Made by a program: the position numbers and the translations under genes. Shown one piece after another: positions 1 to 64,000 of a DNA stretch of 64,000 nt (within the stretch, counting starts at the first letter, position 1; each line of letters starts with the position of its first letter). The notes beneath the pieces are model-generated. The model saw only the letters and a list, made by a program, of their open reading frames with translations, was not told where the DNA came from and made no database searches. Origin of the DNA: Terrabacter sp. Root181 (lineage in GTDB: Bacteria > Actinomycetota > Actinomycetes > Actinomycetales > Dermatophilaceae); the NCBI RefSeq assembly GCF_001428505.1, contig NZ_LMHU01000001.1:140273-204272 (forward strand). Reading direction: 5' to 3'.

Positions 1-1
1 C

Positions 2-3000
2 AAGGTGGGTGGCAACTCCGCCGTCGCCGTGGGCGTCGACGGCACGGTGTATGCCGTGTCCGCCGAGCTGGGCACGGTCACCGTGCTGAGGCCCGAGGGC
101 AACGCGTTCGCCAAGCCGGTCACGACGAAGCTCGGCTTCACGTCGAAGTCGGCCCAGGTGACCGCGGTCGGCGGCCACTGGGTCGTCTGGGACTCCGCGA
201 CGGGCACGCTCTACTCCGACGCGCTCACCGAGCCCCAGCAGCTGTCGGTCGGCAACGCCGAGCCCGGCAACCCTGCCTTCGCGGCGCTCCAGCAGCCCGG
301 GCCCGACGCGGCGTCCGTCCTCATCCAGGACGAGGCGCAGCTGACCCAGGTGTCGCTGACCGGCGCCAGCCCCACGACCGGTGGGGTGAAGCTGAGCCAG
401 GGCGCACCCGGTCAGCGGCTCTTCCTCTCGGCACCCGTGCGTCTGGCGAGCTGCGTCCACGCGGCGTGGGCCGGCGCGTCCAACGTCTACTACGGCCGCA
501 ACTGCGGCGCCCCCACCGACGCCGACACCGTCGACCTCGGCGCGATGAAGAAGGGCGTGCGCACCGACGGCGTCAAGCTGCGCGTCAACCGCGGCCTCAT
601 CGTCCTCAACGACCTCGACTCCGGTGACGTCTGGGACATCGACCGCAACCGCGTCAAGATCGACAACTGGAACTCCGTCATCCCGCCGCCGCAGACCGAC
701 GACAAGAACAAGAAGAAGGACGAGAACCTCGTCGATGACGAGGTGAGCCGCACGCCGCCCAAGGCGCAGCCGGACAACCTGCAGGTCCGCCCGGGGCGCA
801 CCTCGACCTTGCACGTCCTCGACAACGACTCCGACTCGCAGGGCTCGATCCTCGCGATCTCGCCCGGTGACGTCAGCCAGCCGGGGGTCACCGGCGTCTC
901 GACGAGCGCCTCGGCCGACGGCCAGACCGTCCAGGTCACCGTGCCCGAGGAGGCCAGCGGCACGTTCTCCTTCGACTACACCGTCAACAACGGCACGACG
1001 GCCACGAACGGCCGCGCGACCGCCAAGGTCACGGTCCGCATCGTCGGGGCCGACGTCAACACCGCTCCCAAGCTGCGGACGGGTCAGGCGAAGCTGGCCC
1101 AGGCCACGTACCCCGTCGTCGCGAGCGGCTCGGTGCGCGTCGGTGTCATCGCCGACTGGCGCGACGCCGAGAACGACCCGATCCAGGTCTCGGCGCTCGA
1201 CCCGACGACGACCGGCGTGGACGGCTCAGGGGCGCTGACCGTCAAGGCGCAGGGCGACAAGGGCGACCAGGTCGTCGACTACCAGGTCGACGACGGCCGT
1301 GGCGGCACGCAGAAGGCGTCGGTCACGCTCGACGTGCTGAGCGAGCAGGACAGCAAGGCCATCCCGCCCAAGACCCAGCCCGACGTGCTGCGCGCCGTCG
1401 TCGGCAAGCCGGTGCAGCTCCAGCCGCTCGGCAACGACATCGCCGGCGCCGACCCGACCGACCCGCAGGCCCGGATGCGCCTCGCGCAGTCCGTCAAGGG
1501 TCCGGGCCAGCTGAGGCTCGACACCAACCTCGACACCAACGTCCTCACGGTGACGGGGCAGACCCCCGGCACCTCGACGGTGACGTATGCCGCCCAGGTG
1601 GGCTCCGGTGTCAGCGTCGGCCGCATCCGCGTCGACATCATGCCGAACCCGTCGGTCGACCTGCCGCCCGTCGCGACCCCGGACGCCGCCGTGCTCCGGG
1701 GGCAGACCCCGGTCATCGCCGACGTGCTCTCCAACGACTACAGCCCGCGCAGCGACGTCCTCGTGGTCCAGCGCGTCGTCACCGGCGACGCGTGGCTGCG
1801 CGTCTCGGTCGTCCAGGGCCGGTGGATCCGGGCCGAGGCCACGGCCCCGCTCGACGGCGAAACCCCGCGACGCGGCACCGTCAGCTACACGATCAGCGAC
1901 GGCACGAAGACCGCCGTCGGCCAGCTGTCGGTCGTGCAGAAGCCGGAGCCCAAGGACAAGGTGCTGCCGACGGTCGTCGACGACGTCGCCACGGTCCGCG
2001 TCGGCGACGCGGTGACGATCCCGGCCCTGGACAACGACTCGATGAGCGAGGGCATCCCGCTCAAGCTCGACCCGGCCAGCATCAAGGTGCTCTCCGGCGG
2101 TGGCCAGGCCTTCGCGTCCGGCACGGTCGTGCGCTACGTCCCCGACCAGGAGACCCTCAAGGGGCCGAAGGCGGCCATCCTCGAGTACGCCACCTACCCC
2201 GAGGGCCTCCGGGCCCGGGCGGTCACCGGTCGCATCGGCGTGACGATCAACCCGCTGCCCGACGCGGTGAAGTACCCGAACCAGCCGCCCTCGGCGCGCA
2301 GCTTCTCGGCGAGCGTGACCGCCGGTGACACGTTGGCCATCACGGTGCCGACGAGCGGCGTCGACCCGGACGGTGACCTCACCTTCGTCAGCGGCATCGT
2401 CGGCGAGGACGGCAAGGCCGTCGACCTCAAGCTGGGTCGAGTCCTCGGCTTCGGCGCGGCGACGATCCGCTACGAGGCCTACCCGCGCAGCGCCGGCACC
2501 GAGGTCATCCGCTACCAGCTGCGCGACCGCTTCGGCCTGACGAGCGAGGGCTTCGTCCGCGTCGGTGTCGTCCAGCCGGGCGACCCGCAGCCGCCGGTGG
2601 CCGTCGAGGACGACGTCGTCGCCGCTCCCGGTCGCACGGTCCACGCCGACGTCCTGTCCAACGACCTCATCGCCGCCGGGGACTCGGTGTCGTTCGTCGA
2701 CCTGTCGACGCTCAACGACGCCGACGTGCTCAAGGACTTCCAGAAGCAGAAGGACGACACCTTCAAGGTCGTCGCCCCCGAGGACGGCCCGGCCAAGGTG
2801 CTGACCTACGGCATCACCGACGGGCTCTTCGACGCCTCGAAGTCGACGCTGACCGTGCGCGGCCAGAAGGACTTCAACAACCCGCCGATCGCCGTCGACG
2901 ACACGGGCCTGGCCAAGCAGGGCGAGACCTCGATCCTCGTCGACGCGCTGGCCAACGACCGCGACCTCGACGGTGACCAGGCGAGCCTCAAGATCACGAC

Positions 3001-5794
3001 GTTCATCGGGGACGGCGTCGTCCGCGAGGGCCGCAAGCTGCGCATCCAGCTGCGGCCCCAGGCCCGTGTCGTCCCCTACGTCATCGAGGATGCCGACGGC
3101 GCCTCGGCCATGGCCCTCATCTACGTGCCGGCCGGCAGCAACGGTGCGCCCTACGTCGTCGACGGCAAGACCATCAAGATGGGCGCCGACTCGACGGTCG
3201 ACGTCAACCTCGGCGACTACGTCAGCGACCCTCGGGGCGGCAAGGTGTCCCTCACCTCGCCCGACACCGTGTCGACGTCCCCGGAGGAGAACCTCCAGTC
3301 CGCCATCTCTTCCGGCACCGACCTCAAGCTGACGTCGACCAACGGCTACGTCGGCCCGGCCGCCCTGATGCTCGAGGTGACCAACTCGACGGGTCCGGCC
3401 GACAAGGCGGCCCAGAAGGTCTACGTCACGATCCCGGTGCAGATCGGGCCCGACGTCCCGGTGCTGCGCTGCCCTGACCACGAGGTCCGGCTCGTCGCCG
3501 ACGGCCCTGCCCGCAGCTTCGACATCCCGCGGCTCTGTCACGCGTGGCTGCCCACCGGGATGGACGCGAACAACGCGCAGTACGAAGCCACGTGGGACCC
3601 CGCCATCGACCGCGTCGACCTGAACCAGGCCGGTGCGGGCGGGCGCCAGGTCGTCCTCAAGGCCCAGCCGGCCGCCCAGGAGGGCTCCACGGGCGCGGTC
3701 ACCGTCAAGGCCAAGGGCGGCGCCGAGTCCTACAAGATCACGGTGCGGGTCGTCAGCGCCCCACCGGCCGCGACCCTGCGTCCGGTGCGGGTCGAGGGCC
3801 TCATCGCCGGCACGAGCCGCACGGTCAACCTGTCGCAGTACCTCGACAGCCCGCTGACCGCCCCCAGATGCCAGGTGCAGTCGGCCAAGGTCGTGTCCGG
3901 CACGGGAGTCAGCGTCACCCAGAGCGGCTGCCAGGTCTCGGTGTCGGCGTCCGACAAGGGCCGCGGCGACGCCCGCATCACGGTGCAGGCCGTCGACGCA
4001 CCCGGGCGCCCCGCCGCGCTCGGCCAGGTCTCCGTCAGCGTCCGCAGCAAGCCCGACCCCATGGCCGCCCCGACCGCGGTCGCGGACCGCATCCTCGGCA
4101 GCAGCGCGCGGGTCGACTTCCGGCCGCCGGCCTACGACGGCGGCCTGCCGATCCAGGGCTACGAGGTCACGGCGATCGGACCCGGCGGTGGCACCAAGCC
4201 CTGCTCGTCCTCCCCGTGCACGATCACGGGGCTGACCAACGGTCAGGACTACTCGTTCACGGTCCGCAGCCGCAACCCGGTCGGCTGGTCCGACCAGAGC
4301 CCGCCCAGCAACACGGTGCGCCCCGACACCAAGCCGAAGGCGACGGCGATCACCGACATCACGCCGGGAGACCGCAAGCTGGCGGTGCGGTGGAGCGAGC
4401 CGCCGAACGAGGGCAGCAAGGTGCTCAAGTACCGCGTCCAGTGGGTCAACATCGGCGGCAGCGCCGGCGCCACGGGACAGGCGGAGGTCGCGGCCCCGGG
4501 TCTGACCAAGGTCATCAGCGGCCTCATCAACAACGACGCCTACAACGTCCGCGTCCAGGCCAACAACGAGGCGGGCTGGGGTCCTTTCGGTCCCCAGGTC
4601 AAGGCCCAGTCGTTCGGCAAGCCGGCCGCTGTGCCGGCCCCGACGCTGAGCCCGCGCGAGCCCGTGCCGGGCGAGGCGAACGCCCAGGTGTCCATCGCGT
4701 GGGCGGCGACCGACCCGAACGGACCGCCCATCACGAAGTACGACGTGTTCCGTCGCACCGGTGGGGGCGCATGGAACCTCATCGCGACCCGCTCCGGCGG
4801 CGACTCCCGTGTCGCGAGCGACACGATCCCCTACCAGGGCCAGACGGTGCAGTACGTCGTGACCGCGACGAACGGCGGACCGGCGACCTCCGACAAGGCC
4901 AACTACAGCGGCTACACCGCCGACGGCATCCCCGAGACGCCCAACCTCTCGTCGGTGTCGACGCCGAGCGAGAACTACTCGGCGAACGCGGCGTTCAGCC
5001 TCGGTGACTCGCGCTCGCGCGGCTACGACAAGGTCAACTGGCGCACCAACGAGGGCCGCACCGGCTCGTGGAGCTGTGGCAGCGGCTGCTCGGGCGGCAC
5101 CGCGTCCAACCTCGGCAACAACCAGCAGTCCATGGAGGTCCAGGCCTGCAACGTCGCCGGTCGGTGCTCACCGTGGTCCAACAGCGTCACCTACCACCCG
5201 TTCGGTCCGACGCGGGCGATCCGCAACCCGGGCGAGAGCCACGACAACAACAGCATCACCTTCACGTGGAACGCCCCGACCAGCAACGGCCGCCCGATCA
5301 CGCAGTACCAGGTGACCGGCGACAAGAACGAGACGTTCGGGGCGAGCCGCGAGTCGACGACGATCGGTGGCCTCGGCTACAGCGACACCCGGACCATCCG
5401 GGTCCGGGCCTACGCGACCGACTCGGGCTGGGGTCCGTACACCTCGATCACCGGCACGACGAACGCCGCCCCCAAGCCGAAGGTGAACTCGGTCTACAAG
5501 GGGAGCCAGTGCGGCGCCACGAGCGGGTGCACCAAGCCCGACGGCACCCAGTGCGGCTCCAACTGCAACCACGTCGGCTACAACCTGTCGAACTACAACG
5601 GCGCCATCAGCTGCACCGTCGACAGCTCCGACGGCGGCTGGTCCAACCCCGACAACGGCTCCGGCGGGTCGCACCGCCCGAGCAACGGCGGCAACGACTC
5701 CAACAAGTTCTTCGGGTTCCCCAACGGCTGGGTCCGCGTGACCTGCTCGTCGTCGAACGGGTCCGACTCCGCGGAACGCAATCCCTGGGGGTGA
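2..5794 (+). CDS. Giant Big/cadherin-like and fibronectin III repeat surface protein (5' end outside window)
   Basis: The reading frame is already open at the window edge, so the N-terminus (probably with a signal or anchor) is missing; the GTG at 5 is not a convincing start. About 1,930 residues are visible. After a beta-rich N-terminal part come at least six tandem Ig/cadherin-like modules, each opening with a PP-A-DD/PD signature and a VL-ND motif (LHVLDNDSDSQG, ADVLSNDYSPRSD, ADVLSNDLIAAGD, VDALANDRDLDGD). From about residue 1,370 there are roughly four fibronectin III modules (DYSFTVRSRNPVGWSD, YNVRVQANNEAGWGPFG). The C-terminal ~250 residues are Gly/Asn/Ser rich with paired cysteines. 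This is the build of an extracellular adhesin or cell-wall scaffold. It sits 93 bp upstream of moxR, at the head of an ESX-like locus, so it may be a substrate or surface component of that system (inference). No enzyme motif was seen. Confidence 0.8.
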   Translation, partial: KVGGNSAVAVGVDGTVYAVSAELGTVTVLRPEGNAFAKPVTTKLGFTSKSAQVTAVGGHWVVWDSATGTLYSDALTEPQQLSVGNAEPGNPAFAALQQPGPDAASVLIQDEAQLTQVSLTGASPTTGGVKLSQGAPGQRLFLSAPVRLASCVHAAWAGASNVYYGRNCGAPTDADTVDLGAMKKGVRTDGVKLRVNRGLIVLNDLDSGDVWDIDRNRVKIDNWNSVIPPPQTDDKNKKKDENLVDDEVSRTPPKAQPDNLQVRPGRTSTLHVLDNDSDSQGSILAISPGDVSQPGVTGVSTSASADGQTVQVTVPEEASGTFSFDYTVNNGTTATNGRATAKVTVRIVGADVNTAPKLRTGQAKLAQATYPVVASGSVRVGVIADWRDAENDPIQVSALDPTTTGVDGSGALTVKAQGDKGDQVVDYQVDDGRGGTQKASVTLDVLSEQDSKAIPPKTQPDVLRAVVGKPVQLQPLGNDIAGADPTDPQARMRLAQSVKGPGQLRLDTNLDTNVLTVTGQTPGTSTVTYAAQVGSGVSVGRIRVDIMPNPSVDLPPVATPDAAVLRGQTPVIADVLSNDYSPRSDVLVVQRVVTGDAWLRVSVVQGRWIRAEATAPLDGETPRRGTVSYTISDGTKTAVGQLSVVQKPEPKDKVLPTVVDDVATVRVGDAVTIPALDNDSMSEGIPLKLDPASIKVLSGGGQAFASGTVVRYVPDQETLKGPKAAILEYATYPEGLRARAVTGRIGVTINPLPDAVKYPNQPPSARSFSASVTAGDTLAITVPTSGVDPDGDLTFVSGIVGEDGKAVDLKLGRVLGFGAATIRYEAYPRSAGTEVIRYQLRDRFGLTSEGFVRVGVVQPGDPQPPVAVEDDVVAAPGRTVHADVLSNDLIAAGDSVSFVDLSTLNDADVLKDFQKQKDDTFKVVAPEDGPAKVLTYGITDGLFDASKSTLTVRGQKDFNNPPIAVDDTGLAKQGETSILVDALANDRDLDGDQASLKITTFIGDGVVREGRKLRIQLRPQARVVPYVIEDADGASAMALIYVPAGSNGAPYVVDGKTIKMGADSTVDVNLGDYVSDPRGGKVSLTSPDTVSTSPEENLQSAISSGTDLKLTSTNGYVGPAALMLEVTNSTGPADKAAQKVYVTIPVQIGPDVPVLRCPDHEVRLVADGPARSFDIPRLCHAWLPTGMDANNAQYEATWDPAIDRVDLNQAGAGGRQVVLKAQPAAQEGSTGAVTVKAKGGAESYKITVRVVSAPPAATLRPVRVEGLIAGTSRTVNLSQYLDSPLTAPRCQVQSAKVVSGTGVSVTQSGCQVSVSASDKGRGDARITVQAVDAPGRPAALGQVSVSVRSKPDPMAAPTAVADRILGSSARVDFRPPAYDGGLPIQGYEVTAIGPGGGTKPCSSSPCTITGLTNGQDYSFTVRSRNPVGWSDQSPPSNTVRPDTKPKATAITDITPGDRKLAVRWSEPPNEGSKVLKYRVQWVNIGGSAGATGQAEVAAPGLTKVISGLINNDAYNVRVQANNEAGWGPFGPQVKAQSFGKPAAVPAPTLSPREPVPGEANAQVSIAWAATDPNGPPITKYDVFRRTGGGAWNLIATRSGGDSRVASDTIPYQGQTVQYVVTATNGGPATSDKANYSGYTADGIPETPNLSSVSTPSENYSANAAFSLGDSRSRGYDKVNWRTNEGRTGSWSCGSGCSGGTASNLGNNQQSMEVQACNVAGRCSPWSNSVTYHPFGPTRAIRNPGESHDNNSITFTWNAPTSNGRPITQYQVTGDKNETFGASRESTTIGGLGYSDTRTIRVRAYATDSGWGPYTSITGTTNAAPKPKVNSVYKGSQCGATSGCTKPDGTQCGSNCNHVGYNLSNYNGAISCTVDSSDGGWSNPDNGSGGSHRPSNGGNDSNKFFGFPNGWVRVTCSSSNGSDSAERNPWG

Positions 5795-5887
5795 CGGCCC
5801 GCTCCCGCGAAGGAGCAGGGCGCGCCCCGCCCCAGCCACACGGCATACCCCACGATCGACGGAACACCTGACAGGAGAACGACACCC

Positions 5888-6880
5888 ATGACGGCCACCC
5901 CCACCACAGGTCGCATCACGCAGGAGCAGGTCACCTGGTTCGCGCACACGTTCGACCAGCTGGTCGGCAACATCGAGAAGGCCGTGCTCGGCAAGCAGCA
6001 CGTCACGCGGCTCGCACTGACCTGCCTGCTGTCCGAGGGCCACATGCTCCTCGAGGACTTCCCCGGCACCGGCAAGACCCAGCTCGCCCGCGCCCTCTCG
6101 GCGACCGTGCAGGGCACCCACAGCCGCATCCAGTTCACGCCCGACCTGCTCCCGAGCGACGTCACCGGCGTCACGATCTACGAGCCGACGAAGCAGAGCT
6201 TCGAGTTCCACCCGGGCCCGATCTTCGCGACCATCGTGCTCGCCGACGAGATCAACCGCGCCTCGCCCAAGACGCAGTCGGCGCTGCTCGAGGTCATGGA
6301 GGAGGGCCGGGTCACCATCGACGGCAAGCCACACTCCGTCGGGGAGCCCTTCATGGTCATCGCGACCCAGAACCCCATCGAGCAGGCCGGCACCTACCGT
6401 CTCCCCGAGGCGCAGCTCGACCGCTTCCTCATGAAGGCGAGCGTCGGCTACCCCGACCACGAGGCGACGATCGCCGTGCTCGCCGACGCCAAGACGCGCG
6501 ACCGCGCCAAGACGCTGAGCCCGCTGATCGCGAGCAACGTCATCGTCGAGATGTCCAAGCTCGCCGACGAGGTGCACGTCGACCCGGCGATCCTCGGCTA
6601 CGTCAGCCGCATCGCCGAGGAGTCGCGCCGTCACCCGTCGCTCAAGCTCGGCCTGTCGGTCCGTGGCTGCCTCGCCTACGTCCGCTGCGCCAAGACGTGG
6701 GCCGCGAGCCAGGGCCGCACCTACGTCGTGCCCGACGACATCAAGCTGCTCGCCGAGCCGATCCTCAGCCACCGCCTGCTGCTGGGCGCCGAGGCGCAGT
6801 TCGCCGGAACGACCGTCGAGCAGTGCGTCGACCAGATCCTCGGCGACATCGCGCCGCCGGCCGAGCGCGCCTCGGCCTGA
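5888..6880 (+). CDS. MoxR-family AAA+ ATPase
   Basis: 330 aa; ATG preceded by an AGGAGAACGACACCC stretch. Walker A is FPGTGKTQLARAL (Lys63), Walker B is VLADEINRASPKTQSALLEVMEE, and the sensor region ATQNPIEQAGTYRLPEAQLDRF is diagnostic of MoxR. These hexameric ATPases are thought to act as chaperones that assemble or activate membrane or metal-binding complexes, commonly with a DUF58 protein. That DUF58 partner starts 31 bp downstream, followed by a transglutaminase-fold protein: the usual MoxR-DUF58-TGase triad. Here the triad sits in front of an EccC-like secretion ATPase, so it probably helps assemble the envelope machine. Length is typical. Confidence 0.93.
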   Translation: MTATPTTGRITQEQVTWFAHTFDQLVGNIEKAVLGKQHVTRLALTCLLSEGHMLLEDFPGTGKTQLARALSATVQGTHSRIQFTPDLLPSDVTGVTIYEPTKQSFEFHPGPIFATIVLADEINRASPKTQSALLEVMEEGRVTIDGKPHSVGEPFMVIATQNPIEQAGTYRLPEAQLDRFLMKASVGYPDHEATIAVLADAKTRDRAKTLSPLIASNVIVEMSKLADEVHVDPAILGYVSRIAEESRRHPSLKLGLSVRGCLAYVRCAKTWAASQGRTYVVPDDIKLLAEPILSHRLLLGAEAQFAGTTVEQCVDQILGDIAPPAERASA

Positions 6881-6911
6881 CCGCGACCGCAGAAGCAAGC
6901 AAGGGGACCGT

Positions 6912-8372
6912 ATGACCCAGCAGGACCAGGGGGCCACGTCGTCGCGTCGCGGCGGCCGCTTCCGTATGCCGTCACGCACGGGAGCGCCGGCCGGTGCCGG
7001 CGCGCCCGTGGCGGCGTCCGCGTCGACCGGTGGTCGGGCGCGAGCCGTCGGCTCGACGAGCCGCGGCATCCGCCAGGTCACCGCGCCGATCACGCGGTCG
7101 ATCGAGCAGGTCGCCGGTCAGACCGAGGGCGTGTGGCGCCCCGTCGCCGGGATCCTTCGCTGGATCTCGCCGCTCGGGTGGACGATCCTCGCGCTCGGTC
7201 TCGTGTGCTGGTTCGTCGGGGCCCGCTGGGGCTGGACCGAGCTGCTCATGGTCGCCGCGGCAGCCCTGCTGCTCTTCGCGATCTGCTTCGTGCTCGCCCT
7301 CGGTCGCACGAAGGTCCGCATCCTCGCCGAGGTCGACCCGCGTCGGGTCGTCGTCGGTGACCCCGCGACGGGCCGCATCCTCGTCACCAACGAGGCCCGC
7401 ACCCCGATGCTGCCGATCCTCGTCGAGCTGCCCGTGGGCCTGTCGGCCGCGCGCTTCGTGCTGCCGGCCCTGACCCCGGGCAACGCCCACGAGGAGCTCT
7501 TCGTCGTGCCGACCTCGCGGCGCGGCGTCATCCAGGTCGGACCCGCGACGACGGTCCAGGGCGACCCGCTCGGCCTGATGCGCCGCACGCTGACGTGGAC
7601 CGAGCGCACCGAGCTCTTCGTCCACCCGCGCACCGTCGCGCTCGAGTCGCTCGGCGCCGGCCTGCTGCGCGACCTCGAGGGCAGCACGACCGAGGACGTC
7701 TCGATGAGCGACCTCGCCTTCCACGCGCTGCGCGAGTACCAGCCGGGCGACGACCGCCGCTACATCCACTGGCGCAGCTCGGCCAAGGCCGGCAAGCTCC
7801 TCGTGCGCCAGTTCCTCGACACCCGCCGGTCGCACGTGACGGTGATCGTCGACCCCGACCCGGAGCAGTACCGCTCGGGTCACGGCAAGACCGGGCAGGC
7901 CGACCGCGACGTCGAGCGCGACGTCATGGCCGCGAACGCCCCCACGGCGATCCAGGCCGACGTCGAGACGGCCATCTCGGTCGGCAGCTCGATCATGGTC
8001 CGCGTCATGCTCGACGAACAGGACTGCACCATCGTCTGCGGTCCGCAGAAGGTGACGAAGTCGGTCCCGCAGGTCGGCCTCGACGCGATGTCCCGGGTCG
8101 AGCCCGGTCCCGTCGACCTCTTCACGACCTCTCTCGACGCCGCCGAGCTGGCGCCCGACACGAGCACGTGCTTCATCGTGACCGGTCCGCACCGGCCGTT
8201 CATCGAGCTGCAGCGCGCGGCCGGGCAGTTCCCGCCCGAGGTCAGCCGCGTCATCGTCGTCATCGACCCGGAGGCCGACCACGGCATCCGTCGTGGCGGC
8301 GGCCTCGTCATCCTCACCCTCGCCACGCTCGAGGACCTCCGCACGCTTCTCGTCTCAGGGGTGGCCCGATGA
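6912..8372 (+). CDS. DUF58 membrane protein (MoxR partner)
   Basis: 486 aa from the ATG at 6912 (leader AAGGGGACCGT), 31 bp after moxR. A basic, Gly/Ala-rich N-terminal ~80 residues is followed by two membrane segments (about residues 85-130: WTILALGLVCWFVGARW and LLMVAAAALLLFAICFVLAL). The C-terminal half carries the DUF58 hallmark YQPGDDRRYIHWRSSAKAGK and then LLVRQFLDTRRSHVTVIVD. DUF58 proteins resemble von Willebrand A-like domains and act with MoxR ATPases; the biochemical role is unknown. The stop overlaps the next start (ATGA at 8369), indicating translational coupling. Confidence 0.9.
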   Translation: MTQQDQGATSSRRGGRFRMPSRTGAPAGAGAPVAASASTGGRARAVGSTSRGIRQVTAPITRSIEQVAGQTEGVWRPVAGILRWISPLGWTILALGLVCWFVGARWGWTELLMVAAAALLLFAICFVLALGRTKVRILAEVDPRRVVVGDPATGRILVTNEARTPMLPILVELPVGLSAARFVLPALTPGNAHEELFVVPTSRRGVIQVGPATTVQGDPLGLMRRTLTWTERTELFVHPRTVALESLGAGLLRDLEGSTTEDVSMSDLAFHALREYQPGDDRRYIHWRSSAKAGKLLVRQFLDTRRSHVTVIVDPDPEQYRSGHGKTGQADRDVERDVMAANAPTAIQADVETAISVGSSIMVRVMLDEQDCTIVCGPQKVTKSVPQVGLDAMSRVEPGPVDLFTTSLDAAELAPDTSTCFIVTGPHRPFIELQRAAGQFPPEVSRVIVVIDPEADHGIRRGGGLVILTLATLEDLRTLLVSGVAR

Positions 8373-11092
8373 GCTCTCCGACGTCCCGGGAATCGATCCC
8401 GGCCCCGCCGCCCTCCGCACTGGTGACGCCGCCGACCGCGGGCGAGCGCGTCCGCGCCCAGCTGGCCCGACTGCGCCCCACCACCGCCCACCTCGTCGAC
8501 GCCGGCTTCACGGTCGTGCTCGTCGGGCTCGCCCTCGTCGGCTTCCGCACGACCTTCTTCGGCCTCGGCTGGCTCTGGGTCGGCCTCGCCGGCCTCGTCA
8601 TCGGCCTCCTCGTCGCCCACGTGACGGCGACCTTCCGGGCACCCGGGATCGTCACGCTGCTCGCGGTCGCGACGGCATACCTCCTCCTCGGCGGACCCGT
8701 CGCGATCCGCGAGGATCTCATCGCGGGGTTCATCCCGTCCGGTCAGACGTTCGCGACGCTCGTGCACATGGCGGTGCCCGGCTGGAAGGAGCTGCTCACC
8801 GCGCTCCCGCCGGTCGACTCTGAGGGCCCCTACCTGGCCCTGCCGTTCCTCTTCACGCTCGTGGGGGCGGCGCTCACTTACGGCGTCGCCCGCCGCTGGA
8901 CGGGCGCCGTCACGGCTCTCGTCGCCCCGGTGCTCCTGCTCGTCGCGTCGATCGTGCTCGGCACGCTGACGCCCGCGGCCGTGCTGCTCCAGGGTGCCGT
9001 GTTCGCCCTCGTCGCCATCGGGTGGACGGCCCTGCGCAGCAACCGCAACCGCCCCGCGCTGCAGAACGGCGCCGGACGCACGACGCGGGCGGTCACGACC
9101 GCCGCCCTGCTCGCCGTCGCCACGGTGGGCGGCTTCTTCGTCGGCCCGATGCTGCCCGGCGCGGACGACGCGGGCCGCACCGTCTTCCGGGCCTCGCTCG
9201 TGCCGCCCTTCGACGTGACGCAGTACGCCTCGCCGCTCGCCGGCTTCCGGCAGTACACCGAGCCCAACGGCTCCGAGCTCTTCGACAAGACGCTGCTCAC
9301 GGTCAAGGGCCTCCCGCAGGGGGTGCCCGTGCGCATCGCGGCGCTCGACTCCTACGACGACTTCGTGTGGGGCGCCGGCAACGTTGCGAACCTCGGCTCG
9401 GGTGACGATCCCGAGGGCACGAGCTTCCGCAAGGTCGGCAGCCACATCGCCACCGAGGGCGCCGGCACCCCGGTCACCGCGACCGTGGGCGTGCCGGCCG
9501 GGGGCTACAGCGACGTCTGGCTGCCGACCTTCGGCACCGTCACCGGCCTCGAGTTCGGCGGGTCGCGCGGCGACCAGCAGTCCGATGACCTGCGCTTCAA
9601 CGTCGACACCAACACCGGCGTCCTGCCCGAGAAGCTCCAGGCCGGCGACACCTACACCGTCAGCGCCTTGGCCCAGAAGGTCGACGCCGAGCTGCCCAAG
9701 GACGTCGACGTCGCCGACGGCACCGTCGTCGACAGCCAGAACCTCACCTTCATCGACGACAAGATCTCGCCGTGGACCGAACGCGTCGACGGCCAGTGGC
9801 AGAAGGTCGTCGCCGTGGCCAAGGCGATGCAGGACGGTGCCTACACCGACGGCGGCGCCCCTGGCGACTACCAGAACGTCTTCCTCCCCGGCCACAGCCT
9901 CCGGCGCATGACGCAGTTCATGAAGGCCACGCAGCTGGCCGGCAACGACGAGCAGTACGCCTCCGCGCTGGCGCTCGCGGCGAACCGCCTCGGCCTGCCG
10001 GCCCGCGTCGTGCTCGGTGCCGAGCCCGACGCCACCGGCGCCGTCAAGGGCAAGGACGTCCACGCCTGGGTCGAGGTCGCGAGGTCGGACGGCTCGTGGC
10101 AGCCGATCTACTGGAAGCAGTTCATCCCCGACCGCAACAAGAAGCCGCAGCAGCTGATCCAGAAGTCCGAGGAGAAGAAGACCGGCGCGCAGGTGCCGCC
10201 GCCCGCGGCCAACAACCCGCCGAGCGTCCTCCAGGGGCCCGACCAGGCGCAGAACGCGACCCAGCTCAAGACGCCGCCGAAGGACGACAAGAACCCGCTC
10301 GACCCCGACAACTGGCCGGACTGGCTGCGCTGGCTCATCTTCTTCGTCGTGGTCCCGTTGATCGTGCTGCTCCTCGTCTACACCGCGATCCGGGTCGCCA
10401 AGTGGCTGCGGCGTCGCCGTCGGCGCACGACCGGAGCGACCGCGACCCGCGTCAGCGGCGGCTGGCGCGAGGTCGTCGACACGGCCCGCGACATGCAGAT
10501 GCCCTTGCCGGTCAAGGGAACCCGTCTCGAGCAGGCCCATGCCCTCGAGGAGCACGTCTTCGGACCTCCACCCGAGAAGCCCAGCCCCGTCGTCGACGGT
10601 GCGCTCATCGGCGCCCCTGCCCCGTCGGGGGGTCACGTCGCCCCGGCCGTCGACACGGAGCCGCTGCCCACCGCGGCGGGCGACGCGCCCGGCCGACAAG
10701 GGTTGGCGCTCGTGCCGCTCGCGGCCGCGGCCAACGGGCACGTCTTCGACGTCGCCGAGCCGACGCCCGAGGAGGTCGACGCCTTCTGGGCCGACGTCGA
10801 GACGGCGCGCCAGCGGATCCGCAGCGAGCAGGGCTTCTGGCAGAGGCTGCGCGGTGACCTGTCGCTGCGGACCTTCCGCGACCACCTGCCCACTGGGGCC
10901 GGCCTCGGTCCGGCCCTCGCACGGACCTCGCGCCGCCAGGGCGGGCCCCAGCAGCCGAGCCGACGCGGCAAGGCCGCCACCAAGGCCGGGATCGGCACGA
11001 CCGCTCCCACCGAGACCCGATCGAGCCGCCGCGGCGGCGCTGGCGGACGCACGAGCACCGGCAGCGGTGCCGGCAAGAAGGGTGACGCGTGA
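8369..11092 (+). CDS. TgpA-like transglutaminase-fold membrane protein, catalytic Cys missing
   Basis: 907 aa, starting inside the stop of the DUF58 gene. About six membrane segments fill the first ~260 residues (LVDAGFTVVLVGLALVGFRT, LWVGLAGLVIGLLVAHV and others). A periplasmic-type domain follows, then one more helix (about 650-672, LIFFVVVPLIVLLLVYTAI) and a basic cytoplasmic tail. The transglutaminase core is recognisable (QYASALALAANRLGLPARVV, then DVHAWVEV with His565). Where active family members have G-x-C-E-x-F-A, this protein reads GNDEQYA, so Asp527 replaces the nucleophilic Cys; the usual W-x-x-x-D-P is WQPIYWKQF, so the Asp also looks lost. I infer a non-catalytic binding or scaffold domain. 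Its stop overlaps the GTG of the EccC-like gene, so it is coupled to the secretion ATPase. Confidence 0.85.
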   Translation: MSSPTSRESIPAPPPSALVTPPTAGERVRAQLARLRPTTAHLVDAGFTVVLVGLALVGFRTTFFGLGWLWVGLAGLVIGLLVAHVTATFRAPGIVTLLAVATAYLLLGGPVAIREDLIAGFIPSGQTFATLVHMAVPGWKELLTALPPVDSEGPYLALPFLFTLVGAALTYGVARRWTGAVTALVAPVLLLVASIVLGTLTPAAVLLQGAVFALVAIGWTALRSNRNRPALQNGAGRTTRAVTTAALLAVATVGGFFVGPMLPGADDAGRTVFRASLVPPFDVTQYASPLAGFRQYTEPNGSELFDKTLLTVKGLPQGVPVRIAALDSYDDFVWGAGNVANLGSGDDPEGTSFRKVGSHIATEGAGTPVTATVGVPAGGYSDVWLPTFGTVTGLEFGGSRGDQQSDDLRFNVDTNTGVLPEKLQAGDTYTVSALAQKVDAELPKDVDVADGTVVDSQNLTFIDDKISPWTERVDGQWQKVVAVAKAMQDGAYTDGGAPGDYQNVFLPGHSLRRMTQFMKATQLAGNDEQYASALALAANRLGLPARVVLGAEPDATGAVKGKDVHAWVEVARSDGSWQPIYWKQFIPDRNKKPQQLIQKSEEKKTGAQVPPPAANNPPSVLQGPDQAQNATQLKTPPKDDKNPLDPDNWPDWLRWLIFFVVVPLIVLLLVYTAIRVAKWLRRRRRRTTGATATRVSGGWREVVDTARDMQMPLPVKGTRLEQAHALEEHVFGPPPEKPSPVVDGALIGAPAPSGGHVAPAVDTEPLPTAAGDAPGRQGLALVPLAAAANGHVFDVAEPTPEEVDAFWADVETARQRIRSEQGFWQRLRGDLSLRTFRDHLPTGAGLGPALARTSRRQGGPQQPSRRGKAATKAGIGTTAPTETRSSRRGGAGGRTSTGSGAGKKGDA

Positions 11093-14000
11093 AGCTGAAG
11101 TTCGTCCTCCGGTCGGGAGACCGTGAGACCGACCTCGTCGCGACGACGGACTCCGCCACCACGGTCGGGGACCTCGCGGCCTACCTCGCCGCCGCGGACC
11201 CGCACCGGTCGAGCGTGCTCGGGGTCGACACGTCGATGACACTGGCCCTCGTCGACCAGGACATGCGTGGCCTCGACCCGCGCGCGACCGTCGCCGAGAG
11301 CGGCCTCCAGTCCGGCATGCGGGTCTCGACGACCCGCGCCGGCGAGGGCTTCGTCGACCGTGGCCGACCCGCCGCCGTCGCCTACATCCGCTCGGGCCCC
11401 GACGCAGGGCGCGAGTTCCCGCTCGCCCGCGGGACGGCATACATCGGTCGTGGCCGCGGCTGCGAGGTGCAGCTCTCCGACGAGTCGGTCTCGCGCAAGC
11501 ACGCCAAGCTCGTCATCCAGGAGGTCGTCGAGGTCGTCGACCTCGGCTCGGCCAACGGCATCACCGCCGGCGGGCAGCAGGTCACCCGCGCCCACCTCAA
11601 GAGCGGCGACGTCGTGCGGGTCGGCGACACCGAGCTCGAGGTGCACCTGCAGGGCGACGGCGTCGTGAGCCGTCCCGGCAGCGGTGTGCTCTCGGGCGAC
11701 GCCGGCACCGTGGCGTTCTCGCGCTCGCCGCGCGTGGCCCCGCTCTTCGCCGGGCAGGAGTTCCAGGTGCCCGACCTGCCCGAGCGGGGCAAGCCCAACC
11801 CGATGCCGCTCGTCGCGATGCTCGTGCCGCTGCTCATGGGCATCGTCATGTACCTCATCACCCGCAGCGCCTTCTCGATCATCTTCATGCTGATGATGCC
11901 GATGATGATGGCGGGCACCTACTACGAGGCCCGCCGTCAGCAGAAGAAGGACTTCGCGCAGGCGATGGAGGACTTCACGGAGGACCTCGCCCTGCTCTCG
12001 CAGCGCATCCGCGGGTCCCTGGAGGTCGAGGGCCACACCCGACGTGGGGAGCACCCCAGCGGCGTCGACTGCCTGACCGCCGTGCGCGACCGCAGCGCGC
12101 TGCTCTGGACCCGCCGGCGCGACGGCAACGGCCACGCCGAGCTGCGGCTCGGGCTCGGCACCCGCCCCTCCCGCTCCGCCATCAAGATGCCCGCCGTCGG
12201 CCGCTCCAAGGCCGAGGCATGGCTCGAGGTGTCGGAGCAGCTGCACGGCCTCGAGGTCGTGCACGACGTGCCGATCGTCGCGTCGCCGCTGACCGACGGA
12301 GCCATCGGAGTGGCGGGCCAGCGCGCCAACGCCCTCGGTGCGGCCCGTTCGGTCGTGCTCCAGACCGCGGCGCTGCACTCGCCTGCCGAGCTCGCCGTCT
12401 GCTCCTTCGCCTCCGGCAGCTCGGCCCGCGACTGGGACTTCCTCAAGTGGCTCCCGCACACGACCTCGCCGCACAGCCCCATCGGCACCGACCACCTCGC
12501 GGCCAGTGCCCCGGCCTGCTCGGCGCTCGCCGACGCCCTCGAGGACATCATCGAGGCCAAGGGCACCGCTAAGGGCACCGCCCAGGAGCAGGAGCAGGCC
12601 GGCGCCGAGCGCCCGACCGTCCTCGTGCTCGTCGAGAGCGACGCCCCCATCGACCGCAGCCGCCTCGTCGCCATCGCCGAGCGCGGCCACCGCCAGGGTG
12701 TCGTCGTCGTCTGGGTCGCCGAGACCCAGCAGCTGCTCCCGGCCGCGTGCCACACCTTCCTCGTCGTCAGCGACGACCAGAGCTCCCTTGCCGGCTACGT
12801 CCACGCCGGCGAGGAGGTGCAGCCCGTCGCCGTCGACCGCATCGGCTACGACGAGGCGATGGCCTGCGCACGTCAGCTCGCGCCCGTCGTCGACGCCGGC
12901 GTGCCCGTCGACGACGCGAGCGACCTGCCGCGGGCCGTCTCGCTCCTCACCCTCGCCGGCACCGACCTCGCGAGCTCCGAGGAGGCCGTCATCGAGAAGT
13001 GGGGCGAGTCGCGCTCGATTCTCACCGGCCCGTACGCCCCCGCCGTCCTGCCTCGCAGGCCCGCCAACCTGCGCGCCATCGTGGGCCAGTCGAGCCAGGG
13101 CACCTTCTCGGTCGACATCCGCTCCGACGGCCCCCACGCCCTCGTCGGCGGCACGACCGGCGCCGGCAAGTCCGAGCTGCTCCAGGCGTGGATCCTCGGC
13201 ATGGCCGCAGCGCACTCCCCGCAGCGCGTCACCTTCCTGCTCGTCGACTACAAGGGCGGCTCGGCCTTCCGCGACTGCGTCAAGCTGCCGCACACGGTCG
13301 GCCTCGTCACCGACCTGTCGCCGCACCTCGTACGCCGGGCGCTCGCGTCGCTCGCGGCCGAGCTGCACTACCGCGAGCACCTGCTCGCCCGGCACAAGGC
13401 CAAGGACCTCGTCGAGCTCGAGCGCCGCGGCGAGGTCGATGCCCCGCCGTCGCTGATCATCGTCGTCGACGAGTTCGCGGCGCTCGTCCAGGAGGTGCCG
13501 GAGTTCGTCGACGGCGTCGTCAACGTCGCCCAGCGCGGCCGCTCGCTCGGGCTGCACCTCATCCTCGCGACGCAGCGGCCCGCCGGCGTCATCAAGGACA
13601 ACCTGCGCGCCAACACCAACCTCCGCATGGCGCTGCGCATGGCCGACGAGAACGACTCCGACGACGTGCTCGGGTCCAAGGAGGCCGCCTTCTTCGACCC
13701 CGCGCTGCCCGGCCGTGCCGTGTCCAAGACCGGCCCTGGCCGGCTCGTCCCCTTCCAGACGGGGTATGCCGGTGGGTGGACCTCCGACGTCCCGCCGCCG
13801 CCCGACATGAAGGTCGAGACGCTGACCTTCGGCCGCGGCACCGAGTGGGAGCCGCCGCGCGCCGAGGGCGCCGACGAGGCCGCCGACCTCGGGCCCACCG
13901 ACATCCAGCGGCTCGTCGTCACGCTCGGCCGCGCCGCCCGGGTCGCCGAGCTGCCCAAGCCGCGCAAGCCGTGGCTGCCTGACATGCGCTCGGTCTACGA

Positions 14001-15501
14001 CCTCGCGACCCTGCCGACGCAGCGCCGCGACGACGAGCTCGTCTTCGGTGTCGCCGACGATCCCGACAACCAGGCCCAGCCCGAGATCGCGTTCCGCCCG
14101 GACAAGGAGGGCAACATCGCGATCTACGGCACGTCGGGCTCCGGCAAGTCGGTCTTCCTCCGCTCGATGGCGGTCGCGGCCGGCTACACCGTGCGCGGCG
14201 GGCCCTGCCACGTCTACGGCCTCGACTTCGGCAACCGTGGCCTCGCGATGCTCGAGTCGCTGCCGCACGTCGGCTCGATCATCCCCGGCGGTGACCACGA
14301 GCGCGTCATCCGACTCCTCCGGACGCTGCGCGCGACGATCGACGAGCGGGCCTCGCGCTACTCGGCCGTCAGCGCCGCGACGATCACCGACTACCGGCGC
14401 CTCGCCGGCCGCCCCGACGAGCCGCGCGTCATCGTCCTCATCGACAACATGACCGCCTTTCGTCAGGCCTACGAGGTCGGCGGTCGCTTCCAGTGGCTCG
14501 ACATGCTGGCCGGGCTCGCCGCCGACGGGCGCCCCGTCGGCGTCCACTTCATCATCGCCTCCGACCAGCGCACCGGCCTGCCGACCAACCTCGCGGCCGC
14601 CGTGCAGGGCCGGATCATCCTGCGCATGAGCAACGTCGACGACTACTCCGTCTTCGGCGTGCCCGGTGACGTGCTGACGATGGCCTCGCCCTCCGGCCGT
14701 GGCCTCATGTCCGGCTCCGAGGTGCAGGTCGCGGTGCTCGGCGGCTCGTCCGACGTCACGGTGCAGGCCGCCGCGATCCAGGCCTTCGCCGACGCGACGC
14801 GCAAGGCCGGCGTCAGCCAGGCGCCGCCGATCGAGAGCCTCGCAGAGGTCATCCCGGTCGGCGACCTCCCGTCGGAGCTCGGCGGTCGTCCCGTCGTGGG
14901 TGTCGCCTCCTCGACGCTCGAGCCGATCGGCTTCGACCCGAAGGGCACGTTCATCGTCACCGGTCCCTCCGGCTCGGGACGCACGACGGCGGTCGCGACG
15001 ACCGCGGCCGGCCTCTTCCGGTTCAGCTCCGGCTCGGCGCTCTACCTCATGACGCCGCGCCGAACGTCGGAGCTGCTCGACCTCGGGATCTGGGCCGAGA
15101 CGGCCGTCGGCGGAGAGGCCACCGCTGCACTCGCAGCCCGGCTCGCGGCCGAGATCGAGGAGGGACGCGTCACGCGGCCCATCGCGGTCTTCGTCGAGCG
15201 CATCGACGATCTCGCGCCGTCGGGCGCCGAGAACGCCCTGACCACCCTGACCAAGGCCTGCGTCGACGACGACCAGCTCGTCGTCGCCGAGGGCGAGGCG
15301 GCCTTCTTCAGCAGCAACTTCGGGCTCCAGGCCCTGCTCAAGACGTCGCGCTCGGGCCTCGCCCTTCACCCCGACGGCAACGAGGGGCTCTCGGTCTTCA
15401 AGGCCAACCTCCCCGCCCTCAACCGGGCAGAGCTCCCCCCGGGCCGCGGGTTCATCATCGAGAAGGGCCGTTTCGAGCTGGTCCAGGTGGCCCTCCCATG
15501 A
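11089..15501 (+). CDS. EccC-like FHA-FtsK/SpoIIIE type VII secretion ATPase
   Basis: 1,470 aa; GTG start overlapping the upstream TGA. Order: a ubiquitin-like N-terminal region (about 1-80), an FHA domain (about 95-185; YIGRGRGCEVQLSDESVSRKHA, then LGSANG) that would bind phosphothreonine, two membrane helices (about 240-280), then three FtsK/SpoIIIE ATPase modules. Module 1 has an intact Walker A (GGTTGAGKSE, Lys694) and Walker B (LIIVVDEF, Asp794-Glu795). Module 2 has GTSGSGKSV (Lys1020) but an Asn after the Walker B Asp (VLIDNM). Module 3 reads GPSGSGRTT, with Arg1298 where Lys is expected. This is the EccC layout, in which the motor binds WXG100 substrates and drives export. The two WXG100 genes follow directly. 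EccB, EccD, EccE and mycosin genes are not in the window. Confidence 0.92.
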   Translation: MKLKFVLRSGDRETDLVATTDSATTVGDLAAYLAAADPHRSSVLGVDTSMTLALVDQDMRGLDPRATVAESGLQSGMRVSTTRAGEGFVDRGRPAAVAYIRSGPDAGREFPLARGTAYIGRGRGCEVQLSDESVSRKHAKLVIQEVVEVVDLGSANGITAGGQQVTRAHLKSGDVVRVGDTELEVHLQGDGVVSRPGSGVLSGDAGTVAFSRSPRVAPLFAGQEFQVPDLPERGKPNPMPLVAMLVPLLMGIVMYLITRSAFSIIFMLMMPMMMAGTYYEARRQQKKDFAQAMEDFTEDLALLSQRIRGSLEVEGHTRRGEHPSGVDCLTAVRDRSALLWTRRRDGNGHAELRLGLGTRPSRSAIKMPAVGRSKAEAWLEVSEQLHGLEVVHDVPIVASPLTDGAIGVAGQRANALGAARSVVLQTAALHSPAELAVCSFASGSSARDWDFLKWLPHTTSPHSPIGTDHLAASAPACSALADALEDIIEAKGTAKGTAQEQEQAGAERPTVLVLVESDAPIDRSRLVAIAERGHRQGVVVVWVAETQQLLPAACHTFLVVSDDQSSLAGYVHAGEEVQPVAVDRIGYDEAMACARQLAPVVDAGVPVDDASDLPRAVSLLTLAGTDLASSEEAVIEKWGESRSILTGPYAPAVLPRRPANLRAIVGQSSQGTFSVDIRSDGPHALVGGTTGAGKSELLQAWILGMAAAHSPQRVTFLLVDYKGGSAFRDCVKLPHTVGLVTDLSPHLVRRALASLAAELHYREHLLARHKAKDLVELERRGEVDAPPSLIIVVDEFAALVQEVPEFVDGVVNVAQRGRSLGLHLILATQRPAGVIKDNLRANTNLRMALRMADENDSDDVLGSKEAAFFDPALPGRAVSKTGPGRLVPFQTGYAGGWTSDVPPPPDMKVETLTFGRGTEWEPPRAEGADEAADLGPTDIQRLVVTLGRAARVAELPKPRKPWLPDMRSVYDLATLPTQRRDDELVFGVADDPDNQAQPEIAFRPDKEGNIAIYGTSGSGKSVFLRSMAVAAGYTVRGGPCHVYGLDFGNRGLAMLESLPHVGSIIPGGDHERVIRLLRTLRATIDERASRYSAVSAATITDYRRLAGRPDEPRVIVLIDNMTAFRQAYEVGGRFQWLDMLAGLAADGRPVGVHFIIASDQRTGLPTNLAAAVQGRIILRMSNVDDYSVFGVPGDVLTMASPSGRGLMSGSEVQVAVLGGSSDVTVQAAAIQAFADATRKAGVSQAPPIESLAEVIPVGDLPSELGGRPVVGVASSTLEPIGFDPKGTFIVTGPSGSGRTTAVATTAAGLFRFSSGSALYLMTPRRTSELLDLGIWAETAVGGEATAALAARLAAEIEEGRVTRPIAVFVERIDDLAPSGAENALTTLTKACVDDDQLVVAEGEAAFFSSNFGLQALLKTSRSGLALHPDGNEGLSVFKANLPALNRAELPPGRGFIIEKGRFELVQVALP

Positions 15502-15510
15502 CACCCCCCT

Positions 15511-15583
15511 CGCAACACACCCAGAAGGTCACCACACACCGGGATCGGATGCCGGTGAGTTGCGACCTACTCGGTGTGTTGCG
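15511..15583. repeat. Long imperfect inverted repeat downstream of the EccC-like gene
   Basis: The arm CGCAACACACC at 15511-15521 is matched exactly in reverse complement at 15573-15583. Pairing continues imperfectly inward (CAGAAGGTC against GACCTACTC), giving about 20-bp arms around a ~30-nt centre. It begins 10 bp after the EccC-like stop. It could form a transcript-ending structure or a paired protein site; there is no U-tract. This is the left part of a 373-bp stretch (15502-15874) without a gene. Confidence 0.5.
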
Positions 15584-15685
15584 GAGTCGGGCGTGGGGTC
15601 GTGACGGGACCAGAAGCGTTGGGGCACCAGGGATTCGGGGAGGCACACGGCATACGCCATCGGTGCCGCACAAGGCCCTCGGATC

Positions 15686-15703
15686 ATGGGGAGTGCTCCC
15701 CAT
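15686..15703. promoter_or_regulatory. Palindrome upstream of the WXG100 genes (candidate operator)
   Basis: ATGGGGAG-TG-CTCCCCAT is a perfect 8-bp-arm palindrome. It is nested inside a second pair, GCCCTC (about 15675) and GAGGGC (about 15714). It lies about 170 bp before the first WXG100 start, in the only sizeable gap of the locus, so it is a plausible site for a regulator that lets the WXG100 pair be expressed separately from the ATPase. The rest of 15502-15874 shows only one GGCATAC heptamer (15649) and no convincing gene. Confidence 0.4.
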
Positions 15704-15874
15704 CGACACCCCCTGAGGGCTGACATAGGTTTCTGCATGTCGACGAAAGCCGCCCATCGGGACGAACCGCCCGGGGCACGGACGTCGAGGAGTTGGCACA
15801 GCGCGGGCCTGCACGGTTGGTCCGGAAGAGAACTTCCCGAATCAGTCGGGGGAACACAGGCGAAGGAGAATGTC

Positions 15875-16150
15875 ATGGCTTGGCTCGGTATGAACGACGA
15901 TGAGGTCAACGCCCAGGGCAACGTCCTGCAGCAGCAGGCGGAGGCCATCCAGAAGCTCATCACCAAGGTCGACCAGGAGGTCGAGTCCCTGAAGCAGAAC
16001 TGGCAGGGTGACGACTCCAAGCAGTTCGAGCAGGAGTGGACCGGCACGCACCGCCCCGAGCTCCAGAAGGCCCAGAAGCTGCTCACCGAGATGAAGTCGA
16101 CGATCGACCACGAGGTCCAGCAGCAGCGCAGCACCTCGTCGCAGTACTGA
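15875..16150 (+). CDS. WXG100 (ESAT-6-like) protein 1
   Basis: 91 aa; ATG with AAGGAG six bases upstream. The central WQG turn (LKQNWQGDDSKQF) and two flanking amphipathic helices are typical of WXG100 proteins, secreted as helical-hairpin dimers by ESX/type VII systems. The C-terminal part continues with TEMKSTIDHEVQQQ. A second WXG100 gene follows after 54 bp, so a heterodimer is likely. The genes lie directly after the EccC-like ATPase, the presumed exporter. Confidence 0.92.
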   Translation: MAWLGMNDDEVNAQGNVLQQQAEAIQKLITKVDQEVESLKQNWQGDDSKQFEQEWTGTHRPELQKAQKLLTEMKSTIDHEVQQQRSTSSQY

Positions 16151-16204
16151 CCCACCTCATCTCGCTCACGACCAACACACGCAGACTTCTGAAGGGGAAC
16201 TGAC

Positions 16205-16480
16205 ATGGCTGTTTACAAGAAGGGTATGAACGCCGACGCGGTGTCCGCGTCCGGTGACAAGCTCGTCGGCTACAAGGGCGAGCTCGACGGCATCGTCGAG
16301 GCCGTCAACGGCGCCGTCTCCACGATCAAGAGCAACTGGGGCGGCACGGACGCCGACCGCTTCCAGAGCGACTGGCACGGCCAGCGCCAGGTCGTCTCGG
16401 CCGCCGGCGACAAGCTCGACGCCATGGGCAAGAAGTGCAAGACCAACGCCGAGTCGCAGAAGCAGACGTCGTCGAAGTGA
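16205..16480 (+). CDS. WXG100 (ESAT-6-like) protein 2
   Basis: 91 aa, the same length as its upstream partner; ATG preceded by GAAGGGGAACTGAC. The signature is IKSNWGGTDADRFQSDW, with helices before (VEAVNGAVSTIKS) and after (ISAAGDK-like region). Sequence identity with the first WXG100 protein is low outside the W-x-G turn, as is usual for EsxA/EsxB-type partners. A strong hairpin terminator follows 43 bp downstream and closes the type VII-like locus. Confidence 0.92.
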   Translation: MAVYKKGMNADAVSASGDKLVGYKGELDGIVEAVNGAVSTIKSNWGGTDADRFQSDWHGQRQVVSAAGDKLDAMGKKCKTNAESQKQTSSK

Positions 16481-16522
16481 GCCCGGCTGCCGCGTGAGCA
16501 CGGCTCCGCAGCACCCGTCGCG

Positions 16523-16564
16523 AAGGGTGGTCGCTCCCGAACAGGGGAGGAGCGGCCACCCTTT
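16523..16564 (+). terminator. Hairpin terminator after the WXG100 pair
   Basis: Arms AAGGGTGGTCGCTCC (16523-16537) and GGAGCGGCCACCCTT (16549-16563) pair over 15 bp with a single G-U, followed by a short T run. It separates the secretion locus from the sigma-factor promoter at 16586. Confidence 0.75.
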
Positions 16565-16585
16565 CGCATATCCGGGCCACAGGAC

Positions 16586-16613
16586 GTATCAATTCGCTTG
16601 ACAGCCGCGTCTG
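16586..16613 (+). promoter_or_regulatory. ECF-type promoter block, copy 1 (sigma factor gene)
   Basis: GTATCA (16586-16591), 12 bp, then GCCGCGTCTG (16604-16613), ending 44 bp before the sigma start. The same block with identical spacing precedes both S8 protease genes. Read as a promoter, GTATCA is the -35 and CGTCTG the -10 with a 16-bp spacer, matching the geometry and the CGTC core of ECF promoters. The simplest reading is autoregulation by the sigma factor encoded here. Confidence 0.72.
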
Positions 16614-16657
16614 CCCGGTGTGAGACCTAGACTGAGCACCCAGAGGAGGGGCGACGC

Positions 16658-17242
16658 ATGGGCGGACCTGGTGAACTCACCGAGCTGGTCGCCCGCGCCT
16701 CCCACGGAGAAGCCGCGGCGTGGAACGCCATCGTCGACCGCTTCGCGCCGTTGCTCTGGGGCGTCGCCCGCGGCTACCGGCTCCGCCAGGAGGACGCCGC
16801 CGACGTCGTGCAGAACACGTGGCTCAAGCTCCTCGACCACCTCGACTCGATCAAGCAGCCCGAGGCGTTGGCCGGATGGCTGTCGACGACGGCCCAGCAC
16901 GAGGCCCTGGCGGTCCTGCGCAAGGGCAAGCGCGAGCACCTCGTGCGCGACGACGACCTCGCGACGAACGTGCCCGACGAACAGGCGCTCGCCCTGGACG
17001 CGGCGCTGCTCGACGACGAGCGCGACGGCGAGCTCTGGACGTGCTTCGGCCACCTGTCGGAACCCTGTCAGGTGCTCCTCCGGGCGCTCATGGCGAGTGA
17101 TCGCCCGAACTACAAGGTCATCTCGGAGGCGCTCGGGATGGCGGTCGGCTCGATCGGGCCGACGCGGATGCGCTGCCTCGACAAGCTCAGGGAGATCGTC
17201 CGGAAGTCCGGATCCGACCTCGACACGGAAAGGGGGGCGTGA
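16658..17242 (+). CDS. ECF-type RNA polymerase sigma factor
   Basis: 194 aa; ATG start with GAGGGGCGACGC upstream. Region 2 lies at about residues 20-90 (WNAIVDRFAPLLWGVARGYR, DAADVVQNTWLKLLDHLD, GWLSTTAQHEALAVLRK), region 4 at about 125-185 (LSEPCQVLLRALMAS, KVISEALGMAVGSIGPTRMRCLDKLR). There is no adjacent zinc-finger anti-sigma gene. Instead a 161-aa protein of unknown function overlaps its stop, and a CHAT protease lies convergent beyond that. The promoter block in front of this gene recurs before the two S8 proteases, so they are its likely targets. The nearby TTGACA (16598-16603) lies inside the 12-bp spacer of the shared block. Confidence 0.9.
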   Translation: MGGPGELTELVARASHGEAAAWNAIVDRFAPLLWGVARGYRLRQEDAADVVQNTWLKLLDHLDSIKQPEALAGWLSTTAQHEALAVLRKGKREHLVRDDDLATNVPDEQALALDAALLDDERDGELWTCFGHLSEPCQVLLRALMASDRPNYKVISEALGMAVGSIGPTRMRCLDKLREIVRKSGSDLDTERGA

Positions 17243-17724
17243 TGACTGACCACGACCTGCACGTCGACGACGCGGAGCTCCTCGCGCGCCTGCGGCGGAT
17301 CGCCGACACGGTCGACCCCGTCCCCGAAGACGTCGTCGAGCTCGGCCGGGCCGCGTTCGAGCTGCGGCACACCGACGCCATCCTCATGACCATGGCGGCC
17401 GAGGCGCTCTCCGGTGCCGACCTCCGCGCCGCCGGCGACCAGGGCTCGAGTCGCCTGCACGTCTTCGAGCACGACGGCGTCTCGATCGAGGTCGAGGTGA
17501 CCGCTCGCGGCGAGTTCGCCCGGGCTGTCGGCATCGTCGACGACTCGTCGGGCGCCGACCTGTCGGGAGCCCACGTCTCCGTCGAGACGACGTCGTCGTC
17601 GATGACTGTGGACCTCGAAGGGGGCCGTTTCACGGTCGAGCGCGTGCCGCTGAGGCTGGCCCGTATCGTGCTGGAGCGATCCGGCGAGCGTCTCATGGTC
17701 ACACCGTGGTTCGACGTCGGCTGA
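17242..17724 (+). CDS. Protein of unknown function coupled to the ECF sigma factor
   Basis: 160 aa from the ATG at 17242, which overlaps the sigma stop by one base (TGATG); a GTG three bases earlier is an alternative. I do not recognise the family. The N-terminal ~60 residues are helical and acidic (DAELLARLRRIADTVDPVPEDVVELGRAAF). The rest looks like a beta sandwich (VSIEVEVTARGEFARAVGIV, VETTSSSMTVDLEGGRFTVE, ERLMVTPWFDV). There is no signal peptide, membrane helix or zinc motif. Coupling to the sigma gene and the convergent CHAT gene 9 bp away suggest a regulator, adaptor or substrate of the protease system (inference only). Confidence 0.75.
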   Translation: MTDHDLHVDDAELLARLRRIADTVDPVPEDVVELGRAAFELRHTDAILMTMAAEALSGADLRAAGDQGSSRLHVFEHDGVSIEVEVTARGEFARAVGIVDDSSGADLSGAHVSVETTSSSMTVDLEGGRFTVERVPLRLARIVLERSGERLMVTPWFDVG

Positions 17725-17733
17725 GCACCGCGC

Positions 17734-20529
17734 TCAGGCACCCCACGCCGTGAACGACGCCGCCGTCGCGGCGCGGAGCGGATCGCCGACAGCCTCGGTG
17801 CGGGCCTCGAGCCAGCCCTCCGCGACCGAGCCCGTGCGCTCGGCCACGCGGTGGACGTCCTCCATGATCCGCAAGCAGCCCTGGTCGTTGACGGGCACGA
17901 CACTGGCCAGTACGACGGAGGTGCCCATGCCGAGCAGGTTGGCGACGAGTCCGAGCGCCTCGTAGGGGCCGATCGAGGCCGCGCCACCCGAGTCGCAGGC
18001 AGAAAGCACGAACGAGCGAGGAGGCTCGCGCAGCTCACGCAGGTCGTGCACGGTGAGCGGCCCGTCCGCCATCTGCAGCGACGAGAACAGGGGCGCGTCG
18101 GCGCGGAAGACCCCGTGGGCCGCGATGTGTGCGAGGGATGACCCGTCGATGGCCTCGATGGCCGCGGCGACGGTGGCCTCTTCGGCGTGCAGGACCCGTG
18201 CCTGCCGGTGGATCGCGCTGAGGCCGGTCACCTCCGCCTCACGGCTCGTCAGGTTCGGACCCGTCACGAGCGCCACCTCGCCACCTTGGCCGCCTTCGCC
18301 GCCTTGGCCGCCTTGGCCGCCTTGGCCGCCTTGCCCAACGGCCCGGCGACGGGCCCGCAACCACTGGCTCACCGACGGGCTCACGGTGAGCACGACGTCA
18401 CGAAAATCGGGAAGCAGCCCCCACGGAGCGGTCAGGAGGTGGGCCGGGGGAACGACGACGACGCGCGAGGGCTGTCCTGGGAGGACTCGTGTCGGGCCGA
18501 GCAGGGCGTCCCGAAGCAGCCGCGCCGCGGTGTCGAGGTCGACCGGTCGCCCGTGTGCCGCCCGACGCAGGGTGAGGCGCGCGAAGTCGGCCTCGCGCTC
18601 GGCGCCCGCCGTGGGACCGGCGACGGTGTGCCGGACCCGACCTCGGGACACGGTGAGGACGTGCAGTGTTCCTCGCTCGTCGACGATGTCAACGAGGACA
18701 CCGTCGTCCTCGAGGGCGGCGAAGACCTCCTCCAGGTCCACGCGTGAACCTGCCTGCCGGCCGGGTGAGCCGACGACCCGGTGGCTGCCCGACGCTCTCT
18801 GGTGGCGGTACGCACGTCGTAGACCGTTCTCGAGCCGAGCACGTTCGCGCACCAGGCCGGCGGCCGTGACGGCGCCGGCGTCGAGCGAGCTGAGTCGGCG
18901 GGTGACGTCGCGCAGCGCCGCCAGGTCACGGCGGAGCCCCGGGTCGTCAGCCCGCGTGGCGCCGTCGAAAGCGGCAGCACGCCACCGCTCGGCCCACCAC
19001 AGCAGCTCGCGCGGACGGTGCGAGCGCACGGCTTCGTCGACCGCGAGCCGCGAGAACTCGATCCCGTGCCCGCTCGCGAGCGCCCGCAGCTCGATGTCGC
19101 CCAGCCCGTCGCGGTGCTCGTCCACGGCGTCCAGTCCTCGGCGGCAGGCGAGGTAGATGCCGCGCCGATCACGGCGGTGGACGGCGAGCAGGGCGGCGGC
19201 GAGCCAGCCGGCCGCGCGTGACAGGGGCGCCCCGACCCGACGTGTGGCAGCCGCTTCCTCCAGAGCAGCGGTCGCCTCGTCGCCGCGTCCTGCGTCCCCG
19301 CAGATGCGTCCGTGCAGCACCAGTGCCACGGGAAGCTCGCCGGCGTCCGACGAGCGCATCGAGTCGACCAGGGCCGACGACTCGCGCAGGAGCATCTCCT
19401 TGCGCCGCGCACGCGCTGTCGGGCTGCGCAGGGGTCTCTGCGCCTCGTCGATCATCCACGGTCCTGACTCGGGGTGGTCGGCGACGTAACGGGCACGCAG
19501 TCGCAGCAGCAGCGCCCGGTCCTGCCAGGCCGGACGCCGCTGGGAGGCGAAGAGCCTTGCCGCCTTGTCGGCCATGCCCTCGGCGGCGACGACGTCTCCC
19601 GTCCCCAGCGCGGCGCGGGCTGCGACGAGCAGCATCTCGGCCCGACGAACCGGGGCCAGGTCCGGCTCGGCCAGCGTCCGCGCGGACAGGGCCAACGCCT
19701 CCTCCGTGAGGCCCGCCGTGAGCAACGTGTGGACCTTGTCGATGGTGAGGTCGTGACGGATGTTGCCCAGTTCAACATACCGGTCCGCGGCCCGGTCCAG
19801 CAGCGTCAGCGCCTCGGGCAGGTCGCCACGGTCATGCGCTGCGAGCGCGCGGTTGTGCATCGACTGGGCCTCCTCCCAGTCCTGCCCGATGGTGCGGAAG
19901 AGCTCCTCGGCCCTGCGCGCATCGGCGTCCGCGGCCTCGGTCTCGCCGAGTGCCAGGAGGGCGTCGAAGCGGTTGTTGTAGGCGCGGGCCTCCCAGAGCG
20001 TGTCGTGGTTCCAGTGCAGGCCGCCGATGGCTCGGCTGGCGTCGTCGACGGCCTCTCGGTAGCGCGCCAGCATGGTGAGCACGTGCGCCCGACGCAGATA
20101 CAGCCGGGGAAGCTCGCGCGGCGGCGTGATCGGGACGGCCTCCTCCAGGCGACGGAGCGCCTCGTCGGTCCGCCCGGCATACGCCAGGACGACTCCCAGC
20201 GTCGCGAGCACGTCCGCCTGTCGATCCAGCGTCACCCGGCGAGCGTGCCGGAGGGCCAGGAAGCCGTGCCTGACCGCGTCGTCCATGTGTCCGCTGTCAC
20301 GGTTGACGATGGCCAGAGCCTGGTGGGCGACGGAGAGGTCGCCGGACTGTGCCGAGGACCCGATGACGACGGTCGCGCTCTGCGTGGCCGCACGAGGGTC
20401 CGAGATGGCCAGGGCCAGCAGACTCTCGGCGAGCGTCCGCGTGGCAGCGGACAGCTCCGACGCGGAACCCGCCCGCCGAGAGGCCACGGGAGGAGTATCA
20501 GACCGTCGCCGTGCCGCATCTGGGCTCAT
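17734..20529 (-). CDS. TPR-CHAT caspase-like protease
   Basis: 931 aa from the ATG at 20529, with GAGG eight bases upstream. The N-terminal ~550 residues are tetratricopeptide-like helical repeats (LATLGVVLAYAGRTDEALRRLEEA, HNRALAAHDRGDLPEALTLLDRA). The C-terminal CHAT domain carries the catalytic His (SLAHIAAHGVFR, His805) and Cys (FVLSACDSGGA, Cys845). CHAT domains are caspase-clan cysteine proteases; TPR-CHAT proteins usually sense a cue through the repeats and then cut a partner. No signal peptide or membrane segment, so it acts in the cytoplasm. A Gly-Gly-Gln tandem repeat lies inside the CHAT domain (about residues 733-750). It is divergent from the first S8 gene with starts only 31 bp apart, and convergent with the sigma operon. 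A shared function with these neighbours is inferred from position and promoters. Confidence 0.9.
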   Translation of the reverse strand: MSPDAARRRSDTPPVASRRAGSASELSAATRTLAESLLALAISDPRAATQSATVVIGSSAQSGDLSVAHQALAIVNRDSGHMDDAVRHGFLALRHARRVTLDRQADVLATLGVVLAYAGRTDEALRRLEEAVPITPPRELPRLYLRRAHVLTMLARYREAVDDASRAIGGLHWNHDTLWEARAYNNRFDALLALGETEAADADARRAEELFRTIGQDWEEAQSMHNRALAAHDRGDLPEALTLLDRAADRYVELGNIRHDLTIDKVHTLLTAGLTEEALALSARTLAEPDLAPVRRAEMLLVAARAALGTGDVVAAEGMADKAARLFASQRRPAWQDRALLLRLRARYVADHPESGPWMIDEAQRPLRSPTARARRKEMLLRESSALVDSMRSSDAGELPVALVLHGRICGDAGRGDEATAALEEAAATRRVGAPLSRAAGWLAAALLAVHRRDRRGIYLACRRGLDAVDEHRDGLGDIELRALASGHGIEFSRLAVDEAVRSHRPRELLWWAERWRAAAFDGATRADDPGLRRDLAALRDVTRRLSSLDAGAVTAAGLVRERARLENGLRRAYRHQRASGSHRVVGSPGRQAGSRVDLEEVFAALEDDGVLVDIVDERGTLHVLTVSRGRVRHTVAGPTAGAEREADFARLTLRRAAHGRPVDLDTAARLLRDALLGPTRVLPGQPSRVVVVPPAHLLTAPWGLLPDFRDVVLTVSPSVSQWLRARRRAVGQGGQGGQGGQGGEGGQGGEVALVTGPNLTSREAEVTGLSAIHRQARVLHAEEATVAAAIEAIDGSSLAHIAAHGVFRADAPLFSSLQMADGPLTVHDLRELREPPRSFVLSACDSGGAASIGPYEALGLVANLLGMGTSVVLASVVPVNDQGCLRIMEDVHRVAERTGSVAEGWLEARTEAVGDPLRAATAASFTAWGA
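18280..18333 (-). repeat. 9-bp tandem repeat (six units) inside the CHAT coding region
   Basis: Six copies of GCCGCCTTG (four exact, two with one change) encode a run of Gly-Gly-Gln/Glu within the CHAT domain. The unit is a multiple of three, so copy-number change would alter loop length without a frameshift. Confidence 0.85.
20495..20522 (+). promoter_or_regulatory. ECF-type promoter block, copy 2 (first S8 protease)
   Basis: GTATCA (20495-20500), 12 bp, GCCGCATCTG (20513-20522), ending 38 bp before the S8 ATG. It differs from copies 1 and 3 by one base in the right half. The block lies within the first dozen codons of the oppositely oriented CHAT gene, so firing here would run against CHAT transcription. 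Confidence 0.7.
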
Positions 20530-20560
20530 GCCAACATCCTCGACCCCAAAGGAGGCCGAC

Positions 20561-21814
20561 ATGGCCGCATCGTGGTGGACCACTGCAGTTCCGAACCCGC
20601 CCCAACGAGACCGGTACCGGGCGCAGATCGACAAGATGATCACCCGCTTCAACGGCCGGGTGGCTCCCTTCCCGCAGGTCGCGGACCTCGCGGACGCCGT
20701 CTTCCTGCACAGCACGCAGCACGTATTGGCTCGCGACGACGGGAACCTTCCGCAGGTGCTCGGTGCCCTGAACCTGACCCCGGCGAGTGTCGACCGACCC
20801 GTCGCGGGACTGGCCCGCGTCCGACTCGATGCGGGAACCACTGCACCGCAGGCGATTCAGCGGGTCGAGACGGCAGCCGGGACGAGGCTGGCCGTCTTCG
20901 ACCGCGTCGTGCACATCGCGTCCGCGAGCGCGTGCCCCGCCACCGAGCCGGAGGCAACGGCCAGCCGGTCGCCCGTGCCACCTTCCAACGGCAAGCCCGT
21001 GCCGTTGCGGGCGGTGCACGTGGCGATCATCGACACCGGCCTCCCGCCCCGTGCCGGCGGCGGGACGATGTCGCTCGACCAGTGGCCCTGGATGCAGAAC
21101 GTCACCGGCGGCCCGGAAGACTCCAGCCACGCGGGCCACTACAAGGGTCACGGTCTCTTCGTGGCCGGTGTGCTGGCGGCGGTCGCACGAGCGGCAACCA
21201 TCAAGGTGCACCCGTTCATCTTCACGAACGGGGGACAGCTCGAGAGCGACCTCGTCGGTCTCATCGCCAAGGCAGCGTCGGAGAACCCGAGGCCCGACAT
21301 CATCAGCATGTCGGCCGGCACGTCGTTGCACGGTCCCGCGATCGGCGTCGACACGGATCCCCTGCTCGGCTTCGACGCGCTGGGGCAGCACCTGGCGCAG
21401 CAGGGAACGCTGCTCGTCTGCGCAGCGGGCAACGACGCAGGTCCCGGCCCGTTCGAACCAGCCAGCCTCGGGTGGCCCGTGGCCGTCGGCGCCCTGAACG
21501 CCGACGGCTCGCTGGCGGGGTACAGCAACCGGGGCCCGTGGGTCGACGTCTATGCGCGGGGGACCGACGTCGTCAACGCGTTCAAGAACGGGGCCTACGT
21601 CTACGAGGAGCCGCCGCGCGCCGGCGGACCCGCACTCGTCGTGAACAACTGGCTCGCTTCGTGGACCGGGACGTCTTTCGCGACCCCGATCGTGGCCGGT
21701 GCCATCGCCAACCGCATGGCGGTCCACAACGAGACGGCAGCGGTGGCGTGGGCGGCGATCAAGCTCGCCGCGGACCAGCAGGCTGGTGCAGGTGGGCTGC
21801 CGACGATTCCTTGA
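20561..21814 (+). CDS. Subtilisin-like (S8) serine protease 1, cytoplasmic, CHAT-associated
   Basis: 417 aa; ATG with a near-perfect AAAGGAGG five bases upstream. Catalytic residues are Asp158 (VHVAIIDTGL), His197 (AGHYKGHGLFVAGVL), oxyanion Asn291 (LLVCAAGNDAGPGPF) and Ser372 (SWTGTSFATPIVAG). There is no signal peptide and no Tat motif, unlike ordinary secreted subtilases. The N-terminal ~120 residues (RDRYRAQIDKMITRF, then a small alpha/beta region) look like a pro-domain, ending in a SASACPATEP segment that is conserved in the paralogue downstream. It is driven from its own ECF-type promoter and divergent from the CHAT protease. I infer an effector protease kept latent until the pro-region is removed, possibly by CHAT. 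Confidence 0.9.
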   Translation: MAASWWTTAVPNPPQRDRYRAQIDKMITRFNGRVAPFPQVADLADAVFLHSTQHVLARDDGNLPQVLGALNLTPASVDRPVAGLARVRLDAGTTAPQAIQRVETAAGTRLAVFDRVVHIASASACPATEPEATASRSPVPPSNGKPVPLRAVHVAIIDTGLPPRAGGGTMSLDQWPWMQNVTGGPEDSSHAGHYKGHGLFVAGVLAAVARAATIKVHPFIFTNGGQLESDLVGLIAKAASENPRPDIISMSAGTSLHGPAIGVDTDPLLGFDALGQHLAQQGTLLVCAAGNDAGPGPFEPASLGWPVAVGALNADGSLAGYSNRGPWVDVYARGTDVVNAFKNGAYVYEEPPRAGGPALVVNNWLASWTGTSFATPIVAGAIANRMAVHNETAAVAWAAIKLAADQQAGAGGLPTIP

Positions 21815-21827
21815 CCCGGCGCCTCTG

Positions 21828-21859
21828 CGGCACATGTCCGAAACCGCGGACATGTGCCG
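21828..21859 (+). terminator. Hairpin after the first S8 gene
   Basis: A perfect 13-bp stem, CGGCACATGTCCG (21828-21840) and its reverse complement (21847-21859), with a 6-nt loop, starting 13 bp after the stop. No T run, so either a Rho-assisted end or a stabilising structure. It isolates the second S8 gene, which has its own promoter. Confidence 0.55.
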
Positions 21860-21955
21860 TATCGGCGCGAGACCATGGACGACGGTGGGCTGACGCCCAC
21901 CTGACGGGACGTCGAACAGGGCAACACAGGGTCTTCGACAGGTCTCGGGGGAGGG

Positions 21956-21983
21956 GTATCAGACCCACGCGCTGCCGCGTCTG
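21956..21983 (+). promoter_or_regulatory. ECF-type promoter block, copy 3 (second S8 protease)
   Basis: GTATCA (21956-21961), 12 bp, GCCGCGTCTG (21974-21983), ending 40 bp before the ATG. Similarity with copy 2 extends on the left (GAGGRGTATCAGACC) and to the leader just before the ribosome-binding site, consistent with a duplicated unit of promoter plus gene. Confidence 0.72.
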
Positions 21984-22023
21984 GCTCGGTGACCCCGACC
22001 CCCTCGACCTCACGGAGGCTCAC

Positions 22024-23409
22024 ATGGCCACGGACAACGAGTCGAAACGCACCACCAGCAGACGCCGGCGCCCGCGCCCGGCTGCCGGAAAGGACTGGGA
22101 TCGCGAGCGCTACCGCGCCCAGATCGAGCAGATGCTCCGGGACGTGAACAATGAGACGTTCAACAGCTCGCGCAAGGTCCGGGTCATTCCCTACCCGGAG
22201 AGCAAGGACCTCGCCGACACCCGTTTCCTCCACCGCGAGGACACCATCCTCACCAGGGACTCCACCGCGGCGGAGGTGCGCCGAATCCTCGGCATCGCTG
22301 CCCCTCGGCGGCCTGGCCGCCGTCCGGACCCTCGCCTGCCCGCGCAGATCCGAGGACTGACCGTGCTCACGGTTCCCAAGGGGGAGACCGCCGTATCCGC
22401 CGTCCAAGCTGTCAACGCGGTTCTGGGTCGTGGGGTCGCCACCCTGGATCGAGTCCTGCACCTCACGTCTTCCAGCGCGTGCCCCGCCACTGAACCCATT
22501 CCCGCCTCCGGGGTACCGGTGCCGGGCATCTCTCGGCACCGGAAGCTCGGGCGCGGTGTCAAGGTCGCCGTCATCGACACAGGTCTACACGCCTCGACAA
22601 GGGCGTTGGCACCCGAGCACTGGCTCGAGGGTGTGGATGGGGGGCTTGAACCAGCCTCTATTGCCGGCCACTACGTCGGTCATGGAGAGTTCGTTGCCGG
22701 GGTCCTGCGCACCATGGCACCGTCCGCAGAGGTCTACGTCCACCCCTTCTTCTTCACGAGCGGCGGCGTGATCGAGAGCGACCTGGCTCCACTTCTCGTC
22801 CACGCGCTGGCGACGAGCCCGGACATCATCAGCATGTCCGCTGGGATCGACCTGTCACCTGAGGGGCTGGCGGACCTCAACAGCACGGCGCAGGTCGACG
22901 ACCTCTCGGACGCGCTCATATCCCTCGAGGCGTTCTACGAGGAGCACCTCAAGTGCTCTGCGACGCTGTTGGTCTGCGCGGCCGGGAACGACGGCAACAG
23001 AGGGCCGTTCGCACCCGCGAGCACGTGTTGGGCTGTGGCCGTCGGCGCGCTGGATGCTCAAGGTAGGCGCGCGGACTACAGCAACAGGGGTCCGTGGGTC
23101 GATGTGTACGCGCGCGGCTCGGACATGGTCAACGCGTACCCCGACGGGTCGTACACCTACACCGAGGACGAGGGTCTCATCGGTTCTACCGCGTACTTCA
23201 CCCACGGCTTGGCGCGGTGGAGCGGAACGTCCTTCTCGACCCCCCTCGTCGCCGGACTCGTGGCGGCTCGGATGTCCTGGAGTGGCGAGCCGCCACGCGA
23301 GGCGTGGGAGCAGCTGCTCGCCAACGCAAGAGTGCGCAGGGGGATGAGAGTGTTGCGACCTGGCGACGCAGACCGGGGCGTGAATCCTCCGCGCGGGTGG
23401 AGAGGTTGA
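22024..23409 (+). CDS. Subtilisin-like (S8) serine protease 2, tandem paralogue
   Basis: 461 aa; ATG with ACGGAGG upstream. Triad: Asp185 (VKVAVIDTGL), His220 (AGHYVGHGEFVAGVL), Asn322 (LLVCAAGNDGNRGPF), Ser403 (RWSGTSFSTPLVAG). It shares with protease 1 the WDRERYRAQIEQML opening, the SSSACPATEP segment (Cys153), PDIISMSAG and YSNRGPWVDVYARG. It is longer, with a basic Arg-rich N-terminus (SRRRRPRPAAGK) and insertions around residues 275-310. No signal peptide, so a cytoplasmic location is likely. Codon use is somewhat less G+C-rich than its neighbours, suggesting older divergence or different selection. It carries the same promoter block as protease 1 and the sigma gene. Confidence 0.9.
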   Translation: MATDNESKRTTSRRRRPRPAAGKDWDRERYRAQIEQMLRDVNNETFNSSRKVRVIPYPESKDLADTRFLHREDTILTRDSTAAEVRRILGIAAPRRPGRRPDPRLPAQIRGLTVLTVPKGETAVSAVQAVNAVLGRGVATLDRVLHLTSSSACPATEPIPASGVPVPGISRHRKLGRGVKVAVIDTGLHASTRALAPEHWLEGVDGGLEPASIAGHYVGHGEFVAGVLRTMAPSAEVYVHPFFFTSGGVIESDLAPLLVHALATSPDIISMSAGIDLSPEGLADLNSTAQVDDLSDALISLEAFYEEHLKCSATLLVCAAGNDGNRGPFAPASTCWAVAVGALDAQGRRADYSNRGPWVDVYARGSDMVNAYPDGSYTYTEDEGLIGSTAYFTHGLARWSGTSFSTPLVAGLVAARMSWSGEPPREAWEQLLANARVRRGMRVLRPGDADRGVNPPRGWRG

Positions 23410-23432
23410 CGGCTTTCGAGAACGCGGGTGAC

Positions 23433-23468
23433 GCCGGTGGTCCGGTCGGCACGGACGTGACCACCGGC
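23433..23468. terminator. Hairpin between convergent S8-2 and peroxiredoxin genes
   Basis: GCCGGTGGTC (23433-23442) pairs with GACCACCGGC (23459-23468) over 10 bp with a 16-nt loop, in the 75-bp gap between convergent genes. Confidence 0.5.
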
Positions 23469-23484
23469 GCCGCGCCGCCGCGGT

Positions 23485-24123
23485 TCAGGCGGGGGCCGTG
23501 GTGAAGCGCAGGTAGGGCTTGACCTCGTCGACGGCGTCGTCGCCGAAGCGCTCGCGGGCGTCGGCCGTCGACACCGTCGGGGCGACGATGACCTTCTGGC
23601 CCTCGCGCCAGTCGGCCGGCGTCGAGAAGGGACCGCTGTCGGTGAGCTGGAGCGCGTCGACGGCGCGGAGGATCTCGTCGAAGTTGCGGCCGACGCTCTT
23701 GGGGTAGGTCAGCGACAGGCGCACCTTGTGGTTCGGGTCGATGATGAAGACCGAGCGCACGCCCGAGGTGTCGCCCTCACCCGGGTGGATCATGTCGTAG
23801 AGCTCGGAGACCTGTCGGGAGTCGTCGGCGATGATCGGGTAGCCGACGGTCGCGCCGCTGACCTCCTCGATGTCGCCCTTCCACTCCTCGTGCTGCTCGA
23901 TCGGGTCGACCGACACGGCGAGCACCTTGACGCCGCGCTTGGTCCACTCGTCGTCGAGGGCGGCGACGCGGCCGAGCTCGGTGGTGCAGACCGGCGTGAA
24001 GTCGGCCGGGTGGCTGAAGAGGACGGCCCAGCTGGCGTCCTTCCAGTCGTGGAAGCGGATCGGGCCCTCGGTGGTCGTGGCCTCGAAGTCGGGGGCGATC
24101 TCGCCCAGTCGCGGTGTTGCCAT
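23485..24123 (-). CDS. 1-Cys (Prx6-type) peroxiredoxin
   Basis: 212 aa. It reduces hydrogen and organic peroxides in the cytoplasm. The peroxidatic site is SHPADFTPVCTTELGR (Cys46), preceded by the family pattern PDFEATTTEGPIRFHDW. The long C-terminal arm (IIDPNHKVRLSLTYPKSVGRNFDEILR, LPADWREGQ-like STPADWREGQKVIV) is characteristic of the Prx6/AhpC-TSA C-terminal subgroup; there is no obvious resolving Cys. Monocistronic, divergent from the DedA gene. Confidence 0.93.
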   Translation of the reverse strand: MATPRLGEIAPDFEATTTEGPIRFHDWKDASWAVLFSHPADFTPVCTTELGRVAALDDEWTKRGVKVLAVSVDPIEQHEEWKGDIEEVSGATVGYPIIADDSRQVSELYDMIHPGEGDTSGVRSVFIIDPNHKVRLSLTYPKSVGRNFDEILRAVDALQLTDSGPFSTPADWREGQKVIVAPTVSTADARERFGDDAVDEVKPYLRFTTAPA

Positions 24124-24298
24124 TGGCTCGTCCTCTCGCGGTCGGGCGCACGGCGCGCCCCGGTCTGCGACTCATTGTCGCCACAGGACCATGCATCGCG
24201 TTATGGGTGTCCAAATGTTGTGACGCGCATCCAGCGGGCGCACAGCCGGCTCACCGACACTTCGCGTGGAAACCTGTCGCCGTCCCGAGGAGCCCGAC

Positions 24299-24982
24299 GT
24301 GAGCGCCCTGCTCGACACCATCACGAACCAGGTCCTCCACGCACCCGTGTGGCTGGTGCTCCTCGTCGTGGGGGCGGTCGTCTTCGTGGAGGACGCGCTC
24401 TTCGTCGGCTTCGTCGTGCCCGGTGAGACGGTCGCGATCCTCGGCGGGGTCGCCGCGTCCCTCGGCCACGTGCCGCTCGCTGCCGTCCTCGTCGTCGTCG
24501 TGGTGGCGGCGATCGTCGGGGACACCGTCGGCTTCGAGGTCGGCCGCCATCTGGGCGGCAGGGTCGTGGCGCTGCGTGCCTTCGACCGGCACCGCGAACG
24601 CATCGCCCAGGCGCAGGACTTCCTCGGCCGTCGCGGTGGCGCCGCCGTCTTCCTCGGCCGCTGGACCGCGTTCCTGCGCGCCGTCATGCCGGCGCTCGCC
24701 GGGATGTCGAAGATGCACTACCCGACCTTCCTCGTGTGGAACGCCGCGGGCGGGATCGCCTGGGGCAGTGTCGTCGTCACCGCTGGCTACCTCGCGGGCC
24801 GCTCCTACGCGCGGGTCGAGACGTGGCTCGGACGCGGTGCCGCGATCCTCGTCGCGGTGGCCGTCGTCGTGTCGCTCGTCGTGTGGCAGGTGCGCCGCCG
24901 CCGTGCGGAGGCTGCCGAGGGTGCCGAGGACGCCGTCGTGGAGGCTGGGGAGCACCCCTCGCGTATGCCGTCAGCGGGCTGA
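24299..24982 (+). CDS. DedA/SNARE-associated family membrane protein
   Basis: 227 aa from the GTG at 24299, chosen because GAGGAG lies six bases upstream; an earlier GTG at 24266 has no such site. The family pattern is visible: an N-terminal re-entrant region (FVEDALFVGFVVPGETVAILGG), the FLGRWTAFLRAVMPALAGMSKM motif with conserved Arg and Pro, then two C-terminal helices. DedA proteins are inner-membrane proteins linked to undecaprenyl-phosphate or phospholipid flipping. Basic and acidic tail at the C-terminus. Confidence 0.88.
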   Translation: MSALLDTITNQVLHAPVWLVLLVVGAVVFVEDALFVGFVVPGETVAILGGVAASLGHVPLAAVLVVVVVAAIVGDTVGFEVGRHLGGRVVALRAFDRHRERIAQAQDFLGRRGGAAVFLGRWTAFLRAVMPALAGMSKMHYPTFLVWNAAGGIAWGSVVVTAGYLAGRSYARVETWLGRGAAILVAVAVVVSLVVWQVRRRRAEAAEGAEDAVVEAGEHPSRMPSAG

Positions 24983-25094
24983 GCGGGCGACGTTCGCTCG
25001 CGCTCGTCCGAGGGTCCGCGCAGCCGTCCGGGTGTGGTCGTCACGATCGGGTCGCAAGCGTTCCGTTTCGTCCCGAGGGGGGCATCGACCTGAC

Positions 25095-25973
25095 ATGCTC
25101 CCGGTCGTGACCGCCGAACTGCCGCCACCGAGCGGACCCCCGCAGCCGAACCCGGACGTCGATGCACCGCCCGCGCCACCTGCCGACGACTCCGTGCCCG
25201 TTGCGCCTGCGCCCGAGCCGTCTGCGCCCACCTCGCCCCCCGTACCGGTGGCGCCGCCGCCGATGATGCCGCCCTTCGGGACCTCGACCGCCCCGACGGA
25301 CACGATGAGCCCGACGTACCCGACGCTGCCACCGGCCGGCGATGCGACGTACCAGCCGACTCCGGTGCCGGGCAGCAACGGGCTGGCGATCGCCGCCCTC
25401 TGCTGCGGCATCGCCGGGCTCTTCCCCGTCGCTGCCGTCGTCGCGATCGTGCTCGGCGTGGTTGCCCTGAACCAGCTGAAGTATCGGATCCAACGGGGCC
25501 GGGGCATGGCCGTCGCGGGCATCGTGCTCGGCGTGCTCTGGCTGCTCGGCTGGACCGTGCTCGTCGTCGCCGCCGTCGTCACCGACGAGCCCGCACGCAA
25601 CGCGTCAGGAGCCGTGACCCAGACGTCCGACGCCTACGTGGAAGACCTCAAGGCCGGCGACTGCTTCTCGGGCGCGGGTCGCGACGAGGTCGACAGCGTC
25701 ACGATCCTCCCGTGCACGTCGGCCCACGAGAGCCAGGTCGTGACGATCTTCGCGATGCCCGCAGGCCCGTGGCCCGGCGAGGACAAGGTCGTAGCGGCCG
25801 CCGAGAAGGGATGCACCGAGAAGGCCGACCCCCTCATCACCCAGCGGGCCTACGACGACCTCAGCCCGTCCTTCATCTACCCGCAGGACGCGTTCTCGTG
25901 GCGGGGCAGCCGCGAGATCATCTGCGTCGTCGACGCCCCGAAGGGCACGACGACCGGCACGGCCCTCAAGTAG
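25095..25973 (+). CDS. DUF4190 / septum-formation domain membrane protein
   Basis: 292 aa from the ATG at 25095 (a GTG at 25107 is possible). A Pro-rich cytoplasmic N-terminus (about 1-95) is followed by a DUF4190-type pair of membrane helices (NGLAIAALCCGIAGLFPVAA, GMAVAGIVLGVLWLLGWTV). An extracytoplasmic domain follows, with DLKAGDCFSG, LPCTSAHESQVV and GSREIICVV: the cysteine pattern of the septum-formation family found in actinobacteria. Function is not established. It ends 25 bp before a strong bidirectional terminator shared with ino1. Confidence 0.85.
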   Translation: MLPVVTAELPPPSGPPQPNPDVDAPPAPPADDSVPVAPAPEPSAPTSPPVPVAPPPMMPPFGTSTAPTDTMSPTYPTLPPAGDATYQPTPVPGSNGLAIAALCCGIAGLFPVAAVVAIVLGVVALNQLKYRIQRGRGMAVAGIVLGVLWLLGWTVLVVAAVVTDEPARNASGAVTQTSDAYVEDLKAGDCFSGAGRDEVDSVTILPCTSAHESQVVTIFAMPAGPWPGEDKVVAAAEKGCTEKADPLITQRAYDDLSPSFIYPQDAFSWRGSREIICVVDAPKGTTTGTALK

Positions 25974-25997
25974 TCACGCCGTGTCACCACGGGGTAG

Positions 25998-26035
25998 CCG
26001 TGAGGCCCCCTTCCGGACGGAAGGGGGCCTCACGG
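25998..26035. terminator. Bidirectional terminator
   Basis: A perfect 17-bp stem, CCGTGAGGCCCCCTTCC (25998-26014) and GGAAGGGGGCCTCACGG (26019-26035), with a 4-nt loop, between the convergent DUF4190 and ino1 genes. Confidence 0.85.
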
Positions 26036-26055
26036 CATTCACGGTGACCGGGAGG

Positions 26056-27147
26056 TCAGCGCTCCTCGGTGCCCGCGATGAAGGCCTCGAGCTTGGCGCG
26101 ACCGAGGTCGTCGGGGCGCTGCTCCGGCGGGGACTTCATGAGGTAGGACGAGGCGGACAGCAGGGCGCCGCCGATGCCGCGGTCCTTGGCGATCTTCGCC
26201 GCACGGATGGCGTCGATGATGATGCCGGCCGAGTTGGGGGAGTCCCAGACCTCGAGCTTGTACTCGAGGTTCAGTGGCACGTCACCGAAGGCGCGACCCT
26301 CGAGGCGGACGTAGGCCCACTTGCGGTCGTCGAGCCACGCGACGTAGTCGGACGGGCCGATGTGGACGTTCTTGCTGTCGACGAGACCCGCGAGCGGACC
26401 GGTCAGGTTGCTCGTGACGGCCTGCGTCTTGGAGACCTTCTTGGACTCGAGGCGCTCGCGCTCGAGCATGTTCTTGAAGTCCATGTTGCCGCCGACGTTG
26501 AGCTGGTACGTGCGGTCGAGCACGACGCCGCGGTCCTCGAAGAGCTTGGCCATGACGCGGTGCGTGATGGTCGCGCCGACCTGGCTCTTGATGTCGTCAC
26601 CGATGATCGGCACGCCGGCGGCCTCGAACTTCGCGGCCCACTCGGGGTCGGAGGCGATGAAGACCGGGAGCGCGTTGACGAAGGCGACCTTCGCGTCGAT
26701 GGCGCACTGGGCGTAGAACTTGTCGGCCTGCTCGGAGCCCACCGGGAGGTAGGAGACGAGGACGTCGACCTTGCGGTCCTTGAGGACCTGCACGACGTCG
26801 ACCGGCTCGGCGCCCGACTCGTCGATCGTCAGCCGGTAGTACTTGCCGAGACCGTCGAGCGTGTGGCCGCGCTGGACCTCGACGCCCGTGGTGGGGACGT
26901 CGGCGATCTTGATGGTGTTGTTCTCCGAGGCGTTGATGGCCTCGGACAGGTCCTTGCCGACCTTCTTGTCGTCGACGTCGAACGCGGCGACGAACTCCAC
27001 GTCAGAGACGTGGTACTCGCCGAACTTGACGTGCATGAGGCCGGGGACGCCGGTGGTGGGGTCGGCGTCCTTGTAGTACTCGACGCCCTGCACGAGCGAG
27101 CTCGCGCAGTTGCCGACGCCGACGATGGCGACGCGTACGGATCCCAT
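26056..27147 (-). CDS. ino1: Inositol-3-phosphate synthase
   Basis: 363 aa. NAD-dependent conversion of glucose 6-phosphate to myo-inositol 3-phosphate, the first step towards mycothiol and phosphatidylinositol lipids in actinobacteria. The N-terminal Rossmann motif is [22 protein letters not shown]. The core contains [44 protein letters not shown] and the diagnostic [19 protein letters not shown]. Length matches the compact actinobacterial form. A PadR-type regulator lies immediately upstream on the same strand (3-bp gap), the same pairing as in mycobacteria (Rv0046c/Rv0047c), so co-transcription is likely. Confidence 0.96.
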
Positions 27148-27150
27148 GGA

Positions 27151-27795
27151 TCACTCCTTGTTGTTGGTGGTCGTGCTCTGGGGGGTGGAGATGTCTGTGG
27201 TGGGCTCGTCGTATGCCGCCGGGCCCGGGTCGAGCGCCGCGCGGCGCTCGGCGACGATGAGCTCCTCGAGCCAGCGGACCTCGCGCTCGGCGCGCTCCTC
27301 GCCGTGCTGCTGGAGGGCGAGGGTGTAGCCGTCCATCCGCTCGCGGCGGGCCTGGGAGGCGTCGCGGATGTTGGCGAGACGCTCCTCGAGGCGCGAGCGC
27401 CGGCCCTCGAGGATGCGCAGGCGCACCTGCGCCTCGGTGCGGGAGAAGAAGGCGAAGCGGACGTCGAAGTCGTCGTCGTCCCAGGCGTCGGGGCCGCTGG
27501 CCGCGACGAGGTCCTGGAAGTGCTCCTTGCCGTCGGCGGTCAGCTCGTAGGTGATGCGGGGGCGCTTGCTGCTGGCCGAGGCGGCCTCGGTGGTCTCGTG
27601 GATCCAGCCGGAGTCGACGAGGTGGCGCAGCGCCGGGTAGAGCGAGCCGTACGAAAGCGCCCGGAAGATGCCGAGCGCGGTGGTGAGGCGCTTGCGCAGC
27701 TCGTAGCCGTGCAGCGGTCCGTCGTGGAGCAGGCCGAGGACCGCGAACTCGAGCAGCGCGGCGCGGCGGCTCTGGGGGCGTTCGGACTTCGGCAC
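27151..27795 (-). CDS. PadR-family transcriptional regulator
   Basis: 214 aa from the GTG at 27795 (VPKSERPQSRRAALLEF); the frame could start at 27846, but that would place the palindrome at 27815-27833 inside the gene. A winged helix fills residues ~15-95 (LEFAVLGLLHDGPLHGYELRKRLT, SYGSLYPALRHLVDSGWI, RITYELTADGKEHF). The C-terminal half is a long helical dimerisation region (EAQVRLRILEGRRSRLEERL). It probably regulates itself and the co-transcribed ino1; whether it represses or activates ino1 cannot be read from the sequence. Confidence 0.88.
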   Translation of the reverse strand: MPKSERPQSRRAALLEFAVLGLLHDGPLHGYELRKRLTTALGIFRALSYGSLYPALRHLVDSGWIHETTEAASASSKRPRITYELTADGKEHFQDLVAASGPDAWDDDDFDVRFAFFSRTEAQVRLRILEGRRSRLEERLANIRDASQARRERMDGYTLALQQHGEERAEREVRWLEELIVAERRAALDPGPAAYDEPTTDISTPQSTTTNNKE

Positions 27796-27814
27796 GTGAC
27801 CACGGTACACCCAG

Positions 27815-27833
27815 ATATATCGCTGCGATACAT
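27815..27833 (-). promoter_or_regulatory. Palindromic PadR-type operator
   Basis: TATCGC-T-GCGATA (27818-27830) is a perfect dyad, extended by AT/AT on both sides (27815-27833). On the gene's strand it reads ATGTATCGCAGCGATATAT, similar in layout to PadR sites (ATGT...ACAT type). It ends 20 bp before the PadR start, suitable for autoregulation. Confidence 0.55.
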
Positions 27834-27852
27834 CACGCCGACGCATAGCGCG

Positions 27853-28200
27853 TCACGGACCGCCGCCGCTGTCGCGCCGCTGGGCCGATCGGCCGGAGCG
27901 AAGCCCGGTTTCGACGCCTGGCGTCCGTTCGGTGGTTCGTTCCGGCCGATCGACCCCGGGACCCCGCTCGGAGGCCAGCGCCCAGCGCCGCCGCCACCAG
28001 CTGGAGTACGTGTTGACCATGACCCGACGGACGTACGCGTCGGGTTGGCCGTCGATGCGACCCCACGCGAACCACGCCTTCGCGAGCGACGTCTGCACGA
28101 GGTCCTCGGCGAGCGCGCGGTCGTGGGTCAGCAGGTATGCCGTTCGCAGCAGACGGGTGGAGCGCGTCGCCACGAAGTCGTCGAAGGACCCCCGGTCCAC
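27853..28200 (-). pseudogene. Truncated SigE-family sigma factor
   Basis: 115 codons from the GTG at 28200. Region 2 is well preserved: FDDFVATRSTRLLRTAYLLT, DRALAEDLVQTSLAKAWFAW, PDAYVRRVMVNTYSSWWRRR, as in SigE-type ECF factors. The frame then runs about 35 residues without resemblance and stops; region 4, needed for -35 recognition, is absent, and only 57 bp remain before the PadR start. A deletion of the 3' half is the simplest explanation; a region-2-only protein is less likely. Confidence 0.7.
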
Positions 28201-28449
28201 GGCTCGTCCCCCTGTCAGCGGCCCGGTCGAGAGGCATCTCGCCCCGGCGTCGGTGCCCGTCGATGTCGTCACACCCTGCAGGACCGGCTGACCCCGGAGA
28301 AAGGTTGCACGGCACCCCCGGGTATGTGAACCGAGTCTGTGGGCCGCTTGTGTCAGTCGTGTGAGCCGCCTCCTTCGTTTCGTCGTCACGGGGCCGGTCA
28401 GGTCATACTGAGTGGCGGCCCGGGACGGTTTCTCGGGCCTGATCAGTGA

Positions 28450-30693
28450 ATGGAGCAGGTTGTGACGCAGAGCAGGCGCGACATCCGCGCTGCCCAGCTG
28501 GCGGCCGACAAGGGCCGGCCCCAGCGCGCAGGGAATGGCAACGGCAACGGCCGGTCCGCAGGGACCGCCGGCTTCTCCGACGGTGAGGGCGAGGGCCGCA
28601 CCGGCTGGAAGAAGTGGGCCATCGGCACGCTCAAGTGGGGCTCGATCGCGGCAGCGGTGCTGCTCGTGCTCGGCGTCGTCGGGGTCATCGTCGCCTACAA
28701 CCAGACCGCCATCCCGCAGCCGAACCAGCTCGCCAACAAGCAGGTCTCGATCGTCTACTACAGCGACGGCAAGACCGAGCTCGACCGCATCGCCGTCCAG
28801 GACGGCAACCGCGAGTCCGTCAAGCTGGCGCAGGTGCCGAAGTTCGTCCAGGACGCGCACATCGCCGCCGAGGACCGCACCTTCTACCAGAACAACGGCA
28901 TCTCGGTCGGCGGCATCCTGCGCGCCGTCAAGACGAGCGTCACCGGTGAGACCCAGGTCGGTGGCTCCACGATCACCCAGCAGTACGTCAAGAACTACTT
29001 CCTGACGCAGGACCGGACGATCTCCCGCAAGGCCAAGGAGATCCTCATCGCCGTCAAGATCGACGGCCAGCTCTCCAAGTCCGAGATCCTCGAGAAGTAC
29101 CTCAACACCATCTACTACGGCCGCGGCGCCTACGGCATCCAGAGCGCGTCCAAGGCGTACTTCAACAAGGACGTCTCCAAGCTCAACGTCGGCGAGGCCG
29201 CCGTCCTCGCGTCGGTCATCAACGCCCCGTCGCTCTACGACCCCGCCAACGGCGACACGGCCGAGGCCAACCTCACCAAGCGCTACGCGTACGTCCTCGA
29301 CGGCATGGTGCAGGAGGGCTGGCTCAGCGCGGCCGAGCGGGCCAAGTACACCGAGCTGCCGAAGATCCAGGCCTACAAGGGCAACAAGTTCTCGTCGGGC
29401 CCCAACGGCTACATCACCGCCCAGGTCAAGCGCGAGCTCGTCTCGACGGGCCTCTCGGAGCAGGACATCGACAACGGCGGCCTGCGCATCGTCACGACGA
29501 TCGACAAGAAGGCCCAGACGGCTGCGATCGCGGCGATGAAGGACAACCTGCCGAAGAAGGTCCAGGGCGGCCTCATCGCGATGAAGCCCGGTGACGGCGC
29601 GGTCGTGGCGATGTACGGCGGCGCCGACTACGCGAAGACGCAGTACAACTCCGCGACCCAGGCGACGATGCAGGGCGCCTCCAACTTCAAGCCGTTCGCC
29701 GTGCTCGCGGCTGTCCGCGACGGCATCTCGACGAAGACGAAGTTCGACGGCGACCAGCCCCAGGAGATCGACGGCACGAAGATCACCAACTTCGGCGAGC
29801 GGTCCTACGGCATGGTCGACATGCGCCGGATGATCGGTCGCTCGATCAACACGGCCTTCGTCAACCTCAACAACGAGATCACGCCGGAGCTGACGCGCCA
29901 GGCCGCCATCGACGCCGGCATGCCGGAGAAGACCCGCGGCCTCGGCACCGACCTCACGAACGTCCTCGGCACCGCCTCGCCGCACGTCATCGACATGGCC
30001 TCCGCCTACTCGACCATCGCGTCGCAGGGCGTGCGGTCCAAGCCGTACTTCGTCAAGAAGGTCACCTCGACGACGGGTGACTTCAGCTACGTGGCCAAGC
30101 CGCAGACCAAGCGCGCCTTCGACAAGGACGTGACCGCCGACGTCACGGACGCCATGACCTACACCGTCAAGGACGGCGGCACCGCGACGAAGCTCCAGCG
30201 GCTGGGCCGCCCTGTGGCCGGCAAGACCGGCACCTCCTCGGAGGCGAAGTCGATCTGGTTCTCCGGGTTCGTGCCGCAGCTCGCTGTGTCGATCGGGATG
30301 TACAAGCCGGACGACAACGGCAACCCGCTGACCCTCACCGACGCCGAGGACACCAACCTCACAGGTGGCACGATCCCGGCCGACGTCTTCTACGACTTCA
30401 TGAAGGTCGTGACGGAGAACATGGAGGTCCAGGAGTTCCCGGAGCGTGCGGGTGTCGGCGACGACAAGATCCCGACCCCGACGACGACGTTCACTCCGCC
30501 GCCGGAGACGACGACGCAGGCGCCGCCGACGACGACGCAGGAGCCGACGACCACGGCCCCGACGACGACGCAGCCGACGAAGACGAACGGCACGGGCAAG
30601 CCCCAGCCGACGACGACGACCGCGGAGCCGACGATCACCATCCCGTTGCCCGGGCCGTCGCCCACGTCGACCAAACCCGGCAACGGCCCATGA
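28450..30693 (+). CDS. Class A penicillin-binding protein (GT51 + transpeptidase)
   Basis: 747 aa from the ATG at 28450; a GTG at 28462 with GGAGCAGG just before it is an equally good start. Cytoplasmic tail (1-60), one membrane anchor (about 63-85), GT51 glycosyltransferase (about 105-290; Glu141 in AAEDRTFY, GGSTITQQYVKNYF), then the transpeptidase with SxxK (SNFK, Ser411-Lys414), SxN (SIN, Ser465) and KTG (Lys592 in AGKTGTSSEAKSIWFSGF). The last ~75 residues are a Thr/Pro-rich wall-spanning tail. It polymerises and cross-links peptidoglycan. The position between padR/ino1 and the rpsF operon matches mycobacterial ponA1 (Rv0050). Confidence 0.95.
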   Translation: MEQVVTQSRRDIRAAQLAADKGRPQRAGNGNGNGRSAGTAGFSDGEGEGRTGWKKWAIGTLKWGSIAAAVLLVLGVVGVIVAYNQTAIPQPNQLANKQVSIVYYSDGKTELDRIAVQDGNRESVKLAQVPKFVQDAHIAAEDRTFYQNNGISVGGILRAVKTSVTGETQVGGSTITQQYVKNYFLTQDRTISRKAKEILIAVKIDGQLSKSEILEKYLNTIYYGRGAYGIQSASKAYFNKDVSKLNVGEAAVLASVINAPSLYDPANGDTAEANLTKRYAYVLDGMVQEGWLSAAERAKYTELPKIQAYKGNKFSSGPNGYITAQVKRELVSTGLSEQDIDNGGLRIVTTIDKKAQTAAIAAMKDNLPKKVQGGLIAMKPGDGAVVAMYGGADYAKTQYNSATQATMQGASNFKPFAVLAAVRDGISTKTKFDGDQPQEIDGTKITNFGERSYGMVDMRRMIGRSINTAFVNLNNEITPELTRQAAIDAGMPEKTRGLGTDLTNVLGTASPHVIDMASAYSTIASQGVRSKPYFVKKVTSTTGDFSYVAKPQTKRAFDKDVTADVTDAMTYTVKDGGTATKLQRLGRPVAGKTGTSSEAKSIWFSGFVPQLAVSIGMYKPDDNGNPLTLTDAEDTNLTGGTIPADVFYDFMKVVTENMEVQEFPERAGVGDDKIPTPTTTFTPPPETTTQAPPTTTQEPTTTAPTTTQPTKTNGTGKPQPTTTTAEPTITIPLPGPSPTSTKPGNGP

Positions 30694-30731
30694 CGCGGCC
30701 GCGAGTGGTGGGGTGACGAGGTGACCGCTCG

Positions 30732-32075
30732 GTGACCGGGACGGTCGACGACCCCGTCGTGCGGGCGGCCTCCGAGGTCATCGGAGGCCCCCGCGGACGG
30801 TATGCCGCGGCCCGTGAGCTCCCGTGGGTGCTCACGGCCGCGCTGCTGTCCGCGCTGACGGCCGTCACCGCCGGGCTCGCGATCCTCATCCGCGTGCCCT
30901 GCCTGCGCACCGGCTTCACGGGCGATACGCAGTTCTGGAGCGCCTGCTACGCCGACCTGCCTACCGCCTACCGCGACTCGAACCTCAAGGCCGGCCTCGC
31001 GGCATACCTCCAGGGCGGCGACGGTGCTCCGGTCACGGGACAGCCACCCCTGACCGGGCTGGTGCTCACCGCCGTCGCGAGCCTCGGGCCCGACGACGGC
31101 TCGCTCAAGACGCGCGCCGCCTGGTACTTCGCGCTGTGGTCGGTGCTGCTGACCCTCCTGCTGCTCACGGTCGTGTGGCTCGTCGCCTCGTCGGCGGCCC
31201 GACCCTTCTCGGCCGCGCACGTCGCGCTGTCGCCGGTCGTGGTGCTCGCCGGCTTCATCTCCGCCGACATGCTCGGGGTGGCTCTCGCCAGCGCCGGCAT
31301 GTGGGCGTGGTCGCGGCGCAACCCGACGCTCGCCGGGGTGCTGCTCGGGCTCGCCATGGGCGCCCGGTCGTATCCCGTGCTCATCCTCGTGGCGATCGCG
31401 CTGCTCTGCGTGCGGTCCGGGCGGCTGCGCGAGATGGGGAGGGTCGTCGGCTACGCCCTGCTGACCTTCGGCGCCCTGCTCTCGGGCCTCTGGCTGCTCA
31501 ACCCGGGGGCGGCCGCGTCGCCCTACCAGCAGTGGGCGTCGGCGGGAGCCGGCTACGGCTCGCCGTGGCTGCTGCCGCAGCTCGCCGGGCACGCACTGCC
31601 CGCGGGTGCCGTGACGGCGCTCGCCGTCGTCGGCTGGCTCGTCGCCCTGGTGGTGGGGGCCGTGCTCGCCCTGTCGTCGGCCCGGCGCCCGACGATCGCC
31701 GAGGTGTCGCTCGTCATGGTCGGCCTCGTCCTCGTCACCGGCAAGTCGTTCACCGTGCAGAGCTCGCTGTGGCTCGTGCCCCTCGTCGCGTGGTGCGCCC
31801 TCCAGTGGCGCGACCACCTCATGTGGGCAGGCGCCGAGGCCCTCAACTTCGTCGCCGTGTGGCTGACGATCGCCGCGACGACCGTGCCCGACCGCGGCCT
31901 GCCGCCGGCGTGGTACGCCTTCTTCTCGATGCTGCGCGTCGTGGCCGTGCTGTGGCTGGTGGCGGTCGTGTGGCTGCGGGCGCGCGACCGGTGGAGCCGG
32001 TCGAGCGCCGAGCCCGACGACCTCGCCGGGCCGATGAGCGGCGCCGAGGACCGGCTGATCGTCCGCTTCTCCTGA
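30732..32075 (+). CDS. GT87/DUF2029-like polytopic membrane glycosyltransferase
   Basis: 447 aa; GTG start, 38 bp after the PBP. About ten hydrophobic segments. An early extracytoplasmic loop (GDTQFWSACYADLPTAYRDSNLKAG, GQPPLTGLVL) resembles the acceptor/donor loop of GT-C-fold mannosyltransferases that use polyprenyl-phosphate sugars. The mycobacterial neighbour in the same position (Rv0051) is also a membrane protein of this kind. A role in envelope glycan assembly is likely; donor and acceptor cannot be told from sequence. The C-terminus is short and acidic. Confidence 0.75.
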   Translation: MTGTVDDPVVRAASEVIGGPRGRYAAARELPWVLTAALLSALTAVTAGLAILIRVPCLRTGFTGDTQFWSACYADLPTAYRDSNLKAGLAAYLQGGDGAPVTGQPPLTGLVLTAVASLGPDDGSLKTRAAWYFALWSVLLTLLLLTVVWLVASSAARPFSAAHVALSPVVVLAGFISADMLGVALASAGMWAWSRRNPTLAGVLLGLAMGARSYPVLILVAIALLCVRSGRLREMGRVVGYALLTFGALLSGLWLLNPGAAASPYQQWASAGAGYGSPWLLPQLAGHALPAGAVTALAVVGWLVALVVGAVLALSSARRPTIAEVSLVMVGLVLVTGKSFTVQSSLWLVPLVAWCALQWRDHLMWAGAEALNFVAVWLTIAATTVPDRGLPPAWYAFFSMLRVVAVLWLVAVVWLRARDRWSRSSAEPDDLAGPMSGAEDRLIVRFS

Positions 32076-32253
32076 GCGATGACGGCGCGGCGGCGCTGCG
32101 GATTCGGCGTATGCCGTCCGGCCCGGTAGTCTTGCCCAGTTCGCCGTGTGCCCGGTGGCCTGTGGATCGACCCGACCGATGTCGGTGAGGTCTGCGAGGC
32201 TGAACCCGGCTGGAAGATCAGGCCGGGCCCCAGGCTCGCGGCGGGACGAATGC

Positions 32254-32307
32254 AACCCTCCTGTCACGAGAGAGACTCGTGACCGCCAAGACCAGAGGAG
32301 GTGGGTT
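32254..32307 (+). promoter_or_regulatory. rpsF leader able to mask the Shine-Dalgarno
   Basis: CCTCCT at 32257-32262 is fully complementary to the rpsF Shine-Dalgarno AGGAGG (32296-32301). Between them sits a perfect hairpin GTCACGAG/CTCGTGAC (32263-32270 and 32276-32283, 5-nt loop) directly stacked on the anti-SD. This arrangement could switch translation of rpsF and, by coupling, the rest of the operon; bS6-bS18 autoregulatory leaders are known in bacteria, but I cannot confirm a match to that motif. Confidence 0.5.
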
Positions 32308-32313
32308 AGAAGC

Positions 32314-32601
32314 ATGCGTCAGTACGAACTCATGGTCATCCTCGACCCGGAGACCGAAGAGCGCACCGTCGACAAGACGATGGACAAGTTCCTCACCGTC
32401 GTGAAGAACGACGGGGGCACCGTCGAGAACGTCGACATCTGGGGCCGCCGCCGTCTCGCCTACGACATCAAGAAGAAGTCCGAGGGCATCTACGTCGTCG
32501 TCAACATGACGACCGAGCCGGCCACCGCCCAGGAGCTCGACCGCCAGCTGAACCTCAGCGAGTCGGTCATGCGCACCAAGCTGCTGCGCCCCGGCGCCTG
32601 A
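32314..32601 (+). CDS. rpsF: 30S ribosomal protein bS6
   Basis: 95 aa; ATG with AGGAGG 12 bases upstream. The start [19 protein letters not shown] and [20 protein letters not shown] are diagnostic of bS6, which pairs with bS18 on the small-subunit platform. First gene of rpsF-ssb-rpsR-rplI; see the leader that can pair with its ribosome-binding site. Confidence 0.97.
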
Positions 32602-32649
32602 TTCAGCGAAGATACTGATCCGCTCGATCAACCGACGAAGGACTGGTCC

Positions 32650-33267
32650 ATGGCAGGCGACACCGTCATCACGATCATCGGCAACCTGACCGCCGACCCC
32701 GAGCTGCGTTTCACGCCGTCCGGAGCCGCGGTCGCGAACTTCACCGTGGCCTCGACGCCGCGGCAGTTCGACCGCCAGAGCAATGAGTGGAAGGACGGCG
32801 AGACGCTGTTCATGCGCTGCTCGGTGTGGCGCGACGCGGCGGAGAACGTCGCCGAGTCGTGCCAGCGGGGCATGCGCGTGATCGTGTCCGGCCGGCTGAA
32901 GTCTCGTTCCTACGAGACGAAGGAAGGCGAGAAGCGCACCGTCGTGGAGATGGACGTCGACGAGATCGGCCCGTCCCTGCGCAGTGCCACCGCAAAGGTC
33001 AACAAGACCCAGCGCGGTGGTGGCGGTGGTGGCGGCTTCGGCGGCGGCCAGGGCAACCAGGGCGGCGGCTGGAGCGGTGGCTCCGGCGGCGGCCAGGCCG
33101 AGGACCCGTGGGCGACCGGCGGTTCCGCCGGTGGCCAGGCGGCCCCGGCTTCAGGCGGCGGCCAGGGCGGCTGGAACCAGCCCTCGGGCGGTGGCCAGCC
33201 CGCGGCAGGTGGCCAGCAGGGTGGTGGGTGGGGCGCAGCCCCCAGCTACGACGAGCCCCCCTTCTGA
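32650..33267 (+). CDS. ssb: Single-stranded DNA-binding protein
   Basis: 205 aa. N-terminal OB fold (about 1-115): [31 protein letters not shown]-type opening and [31 protein letters not shown] long Gly/Gln-rich disordered linker ([17 protein letters not shown]) follows, then the acidic tip YDEPPF, which recruits replication and repair partners. Essential in replication, recombination and repair. Placement between rpsF and rpsR is the standard actinobacterial order. Confidence 0.97.
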
Positions 33268-33379
33268 TCGAGCAGGTCAGCACCGTCGTCCGGTGACCGA
33301 GCCGGACGGCATACCCCGTAGTTCTTAACCCATCCCGGGGCACCTCCCCCGGGCTCTCATCAAGAAGGAGAGCACCACG

Positions 33380-33616
33380 ATGGCAAAGCCCGTTGTGCGC
33401 AAGCCCAAGAAGAAGGCCAACCCGCTGAAGGCGGCGAAGGTCGAGAACATCGACTACAAGGACACTGCGCTCCTGCGCAAGTTCATCTCCGACCGCGGCA
33501 AGATCCGCGCGCGTCGCGTGACCGGTGTGTCCGTCCAGGAGCAGCGTCTCATCGCCACGGCCGTCAAGAACGCCCGTGAGATGGCCCTGCTGCCCTACTC
33601 GAGCTCGGCTCGCTGA
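33380..33616 (+). CDS. rpsR: 30S ribosomal protein bS18 (zinc-free form)
   Basis: 78 aa; GAAGGAG upstream. Core [26 protein letters not shown] and [10 protein letters not shown] identify bS18. The zinc-binding cysteines of the C+ form are absent (ANPLK and GVSV at those places), so this is the C- form that does not need zinc. A CCCGGGG/CCCCGGG hairpin (33334-33353) lies in the 112-bp gap before it. Confidence 0.97.
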
Positions 33617-33642
33617 GCCCGTTCGGGAACGAGGAGAACACC

Positions 33643-34089
33643 ATGAAGCTCATTCTCACGCACGAGGTCACCGGCCTCGGTGCTGCTGGTGACATCGTCG
33701 AGGTCAAGGACGGCTACGGCCGTAACTTCCTCATGCCGCGCGGTCTCGCGACCCCGTGGACCAAGGGCGGCCAGAAGCAGGTCGACGCCCTGACCAAGGG
33801 CCGTGCGGTCCGCGAGATCAAGGACCTCGACACCGCCAAGGGTGTCAAGGGCCAGCTCGAGGCCACGTCGGTCAAGGTCCCGGCCAAGTCCGGCCAGTCC
33901 GGTCGCCTCTTCGGCGCCGTCAGCAACGGCGACATCGCTGCCGCCGTCAAGGCTGCCGGTGGCCCGGAGCTCGACAAGCGCAAGATCGAGGTCAAGCAGG
34001 CCATCAAGACGCTCGGCTCCTACGAGGCGACCGTCCGTCTGCACCCCGAGGTCGCGGCGACCCTCAAGTTCGAGGTCGTCCCCGCCTGA
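33643..34089 (+). CDS. rplI: 50S ribosomal protein bL9
   Basis: 148 aa; AACGAGGAGAACACC leader. N-terminal [36 protein letters not shown] is the bL9 signature; the long central helix and C-terminal domain ([20 protein letters not shown]) are complete. Last gene of the ribosomal operon, followed by a strong terminator. In mycobacteria dnaB lies shortly downstream; here 20.7 kb intervene. Confidence 0.97.
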
Positions 34090-34111
34090 CCCTCGAGGTC
34101 TGAAGCACGCC

Positions 34112-34150
34112 GAAGGGCCGGGCTCCGCATCACGCGGAGCCCGGCCCTTC
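34112..34150 (+). terminator. Terminator of the rpsF-rplI operon
   Basis: A perfect 17-bp stem, GAAGGGCCGGGCTCCGC (34112-34128) and its complement (34134-34150), with loop ATCAC. It is extended by GCACG/CGTGC further out. The remainder up to 34316 shows nothing recognisable. Confidence 0.85.
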
Positions 34151-34316
34151 GCCGTGCGAGGGCCCGTCACGCAGCCGATGCCGGTCACGCCGGGGCGCCT
34201 GCGGGCGACGCGCACACCCTCGGGCCGGCTGCACGCCGTGCTCCGTGCCCGCTGACCCGAGAGTGTGCCGCTGGCGCGCCGACGAGTCCGCCGGCACCCC
34301 CATCTCCAGCGACGGG

Positions 34317-35348
34317 TCAGGTGGAGTCGCGGACGACGAGCTCGGTGTCGAGGGTCGTCACGCGCGGCGGGGACTCTCCCGCGAGCAGTCGTAGCAGGGT
34401 GTCGGCCATGACGACGCCCATCTCCCGGGCGGGCTGGGCCACGGTGGTCAGGCCGACCTTGCCGCGGGTGGCGTACTTGCTGTTGTCGAAACCGACGACA
34501 GCGACGTCGTCGGGGACCCGCAGCCCCCGCTCCTCGAGCGCGAGCAGCGCTCCGCTCGCCATGAGGTCGCTCGCGACGAAGAGCGCGTCGATGTCGGGGT
34601 ACTCGTCGATGAGGGCCAGCGCGGCGCGGATGCCACCGGCCTCGGTGAAGTCGCCCCGCGCCAAGCGGTGGTCGGGCAGCCCGGCCCCCGCGAGGGCGTC
34701 GCGCCAGCCTTGCTCGCGGTCGACCGAGGCCGGCATGTCGGCCGGGCCCGTGATCGTCGCGATCGCCGTGCGCCCGCGGTCGATGAGGTGCTGGGTGCCC
34801 CGGACGCCGCCGAGACGGTTGTCGACGTCGATGTAGTAGTCGCCGTCGACGGCCGCCTCACCGATCGGCCGGCCACCGAAGACGACGGGCAGGGAGCGGC
34901 TGAGCGAGGTGAGGAAGTGGTCGCCGGAGTGGTGCGAGACGACGATGGCCCCGTCGACGTTGCCGCCGAGCAGGTAGCGCTTCGTCTTGTCCGAAGGCGA
35001 GCTCGGGCTGGTCAGCTGGAGGTTGAGCACGTAGTCGCTGTCGTCGAGCCGGTCGCTGATGCCCTGGACGACGTCGGCGAAGTAGGGGTCGCCGAAGAAG
35101 CGGTGGGTGTCCTCGGGCACGACGAGGGCGATCGACATCGTCGCGCGCGCGACGAGTGACCGCGCGGCCCGGTTGGGCACGTAGTCGAGCTCGGCGATCG
35201 CCTTCTCGACGACGGCGAGCACGTCGGGGCTGACCCGGGGCGAGCCGTTGATGACGCGCGAGACCGTGGCCCGGGAAACGCCGGCCACCCGGGCGACCTC
35301 CTCGAGGGTGGGTCGCCCGACGGGAGTGGCGGGCGTCCCTTCGCTCAT
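34317..35348 (-). CDS. LacI-family transcriptional repressor
   Basis: 343 aa from the ATG at 35348. N-terminal HTH and hinge helix: PTLEEVARVAGVSRATVSRVINGSPRVSP and YVPNRAARSLVARAT. The periplasmic-binding-protein-like sensor domain carries NVDGAIVVSHHSGDHF, FVASDLMASGALLALEERGL and PDDVAVVGFDNSKYA. It is the last gene of the GH1/ABC operon and overlaps the GH1 stop by 4 bp. The paired palindromes at 40167-40214 upstream of the binding-protein gene are its probable operators; the inducer would be a breakdown product of the imported glycoside. Confidence 0.93.
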   Translation of the reverse strand: MSEGTPATPVGRPTLEEVARVAGVSRATVSRVINGSPRVSPDVLAVVEKAIAELDYVPNRAARSLVARATMSIALVVPEDTHRFFGDPYFADVVQGISDRLDDSDYVLNLQLTSPSSPSDKTKRYLLGGNVDGAIVVSHHSGDHFLTSLSRSLPVVFGGRPIGEAAVDGDYYIDVDNRLGGVRGTQHLIDRGRTAIATITGPADMPASVDREQGWRDALAGAGLPDHRLARGDFTEAGGIRAALALIDEYPDIDALFVASDLMASGALLALEERGLRVPDDVAVVGFDNSKYATRGKVGLTTVAQPAREMGVVMADTLLRLLAGESPPRVTTLDTELVVRDST

Positions 35349-36874
35349 GCTGTCGATTCTCCTGCGGGTTCGTCGCCGTCGCCGCTCCCAGCCGAACCGT
35401 CCCACGGGGTGGGCAGCCGGCGCGTGGCGATGATGCGGGCGTAGTCGAGGGCGCTCGCCTTGGGGGTGCGCACCTGGGTGTCGTAGTCGACTCGGACGAT
35501 ACCGAAGCGCTTGGCGTAGCCCCAGGCCCATTCGAAGTTGTCGAGCAGGGACCAGTAGAAGTAGCCGCGCACGGGCACGCCCGCGTCGACGGCGTCGAGG
35601 ACCGCGCCCAGGTGTGCGCGGACGTATGCCGTGCGGCCGCGGTCGTCGACGAAGCCGTCCTCGTCGGGGACGTCGTCGAAGGCGGCGCCGTTCTCCGTCA
35701 CGTGCAGGGCCACGCCGGCCGGGCCGGCGTAGTCCTGCTGGAGCCGGGCGAGCAGGCGGGTCAGGCCCTCGGGCTGGATCTCCCAGTCCATCGCGGTGAC
35801 GGGCAGGCCGCGGGGGTGGCGGTGCGCTTCGTCGGCCGCGGGGAAGGGCGAGCGGGTGACCCGGCCACCGTTGACGCTGTCGTCGAGTGCGGCGCTCGGT
35901 GGCTCGTGCCCGATGGCCTCGCCGTTGTAGTAGTTGACGCCGAGGACGTCGATGGGCGTCGAGATGACGTCGAGGTCGCCGTCCATGATGTGGTCCTCGA
36001 GGCCCAGATGGCGGACGTCCTCGAGGAGGTCGGCGGGGTACTCGCCGCGGAAGATCGGGTCGAGGAAGACCCGGTTCATCTGGGCGTCGACGCGGCGGGC
36101 GGCATCGACGTCGCGCGGGTCGGACGGGTCGACCGGGTCGGCCACCGTGAAGTTGAGCGTCAGGCCGAGCTCGAGCGCGGCGTCGCGGGCCCGCAGCTCC
36201 TGCACGACCCGGCCGTGACCGAGCATGAGGTGGTGCGCGGCGGTGAGGCCGTCGGCGGGTGAGGTGCGTCCCGGCGCGTGCATGCCGGCCGTGTAGCCGA
36301 GGAAGGCCGAGCAGAACGGCTCGTTGAGGGTCGTCCAGGTGCTCACGCGGTCGCCGAGCCGGTCGTGCACCGCCAGGGCGTAGTCGACGAAGCGGTCGAC
36401 CGTCTCGCGGGAGGTCCACCCGCCACGGTCCTCGAGGGCCTGCGGCAGGTCCCAGTGGTAGAGCGTCAGCCACGGCGCGATGCCCGACTCGATGAGGGAG
36501 TCGACGAGACGCTCGTAGAAGTCGAGGCCCTTGGCGTTGACCGGTCCGCCGTCGGGGCAGACGCGCGCCCATGACGTCGAGAAGCGGTAGGACTGCATCC
36601 CCAGCGACTTCATGAGGGCGACGTCGCCGGCATACCGGTGGTAGTGCTCGCAGGCGACGTCACCGGTGTCCCCGTTCACGACGGCACCCGGGGTGTGCGA
36701 GAAGGTGTCCCAGATGGAGTCGGTGCGCCCGTCCTCGTGGCGAGCCCCCTCGATCTGGAAGGCGGCGGTCGCGACGCCGAGGACGAAGTCCTGCGGCACC
36801 GGGCGGGACTCTGCCACAGGACGACCCGTGGCCGAGGCCGTGAGGGGCTGGTGGGTGTGCGGCTGGTCGGTCAT
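35345..36874 (-). CDS. GH1 beta-glucosidase
   Basis: 509 aa. Family 1 retaining glycosidase: opening FVLGVATAAFQIEGA, acid/base Glu185 in TLNEPFCSAFLGY, nucleophile Glu394 in HVTENGAAFDD, and the C-terminal YFYWSLLDNFEWAWGYAKRFGI. No signal peptide, so it hydrolyses imported beta-glucosides such as cellobiose in the cytoplasm. Start at the ATG, 36874, which overlaps the stop of the upstream permease; the LacI repressor follows with a 4-bp overlap. The substrate is inferred from GH1 plus an oligosaccharide-type ABC transporter. Confidence 0.94.
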   Translation of the reverse strand: MTDQPHTHQPLTASATGRPVAESRPVPQDFVLGVATAAFQIEGARHEDGRTDSIWDTFSHTPGAVVNGDTGDVACEHYHRYAGDVALMKSLGMQSYRFSTSWARVCPDGGPVNAKGLDFYERLVDSLIESGIAPWLTLYHWDLPQALEDRGGWTSRETVDRFVDYALAVHDRLGDRVSTWTTLNEPFCSAFLGYTAGMHAPGRTSPADGLTAAHHLMLGHGRVVQELRARDAALELGLTLNFTVADPVDPSDPRDVDAARRVDAQMNRVFLDPIFRGEYPADLLEDVRHLGLEDHIMDGDLDVISTPIDVLGVNYYNGEAIGHEPPSAALDDSVNGGRVTRSPFPAADEAHRHPRGLPVTAMDWEIQPEGLTRLLARLQQDYAGPAGVALHVTENGAAFDDVPDEDGFVDDRGRTAYVRAHLGAVLDAVDAGVPVRGYFYWSLLDNFEWAWGYAKRFGIVRVDYDTQVRTPKASALDYARIIATRRLPTPWDGSAGSGDGDEPAGESTA

Positions 36875-37737
36875 CCCTTGACTGCTCCTTGCATGATGCC
36901 GGAGACGAGCTGCCTCCCGGCGAAGACGAACAGGACGATGAGCGGAAGTGCCATGAGCACGACGCCGTTGAGCACGAGGGAGTAGTCGACGAAGTATGCG
37001 GCCTGCAGCTGTTGCAGGGCTACGGGCAGGGTCGGGTTGCCCGGGTCGAGGATGATGAACGGCCAGAAGAAGTTGGTCCACGTCGCGATGAAGGTGAACA
37101 GGCCGAGCATCGCAGCGCCGGGGCGGGCGGCGGGCAGCGCGATGGACCAGAAGGTCCGCAGGGTCGAGGCGCCGTCGACGCGCGCGGCCTCGATGAGCTC
37201 GTCGGGCAGGGCCTCCTGGAGGTACTGCGTCATCCAGAAGACGCCGAAGGCGCTGACGGCGCTGGGCAGGATGACGGCCCAGAGGCTGCCGATCCAGCCG
37301 AGCTTGCTCATGACGATGAAGAGCGGCACGATCCCGAGCTGTGTCGGTACGGCCATCGTCGCGATGACGAAGACGAGCAGCCCGTTGCGTCCGCGGAAGC
37401 GCAGCTTGGCGAACGCGAAGCCGGCCATCGCCGAGAAGAGCACGACGAGCACGGCCACCGTGGTGCTGACGAAGATGCTGTTGCCGAGGGCCTTCCAGAA
37501 CGGGACCGTCGTGACGACGGTGCTCGCGTTCTGGAGGAAGTGCCCGCCCGGGACGAGCGAGAACGGGTCCTGCACGATGGCGGCCGAGTCCTTGCTGCCG
37601 ATGACGTAGGACCACCAGAGCGGGAAGGCCGAGCCGACGAGGACGATCGCCAGGACGACGTATGCCGTGGGGCTGGCCTGGGTGCGGCGCATCAGCCGGG
37701 AGCCACGTCGGGTCTTCGGGAGGGTCGAGGTGGTCAT
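36871..37737 (-). CDS. Sugar ABC transporter permease (MalG type)
   Basis: 288 aa. Six membrane segments and the EAA loop ELIEAARVDGASTLRTFWSIALPAARPG, which docks the ATPase. The N-terminal YVVLAIVLVGSAFPLWWSYV and the C-terminal QGAVKG ending are typical of MalG-type carbohydrate permeases. Overlaps both neighbours by 4 bp. No ATPase gene is present in the operon, so a shared MsiK-like ATPase elsewhere is presumably used. Confidence 0.93.
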   Translation of the reverse strand: MTTSTLPKTRRGSRLMRRTQASPTAYVVLAIVLVGSAFPLWWSYVIGSKDSAAIVQDPFSLVPGGHFLQNASTVVTTVPFWKALGNSIFVSTTVAVLVVLFSAMAGFAFAKLRFRGRNGLLVFVIATMAVPTQLGIVPLFIVMSKLGWIGSLWAVILPSAVSAFGVFWMTQYLQEALPDELIEAARVDGASTLRTFWSIALPAARPGAAMLGLFTFIATWTNFFWPFIILDPGNPTLPVALQQLQAAYFVDYSLVLNGVVLMALPLIVLFVFAGRQLVSGIMQGAVKG

Positions 37738-38729
37738 CGCTGTCCCTTCGAGGCGATCCGGCGGGTGACGAGGAAGTTGACGACCGCGAAGACGATGACG
37801 ATGAGGAAGAGCATCCAGGCGACGGCGGCGGCGCGGCCGAAGTTCTTCTGCGTCCAGCCGAGCTGGTAGAGGTACAGGGTCAGCGTCTGCCACTGCCGGT
37901 CGGCGCCGCCGAGGCCGTACTGGTCGTACATCCGCGGCTCGTCGAAGATCTGCAGGCCGCCGATCGTCGAGGTGATGACGACGAAGATGATGGTCGCTCG
38001 CAGCTGCGGGATCGTGATCGAGAAGAAGGTGCGGATGCGTCCAGCGCCGTCGATCATGGCCGCCTCGTAGTAGTCGCGCGGGATGGCCTGCATGGCCGCC
38101 AGGAAGATCAGGGCGTTGTAGCCGGTCCACCGGAAGTTGACCATCGTCGCGATGGCGACGTGGCTCGGCAGGACCTCCTTGTGCCACTGGATCGGGTCGA
38201 TGCCGACGAGGCCGAGCAGGTGGTTGACGAGGCCGAACTTGTCGCCGAAGAGGTCGCTGAAGATCAGGGCGACGGCCACGGGTGCCACGACATAGGGCAG
38301 CAGGACGCCCATCCGCCAGAAGGTGCGGGCCCGCAGGCCGCTGTCGAGGGCGGCGGCGATGAGCAGCGCCGCGATGACCTGCGGCACGCTCGAGAGCAGG
38401 AAGATGCTGACGGTGTTCTTCAACGCGTTCCAGAAGTAGGGCTGCGAGAGGACGTCCGCGTAGTTCTTGAGGCCGACGAAGTCGCCCTGGCCTCCGATGA
38501 GGCTCCACTTGTGGAGCGAGACCCACGCCGTGTAGAGCAGCGGGAAGAGCCCGACGACGCCGAAGAGGATGAAGAACGGAGAGACGTACGCGTAGGGGGC
38601 GCCCTTCTCGTCCAGCCGGGTCAGGCGGCGGCGCCACCCGGAGCGGGGGGTCATCGGCGAACGGCTCACGAAACCGGGTGCGTCGCCGGGGAGGGGCCCG
38701 GTCGTGCGGGCAGGGGTCTGGACGGACAT
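37734..38729 (-). CDS. Sugar ABC transporter permease (MalF type)
   Basis: 331 aa from the ATG at 38729 (GGAAGAG upstream). A first helix AYVSPFFILFGVVGLFPLLY and the EAA loop DYYEAAMIDGAGRIRTFFSITIPQLR identify a MalF-type permease. It forms the membrane channel with the MalG-type partner that overlaps its end. The binding-protein gene ends 76 bp upstream. Confidence 0.93.
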   Translation of the reverse strand: MSVQTPARTTGPLPGDAPGFVSRSPMTPRSGWRRRLTRLDEKGAPYAYVSPFFILFGVVGLFPLLYTAWVSLHKWSLIGGQGDFVGLKNYADVLSQPYFWNALKNTVSIFLLSSVPQVIAALLIAAALDSGLRARTFWRMGVLLPYVVAPVAVALIFSDLFGDKFGLVNHLLGLVGIDPIQWHKEVLPSHVAIATMVNFRWTGYNALIFLAAMQAIPRDYYEAAMIDGAGRIRTFFSITIPQLRATIIFVVITSTIGGLQIFDEPRMYDQYGLGGADRQWQTLTLYLYQLGWTQKNFGRAAAVAWMLFLIVIVFAVVNFLVTRRIASKGQR

Positions 38730-38805
38730 GCTCTTCCGATCGTCGGGTGGACGGCCCGGTGCGGTGGAGGTGCGCCGGGCCGTCCACGGCCGGCTGGGGG
38801 TCAGG

Positions 38806-40131
38806 TCAGCCGAGCGCCTTGACGTCGCCGACCCACTTGTCCCAGGACTCCTGCGGGGAGGTGCCCTGCTCGACACGGGTCAGGGCCTGCTGCATCGCGT
38901 CGTTGATCGCGAAGTAGTGGGTGCCCTTGTACGGCGTGATGGTGACGGCCTTGGCGCGGTCGGCGAAGATCTGGCCGGTCGGCGCGTTGTTGAAGGAGGC
39001 CACGGTGAAGGAGAGCAGGTCCTGGCTCTCGAGCGCCTGCTTCTGGCTGGGGAAGGCACCGACCTTCTTGAAGGCCTTGATCTGCTGCTCGGGCGCGGTC
39101 AGCCACGCGGCGAGCTCCTGGGCCTCCTTCGGGTGGGCGCTCTGCTTCGGCACGGTCAGGTAGCTGCCGCCCCAGTTGCCGCCGCCGCCGGGGAAGGTGT
39201 TGGCGACGTCCCAGCCCTTGACGCCCTTGGCGTTGCCCTCGATGACACCGACCATCCAGCCGGGGCAGAGCATGGTCGCGAAGCCGTTCTTCTGGTAGCT
39301 CGCGGTCCAGTCGTCGCCCCACTGCTGGAGCTTGGCGGAGAGGCCGTCGGTGATGCCGGCCTGGATGACCTGGTCGTAGATCTTCTTGACCTCGGCGTTG
39401 TCGGTCGCCGTGATCGCGTCGTCGCTCGGGCTCTCGTAGGCGGCCTCGAGCTGGTTGACCATGCCCTGGTAGGTGGCGCCGATGCTGTCGAAGAAGGGGA
39501 CCTTCGACTTGGCCTTGAACTGCTTGCCGGCGGCGAAGTAGCTCTCCCACGTGGTGCCGAACAGCTTCGCGACCGAGTCGCGGTCGCTGGGCAGACCGGC
39601 GGCCTTGAAGAGGTCGCTGCGGTAGCAGATGGCCTCGGGGCCGGAGTCGGTGCCGTAGCCGATGAGGTGACCGTCGGCGTCGGTGGCGGCCTTGGCCTTC
39701 CAGTCGAGCCAGCGGCCCTGGACGTCGGCAGAGTTGAGGTCGTTGAACTTGTCGGAGTACTGGAGCATCTCCGGGAGCCAGTCGACCTCGACGGCTTCGA
39801 CGTCGGCCATGCCGCTGCCGGCCGAGAGGCGGGTGAAGAAGTTGTCGCGGGCCTCGTTGGAGGTCGCGGCCTTCTTGTGGGTGACCTTGATGTTCGGGTG
39901 CGACTTCTCGAACTCGGGGATGAGCTCCTCGTAGCCGAACTGGTTGAAGGTGGCGAGCGTCAGGGTGACCGGTCCGCCACCTCCCGTGCTGCCGGCCTGG
40001 GTGGAGGGGCTGTCGCCACCCGAGGCCGAGCCGCAGGCCGAGAGGGCCAGCATGCCGACGGTGAGGGTGGCGAGTACGGCGTGGCGAGAGCGCACGGAGG
40101 GCGCGCCGATCCGGGTGGAACGGGATGTCAT
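38806..40131 (-). CDS. Extracellular sugar-binding lipoprotein
   Basis: 441 aa; ATG at 40131 with GGAG eight bases upstream. Lipoprotein signal with lipobox LSAC (Cys33), then a Ser/Gly-rich linker and a family 1 solute-binding fold (FNQFGYEELIPEFEKSHPNIKV, FATMLCPGWMVGVIEGN, AAWLTAPEQQIKAFKKVGAFPS). It captures the sugar outside the membrane and delivers it to the two permeases. First gene of the LacI-controlled operon, with two operator palindromes 36-83 bp upstream. Confidence 0.93.
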   Translation of the reverse strand: MTSRSTRIGAPSVRSRHAVLATLTVGMLALSACGSASGGDSPSTQAGSTGGGGPVTLTLATFNQFGYEELIPEFEKSHPNIKVTHKKAATSNEARDNFFTRLSAGSGMADVEAVEVDWLPEMLQYSDKFNDLNSADVQGRWLDWKAKAATDADGHLIGYGTDSGPEAICYRSDLFKAAGLPSDRDSVAKLFGTTWESYFAAGKQFKAKSKVPFFDSIGATYQGMVNQLEAAYESPSDDAITATDNAEVKKIYDQVIQAGITDGLSAKLQQWGDDWTASYQKNGFATMLCPGWMVGVIEGNAKGVKGWDVANTFPGGGGNWGGSYLTVPKQSAHPKEAQELAAWLTAPEQQIKAFKKVGAFPSQKQALESQDLLSFTVASFNNAPTGQIFADRAKAVTITPYKGTHYFAINDAMQQALTRVEQGTSPQESWDKWVGDVKALG

Positions 40132-40166
40132 GGAGAGCTCCTTTGGTCTCATCCCCAATGTGGGTG

Positions 40167-40214
40167 TGAGAGCGCTCTCCGTGCTGGGATTCCAGTCGTG
40201 AGAGCGCTCTCACG
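40167..40214 (-). promoter_or_regulatory. Pair of LacI-type operators
   Basis: Site 1 TGAGAGCGCTCTCC (40167-40180) and site 2 CGTGAGAGCGCTCTCACG (40197-40214, perfect 18-bp palindrome) share the central GAGAGCGCTCTC. Their centres are 32 bp apart, three helical turns, so two dimers would bind the same DNA face. They lie in the 200-bp divergent region between the binding-protein gene and the iolC-like gene and could control both. Confidence 0.85.
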
Positions 40215-40331
40215 AGGAGAATGGGGGTGCCGGTGGGCATCGGTCAAGGGCCGTGACCATTCCGTGACCTGATCGCCGCTAGCGTGGAGGTCGAGACGCC
40301 GGCGCGGGCCCGGCACCGGTGGGAGGCTCCC

Positions 40332-41297
40332 ATGACCGTCTACGACCTCGTCGCGATCGGTCGCGTGGGCGTCGACCTGTACCCCCTCCAGCACGGCGTC
40401 ACGCTGGACGAGGTGCGCACCTTCGAGAAGTTCCTCGGCGGCAGTCCGGCCAACGTGACGGTCGCCGCGGCCCGCCACGGCCGGCGCGCGTCACTTGTCA
40501 GCGCGACGGCCGACGACGCCTTCGGACGCTTCGTGCATCGGGAGCTGCTGCAGCTCGGGGTCGACGACGCGCACGTCCAGACCATCACCGGTGGCCCGCC
40601 CACGCCGGTCACCTTCTGCGAGGTCTTCCCGCCGGACCACTTCCCCATCTGGTTCTATCGCTACCCGATCGCGCCAGACCTGCTCATCACGGCGGAATCC
40701 CTTCCGCTGCAAGCGATCCGCGAGGCCAAGGTCTACTGGTCCACCGTGACAGGCCTCAGCCAGGAGCCCAGCAGAGCGGCGCACCAGGCCGCGTGGGAGG
40801 AGCGCGGACGAGCGCCACTCACCGTCCTCGACCTCGACTACCGACCCGTCTTCTGGCGCGACGCCGACGAGGCTCGCCGTCAGGTGCGCGAGGGCCTGCG
40901 TCACGCCACCGTCGCCGTCGGCAACCTCGAGGAGTGCGAGATCGCCACGGGGGAGGCCGACGCCGAGCGCGCCGCCCGGGCGCTGCTCGCCGCGGGCGTC
41001 GAGCTCGCCGTCGTCAAGCAGGGCCCGCGCGGGGTGCTGGCCATGACGCCGACCGAGCAGGTGAGCGTCGGGGCCTTCCCCGTTCGCGTCGTCAACGGTC
41101 TCGGCGCGGGTGACGCGTTCGGCGGAGCGCTCGTGCACGGCCTCCTCGAGGGATGGGACCTCGAGCGGACCCTCCACTTCGCCAACGTCGCCGGCGCGCT
41201 CGTCGCCGGGCGGCTCGGCTGCTCGACGGCGATGCCGACGACGGCCGAGGTCCAGGCGCTGCTCTCGGACGTCGAGGTCGCCGACGGCGCGATGTGA
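40332..41297 (+). CDS. iolC: PfkB-family sugar kinase, 5-dehydro-2-deoxygluconokinase-like
   Basis: 321 aa from the ATG at 40332 with GGGAGG upstream. Ribokinase-fold motifs: FLGGSPANVTVAAARHG near the N-terminus and NGLGAGDAFGGAL (catalytic Asp261). The opening YDLVAIGRVGVDLYP and TFCEVFPPDHFPIWFYRYP are characteristic of IolC of myo-inositol breakdown. No other iol gene is in the window, so either the pathway is split across loci or the kinase serves another sugar acid. It is divergent from the LacI-controlled operon and shares its operator region. Confidence 0.82.
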   Translation: MTVYDLVAIGRVGVDLYPLQHGVTLDEVRTFEKFLGGSPANVTVAAARHGRRASLVSATADDAFGRFVHRELLQLGVDDAHVQTITGGPPTPVTFCEVFPPDHFPIWFYRYPIAPDLLITAESLPLQAIREAKVYWSTVTGLSQEPSRAAHQAAWEERGRAPLTVLDLDYRPVFWRDADEARRQVREGLRHATVAVGNLEECEIATGEADAERAARALLAAGVELAVVKQGPRGVLAMTPTEQVSVGAFPVRVVNGLGAGDAFGGALVHGLLEGWDLERTLHFANVAGALVAGRLGCSTAMPTTAEVQALLSDVEVADGAM

Positions 41298-41350
41298 GTC
41301 CCGGCAGGTGGTTCGCCGGGCACCGACCGGGCCCGAAAACGAGAAAACCC

Positions 41351-41390
41351 GCCCCTGCTGGTCACGTCGCCGAACTCGACCAGCAGGGGC
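41351..41390 (+). terminator. Hairpin after the iolC-like gene
   Basis: GCCCCTGCTGGTC (41351-41363) pairs perfectly with GACCAGCAGGGGC (41378-41390) over 13 bp, 14-nt loop, followed by GTGCTCTTT. Between here and the AraC gene end (41592) I see only a second hairpin and no gene. Confidence 0.6.
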
Positions 41391-41525
41391 AGGTGCTCTT
41401 TGACCCGGTGATCCGACAGGGGGAGGAGATCACCGAGTCGCACAGGAGCAACTCACGAGATCGACTATGAACGCCGGACCTTAAAGAAGACTGGGAAACC
41501 GGTAGCAGTTGGCCCTGACTCCGGC

Positions 41526-41549
41526 GGCGCGGTCCGAAGGGGCCGCGCC
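41526..41549 (-). terminator. Hairpin after the AraC gene
   Basis: GGCGCGG (41526-41532) and CCGCGCC (41543-41549), 7-bp stem, 43 bp beyond the end of the AraC-type gene on its strand. A weak call because the stem is short in GC-rich DNA. Confidence 0.35.
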
Positions 41550-41591
41550 GACCCGGCGTGGCGGCATACGCGCCCGTCTCGGTGCGCGAGG

Positions 41592-42563
41592 TCAGCCGGG
41601 GACGGGGGTGGACGCCCCCGGTGGGACCGGCGCCGAGCGGAACGCGCGCGGCGACGACCCGTGCGCACGCTTGAACGCGGCGCTGAAGGCGAACGCGTTG
41701 GCGTAGCCGACCGTGTGCGCGACCTGCTCGACTCCGAGGCCCCCCTCGCGGAGCAGGTCGGCGGCCCGCGCCAGCCGCCACTGGGTGAGGTAGGCCATCG
41801 GCGACTGGCCGACGAGCTCGGTGAACCGGCGCGACAGGGTTGCCCGCGACACGTGGACGTGGGCGGCGAGGAGGTCGAGGGTCCAGGGGTGGCCCGGCTC
41901 GTCGTGCAGCAGCGCGAGCACGCGGCCGACGAGCGGGTCGGAGCCCGCGCTCCACCACGACGGCGCCGAGCCGTCCGCGCGCGAGAACCACTGGCGTACG
42001 GCGCCGATCAGCACGAGGTCGACGAGCCGGTCGAGCACGACGTCCTGACCGGGCAGGTCGCGCTGCACCTCGCGGGCGAGCAGCCCGGCCAGCGTGGGGT
42101 CGGCCTCGTCCGCCGGGATGACCACCACGTCGGGGAGGGCGTCGAGCAGGCGGCCGGTCACCTGGCTCGCGAGCTCCCACGACGCGGTGAGGAAGGTGGT
42201 GTCGCCGGGTCGGTCGCCCGCATTGCCCCACGTGCGGGTGCCGAGACCCAGCGACAGCGCCAGGTGCTCGCCCGTCAGCGACCGGCAGACGTTGCCGGCC
42301 CCGATGACGACGCTCGGCCGGGTCGCGACGGCGTCGGCAAAGACCCAGGGGTGGGTGCCCTTGACGAGCGCGAGGTCCCCCTCGTCGAGCCGCATCGGGG
42401 CGCCGTGCGCGGGGACGACGTGGGCGCTGCCCGAGACCATGACGACGAGCCCGAGGGCGGCCTCGTCCTCGATGCGGAGCGCCCACGGGGCTGCCATCTC
42501 GCAGCGCAGCAGGGAGGCGCCACGGGCGCGGTGGCCGTCCATGACCGTGCTCAGGGTGTCCAT
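41592..42563 (-). CDS. AraC-family transcriptional regulator with cupin sensor
   Basis: 323 aa. The N-terminal half is a cupin-like sensor (HVVPAHGAPMRLDEGDLALVKGTHPWVF). The C-terminal double HTH has LAAHVHVSRATLSRRFTELVGQSPMAYLTQWR and GVEQVAHTVGYANAFAFSAAFKR. It is divergent from the small DUF1772 membrane protein (starts 90 bp apart), the probable target. The cupin_6-type N-terminus is common in AraC regulators next to oxidoreductase-like genes; the ligand is unknown. Confidence 0.9.
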   Translation of the reverse strand: MDTLSTVMDGHRARGASLLRCEMAAPWALRIEDEAALGLVVMVSGSAHVVPAHGAPMRLDEGDLALVKGTHPWVFADAVATRPSVVIGAGNVCRSLTGEHLALSLGLGTRTWGNAGDRPGDTTFLTASWELASQVTGRLLDALPDVVVIPADEADPTLAGLLAREVQRDLPGQDVVLDRLVDLVLIGAVRQWFSRADGSAPSWWSAGSDPLVGRVLALLHDEPGHPWTLDLLAAHVHVSRATLSRRFTELVGQSPMAYLTQWRLARAADLLREGGLGVEQVAHTVGYANAFAFSAAFKRAHGSSPRAFRSAPVPPGASTPVPG

Positions 42564-42652
42564 CGCCCCACCGTACGCCGGTGAGACGATCGCTGAGGTT
42601 GATGAGCCGAATGCGTATTCACCTGCTCATGCGGACGCGGTGTCATGGAGTC

Positions 42653-43135
42653 ATGGACACCACTCTGATGCGCACCGTCACCCTCGCCACCGCCCTCGGC
42701 ACCGGAGTGCTCGGGGGTGTCTTCGTCGGCTTCTCGACCTTCGTCATGCCGGCGCTCGACCGGCTCGCCGCCGGGGACGCCGTGCGTGCCATGCAGGCCA
42801 TCAACGTCACCGCCCCGCGCGGGCTCGCCGTGCCGCTCGCCGTGTCGGGGCTCGGGTCGCTCGCCGTCGGCGGGTGGGCCCTCGCCCGCTCGAGCGGCAG
42901 TGCCCGCGCACTGCTCGTCGCCGGCGCGCTCACCGGGGTCGTGGCCCTCGGGGTCACCGCGGCCTACCACGTGCCCCGCAACGACGCGCTCGGTCGGGTG
43001 GACGCCGGCTCGACCGCCGCGGCGACGGCCTGGCAGGGGTACGCGCCGGGCTGGGTCGCGATGAACCACGTGCGGGCCGCGCTGTCGCTGGCGTCCGCGG
43101 GGCTCCTCGTCGCGGGAGTGGTCAAGGGCGGCTGA
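42653..43135 (+). CDS. DUF1772 (anthrone oxygenase-like) membrane protein
   Basis: 160 aa from the ATG at 42653. Four predicted helices with the family pattern GVFVGFSTFVMPALDRL, AMQAINVTA, VTAAYHVPRNDALG and WVAMNHVRAALSLAS. DUF1772 proteins are small membrane proteins of unclear activity; some relatives oxidise anthrones. It is divergent from the AraC-type regulator, suggesting a regulator-target pair. A short CGGGTCAGCGGG repeat follows the stop. Confidence 0.85.
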   Translation: MDTTLMRTVTLATALGTGVLGGVFVGFSTFVMPALDRLAAGDAVRAMQAINVTAPRGLAVPLAVSGLGSLAVGGWALARSSGSARALLVAGALTGVVALGVTAAYHVPRNDALGRVDAGSTAAATAWQGYAPGWVAMNHVRAALSLASAGLLVAGVVKGG

Positions 43136-43156
43136 CCGGGCGGGTCAGCGGGCGGG

Positions 43157-44497
43157 TCAGCGGGCGCCGACCACCATCCAGTCGTCGCCCCGGGCCCGCC
43201 ACCCGAGCCCGACGCCGCGGATCACCATGAAGGCGGTGAACGCGGCCCAGAGCACGACGACGTCGCGGGTCGGGGAGCCGCTCGGTCCGGCGGACCGCAC
43301 GGCCAGGATGAGGGGGAGGTAGGCGACGAACGTTGCGACCATGCCCCAGGCGAGCCACCGGCCGTCGCCCGCGCCGATGAGCACGCCGTCGAGGACGAAG
43401 ACGTAGCCGGCCACCGCCTGCCCGAGCCCGACGACGACGAGGGCCGCGCCGAGCGCCTCCTGGACGGCCGGGTCGGGTGTGAAGAGCGCCGGCACGACCG
43501 AGTGCAGCCCGGCGATGACGAGCCCGAGCGCCAGCCCGCCCCACACGCCCCAGCGGACCATCGTGCCCATCGCGAGCCGGACGCCGCCCCGGTCGCCGGC
43601 ACCGAGCGCGCGACCGGTGATCGCCTGGGCCGCGATCGCGAGGGCGTCGAGCGCGAAGGCGAGGAACGACCAGACCGTCATCGCCACCTGGTGGGCCGCG
43701 AGCGTGACGTCACCGAGCGACGCCGCGACCCACGTCGTGACGAGCAGCGTCGCGCGCAGCGCCAGGGTGCGCACGAGCAGGGGTAGGCCGGTGCGTCCGG
43801 CTGCGAGGACACGTGCTGGGTGCGGGCGCAGCCGGGCGTGCCTGGCCCGGGCCTTGACGAGCAGCACGGTGACGAGGGCGAGGCCCATGCCGGTCTGGGC
43901 GATGACCGTGCCCCACGCGGATCCGGCGATGCCCCAGTGCAACCCGTAGACGAAGACGACGTTGAGCACGATGTTGGCGCCGAAGCCGACGACCGAGGCG
44001 ACCAGCGGAGTCGTCGTGTCCTGCAGGCCGCGCAGCACGCCGGTGACGGCGAGGATGACGAGCATCGCGGGGATGCCGAGGGCCGAGATGCGCAGGTAGG
44101 TGGTCGCCTGCTCGTGCGCGGCGGGGGACGACCCGAAGACCGCGCTGATCGGACCCGCCCAGACCGCGACGGCGGCTGCGGTGACGGCGCCGAGGCCCAG
44201 GGCCAACCAGAACCCGTCGATGCCGGCGCTCACCGCGGAGCGCTCGTCGCCGGCGCCGAGGTGACGCGCGACGATGCTCGTCGTGCCGTAGGCGAGGAAG
44301 ACGAAGATGCCGGCCGCCGTGACGAGGGCCGCGCTCGCGACCCCGAGGCCGGCGAGCTCGGCGGTGCCGAGGTGTCCGATGATCGCCGAGTCGGCGAGCA
44401 GGAAGAGCGGCTCGGCGATGAGGGCGAGGAAGGCCGGGACCGCGAGACGGACGATCTCGCGCCGGTGGCTCGTGGGCAGCGGGGAGGTGGGGCTCAC
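43157..44497 (-). CDS. MATE-family efflux transporter (DinF-like)
   Basis: 446 aa from the GTG at 44497, which overlaps the alkD-like stop by 4 bp. About twelve helices in two similar halves. N-terminal RREIVRLAVPAFLALIAEPLFLLADSAIIGHLGTAELAGLG matches DinF-type MATE exporters, which use a cation gradient to expel drugs or toxic metabolites. Coupling with a DNA-alkylation repair gene hints at a damage-response pair, as the DinF name also suggests. In Streptomyces, as I recall, a MATE gene also lies between rplI and dnaB. Confidence 0.9.
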   Translation of the reverse strand: MSPTSPLPTSHRREIVRLAVPAFLALIAEPLFLLADSAIIGHLGTAELAGLGVASAALVTAAGIFVFLAYGTTSIVARHLGAGDERSAVSAGIDGFWLALGLGAVTAAAVAVWAGPISAVFGSSPAAHEQATTYLRISALGIPAMLVILAVTGVLRGLQDTTTPLVASVVGFGANIVLNVVFVYGLHWGIAGSAWGTVIAQTGMGLALVTVLLVKARARHARLRPHPARVLAAGRTGLPLLVRTLALRATLLVTTWVAASLGDVTLAAHQVAMTVWSFLAFALDALAIAAQAITGRALGAGDRGGVRLAMGTMVRWGVWGGLALGLVIAGLHSVVPALFTPDPAVQEALGAALVVVGLGQAVAGYVFVLDGVLIGAGDGRWLAWGMVATFVAYLPLILAVRSAGPSGSPTRDVVVLWAAFTAFMVIRGVGLGWRARGDDWMVVGAR

Positions 44498-45204
44498 GTG
44501 AGCGGCCCGAGGTGCTTGAGCGCCTCGCGTCGCGAGAGGCCGGACAGGTCCGGGTGGGCGGCGACGAACGAGCGCACCCACTGCGGGTCGATGCGGGCGT
44601 GGTCACGCAGGGCCCAGCCGATCGCCTTGCGGCTGAAGAAGTCCGGGTCGTCGATGTTGGGCTCGATGACGTCGGCGAGGAGCGACTGGTCGAGGCGGTC
44701 ACGCGCGCCGACCTGGCAGATGATCGCCGCTCGGCGCACCCACAGCGAGTCCGAGCCGGCCCAGTCGCGCATCCGCAGGCCCTCCACCGTCGGGTGGGCG
44801 AGCACCGTGTCACGCACGAGGTGCGTCGCGATGTCGTCGCCGACGTCCCACCACGCCCCAGCGCGGATCAGCCTCTCCCACAACGGCATCGCGTCGCTGT
44901 CGACCCACGCGCGGTAGGGGCGGTGTCGCGCGAGGGCGATGGCGGCATACCACTGCTCCCGGTGGGTGGCGCCGTCCCACAGGGCGCGGATGGTCGCCTC
45001 CCACTGCTCGCGTGACTCCATGGCGAGCCCGGGGTCGCGGAGCAGGGGAGTCAGGGCGGCCTTGAGCTGCGGGGACGTCAGACCGAAGTACGGCATGGCC
45101 GACTTCATGTAGCGCTGCTGACCGGCTGCCCGCTCCGCGTCGGCCTCGGCGAGGAGAGCGGCCCGCACCTCCGACACGAGGTCGGGGTGCGCGCCGATCG
45201 TCAT
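44494..45204 (-). CDS. DNA alkylation repair protein (AlkD/HEAT-like)
   Basis: 236 aa. An all-helical HEAT-like repeat protein; family motifs RYMKSAMPYFGLTSPQLKAAL, REQWYAAIALARH, WWDVGDDIATHLVRD, SDSLWVRRAAIICQV and DFFSRKAIGWALRDHARIDPQWV. AlkD enzymes remove alkylated purines (3- and 7-alkyl) without base flipping. The C-terminal Leu-rich end overlaps the MATE start, so both are co-transcribed. Confidence 0.92.
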   Translation of the reverse strand: MTIGAHPDLVSEVRAALLAEADAERAAGQQRYMKSAMPYFGLTSPQLKAALTPLLRDPGLAMESREQWEATIRALWDGATHREQWYAAIALARHRPYRAWVDSDAMPLWERLIRAGAWWDVGDDIATHLVRDTVLAHPTVEGLRMRDWAGSDSLWVRRAAIICQVGARDRLDQSLLADVIEPNIDDPDFFSRKAIGWALRDHARIDPQWVRSFVAAHPDLSGLSRREALKHLGPLT

Positions 45205-45364
45205 GCGCCAACCGTAGTCGGCGTCGCCGACCGGGGCGGTCAGCCGTCACCCCGGTCGTGGCCCTCGCATCGCCGCACGTCCCCTGTCCGTGCGGATCGT
45301 CGCCGATGCGTCCTCTCACTGTCCGGACGAGGGGGTATGCCGGAGGGCTGGGTCGCGCTCGTCG

Positions 45365-45991
45365 TCAGGCCGGTCGCACGGCGCGGCCGAGGTAGCCGAA
45401 GACCCACGGCCGCATGAGCTTGGGCGTCAGTGCGTACGCCCGGTCGATCTCCTCGATGACGAGGCCGGACTCCGCGACCAGTCGGTCGATCGGGCGGGTG
45501 AGGTGGCACCCGTCGAAGACCCTCTTCTGCACCGGCTCGAGGAGGCGCTGCCACCGTTGGACGCCCTCCTCGGGCGCGATGCCGTGCTCGAGGAAATGGA
45601 GGGCGCCGCCCGGTCGGAGCACGCGCCGGACCTCGGCGAGGGCACGGTGGACGTCGGGGATGGTGCACAGCGTGAACGTCGACAGGACGGCATCGGCGCT
45701 CGCGTCCGGGAGGCTCAACCACTGGCCGTCGAGGTCGCCCCGGACGATCGGGATCGGGCTGCCGGCGCGGCGCCGCGCCCCCAGCTCCCAGCCGAGGTCG
45801 GACGGCTCGACGGCGACGACGCGGGTGACGGCGCTCGGGTAGAGCCCGACGTTGTGGCCGCTGCCGAAGCCGAGCTCGACGACCTCGCCGTGCAGACCCC
45901 CGCAGGCCCGGGCCCGGAGGGCGCGCACCTTCTCGTCCTCGCTCCCGGCCGCCACGAGCCGCGGCGTGACCTGGGTGGCCCAGATGCCCAT
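45365..45991 (-). CDS. Class I SAM-dependent methyltransferase
   Basis: 208 aa. Motif I is VVELGFGSGHNVGLYP, motif II VVAVEPSDLGWELG, and the Methyltransf_11 pattern continues with DAVLSTFTLCTIPDVHRALAEVRRVLRPGGALHFLEHG. The C-terminal YALTPKLMRPWVFGYLGRA is close to a group of phospholipid or small-molecule methyltransferases, but the substrate cannot be assigned. Monocistronic. Confidence 0.88.
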   Translation of the reverse strand: MGIWATQVTPRLVAAGSEDEKVRALRARACGGLHGEVVELGFGSGHNVGLYPSAVTRVVAVEPSDLGWELGARRRAGSPIPIVRGDLDGQWLSLPDASADAVLSTFTLCTIPDVHRALAEVRRVLRPGGALHFLEHGIAPEEGVQRWQRLLEPVQKRVFDGCHLTRPIDRLVAESGLVIEEIDRAYALTPKLMRPWVFGYLGRAVRPA

Positions 45992-46150
45992 GCGGCCAGC
46001 GTAGGGGAGCTCACCCGCCGTGCAGGGTGATGACCGGGATCTCCGGCGGGGCGAGGGCCCGGCGGAGAAGGGCGGCGAGCAGCGCGAGGAGCGCCGCGAG
46101 GGCCGCGAGGGCCGGCGACGGAGAACGACAGCGAGGTCAGCCGGCGCGGG

Positions 46151-46426
46151 TCAGGCCGGGGTGCCGAAGCGGACCGCGTTGCGCTCGCGCGCCTTCTGGC
46201 GCTCGATCTCGCGGTCCTTGGGCGGAGCCGTCGTCGTCAGATGCTCGAGCAGGTGGGCCGTCGCGTGCGCGACGGCCTCGACCGCCTCGTCGAAGGCGGC
46301 CTGGTTGGCGTGGCTGGGCTTGGTGCTCCCGCTGACCTTGCGGACGTACTGCAGCGCGGCGGCACGGACCTCGTCGCTCGTCGCTGGCGGCTCGAAGTTG
46401 TGGAGCTGTCGGATGTTGCGGCACAT
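46151..46426 (-). CDS. DUF2277 family protein
   Basis: 91 aa. The start MCRNIRQLHNFEPPATSDEVRAAALQYVRKVSG is the DUF2277 signature; a helical remainder ends in KDREIERQKARERNAVRFG. Members are small conserved actinobacterial proteins of unknown function. The 125 bp between this gene and the methyltransferase start are a low-complexity GCGAGG-rich stretch without other features. Confidence 0.88.
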   Translation of the reverse strand: MCRNIRQLHNFEPPATSDEVRAAALQYVRKVSGSTKPSHANQAAFDEAVEAVAHATAHLLEHLTTTAPPKDREIERQKARERNAVRFGTPA

Positions 46427-46560
46427 ACCTCGACTGTATGTCGCGGCACCGACCCGCGGTCCCTGCCGCTCGCACCCTTCGAGGTGATCGCGCGAGCGGC
46501 GTCGGCGTCGAGATCACCTCGACCCGGCGGCGCGACGGTGAACATTTCTCGCCGAAGGGG

Positions 46561-46597
46561 TTGCCAAACTGAGAGTTAGTAAACTTTACTAACTCTC
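46561..46597 (+). promoter_or_regulatory. ROK operator fused to a leaderless promoter
   Basis: GAGAGTTAGTAAA (46571-46583), C, and its exact reverse complement (46585-46597) form a perfect 27-bp palindrome that ends one base before the GTG start. TTGCCA (46561-46566), an 18-bp spacer and TTTACT (46585-46590) fit a housekeeping promoter whose start point would fall on the GTG itself. Repressor bound here would cover the -10 and block its own transcription. Confidence 0.75.
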
Positions 46598-47734
46598 GTG
46601 ACCACCGCACTGCCGCGAGCCCGCCGCGTCTCCCCCCGCACCGCCGTGCTGCCCGCCCACGGCCGCCGGCACAACCTCTCGCTCGTGCTCCAGATGCTCT
46701 ACTCGGTCGGTGCGATGAGCCGGGCCGACCTCGCCCGCCGCCTCGGGATGAGCAAGGTGACCGTCTCCGACCTCGTCTCCGAGCTCATGGACAGCGGTCA
46801 CGCCGTCGAGCTCGGCCCCTCCGAGGTCGTGCGCCCCGGCAAGCCGGGCACCCTCGTCGACGTCAACCGCACGGGCCTGCAGGCCATCGGCGTCGACCTC
46901 GCCGCCCACGAGATGCTGCGCGCCGCCGTGCTCGACCTCGACGGCAACATCCTCGTCCGCGCCGAGCGCCCGATCGGCGACGACTCCGGCCAGGCCGTCG
47001 TCGACACCGTCCTCGACCTCGTGCACGAGGTCATCGCGGCCGCCACGGCGCCGCTGCTCGGCATCGGTGTCGGCACCCCCGGCATCGTCGGCCCGGGCGG
47101 CGTCGTCGACACGGCCCCCAACCTCGGCTGGAACGACGTGCCGCTGCGTGACATCGTCGCCGACGCGACCGGCCTGCCCGTCTTCGTCGTCAACGACGCC
47201 GACGCCGCGGTCCACGCCGACTACACGCTCGGCGACGGCGGCGACGACCTCGTCCTCGTCAAGATCGGGCGCGGTGTCGGTGGCGGCCTCATCGTCGGCG
47301 GCCAGCGCGTCCGCGGATCGCACTTCGCCGCGGGCGAGATCGGCCACGTCACCGTCGGCACCGACGGCGGCGCCATGTGCCGCTGCGGCAAGGTCGGCTG
47401 CCTCGAGACGTGGATCTCGGCCCCCAACCTCGAGAAGGCGCTCGCCGCGGCGCTCTCCGACGACCCGCAGGAGCCGCTGCGCGAGGCGGGCGAGCGCCTC
47501 GGCATCGCCCTCGCCCCCGTCGTCGCCGCCCTCGACCTCTCGGAGGTCGTCCTCAGCGGCCCCGAGCACCTGCTCGGCGGCGTCCTGCGCGACGCCGTCG
47601 AGGAGACCCTCCGGACCCGCCTCCTCGCCCGCACCACGACCGACCTCACGGTGCGCCTCGCGCACCGCTCCGACGACATCGTCCTGCGCGGCGCCGCCGT
47701 CCTCGTCCTCTGGGACCAGCTCGGGGTCGCCTGA
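46598..47734 (+). CDS. ROK-family transcriptional repressor (NagC/Mlc type)
   Basis: 378 aa from the GTG at 46598; no Shine-Dalgarno is possible, as the operator palindrome abuts the codon, so a leaderless message is likely (a GTG at 46646 is the alternative). N-terminal winged helix MSRADLARRLGMSKVTVSDLVSELM (about 36-62), then the ROK fold with GIGVGTPGIVGPGG and the zinc site CRCGKVGCLE. It lacks clear kinase DxGxTK residues, as expected for a repressor. First gene before an amino-sugar ABC/nag operon; an amino-sugar ligand is inferred from context. Confidence 0.92.
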   Translation: MTTALPRARRVSPRTAVLPAHGRRHNLSLVLQMLYSVGAMSRADLARRLGMSKVTVSDLVSELMDSGHAVELGPSEVVRPGKPGTLVDVNRTGLQAIGVDLAAHEMLRAAVLDLDGNILVRAERPIGDDSGQAVVDTVLDLVHEVIAAATAPLLGIGVGTPGIVGPGGVVDTAPNLGWNDVPLRDIVADATGLPVFVVNDADAAVHADYTLGDGGDDLVLVKIGRGVGGGLIVGGQRVRGSHFAAGEIGHVTVGTDGGAMCRCGKVGCLETWISAPNLEKALAAALSDDPQEPLREAGERLGIALAPVVAALDLSEVVLSGPEHLLGGVLRDAVEETLRTRLLARTTTDLTVRLAHRSDDIVLRGAAVLVLWDQLGVA

Positions 47735-47887
47735 CCCCGCCGTCCACCCTGACCGGGCCGGACGGCATACGCCCTCGGCCCACGACAGCGCACCACCCCC
47801 TCGAACTCCCCTCCACAGGGACACTCCTCCACTCGCGTCCAGCGAACAACCGGTCCGCACCGCGGCCCTTCGAAAGGAAGACAAGGA

Positions 47888-49246
47888 ATGAAGAAGACCC
47901 TGGGTCTGGCCGTGGCCACGACCACTGCGGCGCTCGTCCTCACCGCGTGCGGTGGGGGTGCCACCGGCTCGACCACCGACCCCTCGGCGGGTGCGTCGGG
48001 CAACGCCGGCAAGTCCATCACCCTCTGGCTCGCCGGCACCGACACCCCGAAGGAGCTGCGCACCTACCTGCAGGACACCTTCAAGGCCAAGACCGGTGCC
48101 ACCCTCAAGATCGAGGAGCAGAGCTGGGGCGACCTCGTCACCAAGCTGACGACCTCGCTGCCCGACCCGAAGAACACGCCCGACGTCACCGAGATCGGCA
48201 ACACGCAGAGCCCGACCTTCACCAACGTCGGTGCCTTCAGCGACGTGTCGGACATGTACCAGGAGCTCGGCGGCAGCAAGCTGCTCCAGTCCTTCGTCGA
48301 CGTCGGCAGCGTCGACGGCAGGCAGTACGCCCTGCCCTACTACTTCGGCTCGCGCTACATGTTCGCGCGCAAGGACGTCTGGCAGGAGGCCGGCGTCGCC
48401 GCGCCGAAGACCCTCGACGAGTTCAACGCCGCGGTCAAGACGATCACGACGAAGAACCCGCGCAGCATCAAGAACTTCTCCGGCTTCTTCCTCGGCGGCC
48501 AGGACTGGCGCAACGGCGTCTCGTGGATCTTCGCCAACGGCGGCGAGCTCGCGAAGCAGGAGAACGGCCAGTGGGTCTCGACGCTCGCCGACCCCAACAC
48601 GGTCAAAGGCCTGACCCAGCTGCAGGACCTCTACAAGAACGCGTCCAAGGCCCCGGCCGACGCCAAGGACCAGACGCCCTGGCTCTACGTCAACGACGCC
48701 GACGAGATCCTCGACGAGTCCGGCAACGTCACGGGCAAGACGTCCCTCGCCGCCGCGACGATCATGGCGCCGGGCTGGGCCCACTGGTCGATCGGCGACC
48801 TCGTCGAGAAGGACGGCAAGAAGGTCCGCGAGTGGAACGACAAGAAGTTCAGCGCCTTCGTCCTGCCGGGCAACGACGGCAAGCCCGCCCCGGTCTTCGC
48901 CGGTGGCTCGAACATCGCCATCTCCAAGGCCAGCCAGAACCAGGCCCTCTCCAAGGAGCTGCTGAAGATCATCTTCTCCGCGGACTACCAGAAGAAGCTC
49001 GGCGGCGCCGGCCTCGGCCCGGCCAACACCGACTACGTCAGCTCCCTCGGTGACGACCAGTTCGCCAAGGCCCTCATCGACTCCGCGACCAACTCCAAGC
49101 TCACCCCGGCTGCTCCGGGCTGGGCGACCGTCGAGTCGAAGATGATCATGGAGGAGTTCTTCTCCAAGATCCGGGACGCCTCCGACCTCACGGCCCTGGC
49201 CCAGGAGTACGACGCGAAGATCACGCCGCTGCTCAACCTCAAGTGA
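47888..49246 (+). CDS. Sugar-binding lipoprotein (NgcE/DasA-like)
   Basis: 452 aa; GAAAGGAAGACAAGG leader. Lipoprotein signal with lipobox LTAC (Cys21). Family 1 binding-protein features: ITLWLAGTDTPKELRTYLQ, YALPYYFGSRYMFARKDVWQEAG and DADEILDESGNVTGKTSLAAA. Placement with NagZ, a ROK kinase and NagB points to GlcNAc, chitobiose or a muropeptide sugar as ligand. The 153-bp gap before it contains a GGCATAC heptamer but no copy of the ROK palindrome. Confidence 0.92.
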   Translation: MKKTLGLAVATTTAALVLTACGGGATGSTTDPSAGASGNAGKSITLWLAGTDTPKELRTYLQDTFKAKTGATLKIEEQSWGDLVTKLTTSLPDPKNTPDVTEIGNTQSPTFTNVGAFSDVSDMYQELGGSKLLQSFVDVGSVDGRQYALPYYFGSRYMFARKDVWQEAGVAAPKTLDEFNAAVKTITTKNPRSIKNFSGFFLGGQDWRNGVSWIFANGGELAKQENGQWVSTLADPNTVKGLTQLQDLYKNASKAPADAKDQTPWLYVNDADEILDESGNVTGKTSLAAATIMAPGWAHWSIGDLVEKDGKKVREWNDKKFSAFVLPGNDGKPAPVFAGGSNIAISKASQNQALSKELLKIIFSADYQKKLGGAGLGPANTDYVSSLGDDQFAKALIDSATNSKLTPAAPGWATVESKMIMEEFFSKIRDASDLTALAQEYDAKITPLLNLK

Positions 49247-49329
49247 CCTGACCGTCGCGTGACACCACGTCCGGCGGTCGGGACCCCCTCCCGCCCGACC
49301 GCCGGACGCCAGGTTCGAAAGGCCCGCCC

Positions 49330-50277
49330 ATGACCTCCACGGCGACCGCTCCCCCCGAGACCGCCCCGGCACCGGAGCCCACGGCTCCCGCCCGCCCCGC
49401 CCGACGGCACACGCCCGCGTGGCTCGTGCTCCCCTCGCTCGTCCTGCTCGTCGCCGCGCTCGGCTACCCCGTCGGGTGGCAGGTCGTCACGAGCTTCCAG
49501 CACTTCGGGATGATGCAGCAGTTCGGCCAGCCGCCCGAGTGGGTGGGTCTGTCGAACTACGCGACCCTGGTGACGGACCCGGAGCTCTGGGTCATCGTCG
49601 GACGCTCCATCGCCTTCTGCATCGTGTGCGCCCTGTCGACGGTGGCGATCGGCCTCGGTCTCGCCCTGCTCATGGGCGCGGTCACCCGCGCCGGGCGTCT
49701 CGTCCTCCAGGTCGCGCTCCTGCTCGCCTGGGCCATGCCGGTCGTCGCCTCGATGACGGTGTGGACGTGGATCGTCAACTGGCGCAACGGGTTGCTCAAC
49801 TGGGCGCTCGAGCGCGTCGGTGTCGACGCGCAGGGGCACAACTGGCTCGTCGAGCCGCTCTCGTTCCTCGTCGTGGCGGCCGTCATCGTCGTGTGGATGA
49901 GCGTGCCGTTCGTGGCCCTCTCGATCTACGCCGGGCTGACCCAGCTCTCCCCGGAGGTGCTCGAGGCAGCCGAGATCGACGGCGCGGGAGGCTGGAAACG
50001 CCTCCGGCACATCATCCTCCCGCTCGTGGCGCCGGTCATCTCGATCGTCCTGCTGCTCCAGCTCATCTGGGACCTCCGGGTCTTCACGCAGATCAAGCTG
50101 CTCCAGGACGCCGGTGGCGTGGCCAACGAGACCCACCTGCTAGGCACGTTCATCTACCAGCTCGGCACGGGCGCAGGCGATTTCGGGATGGCCAGTGCCG
50201 TCTCGATCGTCATGCTCCTGCTCACCGTCGCCATCAGCTGGTACTACGTCCGCTCGCTCATGAAGGAGGAGTCGTGA
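49330..50277 (+). CDS. Sugar ABC transporter permease (MalF type)
   Basis: 315 aa. Helix 1 WLVLPSLVLLVAALGYPVGWQV and the EAA loop EVLEAAEIDGAGGWKRLRHIILPLVAPV. Pairs with the MalG-type permease whose GTG overlaps its stop. No ATPase gene in the operon, as for the other sugar transporter here; both may share a distant MsiK-type ATPase. Confidence 0.92.
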   Translation: MTSTATAPPETAPAPEPTAPARPARRHTPAWLVLPSLVLLVAALGYPVGWQVVTSFQHFGMMQQFGQPPEWVGLSNYATLVTDPELWVIVGRSIAFCIVCALSTVAIGLGLALLMGAVTRAGRLVLQVALLLAWAMPVVASMTVWTWIVNWRNGLLNWALERVGVDAQGHNWLVEPLSFLVVAAVIVVWMSVPFVALSIYAGLTQLSPEVLEAAEIDGAGGWKRLRHIILPLVAPVISIVLLLQLIWDLRVFTQIKLLQDAGGVANETHLLGTFIYQLGTGAGDFGMASAVSIVMLLLTVAISWYYVRSLMKEES

Positions 50278-51137
50278 GTCGCATCCTCGCCCCCGCCCGC
50301 TCGCGTCGGTCCACCCGACGCTCGGTGCTGACCGTCGTCGCCGTCCTCGTCGCCCTCGTCTGGGCGTTCCCCGTCTACTGGATGCTCAACTCGGCCTTCC
50401 TCGACAAGGTGACCCTCCAGTCGAGCACCCCGACCTTCCTGCCCTTCGGCGGCTCCCTCGACAACTTCGCCACGGTCTTCGGCGACGCGGGCTTCGTTCG
50501 GGCGCTGGGGATCTCGCTCGCCGTAACCCTCGTCACCGTCGCCGCGGCCATCGTCATCGCCTTCCTCGGGGCCCTCGCGATCAGCCGCTTCCGCTTCCGC
50601 GGCCGACGCTCGTTCATCCTCGCGCTGCTGCTCATCCAGATGCTGCCCGCGGAGGGACTCTTCATCGCGCAGTACAAGATGATGAGCTCGGTGGGCCTGC
50701 TCAACAACGTCCTCGGCCTCGCCCTGCTCTACACGGCGGCCGTCGTCCCCTTCACCGTGTGGATGCTGCGCGGCTTCGTCGCCGGCGTGCCCGTCGAGCT
50801 CGAGGAGGCGGCCATGGTCGACGGCCTCTCGCGCACCAAGGCCTTCCTGCGGATCACGTTCCCCCTGTTGGCTCCCGGGCTCGTCGCGTCGGGCGTCTAC
50901 GCGTTCCTCCAGGCGTGGAACGAGTTCACCGTGGCGCTGGTCGTCATGACCGAGGAGCAGTCCCGCACGCTGCCGCTCTGGCTGCGCGGCTTCGTCCAGG
51001 CGAGCGCGACCCGCGAGACCGACTGGGGCCAGGTCATGGCCGCGTCGACCGTCGTCGCGGTGCCCGTCATCGTCTTCTTCCTCGTCGTCCAGGGACGCAT
51101 GAGCAACGGCCTCGTCGGCGGAGCGCTGAAGGGCTGA
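50274..51137 (+). CDS. Sugar ABC transporter permease (MalG type)
   Basis: 287 aa from the GTG at 50274; AAGGAGGA lies just upstream inside the end of the previous gene. Helices VLTVVAVLVALVWAFPVYWML onwards; EAA loop ELEEAAMVDGLSRTKAFLRITFPLLAPG; typical GGALKG C-terminus. The next gene, nagZ-like, begins one base after its stop. Confidence 0.92.
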   Translation: MSRILAPARSRRSTRRSVLTVVAVLVALVWAFPVYWMLNSAFLDKVTLQSSTPTFLPFGGSLDNFATVFGDAGFVRALGISLAVTLVTVAAAIVIAFLGALAISRFRFRGRRSFILALLLIQMLPAEGLFIAQYKMMSSVGLLNNVLGLALLYTAAVVPFTVWMLRGFVAGVPVELEEAAMVDGLSRTKAFLRITFPLLAPGLVASGVYAFLQAWNEFTVALVVMTEEQSRTLPLWLRGFVQASATRETDWGQVMAASTVVAVPVIVFFLVVQGRMSNGLVGGALKG

Positions 51138-51138
51138 G

Positions 51139-52572
51139 ATGAACACCTCACGAGAGGCGCTGCGGCGCCTCGTTGTCGGCACGCTCATGCCCGGTTTCGT
51201 CGGCACCACCGTCCCCGCGTGGATCGAGCGGGAGTATGCCGCCGGGCTGGCCTCCGTCTGCCTCTACGGCGCGAACGTGGTGGACCCCGACCAGCTGGCG
51301 ACCCTGTGCGCGTCGCTGCGGGAGGCCGCGCCCGACCTGCTCGTCGCCGTCGACGAGGAGGGCGGTGACGTGACGCGGCTGCACTACCCGACCGGTTCGA
51401 CGCAGCCCGGCAACGCGCTGCTCGGGCGCCTCGACGACACCGGGCTGACGCGGAGCTCCGCCTCGGCCATCGGACGCGAGCTCGCGGCATACGGCATCAA
51501 CCTCGACCTGGCGCCCGTCGTCGACGTCAACTCGGCCGACGAGAACCCGGTCATCGGGGTGCGCAGCTTCGGCGCAGACGCCGCCCACGTGGCCCGGCAC
51601 TCCGCCGCCTATGTCGAGGGCGTGCAGTCGGTGGGCGTCGCGGCGTGCGCCAAGCACTTCCCTGGCCACGGTGACACGGTCACCGACTCGCACCACGCGC
51701 TGCCCCGGGTGCACGCCGAGGCGCACGTGCTCGACGTGCGCGAGCTCGAGCCGTTCCGCGCAGCGATCGAGGCTCGCGTCGCGTGCATCATGACCTCCCA
51801 CGTCGTCGTCAGCGCCATCGACGCCGAGCGTCCGGCGACCTTCTCGCCGATCGTCCTCGGGGACGTGCTGCGCGGCCGTCTCGGCTTCGAGGGTGTCATC
51901 GTGTCCGACGCCCTCGACATGGCCGGGGCCTCGGCGGAGACCGGCATCCCCGAGGCGTCCGTGCGCGCCCTCGTGGCGGGGTGCGACCTGCTCTGCGTCG
52001 GGTCCGAGACGACGGAGGCTTGCTACCTCGCCGTCGTCGAGGCGCTCGTGGAGGCTGCGGCGTCCGGGCGGTTGCCGGTCGACCGCCTCGGGGAGGCGGC
52101 GGCGCGGGTCGCCCTGCTGTCCAAGGGTTTCGCCATGGGTGGCGTGGGTGCGAACTTCGTGCAGGATGACGACGCGGCGGAGCCGGCATGGGCCAATGGC
52201 GCTCTCGTCGGGGGCTTCGAGGTGGGCGGTGCGGTCCGGGCGTGGCTCGACGCGCCCGGTGACGCCGTCATCGTGCAGGTCGCGTCCGACCCGAACCTCG
52301 CCGTCGGACGCGTCGCCTGGGGGCCGGATGCCGCCGGGCTGACCACCGCCGAGCCGGACGTGCCGGATGGGGCGAGGGTCGCCGTGGCCGGTCGCGGTCT
52401 CGCGGCCGGGCACCCGTTGTGGGACGTCGCCGAACGGCTTCGCGCACAGGGACATCCGACGATCGTCGTCGACTGCGGCTGGCCGCGCGGCGGAGCCGAC
52501 CTCGTGACCTTCGGCGGCTCCGTCGTCGTGGCCCAGGCCCTCGGCCGCTACCTCGGGGTGCCCGCGCGATGA
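51139..52572 (+). CDS. GH3 beta-N-acetylhexosaminidase (NagZ-like)
   Basis: 477 aa. Glycoside hydrolase family 3: the NagZ signature KHFPGHGDTVTDSHHALP (His173, His177) and the nucleophile region EGVIVSDALDM (Asp257). No signal peptide, so it acts in the cytoplasm on imported GlcNAc-containing disaccharides (chitobiose or murein fragments). The C-terminal ~130 residues form an extra alpha/beta domain (VIVQVASDPNLAVGRVAWG), as in two-domain Gram-positive NagZ proteins. It overlaps the kinase start. Confidence 0.9.
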   Translation: MNTSREALRRLVVGTLMPGFVGTTVPAWIEREYAAGLASVCLYGANVVDPDQLATLCASLREAAPDLLVAVDEEGGDVTRLHYPTGSTQPGNALLGRLDDTGLTRSSASAIGRELAAYGINLDLAPVVDVNSADENPVIGVRSFGADAAHVARHSAAYVEGVQSVGVAACAKHFPGHGDTVTDSHHALPRVHAEAHVLDVRELEPFRAAIEARVACIMTSHVVVSAIDAERPATFSPIVLGDVLRGRLGFEGVIVSDALDMAGASAETGIPEASVRALVAGCDLLCVGSETTEACYLAVVEALVEAAASGRLPVDRLGEAAARVALLSKGFAMGGVGANFVQDDDAAEPAWANGALVGGFEVGGAVRAWLDAPGDAVIVQVASDPNLAVGRVAWGPDAAGLTTAEPDVPDGARVAVAGRGLAAGHPLWDVAERLRAQGHPTIVVDCGWPRGGADLVTFGGSVVVAQALGRYLGVPAR

Positions 52573-53630
52573 CGGCGGGGCACCGGCTCGGCATCGACAT
52601 CGGCGGGACGAAGACGGCTGTGGCCCTCGTGGCCGACGGCTCGGTGCAGGCGATGCGCTCGGCGCCGTCCGGACGCGGTGCGTCCGGAGTCGTCGACGTC
52701 GCGGTGCGGCTTGCACGGGAGGTCCTCGATGCGCACGCGCCTCGCGCGCGGGGTCGTGGTGCCACGGTGCCGGTCGGGGCCTGCATGCCCGGGCTCGTCG
52801 ACCCGGTCAGCGGCTTCGCCCGGCACGCCGTCAACCTCGAGGTCGAGTCCCTGGACCTCGCCGGCGAGCTCTCGGCGCGCCTCGGCGTCCCCGTGGCGGT
52901 CGAGAACGACGTCAAGGCCGCCGCCCTCGGCGCCTGGCGCCTGCGCGGGTCCTGGTCCGCGGGGTCCGCGGGGTCCGCGGGGTCTGTGGCGGGCGTCGGG
53001 CCGGCACGCGGGTCGGACGACCGTGGAGGCGAGTCGGCGCTGGCCTACCTCAACCTCGGGACGGGCCTGGCCTCGGCCGTCGTGCGCGACGGGATCGTGG
53101 TCCGCGGGATCGACGGTGCGGCAGGCGAGATCGGGCACCTGCCTGTGGGCGGGGACGCGCCGTGCACGTGCGGCCAGGTCGGCTGCCTCGAGACCGTGGC
53201 CTCAGGGTCCGCGCTCGCCCGGCTCTGGCCCGCGACGCGGCGTCGAGCACGGGACCCCTTCGCTGCGGCGGCTGCCGGTGACGCCCTCGCCGGCGCCGCC
53301 GTCGACGTGCTGTGCACGGGGGTGGGTCTGGCGGTCCAGGTGCTCGCCCTGGCCTCGGGCGCCGAGCGTGTCGTCGTGGGCGGCGGCCTCGCCGGGTTGG
53401 GCGCGCCCCTGCTCGACGGGATCCGTGCAGACCTGATGCGGCGGGCACGCAGCTCGAGGATCATCGACGTCCTCGGCCTGCCCGACCGCGTCGAGCTGCT
53501 GCCTGCCGACGTGCCCGTGGCCGCGCTCGGAGCTGCCTGGCTCGGTGTCCCGGACGTCCCACGCCTGGCCGCGGTCGCGTCCCCGGACGCCAGTCCCGAC
53601 GTCGCCCTGCCCGGTGAGAGGGTGGGCTGA
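52569..53630 (+). CDS. ROK-family sugar kinase (GlcNAc or glucosamine kinase)
   Basis: 353 aa; ATG overlapping the nagZ stop. N-terminal phosphate motif LGIDIGGTKTAVALVADG, zinc site CTCGQVGCLE, and the acidic catalytic region PVAVENDVKAAALGAW. Unlike the repressor upstream it lacks an HTH, so it is a kinase. Product would be GlcNAc-6-P or GlcN-6-P; the latter would feed NagB directly, and no nagA deacetylase is present. A SAG tripeptide run (about residues 130-138) is encoded by a 9-bp tandem repeat. Confidence 0.87.
   Translation: MTAGHRLGIDIGGTKTAVALVADGSVQAMRSAPSGRGASGVVDVAVRLAREVLDAHAPRARGRGATVPVGACMPGLVDPVSGFARHAVNLEVESLDLAGELSARLGVPVAVENDVKAAALGAWRLRGSWSAGSAGSAGSVAGVGPARGSDDRGGESALAYLNLGTGLASAVVRDGIVVRGIDGAAGEIGHLPVGGDAPCTCGQVGCLETVASGSALARLWPATRRRARDPFAAAAAGDALAGAAVDVLCTGVGLAVQVLALASGAERVVVGGGLAGLGAPLLDGIRADLMRRARSSRIIDVLGLPDRVELLPADVPVAALGAAWLGVPDVPRLAAVASPDASPDVALPGERVG
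52956..52982 (+). repeat. 9-bp tandem repeat (three exact units) in the ROK kinase
   Basis: Three copies of TCCGCGGGG encode Ser-Ala-Gly repeats in a surface loop between the catalytic region and the glycine-rich AYLNLGTGL strand. Second in-frame 9-bp repeat in the window. Confidence 0.85.
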
Positions 53631-54409
53631 TGGAGGTCCTCGTCCTGCCCACGCCTGCCGACGTCGCACGCCGAGCCGCGTCGGTCGTCATCGAGGGGCT
53701 GGCCGCTGCCCGCCGCCCCGAGCCCGTCATCGGACTCGCCACCGGATCCTCCCCGCTCGGGCTGTACGCCGAGCTGGCGGGGGCCGTGGCGAGCGGCCGC
53801 CTCGACCTGCGCGGTGCCAGCGGGTTCGCGCTCGACGAGTACGTCGGCCTGCCCGCGGGGCATCCCCAGTCGTACCGCGAGGTGCTGCTGCGCGAGGTCT
53901 GCGGGCCGCTGGGACTGGCGCCCGACCGGCTGCACGTGCCGGACGGCTCCGGCCACGACGAGGACGAGCTCGTTTCCGGCGCAAGGGAGTACGAGCGCCT
54001 CATCCGTGACGCGGGTGGTGTCGACGTGCAGATCCTCGGTATCGGCGCCAACGGCCACCTCGGCTTCAACGAGCCCGGGTCGGCGCTGTCGTCGCGGACC
54101 AGGGTCAAGCGCCTGTCGGACCGGACGCGTCATGACAACGCGCGCTTCTTCGACGGGATCGACGACGTGCCGACGCACTGTGTCACCCAAGGACTCGGCA
54201 CCGTCCTCGACGCGCGGCGGCTCGTGCTCGTCGCCTCCGGGCGGGGCAAGGCGGCGGCCGTCGCGGCCGCGCTCGAGGGTCCGCTGTCGGCGTCGTGCCC
54301 CGCGTCGGTGCTCCAATGGCACGCCGACGCGACCGCCGTACTCGACGGGGCCGCGGCCTCGGGCCTGCGCAACCGGGACTACTACGACGCCTCGGCCGCC
54401 GGGCTGTAA
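53630..54409 (+). CDS. nagB: Glucosamine-6-phosphate deaminase
   Basis: 259 aa; ATG overlapping the kinase stop by one base. Motifs: VIGLATGSSPLGLYAEL, GFALDEYVGLP, GIGANGHLGFNEPGS, and TRVKRLSD. It converts GlcN-6-P to fructose-6-P and ammonia, closing amino-sugar catabolism into glycolysis. Last gene of the ROK-controlled operon; no terminator is obvious before the DnaA-box region. Confidence 0.95.
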   Translation: MEVLVLPTPADVARRAASVVIEGLAAARRPEPVIGLATGSSPLGLYAELAGAVASGRLDLRGASGFALDEYVGLPAGHPQSYREVLLREVCGPLGLAPDRLHVPDGSGHDEDELVSGAREYERLIRDAGGVDVQILGIGANGHLGFNEPGSALSSRTRVKRLSDRTRHDNARFFDGIDDVPTHCVTQGLGTVLDARRLVLVASGRGKAAAVAAALEGPLSASCPASVLQWHADATAVLDGAAASGLRNRDYYDASAAGL

Positions 54410-54467
54410 ACGGACGCGGGGACCCAGCGGGACGCCATACCCCACGTTCGGGCGTGTCGCATACCGC

Positions 54468-54800
54468 TGTGGACAGCGCACAGGGGTGAGGAACTTGTTC
54501 TCCACACCCCGTGGAAAGGCGTTTATGCAGGTCAGCGAGCACGAACTCGTGTGACCGGCGCCACATGCCCACAGTTGTGCACACACCTTGTCCACACCTG
54601 TTGACGGCGTGTCGGGGATGACCGTCCACCGGTTGTCCACAGGCGGTTCGGCGCGGATGGCTCCTGAGGTTGTTGTCGGTCGAACCCCGCACCTACGGTG
54701 GGTCGGGTGCTCCTCGGGAGGGTGAGCGCGCGAGCTGGGTAGGACTCGTCCCCCCTCGTTCCAGCACTGTCGGCACGACGTTGTCTACTGGTGTGGACCA
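54468..54800. promoter_or_regulatory. Cluster of DnaA-box-like sites upstream of dnaB
   Basis: Two exact TTGTCCACA boxes (54588-54596 and 54633-54641) plus near matches: CTGTCCACA on the minus strand (54468-54476), TTCTCCACA (54498-54506), TTGTGCACA (54575-54583) and TGGTCCACA on the minus strand (54792-54800). All fall in the 433-bp gene-free stretch 54410-54842, which otherwise shows no gene or strong hairpin. This is not oriC by context (no dnaA/dnaN); it could let DnaA control dnaB or titrate DnaA. Confidence 0.6.
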
Positions 54801-54842
54801 AGTTGCACTGATGTCATTCATCACTCAGGGGAAGGGGAGCAC

Positions 54843-56231
54843 GTGTCGCTCGATGAGCTGAGCACGAGCGCGTTCGCGTCGTCGTCGACCCGTGACGGGG
54901 GACCTCCGGACGACCGCCTCCCGCCCCAGGACGTCGGGGCCGAGCAGTCCGTCCTCGGCGGCATGCTCCTGTCCAAGGACGCCATCGCCGACTGTGTCGA
55001 GCAGCTCAAGGGCACCGACTTCTACCGCCCCGCGCACGAGCTCATCTACGACGCCGTCCTCGACCTCTACGGTCGCGGCGAGCCCGCCGACGCCATCACC
55101 GTCAGCGACGAGCTGACCAAGCGCGGCGACCTCGGGCGCGTCGGGGGCCAGGCCTACCTCCACCAGCTCATCGCCTCGGTGCCCACCGCGGCCAACGCCG
55201 GCTACTACGCCCAGATCGTCGCCGAGCGCGCCGTGCTGCGCCGCCTCGTCGAGGCCGGCACCCGGATCGTCCAGCTCGGCTACGCGCAGGGCGGCGGTGA
55301 CGTCGAGGACATCGTCAACGCGGCGCAGGCCGAGGTCTACGCCGTCGCCGACAAGCGCGGCGGCGAGGACTACCACGCCATCGGCGACATCATCGAGGCC
55401 ACGGTCGACGAGATCGAGGTCGCATCCGGCCGATCCGGCGAGATGACCGGTGTACCAACGGGATTCACCGACTTCGACGCCCTGACCAACGGTCTGCACC
55501 CCGGCCAGATGATCGTCATCGCCGCCAGACCGGCGATGGGAAAATCGACCATCGGACTCGACATCGTCCGGTCTGCTGCGATCAAGCACAAGATGGCTGC
55601 CGTCGTCTTCTCGCTCGAGATGAGCCGCACCGAGATCACCATGCGTCTGCTCTCGGCCGAGGCCGGCATCCAGCTGCAGCACATGCGCAAGGGCACGATG
55701 CGCGAGGAGGACTGGACCCGCCTCGCTTCGACGATGGGCCGAGTCTCCGACGCACCGCTCTTCATCGACGACTCGCCGAACATGTCGCTCATGGAGATCC
55801 GTGCCAAATGCCGCCGGCTCAAGCAGCGCGAGAACCTCAAGCTCGTCGTCATCGACTACCTCCAGCTGATGAGCTCGGGCAAGCGCGTCGAGTCGCGCCA
55901 GCAGGAGGTCTCGGAGTTCTCGCGTGCGCTCAAGCTGCTCGCCAAGGAGCTCGAGGTCCCGGTCATCGCGATCTCGCAGCTGAACCGTGGTCCCGAGCAG
56001 CGCACCGACAAGAAGCCCGCGATGAGCGACCTTCGCGAGAGCGGGTCGATCGAGCAAGACGCGGACATGGTGATCCTGCTGCACCGCGAGGCCGCCTACG
56101 AGAAGGACTCCCCGCGCGAGGGCGAGGCTGACCTCATCGTGGCCAAGCACCGAAACGGTCCCACCGACACGATCGTCGTCGCCTTCCAGGGTCACTTCAG
56201 CCGCTTCACCAACATGGCCAACAACTTCTGA
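54843..56231 (+). CDS. dnaB: Replicative DNA helicase DnaB
   Basis: 462 aa; GTG start with GGGGAAGGGGAGCAC upstream. N-terminal domain (about 30-135; PPQDVGAEQSVLGGMLLSKDAIADC), then the RecA-like helicase with Walker A ARPAMGKSTIGLDI (Lys234), Walker B LKLVVIDYLQLM, and ISQLNRGPEQRTDKKPAMSDLRESGSIEQDAD in sensor regions. Ring helicase of the replication fork. No intein, although many actinobacterial dnaB genes have one. Its upstream region is rich in DnaA-box-like sequences. Confidence 0.97.
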   Translation: MSLDELSTSAFASSSTRDGGPPDDRLPPQDVGAEQSVLGGMLLSKDAIADCVEQLKGTDFYRPAHELIYDAVLDLYGRGEPADAITVSDELTKRGDLGRVGGQAYLHQLIASVPTAANAGYYAQIVAERAVLRRLVEAGTRIVQLGYAQGGGDVEDIVNAAQAEVYAVADKRGGEDYHAIGDIIEATVDEIEVASGRSGEMTGVPTGFTDFDALTNGLHPGQMIVIAARPAMGKSTIGLDIVRSAAIKHKMAAVVFSLEMSRTEITMRLLSAEAGIQLQHMRKGTMREEDWTRLASTMGRVSDAPLFIDDSPNMSLMEIRAKCRRLKQRENLKLVVIDYLQLMSSGKRVESRQQEVSEFSRALKLLAKELEVPVIAISQLNRGPEQRTDKKPAMSDLRESGSIEQDADMVILLHREAAYEKDSPREGEADLIVAKHRNGPTDTIVVAFQGHFSRFTNMANNF

Positions 56232-56315
56232 CCCGGATCCCTTGGCAGCACAGGCCGCTCGCACACGGGCGAAATGGCGTGGTCGCCTCCAAGGCCACGC
56301 CTCTAGGGTGGATCC

Positions 56316-56750
56316 ATGGCGTCGGTGAGACAGGTCCAGGTCACGTTCGACTGCGCGGAACCCGAGAGGGTCGCTCGCTTCTGGTGCGAGGTGCTCGGCT
56401 ACGAGGTGCCGCCACCGCCCGAGGGTTTTGCCTCGTGGGACGAGTTCGACCAGTCACTCCCTCCGGAGCGTCAGGGTTCGGCGTTCGCGTGCTCCGACCC
56501 CACCGGTGTGGGCCCGCGCCTGTTCTTCCAGCGCGTCCCCGAGGGCAAGGTCGTCAAGAACCGGGTCCACCTCGACGTCCGGGTCGGCACGGGGCTCGTC
56601 GGTGACGAGCGCCTGGCGGCCCTCGAGTCCGAGTGCACCCGGCTCGTCGCGCTCGGTGCCACCCGAGGGACGCTCCTGCGCGCCGACGGTTTCAACGAGT
56701 CGTGCCAGGTGATGCAGGACGTCGAGGGCAACGAGTTCTGCCTCGACTGA
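56316..56750 (+). CDS. VOC/glyoxalase-like domain protein
   Basis: 144 aa. Opening VQVTFDCAEPERVARFWCEVLGYE and closing QVMQDVEGNEFCLD are the paired beta-alpha-beta motifs of the vicinal-oxygen-chelate fold (Glyoxalase_6 type). A metal enzyme or binding protein; the substrate cannot be assigned. 84 bp after dnaB, with its own start context; may be read through from dnaB. Confidence 0.85.
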   Translation: MASVRQVQVTFDCAEPERVARFWCEVLGYEVPPPPEGFASWDEFDQSLPPERQGSAFACSDPTGVGPRLFFQRVPEGKVVKNRVHLDVRVGTGLVGDERLAALESECTRLVALGATRGTLLRADGFNESCQVMQDVEGNEFCLD

Positions 56751-56770
56751 GCGACGGTCGCCCGTCGCGA

Positions 56771-56806
56771 GTGACCGCCCAGCCGGTGGTCCGGGTGGGC
56801 GGTCAC
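56771..56806. terminator. Bidirectional hairpin terminator
   Basis: GTGACCGCCCA (56771-56781) pairs with TGGGCGGTCAC (56796-56806), 11-bp perfect stem, between the convergent VOC and DUF1059-like genes. Confidence 0.7.
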
Positions 56807-56827
56807 GTCGCGGGGACGGGGTCGAGG

Positions 56828-57064
56828 TCAGTCCTCGGCCAGGGCGGCGAACCTCTGCTTGGTGTCGGTGTACCAGGCCATGGACTTCTTCGGGTGCCGC
56901 CACCGGCCCTTCATGGCCTCACGTGCCTCCTGGTGGGTGCCGTCGCCGGCCTTCTCCGCCTCCTTGAGGTGGCGGTCCTGGGCCTTGATGATCTCGTCGG
57001 CGGTCTCGGCCCGGTGCTCGAGGTCGCAGGGTCCTCCGAGTGCTCGGCAGGTCATGGTCTTCAT
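56828..57064 (-). CDS. Small DUF1059-like protein
   Basis: 78 aa from the ATG at 57064; AAGGAG sits six bases upstream, whereas it touches the alternative ATG at 57070. The start MKTMTCRALGGPCDLEHRAETADEIIKAQDRHLKEAEKAG matches the DUF1059 pattern (Cys, then Cys, then an amphipathic helix). A basic-aromatic tail GRWRHPKKSMAWYTDTKQRF replaces the usual ending. Function unknown; monocistronic. Confidence 0.8.
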   Translation of the reverse strand: MKTMTCRALGGPCDLEHRAETADEIIKAQDRHLKEAEKAGDGTHQEAREAMKGRWRHPKKSMAWYTDTKQRFAALAED

Positions 57065-57159
57065 GGTCATCTCCTTCTCTCGTGTGCTGTCCTGCACTAC
57101 TGACGATCGGGACGGGGCAGATGTGACAGGGCCGACCGGGCCCTCGGTGGGATCAGCGC

Positions 57160-57933
57160 TCACACCGCGGGCTCCAGGCGCCGGATGTCGGTCCAGCCGG
57201 TCCAGCCGCGCTCCTCGAGCAGCTCCAGCAGCCGGCCCGCGCACGCGAAGGACTCGAGGAACGCCGCGTCGAGGAGCGCGACCAGGTCGTCGCTCACGGG
57301 GTGCACGTCCTCGATGCCCTCGGCCTCCGCCGACGCGGCCTCGATGAAGGCGGCGACCCGGTCGGCGAGGGCGGGCAGACGCGGGTCGTCGGGGGTGCAG
57401 TCGACGAGGTCGCCGACGTCGAGGTAGAGCCGGCGCAGCACCTCGTGCTCGATCTGGGTCTGCTTGATCTCCATGAAGGCCGCGACCTCGTCCGGCATCT
57501 GCGCCGCGATGAGGATCCAGCTGTCGCGCTCGACCTCGATGAGTCGCTCGGGGAAGCCGAACTCGCGCATCCGGTCGAGGTAGGCGACCGCCTCGGGCGG
57601 CAGCGCCAGGCTGTCACCTGCTGCGAGCTTGGCGATGCGCTCCCGGTGCCGCTGGAGCTCGCGGATCTCGGCGCGCAGGCGGCGGTCGATCTGCTCGACC
57701 GCCGCCGCGAACTCCTCGTCACCCGCCTCCAGCAGCTCGTGCACCCGAGACAGGGGCACCCCCGCGTCGGCCAGGGTGCGGATCCGGACCAGCTCGACGA
57801 CCGCTGCAGCGTCGTAGCGCCGGTAGCCCGAGTGGTCGCGCTCGGGCTCGGGCAGCAGCCCCTTGGCGTGGTAGTGCCGGACGGTGCGGACGGTGACGCC
57901 GGCATACGACGCGAGCTGGCTGATGGTCAGCAT
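57160..57933 (-). CDS. MerR-family transcriptional regulator
   Basis: 257 aa. N-terminal HTH MLTISQLASYAGVTVRTVRHYHAKGLL and GYRRYDAAAVVELVRIRTLADAGV, then a coiled coil (QIDRRLRAEIRELQRHRERI) and a C-terminal effector domain of ~140 residues. Last gene of the ATPase-permease-DUF1048-merR operon, 4 bp after DUF1048. The dyad at 59884-59904 in front of the ATPase gene has MerR operator layout and is the probable binding site, so the operon is likely induced by its own transport substrate. Confidence 0.92.
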   Translation of the reverse strand: MLTISQLASYAGVTVRTVRHYHAKGLLPEPERDHSGYRRYDAAAVVELVRIRTLADAGVPLSRVHELLEAGDEEFAAAVEQIDRRLRAEIRELQRHRERIAKLAAGDSLALPPEAVAYLDRMREFGFPERLIEVERDSWILIAAQMPDEVAAFMEIKQTQIEHEVLRRLYLDVGDLVDCTPDDPRLPALADRVAAFIEAASAEAEGIEDVHPVSDDLVALLDAAFLESFACAGRLLELLEERGWTGWTDIRRLEPAV

Positions 57934-57937
57934 GGCC

Positions 57938-58288
57938 CTATTCTGCGACCTTCGCGCACACCTGCGCGGCGACCTCGCGGTTCAGCGTGGACCGCCACGT
58001 GTCGGCGTACGTCGTCACGCCGCGCAGTCGCTCGTCGCAGAACGCCGCGACGTCACTCCCGGTGACGTCCAGGACGTGCCTGCCCTCGGCGGCACTGGTC
58101 TCGAAGAGCTCGAGGACGTCCTTCAGGACCGCGACGACGTCCATGCCATCGCCAGAGGTGAAGCGCCACATGTAGGACTTCATCTCGCCGTAGACGACCC
58201 GGTAGTCGCGGGGCAGGGTGCGTGCCCGCGCCTCCATGGCCTTCCACTCCTTCTTGTCGCCGATGATCTTGGTCAGCAGGTTGTTCAT
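57938..58288 (-). CDS. DUF1048 family protein
   Basis: 116 aa. Starts MNNLLTKIIGDKKEWKAMEARARTLP, with YRVVYGEMKSYMWRFTSGDG and FCDERLRGVTTYADTWRSTLNREV; this is the DUF1048 pattern, a helical protein often encoded beside ABC-2 exporters and PadR or MerR regulators. Function unknown; context suggests an accessory of the exporter. Lies 40 bp after the permease. Confidence 0.88.
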   Translation of the reverse strand: MNNLLTKIIGDKKEWKAMEARARTLPRDYRVVYGEMKSYMWRFTSGDGMDVVAVLKDVLELFETSAAEGRHVLDVTGSDVAAFCDERLRGVTTYADTWRSTLNREVAAQVCAKVAE

Positions 58289-58328
58289 GACGGTGTCTCC
58301 TTCGCGGGTGGTGGGGACGGCGGCGGTG

Positions 58329-59090
58329 TCAGGCGAGCTTGCTGCGGTAGGTGCGCATCGCCAGCGCGTAGGCGACGAGGAGGAGCCCGACGCACCAGGC
58401 GAGGGCCACCCAGCCGTCGCTGCCGACGGGCTGCTGCGCGAAGAGGCTGCGGATGGTGTTGACGATCGAGGTGACCGGCTGGTGCTCGGCGAACCACTGC
58501 ACGGGGCCGGGCATGCTCTCCGTGGGCACGAAGGCCGAGCTGACGAAGGGCAGGAAGATCAGCGGGTAGGAGAAGCCGCTCACGCCGTCGACCGTCTTGG
58601 CGGTCAGCCCCGGGATCACGGCGAGCCAGGTGAGCGCCAGGGTGAAGAGCAGCATGATCCCGAGCACTGCGAGCCAGGCGAGCACACCGGCGCCGGTGCG
58701 GAAGCCCATCGCCAGGGCGACGAGGACCACGAGCACGAGCGAGGTCATGTTGGCCACGACCGACGTCAGCACGTGCCCCCACAGGAACGCCGAGCGCGTG
58801 ATCGGCATCGACTGGAACCGTTCGAAGATGCCGCCCGAGACGTCGGTGAAGAGCCGGAAGGCGGTGTAGGCGATGCCGGAGGCGACGGTGATGAGCAGGA
58901 TGCCGGGCAGCAGGTAGTTGACGTAGGAGGCGCCTCCCACGTCGATCGCCCCGCCGAAGACGTAGACGAAGAGCAGGAGCATGGCGATCGGGGTGACGGC
59001 GGTGGTGATGATGGTGTCCGGGCTGCGCAGGATGTGGCGCAGGGACCGCTTGAGCAGGACGTCGGTGTCGTGGAGGACGTAGGTGGTCAT
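58329..59090 (-). CDS. ABC-2 type exporter permease
   Basis: 253 aa from the ATG at 59090, overlapping the ATPase stop by 4 bp. Six helices; the ABC-2 signature region GIFERFQSMPITRSAFLWGHVLTS and FLPFVSSAFVPTESMPGPVQWFAEHQPVTSIVNTIRSL is clear. Forms a DrrAB-like exporter with the ATPase upstream, probably for a drug or lipid. Confidence 0.93.
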   Translation of the reverse strand: MTTYVLHDTDVLLKRSLRHILRSPDTIITTAVTPIAMLLLFVYVFGGAIDVGGASYVNYLLPGILLITVASGIAYTAFRLFTDVSGGIFERFQSMPITRSAFLWGHVLTSVVANMTSLVLVVLVALAMGFRTGAGVLAWLAVLGIMLLFTLALTWLAVIPGLTAKTVDGVSGFSYPLIFLPFVSSAFVPTESMPGPVQWFAEHQPVTSIVNTIRSLFAQQPVGSDGWVALAWCVGLLLVAYALAMRTYRSKLA

Positions 59091-59869
59091 CGCTGGGCTC
59101 CTTGGCTGGCGGCGCCGTCGTGACCGACGATCGCGAGGAAGATGTCTTCGAGGGACGGCTGCTTCTCGACGTACTCGACCTTGGCCGGCGGGAGGAGCTG
59201 CTTGAGCTCGGCGAGCGTGCCGTCGGCGATGATGCGGCCGTCGTGGAGCACCGCGATCCGGTCGGCGAGGTGCTCGGCCTCGTCGAGGTACTGCGTGGTG
59301 AGCAGGACGGTGGTGCCGCGGCCGGCCAGCTCCTGCACCGTCTTCCACACCTCGATCCGCGACTGGGGGTCGAGCCCCGTCGTCGGCTCGTCGAGGAAGA
59401 GCACCGGCGGGTCGCCGATGAGGCTCATCGCGATGTCGAGGCGACGGCGCATGCCACCCGAGTAGGTGGCGACCCGCTGCCCGGCGGCGTCGGTGAGGCC
59501 GAACCGCGAGAGCAGGGCGTCGGCGATCGCTCCCGAGCCCTCGAGGCGCCGCAGCCGGGCGACGAGCACGAGGTTCTCGCGGCCGGTGAGGATCTCGTCG
59601 ACGGCGGCGAACTGCCCAGTGAGACTGATCGACTCGCGGACCTTCTCGGGTTCGGTGGACACGTCGTGCCCGTTGACGGAGGCGGTCCCGCCGTCGGCCT
59701 TGAGCAGCGTGGACAGGATCTTCACCGCCGTGGTCTTGCCGGCGCCGTTGGAGCCGAGCAAGGCGAAGATGGTGCCCGCGGGGACGCTCAGGTCGACGCC
59801 CGTGAGCACTGCGTGGTCGCCGTAGGACTTGGTGAGCCCGGCGATCTCGATGGCTGGTTGAGTGGTCAT
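59087..59869 (-). CDS. ABC exporter ATPase (DrrA-like)
   Basis: 260 aa from the ATG at 59869. Walker A LLGSNGAGKTTAVKIL, Q-loop SLTGQFAAVDEILTGRENL, signature YSGGMRRRLDIAMSL, Walker B PVLFLDEPTTGLDPQ, H-loop LLTTQYLDEAEHLADRI, and the DrrA-type tail (VEYVEKQPSLEDIFLAIVG). Energises the ABC-2 permease. First gene of a MerR-controlled operon; no Shine-Dalgarno is obvious and the presumed promoter would place transcription start close to the ATG, so a leaderless message is possible. Confidence 0.93.
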   Translation of the reverse strand: MTTQPAIEIAGLTKSYGDHAVLTGVDLSVPAGTIFALLGSNGAGKTTAVKILSTLLKADGGTASVNGHDVSTEPEKVRESISLTGQFAAVDEILTGRENLVLVARLRRLEGSGAIADALLSRFGLTDAAGQRVATYSGGMRRRLDIAMSLIGDPPVLFLDEPTTGLDPQSRIEVWKTVQELAGRGTTVLLTTQYLDEAEHLADRIAVLHDGRIIADGTLAELKQLLPPAKVEYVEKQPSLEDIFLAIVGHDGAASQGAQR

Positions 59870-59882
59870 GCGTACAGCGTGC

Positions 59883-59907
59883 AACCCTGACGCAGCGTCA
59901 AGGTCAA
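59883..59907 (-). promoter_or_regulatory. MerR-type operator/promoter of the exporter operon
   Basis: On the minus strand TTGACC (59907-59902) is followed by the dyad TTGACGC-T-GCGTCA within a spacer of about 19 bp: the long-spacer layout used by MerR activators, which untwist the DNA. It ends 15 bp before the ATPase start. The -10 element is poorly defined. Confidence 0.6.
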
Positions 59908-59948
59908 GCGGCAATCTGTACCGATTTTTCCAGCCGGTCGGTGACCCG

Positions 59949-60845
59949 TCAGCGCGCCTCATCGAGGATGCGCTGACGCACGCCCAGCAGCCGGGCCGTG
60001 GCGCTCTCGTCGGACCGCGCGGAGTCGGTGAGCCAGTCGACCAGGGCCCGGTCGTCCCGCGTCACCCCCGCGCGCTCGTCGGCGACGGCGGCGGCCATCA
60101 GGGCCCCGGCGCGCGGTACCGGCAGGGCGTCGCCGAGCACCTCGTCGGCCCAGCTGTCCGCCGAGCGGAGGAGGTCGTCGTCGACATGGCGCCGTCGCGC
60201 CCGACCCAAGGCGTCCGCGGCCACCGGCAGCGATCCCACCGCGCCGGAGTCCGCCACCGAACGTACCTCCGACACCAGCGCGTCGAGGTGGATCTCGAGC
60301 AGCCAGGAGGGCATCCCCCGGGCGGCGAGGACCCGCGACAGCCACTCGACCTGGTGCACCGCGCGGTCCTCGGCCAGGGTCGCGAGCGAGACGAGCCACG
60401 CGGAGTCCGTCGTGGCGAACCGTGAACCGCGCGCACCGTAGCGGGCGCCGTAGTAGGGCATGGCGTCGATCGACCCCTGGGCGGCCCGAACGGCGGCGCG
60501 CAGGAGGGTCGCATCGGTCGTGATCTCGTAGCCACCGGAGGCCGGGTTGACGATGCCGGCGTCCACGGCCTGCCCGGTGGCGCGCCGGAGGAGCCCGGCC
60601 ATGACGTGGCTCCTCGCCTCGGCGACCAGGGCGGCGACCCGGTCGGGATCGGCGTCCGCCACGACGTCACCGGTGAGCGCAGACCGCAGCACGGCCTCAT
60701 CGGTCGATCCCGTTGCGACGACGAGCCGCTCGACCCCGACAACCGCTGCGAGGACGGCAGGGTCCTCCAGCGGACCGGTCACCTTCCGGTCGGCATGATC
60801 GAGCAGGATCCGGTGCGCGTGGTCGTCGTCGACGGGCTCTGTCAC
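59949..60845 (-). CDS. Protein of unknown function (298 aa)
   Basis: 298 aa from the GTG at 60845 (AAGGA about 11 bases upstream). I do not recognise the family. The first ~60 residues resemble a small sensor or binding region (DHAHRILLDHADRKVTGP). The rest is mainly helical, with conserved-looking stretches MPYYGARYGARGSRFATTD, LATLAEDRAVHQVEWLSRVL and MPSWLLEIHLDALVSEV. Soluble, acidic, no signal peptide or known catalytic motif. Divergent from the DUF4396 gene across a region with a heptamer inverted repeat. Confidence 0.7.
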   Translation of the reverse strand: MTEPVDDDHAHRILLDHADRKVTGPLEDPAVLAAVVGVERLVVATGSTDEAVLRSALTGDVVADADPDRVAALVAEARSHVMAGLLRRATGQAVDAGIVNPASGGYEITTDATLLRAAVRAAQGSIDAMPYYGARYGARGSRFATTDSAWLVSLATLAEDRAVHQVEWLSRVLAARGMPSWLLEIHLDALVSEVRSVADSGAVGSLPVAADALGRARRRHVDDDLLRSADSWADEVLGDALPVPRAGALMAAAVADERAGVTRDDRALVDWLTDSARSDESATARLLGVRQRILDEAR

Positions 60846-60945
60846 GGGTCCAATCCTTGTCCATCGCCCCCAGCCGTGTCAGGCGACCCCGAACTTCGTG
60901 GTCCCGGGAATGGGTGGCGGCGCGGCCGCGTTGACCGGACCGGAG

Positions 60946-60968
60946 GGCATACCCGTGGGGGGTATGCC
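60946..60968. repeat. Inverted pair of GGCATAC heptamers
   Basis: GGCATACCC (60946-60954) and GGGTATGCC (60960-60968) form a perfect 9-bp-arm hairpin with a 5-nt loop, in the divergent region between the 298-aa gene and DUF4396. The heptamer is over-represented across the window; this is the only head-to-head pair. Confidence 0.7.
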
Positions 60969-61021
60969 GGGTGGCGGGCCCAGCGGGTCCCCGCAGCTCC
61001 CGGGACCGGAAGGACGAGACG

Positions 61022-61681
61022 ATGAACCACCCAGCGCACACCCATCACGCAGCCCACGAGGCGCGCGCGGCCCACGGTGGAGGGCTCGCCTCGATGGCGG
61101 CCAGTGCCACGCTGCACTGCCTCACGGGCTGTGCGATCGGAGAGATCCTCGGCCTCATGATCGGCACGGCGGTCGGGCTCGCCACGGGGGCGACCATCGC
61201 GCTGTCCGTGGCGCTCGCGTTTCTCTTCGGCTACGCACTCTCGAGCCTGCCCCTGCTGCGCAGTGGTCTGACGCTCGGCGCCGCGCTGGGGCTCGTCGTG
61301 GCCGCCGACACCGTCTCGATCCTCACGATGGAGGTCGTCGACAACCTCGTCATGGCCGTCATCCCGGGTGCCATGGACGCGGGGCTCGTCAACGCCGTCT
61401 TCTGGGTCGGGATGTCGATCTCGCTCGTCGCGGCGTTCCTCGCCGCCTACCCGGTGAACCGCTACCTGCTCGCCCGCGGCAAGGGCCACGCCCTGACGCA
61501 CGAGCACCACGGGTCGGCCGCTGCGGTCACCGGAGCGCGCCGTTTCATCCCCGACCTGCCCGCGCCGGCCCTGGCGGCGGCGATCGCCGCGTTCATGCTC
61601 GGTGGGCTCGTCGTCGCGGTCGCCGACGGGCTGGCATCTCCCAGCGCGGCGACCCACGCGGCCGTCAGCACGACGCGCTGA
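61022..61681 (+). CDS. DUF4396 membrane protein
   Basis: 219 aa from the ATG at 61022; GGAAGGACGAGACG upstream. A His-rich N-terminus (NHPAHTHHAAHEARAAHGGG) suggests metal binding. Five to six helices follow, with the family pattern SATLHCLTGCAIGEILGLMIG and a later VIPGAMDAGLVNAVFWVGM, YPVNRYLLARGKGHA. DUF4396 members are often seen near copper or metal genes; function is unknown and no such neighbours are visible here. Confidence 0.85.
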   Translation: MNHPAHTHHAAHEARAAHGGGLASMAASATLHCLTGCAIGEILGLMIGTAVGLATGATIALSVALAFLFGYALSSLPLLRSGLTLGAALGLVVAADTVSILTMEVVDNLVMAVIPGAMDAGLVNAVFWVGMSISLVAAFLAAYPVNRYLLARGKGHALTHEHHGSAAAVTGARRFIPDLPAPALAAAIAAFMLGGLVVAVADGLASPSAATHAAVSTTR

Positions 61682-61790
61682 CGGCGGACGCCGAACGTCC
61701 GGGTACGGCCCTACGCTGCCAATGGTGGGCCCGGTGGTGGTCCGAGGACAGCATCAGGGGCGGACGGGCCTCTGGGAGAAGGGGACTGCG

Positions 61791-62618
61791 ATGACCGATG
61801 TGACCTACGACGACCAGACCGGCGCCCGCTTCGAACGGGCCAGGCTCACCGGCGCCTCCTTCGAGGACGTCTACCTCGACCGCGCCACCTTCCACGACGT
61901 CGATCTGCGAGGTGCGTCGCTGCGCCAGGTCGACCTGCGGGGCCTTCGCGCCCGCGACGTCTGGCTCGAGGACGTCGACATCACCGGCGACGTCGAGAAC
62001 CTCGTCATCAACGGCGTCGACGTGGCGCCCCTCATCGAGGCTGAGCTCGACCGCCGGGACCCCGACCGGCCCAAGATGCGACCGACCGACGCCGCCGGCT
62101 ACCGCGAGGCCTGGGACGTCCTCGAGCGGCTCTGGGCCGGCACCGTCGCGCGCGCCCGCACCTTCCCGGCCGACCAGCTGCACGAGCGCGTCGACGGCGA
62201 GTGGTCCTTCATCGAGACCCAGCGGCACCTCGTCTTCGCCACCGACGCGTGGGTGTGTCGCGCCCTCCTCGGTGAGCCCGAGCCGTGGGACGCCCTCGAC
62301 CTGCCGCACGACGACATGCCCGACAGCCCGCCCGTGCCTCGCGACCGGGACGCGCGCCCCTCGCTCGACGAGGTGCTCGCGCTGCGCGCCGACCGGACGG
62401 CGACGGTGCGCCGGGTCGTCGACGGGCTCACCGACGAGGCGCTCGCGGGCACCACCGAGCCCGTCACCGCGCCCGGCTACCCCGAGCCCGAGTCGTATGC
62501 CGTGACCCGCATCCTGCGCACCATCCTCAACGAGGAGTGGCAGCACCGCCTCTACGCCGAGCGGGACCTCGACGCCCTCGCCGCCGGCGCGGGCGACCCC
62601 GCCCCGGCCACCCACTGA
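61791..62618 (+). CDS. Pentapeptide-repeat / DinB-like fusion protein
   Basis: 275 aa; GAGAAGGGGACTGCG before the ATG. Residues ~10-60 are pentapeptide-like (ARLTGASFEDVYLDRATFHDVDLRGASLRQVDLRGLR). The rest is a DinB-type four-helix bundle with candidate metal-binding histidines (HERVDGEWSFIETQRHLVFATD, and LNEEWQHRLYAERDL). DinB proteins are metal-dependent, often thiol-linked enzymes. The 3' end of the gene, including its stop codon, is the first unit of a 16-bp tandem repeat. Confidence 0.82.
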   Translation: MTDVTYDDQTGARFERARLTGASFEDVYLDRATFHDVDLRGASLRQVDLRGLRARDVWLEDVDITGDVENLVINGVDVAPLIEAELDRRDPDRPKMRPTDAAGYREAWDVLERLWAGTVARARTFPADQLHERVDGEWSFIETQRHLVFATDAWVCRALLGEPEPWDALDLPHDDMPDSPPVPRDRDARPSLDEVLALRADRTATVRRVVDGLTDEALAGTTEPVTAPGYPEPESYAVTRILRTILNEEWQHRLYAERDLDALAAGAGDPAPATH

Positions 62619-62665
62619 CCCGGCCACCCACTGACCCGGCCACCCCCTGACCCGGCGCTGGCTGA
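62603..62665 (+). repeat. 16-bp tandem repeat containing stop codons
   Basis: CCCGGCCACCCACTGA at 62603-62618, an exact copy at 62619-62634, one with a single change at 62635-62650 and a degenerate 15-bp unit to 62665. Every unit ends in TGA; the first supplies the last codons and stop of the DinB-like gene. 16 bp is not a multiple of three, so units beyond the first are in other frames. Confidence 0.8.
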
Positions 62666-62798
62666 CCCGGTCGCCCGGCGACCTCACAGCCGGTTCCCGG
62701 CGGTTTCCCACCCACGGCTCCTACACTGCTCCATCACCATGCGTGCGCGGGCGCGTGCAACCGCCGACCCCGCCGACCGCCGAACCCAGGAGGTTCCC

Positions 62799-63086
62799 GT
62801 GGCAGATCTCGGGTGGCCGGAGCTGAGCATCATCGCCCTCGCCGTCGTGCTCCTCTTCGGCTGGAAGCGCATGCCCGACATGGCCCGCAGCCTCGGGCGG
62901 TCGGCGCGCATCTTCAAGTCGGAGGTCGACCAGATGCGGACCTCGGCCGACGTCCCTGAGAACCACGTCGGCTCCGCCACGAGCGCCGTCTCCGAGGCGG
63001 ACGACCGCGCGGCCGCCGCCGAGGCCGAGGTCGCCCGGCTGCGTGCCGAGTTCGAGACCCGGAAGCACGCGAGCGGCTCGCACTAG
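62799..63086 (+). CDS. tatA: TatA/E-family twin-arginine translocase subunit
   Basis: 95 aa from the GTG at 62799 with AGGAGG five bases upstream. One N-terminal membrane helix ([38 protein letters not shown]) followed by an amphipathic helix and a charged tail: the TatA/E/TatB layout. The typical FG turn is present (LFGWKRMP). Copy A, B or E cannot be settled from the sequence; no tatC is nearby. Confidence 0.85.
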
Positions 63087-63095
63087 TCTGCGACC

Positions 63096-63533
63096 GTGAC
63101 GAGCGACCCCTCCGCCCTCCCCGAGCCCGAGCTCGAGCGCGACACGGAGCCCCACGCCGTGGCCGACACCGAGCCCGCGACCGAGCGCGCGACCGTGGCG
63201 CTCCTCGTCGGCGACGTGCGCACCGAGCCCCTGGACGAGCAGGTCCCCGCCGGGGTGGAGGTGCTCGGCGGAGCGCCGACCGCCGCCGTCACGACTCTCG
63301 CCGAGGTCGCCGGCGCCGAGGTCGGCGTCTGGGAGATGAGCCCCGGCACGGTCACGGACGTCGAGGCCGATGAGGTCTTCGTCGTGCTCTCCGGCCGGGC
63401 CGCGCTCGCGGTCGAGGGCGGTGCGACGCTCGAGCTCGGACCCGGCTCCGTCGTGCGGTTGCCCGAGGGTGCGCGCACGGTGTGGACGGTCACCGAGACG
63501 CTCCGCAAGATCTACGTCACGCCCCGCGCCTGA
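63096..63533 (+). CDS. Cupin-domain protein
   Basis: 145 aa; GTG start 9 bp after tatA. An acidic N-terminus (1-35) is followed by a single small cupin: GVWEMSPGTVTDVEADEVFVVLSGRAALAVEGG, then LELGPGSVVRLPEGARTVWTVTETLRKIYV. It is close to the cupin_3 group (ethanolamine utilisation/YgiD-like), in which the metal ligands are often incomplete. Function unknown. Followed by a GGCATAC heptamer. Confidence 0.85.
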   Translation: MTSDPSALPEPELERDTEPHAVADTEPATERATVALLVGDVRTEPLDEQVPAGVEVLGGAPTAAVTTLAEVAGAEVGVWEMSPGTVTDVEADEVFVVLSGRAALAVEGGATLELGPGSVVRLPEGARTVWTVTETLRKIYVTPRA

Positions 63534-63556
63534 CGGCATACGCCATCGGTCGCCCG

Positions 63557-64000
63557 TCAGGCGACGGTGTGGATCGGGTCGTTCGGCAGCCGGCGCACCT
63601 TGGCGCGGCGGCGACGCCGCTCCGGGATCATCGAGCGCATCTCCTCGAGGCGGCCGAAGCACAGCAGCCGGTCCTCGGCCTCGAGCACGACGCGGCGCCG
63701 CGGGTTGGGGACGACGCTCGTGCCGCGGTGCAGGGTGAGCACCTGCAGGTCGCGCTCCTCGAGCCCCGAGTCGCCGATCGTCTTGCCGATGATGTCGGCG
63801 CCGGCGTGCACGACGAGCTCGGCGACGCCGTAGCCCGTCGAGACCGTGAGCCGCTGGCGCACGTCGATCTCGGGGAAGGCGACCTGGCCGGCGATGTGGT
63901 CGATGATCGCGCCGGCGACATCGAGCTTCGTCGCCGTCTCGATGCCCTCGAGACCGGGGGAGGAGTTGACCTCCATGACGAGGGGGCCGTCGTTGCCCTC
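63557..64000 (-). CDS. RimK-like ATP-grasp ligase with TrkA-C-type tail (5' part outside window)
   Basis: Only the last ~147 residues are present; the frame runs off the window end. The motif [14 protein letters not shown] is the C-terminal end of a RimK-type ATP-grasp domain (Mg-binding Asn and Glu), which adds glutamate to a protein or small acceptor. It is followed by [50 protein letters not shown]-type sequence, matching a TrkA-C/RCK regulatory domain. Such a fusion would put ligand-gating on the ligase. Confirmation needs the upstream part. Confidence 0.75.

Follow-up and report, generated by a model that had tools for sequence, protein, structure and literature searches.

To our knowledge, substrates are known for few of the CHAT proteases of bacteria. 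In the CHAT/caspase-gasdermin defense pairs, the CHAT protease is encoded beside a candidate protein substrate, and the output is a pore. In Craspase, the TPR-CHAT protease Csx29 cuts Csx30, a protein that binds and inhibits the ECF sigma factor CASP-sigma, and CASP-sigma motifs sit in the Craspase locus itself (as described in passages of PMC10028731). Cleavage positions in Csx30 differ among the three Craspases studied and are not conserved: between A and S, between L and D, and between M and K (passages of PMC11106740). In the Calp system, the part of PMC12751052 that outlines it has CalpL cutting the anti-sigma factor CalpT, whereupon CalpS is released. Proteolysis of anti-sigma factors likewise controls ECF sigma factors in the RseA/DegS and RsiW cases (summarized in passages of PMC10028731).

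Here we analyze a locus in a 64,000-nt stretch of DNA from Terrabacter sp. Root181 (the window) that encodes an ECF sigma factor, a small protein (P2), a TPR-CHAT protease and two S8 subtilases. Judging from their sequences, we put at about even the chance that these genes form a cytoplasmic protease-gated sigma switch, in which CHAT would cut P2 and the freed sigma factor would transcribe its own operon and S8. A literature search limited to PMC papers found no description of a sigma-P2-CHAT-S8 set among the papers listed; queries for the whole combination yielded the Craspase paper at most.

The locus and its proteins

Gene coordinates in the window are based on open reading frames, Pfam matches and relatives. 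The sigma factor (194 aa; 16658 to 17242, + strand) scored 63.2 bits against TIGR02937 (sigma70-ECF; cut-off, 42.9) and 47.5 bits against Sigma70_r2 (cut-off, 24), which makes it an ECF sigma factor by profile. Its stop codon overlaps the start codon of P2 (160 to 161 aa; 17242 to 17724, + strand, with an alternative start at 17239). The TPR-CHAT protease (931 aa; 17734 to 20529, - strand) matched Pfam CHAT (PF12770; 84.2 bits against a cut-off of 24) and TPR_12 (43.3 against 30.1). It belongs to the CHAT family, and its His805 and Cys845 are invariant in an alignment with three relatives. S8-1 (417 aa; 20561 to 21814, + strand; Asp158/His197/Ser372) and S8-2 (461 aa; 22024 to 23409, + strand; Asp185/His220/Ser403) are S8 subtilases, with PF00082 scores of 90.3 and 91.5 bits (cut-off, 21.8) and the Asp, His, Asn and Ser sites present. 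All five genes are intact at the positions given by the initial annotation, and Cys845, Ser372 and Ser403, which it had named as catalytic, are where it placed them, together with the remaining active-site members. It had also described both S8 proteins as lacking signal peptides; a hydropathy scan of CHAT and the S8 proteins found neither a signal peptide nor a membrane helix (peak 19-residue Kyte-Doolittle means of 1.83 for CHAT and of 1.72 and 1.29 for the S8 proteins).

In the window's genome, the CHAT profile matched this system's two CHAT proteins and none of the other five. A PDB search with the CHAT profile retrieved nothing but TPR proteins at E<=0.001. Strict active-site patterns were found in 68 of 86 CHAT members and, for S8 (GTSxxxP), in 82 of 99. 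Since some members miss these patterns, we claim intact sites for the window alone and not for every locus; many of the misses listed have other residues flanking that Cys or Ser, or come from frames cut short.

Might the subtilases instead be type VII secretion accessories, that is, mycosin-like proteases for neighboring ESX-like genes? These neighbors are an FtsK/EccC-like ATPase gene (11089 to 15501, named by eye) and two WXG100 genes; the WXG100 genes lie directly upstream, and the best NCBIfam match of both S8 proteins is indeed the mycosin model TIGR03921. However, the scores were 56.1 and 80.6 bits against a cut-off of 278.75. Mycosins carry a signal peptide and a C-terminal membrane anchor, whereas a simple hydropathy scan revealed neither in the window S8 proteins. 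An IetS profile gave 19.3 and 12 bits against a cut-off of 900, and PADLOC matches to IetS were weak. The window proteins share the S8 family and catalytic triad with mycosins and IetS subtilases, but their scores fall far below the curated cut-offs. T7SS genes, moreover, flank only 7 of 111 clustered loci. Scores, hydropathy and the loci without T7SS genes largely refute the accessory role; we reject it as highly improbable.

We rejected membership in a known defense family on the PADLOC results: sigma and P2 had no match, CHAT and S8-1 had weak ones, and S8-2 matched a generic "subtilase" model (1.9e-11). Pfam recognized no gasdermin among the window's five proteins. A search of PHROGs returned generic sigma and protease matches plus two unnamed families. 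Rfam had no match in the window and, on six sister loci, gave three tRNA matches and nothing else.

A shared promoter and the recurrence of the gene set across Actinomycetota

One promoter type, (G)TATCA-N16-C[G/A]TCTG, is common to the sigma gene and the two S8 genes. Motif searches placed GTATCA-N16-CGTCTG before sigma-P2 (16586 to 16613, + strand), in a position kept upstream of sigma in relatives, and before S8-2 (21956 to 21983, + strand), while GTATCA-N16-CATCTG precedes S8-1 (20495 to 20522, + strand) at a site that falls within the 5' end of CHAT. Exact TATCA-N14..20-CGTCTG occurs five times in the whole 4.9-Mb genome; two of these occurrences are in the window, against 0.02 expected from shuffles. 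With two of its bases relaxed and a length of 27 bp, the pattern found six genomic sites, three of which precede sigma, S8-1 and S8-2 (the reversed-pattern control found three). The earlier idea that promoters tie the protease genes to one sigma factor is supported.

Related loci were picked by P2 alone. The family sample comprised 78 of 81 P2 matches other than the window's own, three partial ones being left out. The phylum sample comprised 31 regions covering 32 of 44 matches, with 2 own matches, 1 duplicate of the earlier set and 9 partial matches excluded. All four genes lay within 8 kb of P2 at 68/78 family loci and 19/31 phylum loci, plus one (L154) recognized by eye; these counts used profiles built from four or five seed loci and a hand-entered list of short contigs. 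Such co-occurrence rules out chance clustering. It also answers the neighborhood survey that had been proposed for this locus: the genes occur together in other genomes, and the scattering that would have spoken against a common system was not seen. The set takes at least six gene orders. Of the two subtilases in the initial annotation, both exist in the window, but the second is a local feature, as the other 16 of the 17 loci with this layout have one. Neighboring genes that we take to be cysK-like (15/111 loci) and pheA-like (12/111) place some loci beside core genes, which suggests a regulatory or stress role more than the phage defense that the initial annotation also considered.

The promoter is conserved in a manner that follows gene order. 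Loci with the window's layout carry GTATC before sigma in 15/16 cases and before S8 in 15/16, and the reverse-complement control gave 0/16 for both. In S8-first operons it precedes S8 at 39/44 loci (letters-reversed control, 3/44; the reverse complement reached 32/44 owing to a second motif that points away), and at 0/44 does GTATCA precede sigma. Sigma-first loci have the motif upstream of sigma (5/5) and never upstream of S8 (0/5). One record (L035, identical to L066) is counted twice in the GTATC tallies, among the 17 loci of the window's layout and in the Arg62 and S8-junction tallies below. The motif has further neighbors at related loci, where it faces a covarying RNA or the gene of another protein; candidate regulon members include a membrane protein (C9) and a divergent RNA at the C5 locus.

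With S8 under a sigma promoter, and within or beside the sigma-P2 operon at most loci sampled, might S8 itself be the enzyme that cuts P2, in a feed-forward loop with CHAT acting downstream as the effector? The distribution of the genes argues otherwise. CHAT was present in 6/6 tested genomes whose P2 locus lacks it (at L127, for example, CHAT is absent beside P2 and found elsewhere), but S8 can be missing: two genomes of one genus have sigma-P2-CHAT without S8 (loci L135 and L137), one with no S8 match (G107) and the other with weak matches only (G054; best, 4.4e-12). Furthermore, at loci of the window's layout no GTATC in the S8-CHAT gap points toward CHAT (0/16), which makes CHAT look more like a constitutive sensor than like an output. 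We regard the feed-forward loop as improbable. We count the persistence of sigma-P2-CHAT where S8 is missing as a point for the protease-gated switch.

The four genes are associated in trans as well as in cis. In the four genomes checked where sigma-P2 stands alone (G018, G203, G235 and G278), CHAT and S8 are adjacent elsewhere (4/4), with no P2 within ~8 kb of the pair. GTATCA lies 118 to 198 nt upstream of where the profile match begins in three of the four S8 genes, against 0.03 expected per 300 nt; in G235 no motif precedes the unlinked S8. That CHAT stays beside S8 when both leave sigma-P2 is a point against the switch.

Candidate cut sites in S8 and P2

The adjacency of CHAT and S8 in the split genomes suits a direct link between the proteases, in which TPR-CHAT would activate S8 by cutting the junction of its pro-domain and catalytic domain, sigma would supply the proteins and P2 would be accessory. 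The junction is special. The SACPATEP segment picked out by the initial annotation is real: its C and E-P are kept in 18/18 S8 proteins of the window's layout, two of them scored by eye where the pattern missed. Near-perfect tandem repeats of 6 to 11 residues occupy the junction in 54 of 76 S8 proteins, none of that layout. However, each genus has a different repeat unit, so that a common CHAT recognition site is not evident. The S8 proteins also carry a probable I9-like pro-domain (in S8-2 it appears ferredoxin-like, spans residues ~69 to 144 and is followed by the CPATEP junction), seen in a low-confidence model of S8-2 built from four sequences (mean pLDDT, 43) with which a fold search found no match at E<=0.001. 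Such a pro-domain is normally removed by the subtilase itself. The sigma-P2-CHAT loci without S8 also fit this reading poorly. Direct activation is kept viable by the adjacency of CHAT and S8, but we consider it rather unlikely.

P2 is a better candidate. Its gene directly follows the sigma gene, as is expected of an anti-sigma factor: the P2 start codon falls between -12 and +30 nt of the end of the sigma stop codon at 53/78 family loci (29 of these 53 have a 4-nt overlap and 15 start one nt after the stop) and at 13/31 phylum loci, and this rule found no such start at 25/78 and 18/31. A hydropathy scan found no membrane segment in the window P2. Its sole Pfam match was to CarboxypepD_reg, below threshold; 22 of 57 relatives matched that domain at E<=0.01, and none of the 57 matched a Pfam anti-sigma domain at the same threshold. 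The P2 profile hit no PDB chain below E 0.6, in a set that may or may not include Csx30. In a low-confidence model from three sequences (mean pLDDT, 42), P2 looks like an N-terminal helical part and a C-terminal beta part, with Arg62 at the boundary.

Arg62 is the sole invariant column, present in 115/115 P2 sequences (L127 was left out for a masked stretch). Its context is ~L-x-[GAT]-[VT]-R-[GSA], and it is kept in 30/30 representatives below 40% identity. P2 proteins without an adjoining CHAT gene retain it too, and where tested their genomes have CHAT elsewhere. These features give P2 the appearance of a cytoplasmic anti-sigma factor, and its position directly behind sigma together with the one invariant residue at a domain boundary makes it the best candidate substrate for CHAT. 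Because the cut residues of Csx30 are not conserved, a TPR-CHAT site would not need an invariant Arg; Arg62 could instead contact sigma.

We infer the following course for the proposed switch. P2, co-produced with the ECF sigma factor, would keep it inactive. The TPR part of TPR-CHAT would sense a signal, and the activated protease would cut P2 at the domain boundary, most likely beside Arg62. Freed sigma would then transcribe its own operon and the S8 gene or genes from GTATCA-N16-CGTCTG promoters, and S8 would be the output enzyme, altering the proteome through its presumed targets. The cascade first suggested for this locus is therefore retained in part. What stands is a conserved system whose proteases, of two kinds, are linked to a single sigma factor, but activation of the subtilases by CHAT is not the reading that the data favor, P2 being the better CHAT substrate.

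Significance and comparison with known systems

More broadly, we suspect, at somewhat less than even odds, that the locus represents, across Actinomycetota, a counterpart of the Craspase output arm that works independently of CRISPR. TPR-CHAT would cut a cytoplasmic anti-sigma factor at its invariant Arg and so turn on S8, a second cytoplasmic protease, two protease families being chained by transcription; at sister loci the sigma factor would also drive another protein or a structured RNA, and the genus-specific junction repeat of S8 could be a released product. If so, the locus provides a TPR-CHAT family that lacks a CRISPR partner with a substrate and a cut site open to testing, and the protease/anti-sigma/sigma logic of Craspase and Calp would also exist in stand-alone form in actinobacteria. 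Its sigma factor is well defined, has a compact promoter motif and probably controls a small regulon. The locus also draws attention to a covarying RNA and to subtilases that bear repeats, neither of which is known to have a role.

Like Craspase, a type III-E CRISPR system, as far as the passages cited describe it, the locus combines a TPR-CHAT protease, an ECF sigma factor, a third protein as would-be inhibitor and substrate, and sigma motifs in the locus. Unlike Craspase, it has no Cas7-11: RAMPs (PF03787) went unmatched in the genome, whereas 4 of 14 control genomes were positive. P2 also differs, having 160 aa and a part that resembles CarboxypepD_reg but no solved chain to which it is meaningfully similar, as do the output, here a subtilase, and the hosts, here Actinomycetota with loci in part beside core genes. 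The Calp system, in the part of PMC12751052 that describes it, resembles our proposal in that a protease cuts an anti-sigma factor and frees sigma, but CalpL is a Lon-SAVED protease activated by cA4 rather than a TPR-CHAT protease, and that part mentions no S8 gene. In contrast to the RseA/DegS and RsiW cases, P2 has no membrane segment, and a relative of caspases in the cytoplasm is the candidate protease. With the CHAT/caspase-gasdermin pairs the locus shares a CHAT protease and an adjoining candidate substrate; here, however, the output would be transcriptional.

A recurrent protease gene set

Initial annotation of this region had grouped an ECF sigma factor, a small protein, a TPR-CHAT protease and two subtilases. 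All five genes are indeed present at 16658-23409 of the window (140273-204272 of contig 1 in a 4.9-Mb genome, G000), with CHAT on the strand opposite to the others. The start of the small protein, P2, overlaps the sigma stop, the active sites of CHAT and of both subtilases (S8-1 and S8-2) are intact, and a hydropathy scan found no signal peptide or membrane helix in any of the five proteins. The CHAT region carries a GGQ/GGE-repeat insertion (18280-18335) that is absent from three aligned relatives. Directly upstream of the set, at 11089-16480, lie genes for an FtsK/EccC-like ATPase, identified by eye, and two WXG100 proteins; such genes flank 7 of 111 clustered loci.

Two relatives found with the window's CHAT protein, in Terracoccus sp. 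273MFTsu3.1 and Intrasporangium calvum, sit in loci of the window's layout with sigma, P2, CHAT and a single S8. The window's genome itself holds a second copy (locus L020, contig 5), ordered S8-sigma-P2-CHAT in one direction. P2 relatives occur in 63/119 genomes and 30/53 genera of the family and in at least 36 of 296 genomes of the phylum, the latter a lower bound with at most 12 candidates scored per genome. Co-occurrence of the set extends to other genomes: of 78 fetched family loci, 77 have sigma close to P2, 71 CHAT, 73 S8 and 68 all four (five of the ten incomplete loci are on short contigs), while the figures for 31 phylum loci are 26, 21, 19 and 19. Phylum locus L154 is likewise a full set, as judged by eye. 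Gene order changes (S8-sigma-P2-CHAT at 44 loci, window-like at 16, sigma-P2-S8-CHAT at 5, plus others), and togetherness persists despite it. We conclude that the gene set is a system.

Near-perfect tandem repeats of 6 to 11 residues directly follow the pro-domain in 54 of 76 S8 proteins (loci L020 and L068-L143). The unit depends on genus (GYWGGVG, GYASGV, GYGDGV, NPVGRG, PYWVGT and others) and its copy number varies within a genus; one thought is that it might be a released peptide.

The promoter motif and what it precedes

A 27-bp element, TATCA-N16-C[G/A]TCTG, lies upstream of each of sigma, S8-1 and S8-2, that of S8-1 falling inside the first codons of CHAT. Among the 16 loci of the window's layout, GTATC precedes S8 in 15 and sigma in 15; reverse-complement controls gave 0 and 0, and reversed letters 1 and 0. 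S8-first operons carry it ahead of S8 in 39/44 loci (reversed letters, 3/44; the reverse complement, at 32/44, reflects a divergent motif copy), and before their internal sigma in 2/44, with GTATCA there in 0/44. Sigma-first operons have it before sigma in 5/5 and before S8 in 0/5. The exact form GTATCW-N15..17-CGTCTG occurs 0 to 5 times per genome in six genomes (reversed control 0 in five and 1 in G063). The four same-genus genomes have 3 to 5 copies each, two of them at the sigma-P2-CHAT-S8 locus every time. This rarity and placement fit a small, self-regulated regulon.

Two genomes of the genus (G000, contig 9, 341826-341853, equal to L022:9827-9854, and L200; G113, contig 10, 293586, L199) also have the motif ahead of a gene whose product begins with MAQASVGL and which is likely a further regulon member. 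Its 354-aa product in G000 has a hydrophobic C-terminal half, as judged by eye, and no Pfam match. All four same-genus genomes (L185, L193, L195, L196) hold a GTATCTG...CGTCTG motif at a distance of roughly 94-119 kb from the locus. The downstream stretch looks similar by eye across the four and no reading frame is called consistently there; it is possibly a conserved untranslated RNA.

At 36 S8-first loci, a second motif copy faces away from S8. A GC-rich structured RNA follows it in 13/36 (L020:4997-5164, minus strand, and 12 sister loci, alignment A6), four of the 13 being from the window's genus. In the fold, an outer stem encloses the hairpin GCTGC-GGAGGG-GCAGC, and a terminator-like hairpin follows. 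For loci picked by eye for likeness, and a structure derived from the alignment on which it was tested, 91.6% of cells are paired and 10 of 21 pairs show two-sided changes; shuffles scored as high in 0/500 for two-sided changes and 68/500 for pair types. The three loci searched against Rfam gave no match. At L094, L097, L098, L105, L119 and L128, the divergent motif precedes a protein gene of the 'IRxxKExxEDELLA...GVDI' type; the 462-aa protein of L119 has only a sub-threshold Nal1_C match.

P2 or S8 as the candidate target of CHAT

Which protein would CHAT cut? P2 starts near the sigma stop in 53/78 family loci (most commonly with a 4-nt overlap, 29) and 13/31 phylum loci. Its N-terminal part has a conserved D-P-x-P, and its C-terminal part is beta, resembling CarboxypepD_reg in 22/57 members. 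Arg62, between these parts, is the sole invariant column across 115 relatives (in the 57-member alignment, P28 and R62 are both invariant) and is kept in 30/30 representatives below 40% identity. Its spacing to flanking conserved residues varies, from 31 to 47 (shown for 113/115) and from 8 to 19 residues. Since helices in a low-confidence model (8-23 and 29-58) end at 58 and strands begin at 67, Arg62 would fall in a connecting coil. We read it as a candidate cut site; alternatively, it could be a sigma contact. Craspase cut sites are described as non-conserved in PMC11106740, which counts against P2 as the CHAT target.

The initial annotation had proposed a cascade in which CHAT activates S8. 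CHAT-S8 adjacency persists in split genomes, in its favour: where sigma-P2 stands alone (G018, G203, G235, G278), CHAT adjoins S8 at another place in the same genome (4/4). No P2 was found near these unlinked pairs; two of the four stretches hold weaker sigma-like frames without P2. GTATCA lies 118-198 nt ahead of the profile match of the unlinked S8 in G018, G203 and G278, and the distant sigma genes have motif copies nearby as well. G160 is mixed, with some lone P2, one complete locus and several CHAT-S8 pairs. As a control, in the window's genome the CHAT profile matches this system's two CHATs only, leaving five other CHAT genes unmatched. Three of those five (L018, L019, L021) adjoin a caspase-like gene, identified by eye, and neither P2 nor S8 was found there.

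Against the cascade, sigma-P2-CHAT can exist without S8 (L135 and L137, one genus): elsewhere in those genomes, S8 gave no match in G107 and weak matches only in G054. CHAT was recovered in 6/6 tested genomes whose P2 locus lacked it. Moreover, the Craspase TPR-CHAT cuts the inhibitor of an ECF sigma factor, a direct precedent according to PMC10028731. Because S8 can be missing, CHAT was found in every such genome tested and this precedent exists, we favour a mechanism in which CHAT would cut P2, a putative inhibitor of sigma, rather than S8. We hold action on P2 to be about evenly balanced and action on S8 to be doubtful; the multi-gene system stands, and its proposed CHAT-activates-S8 step is the less favoured.

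Comparison with known systems

A literature search, mostly without subscription papers and preprints, found no published account of this set. As mycosins or IetS, the S8 proteins did not reach curated cut-offs. Craspase has Cas7-11, whereas the window's genome is without any RAMPs match, and no Csx30 was recognised for P2 when its profile was compared with PDB chains, which may or may not include Csx30. Judged from sequence, the set would resemble the output arms of Craspase and Calp in its working, yet it appears to be a member of neither.
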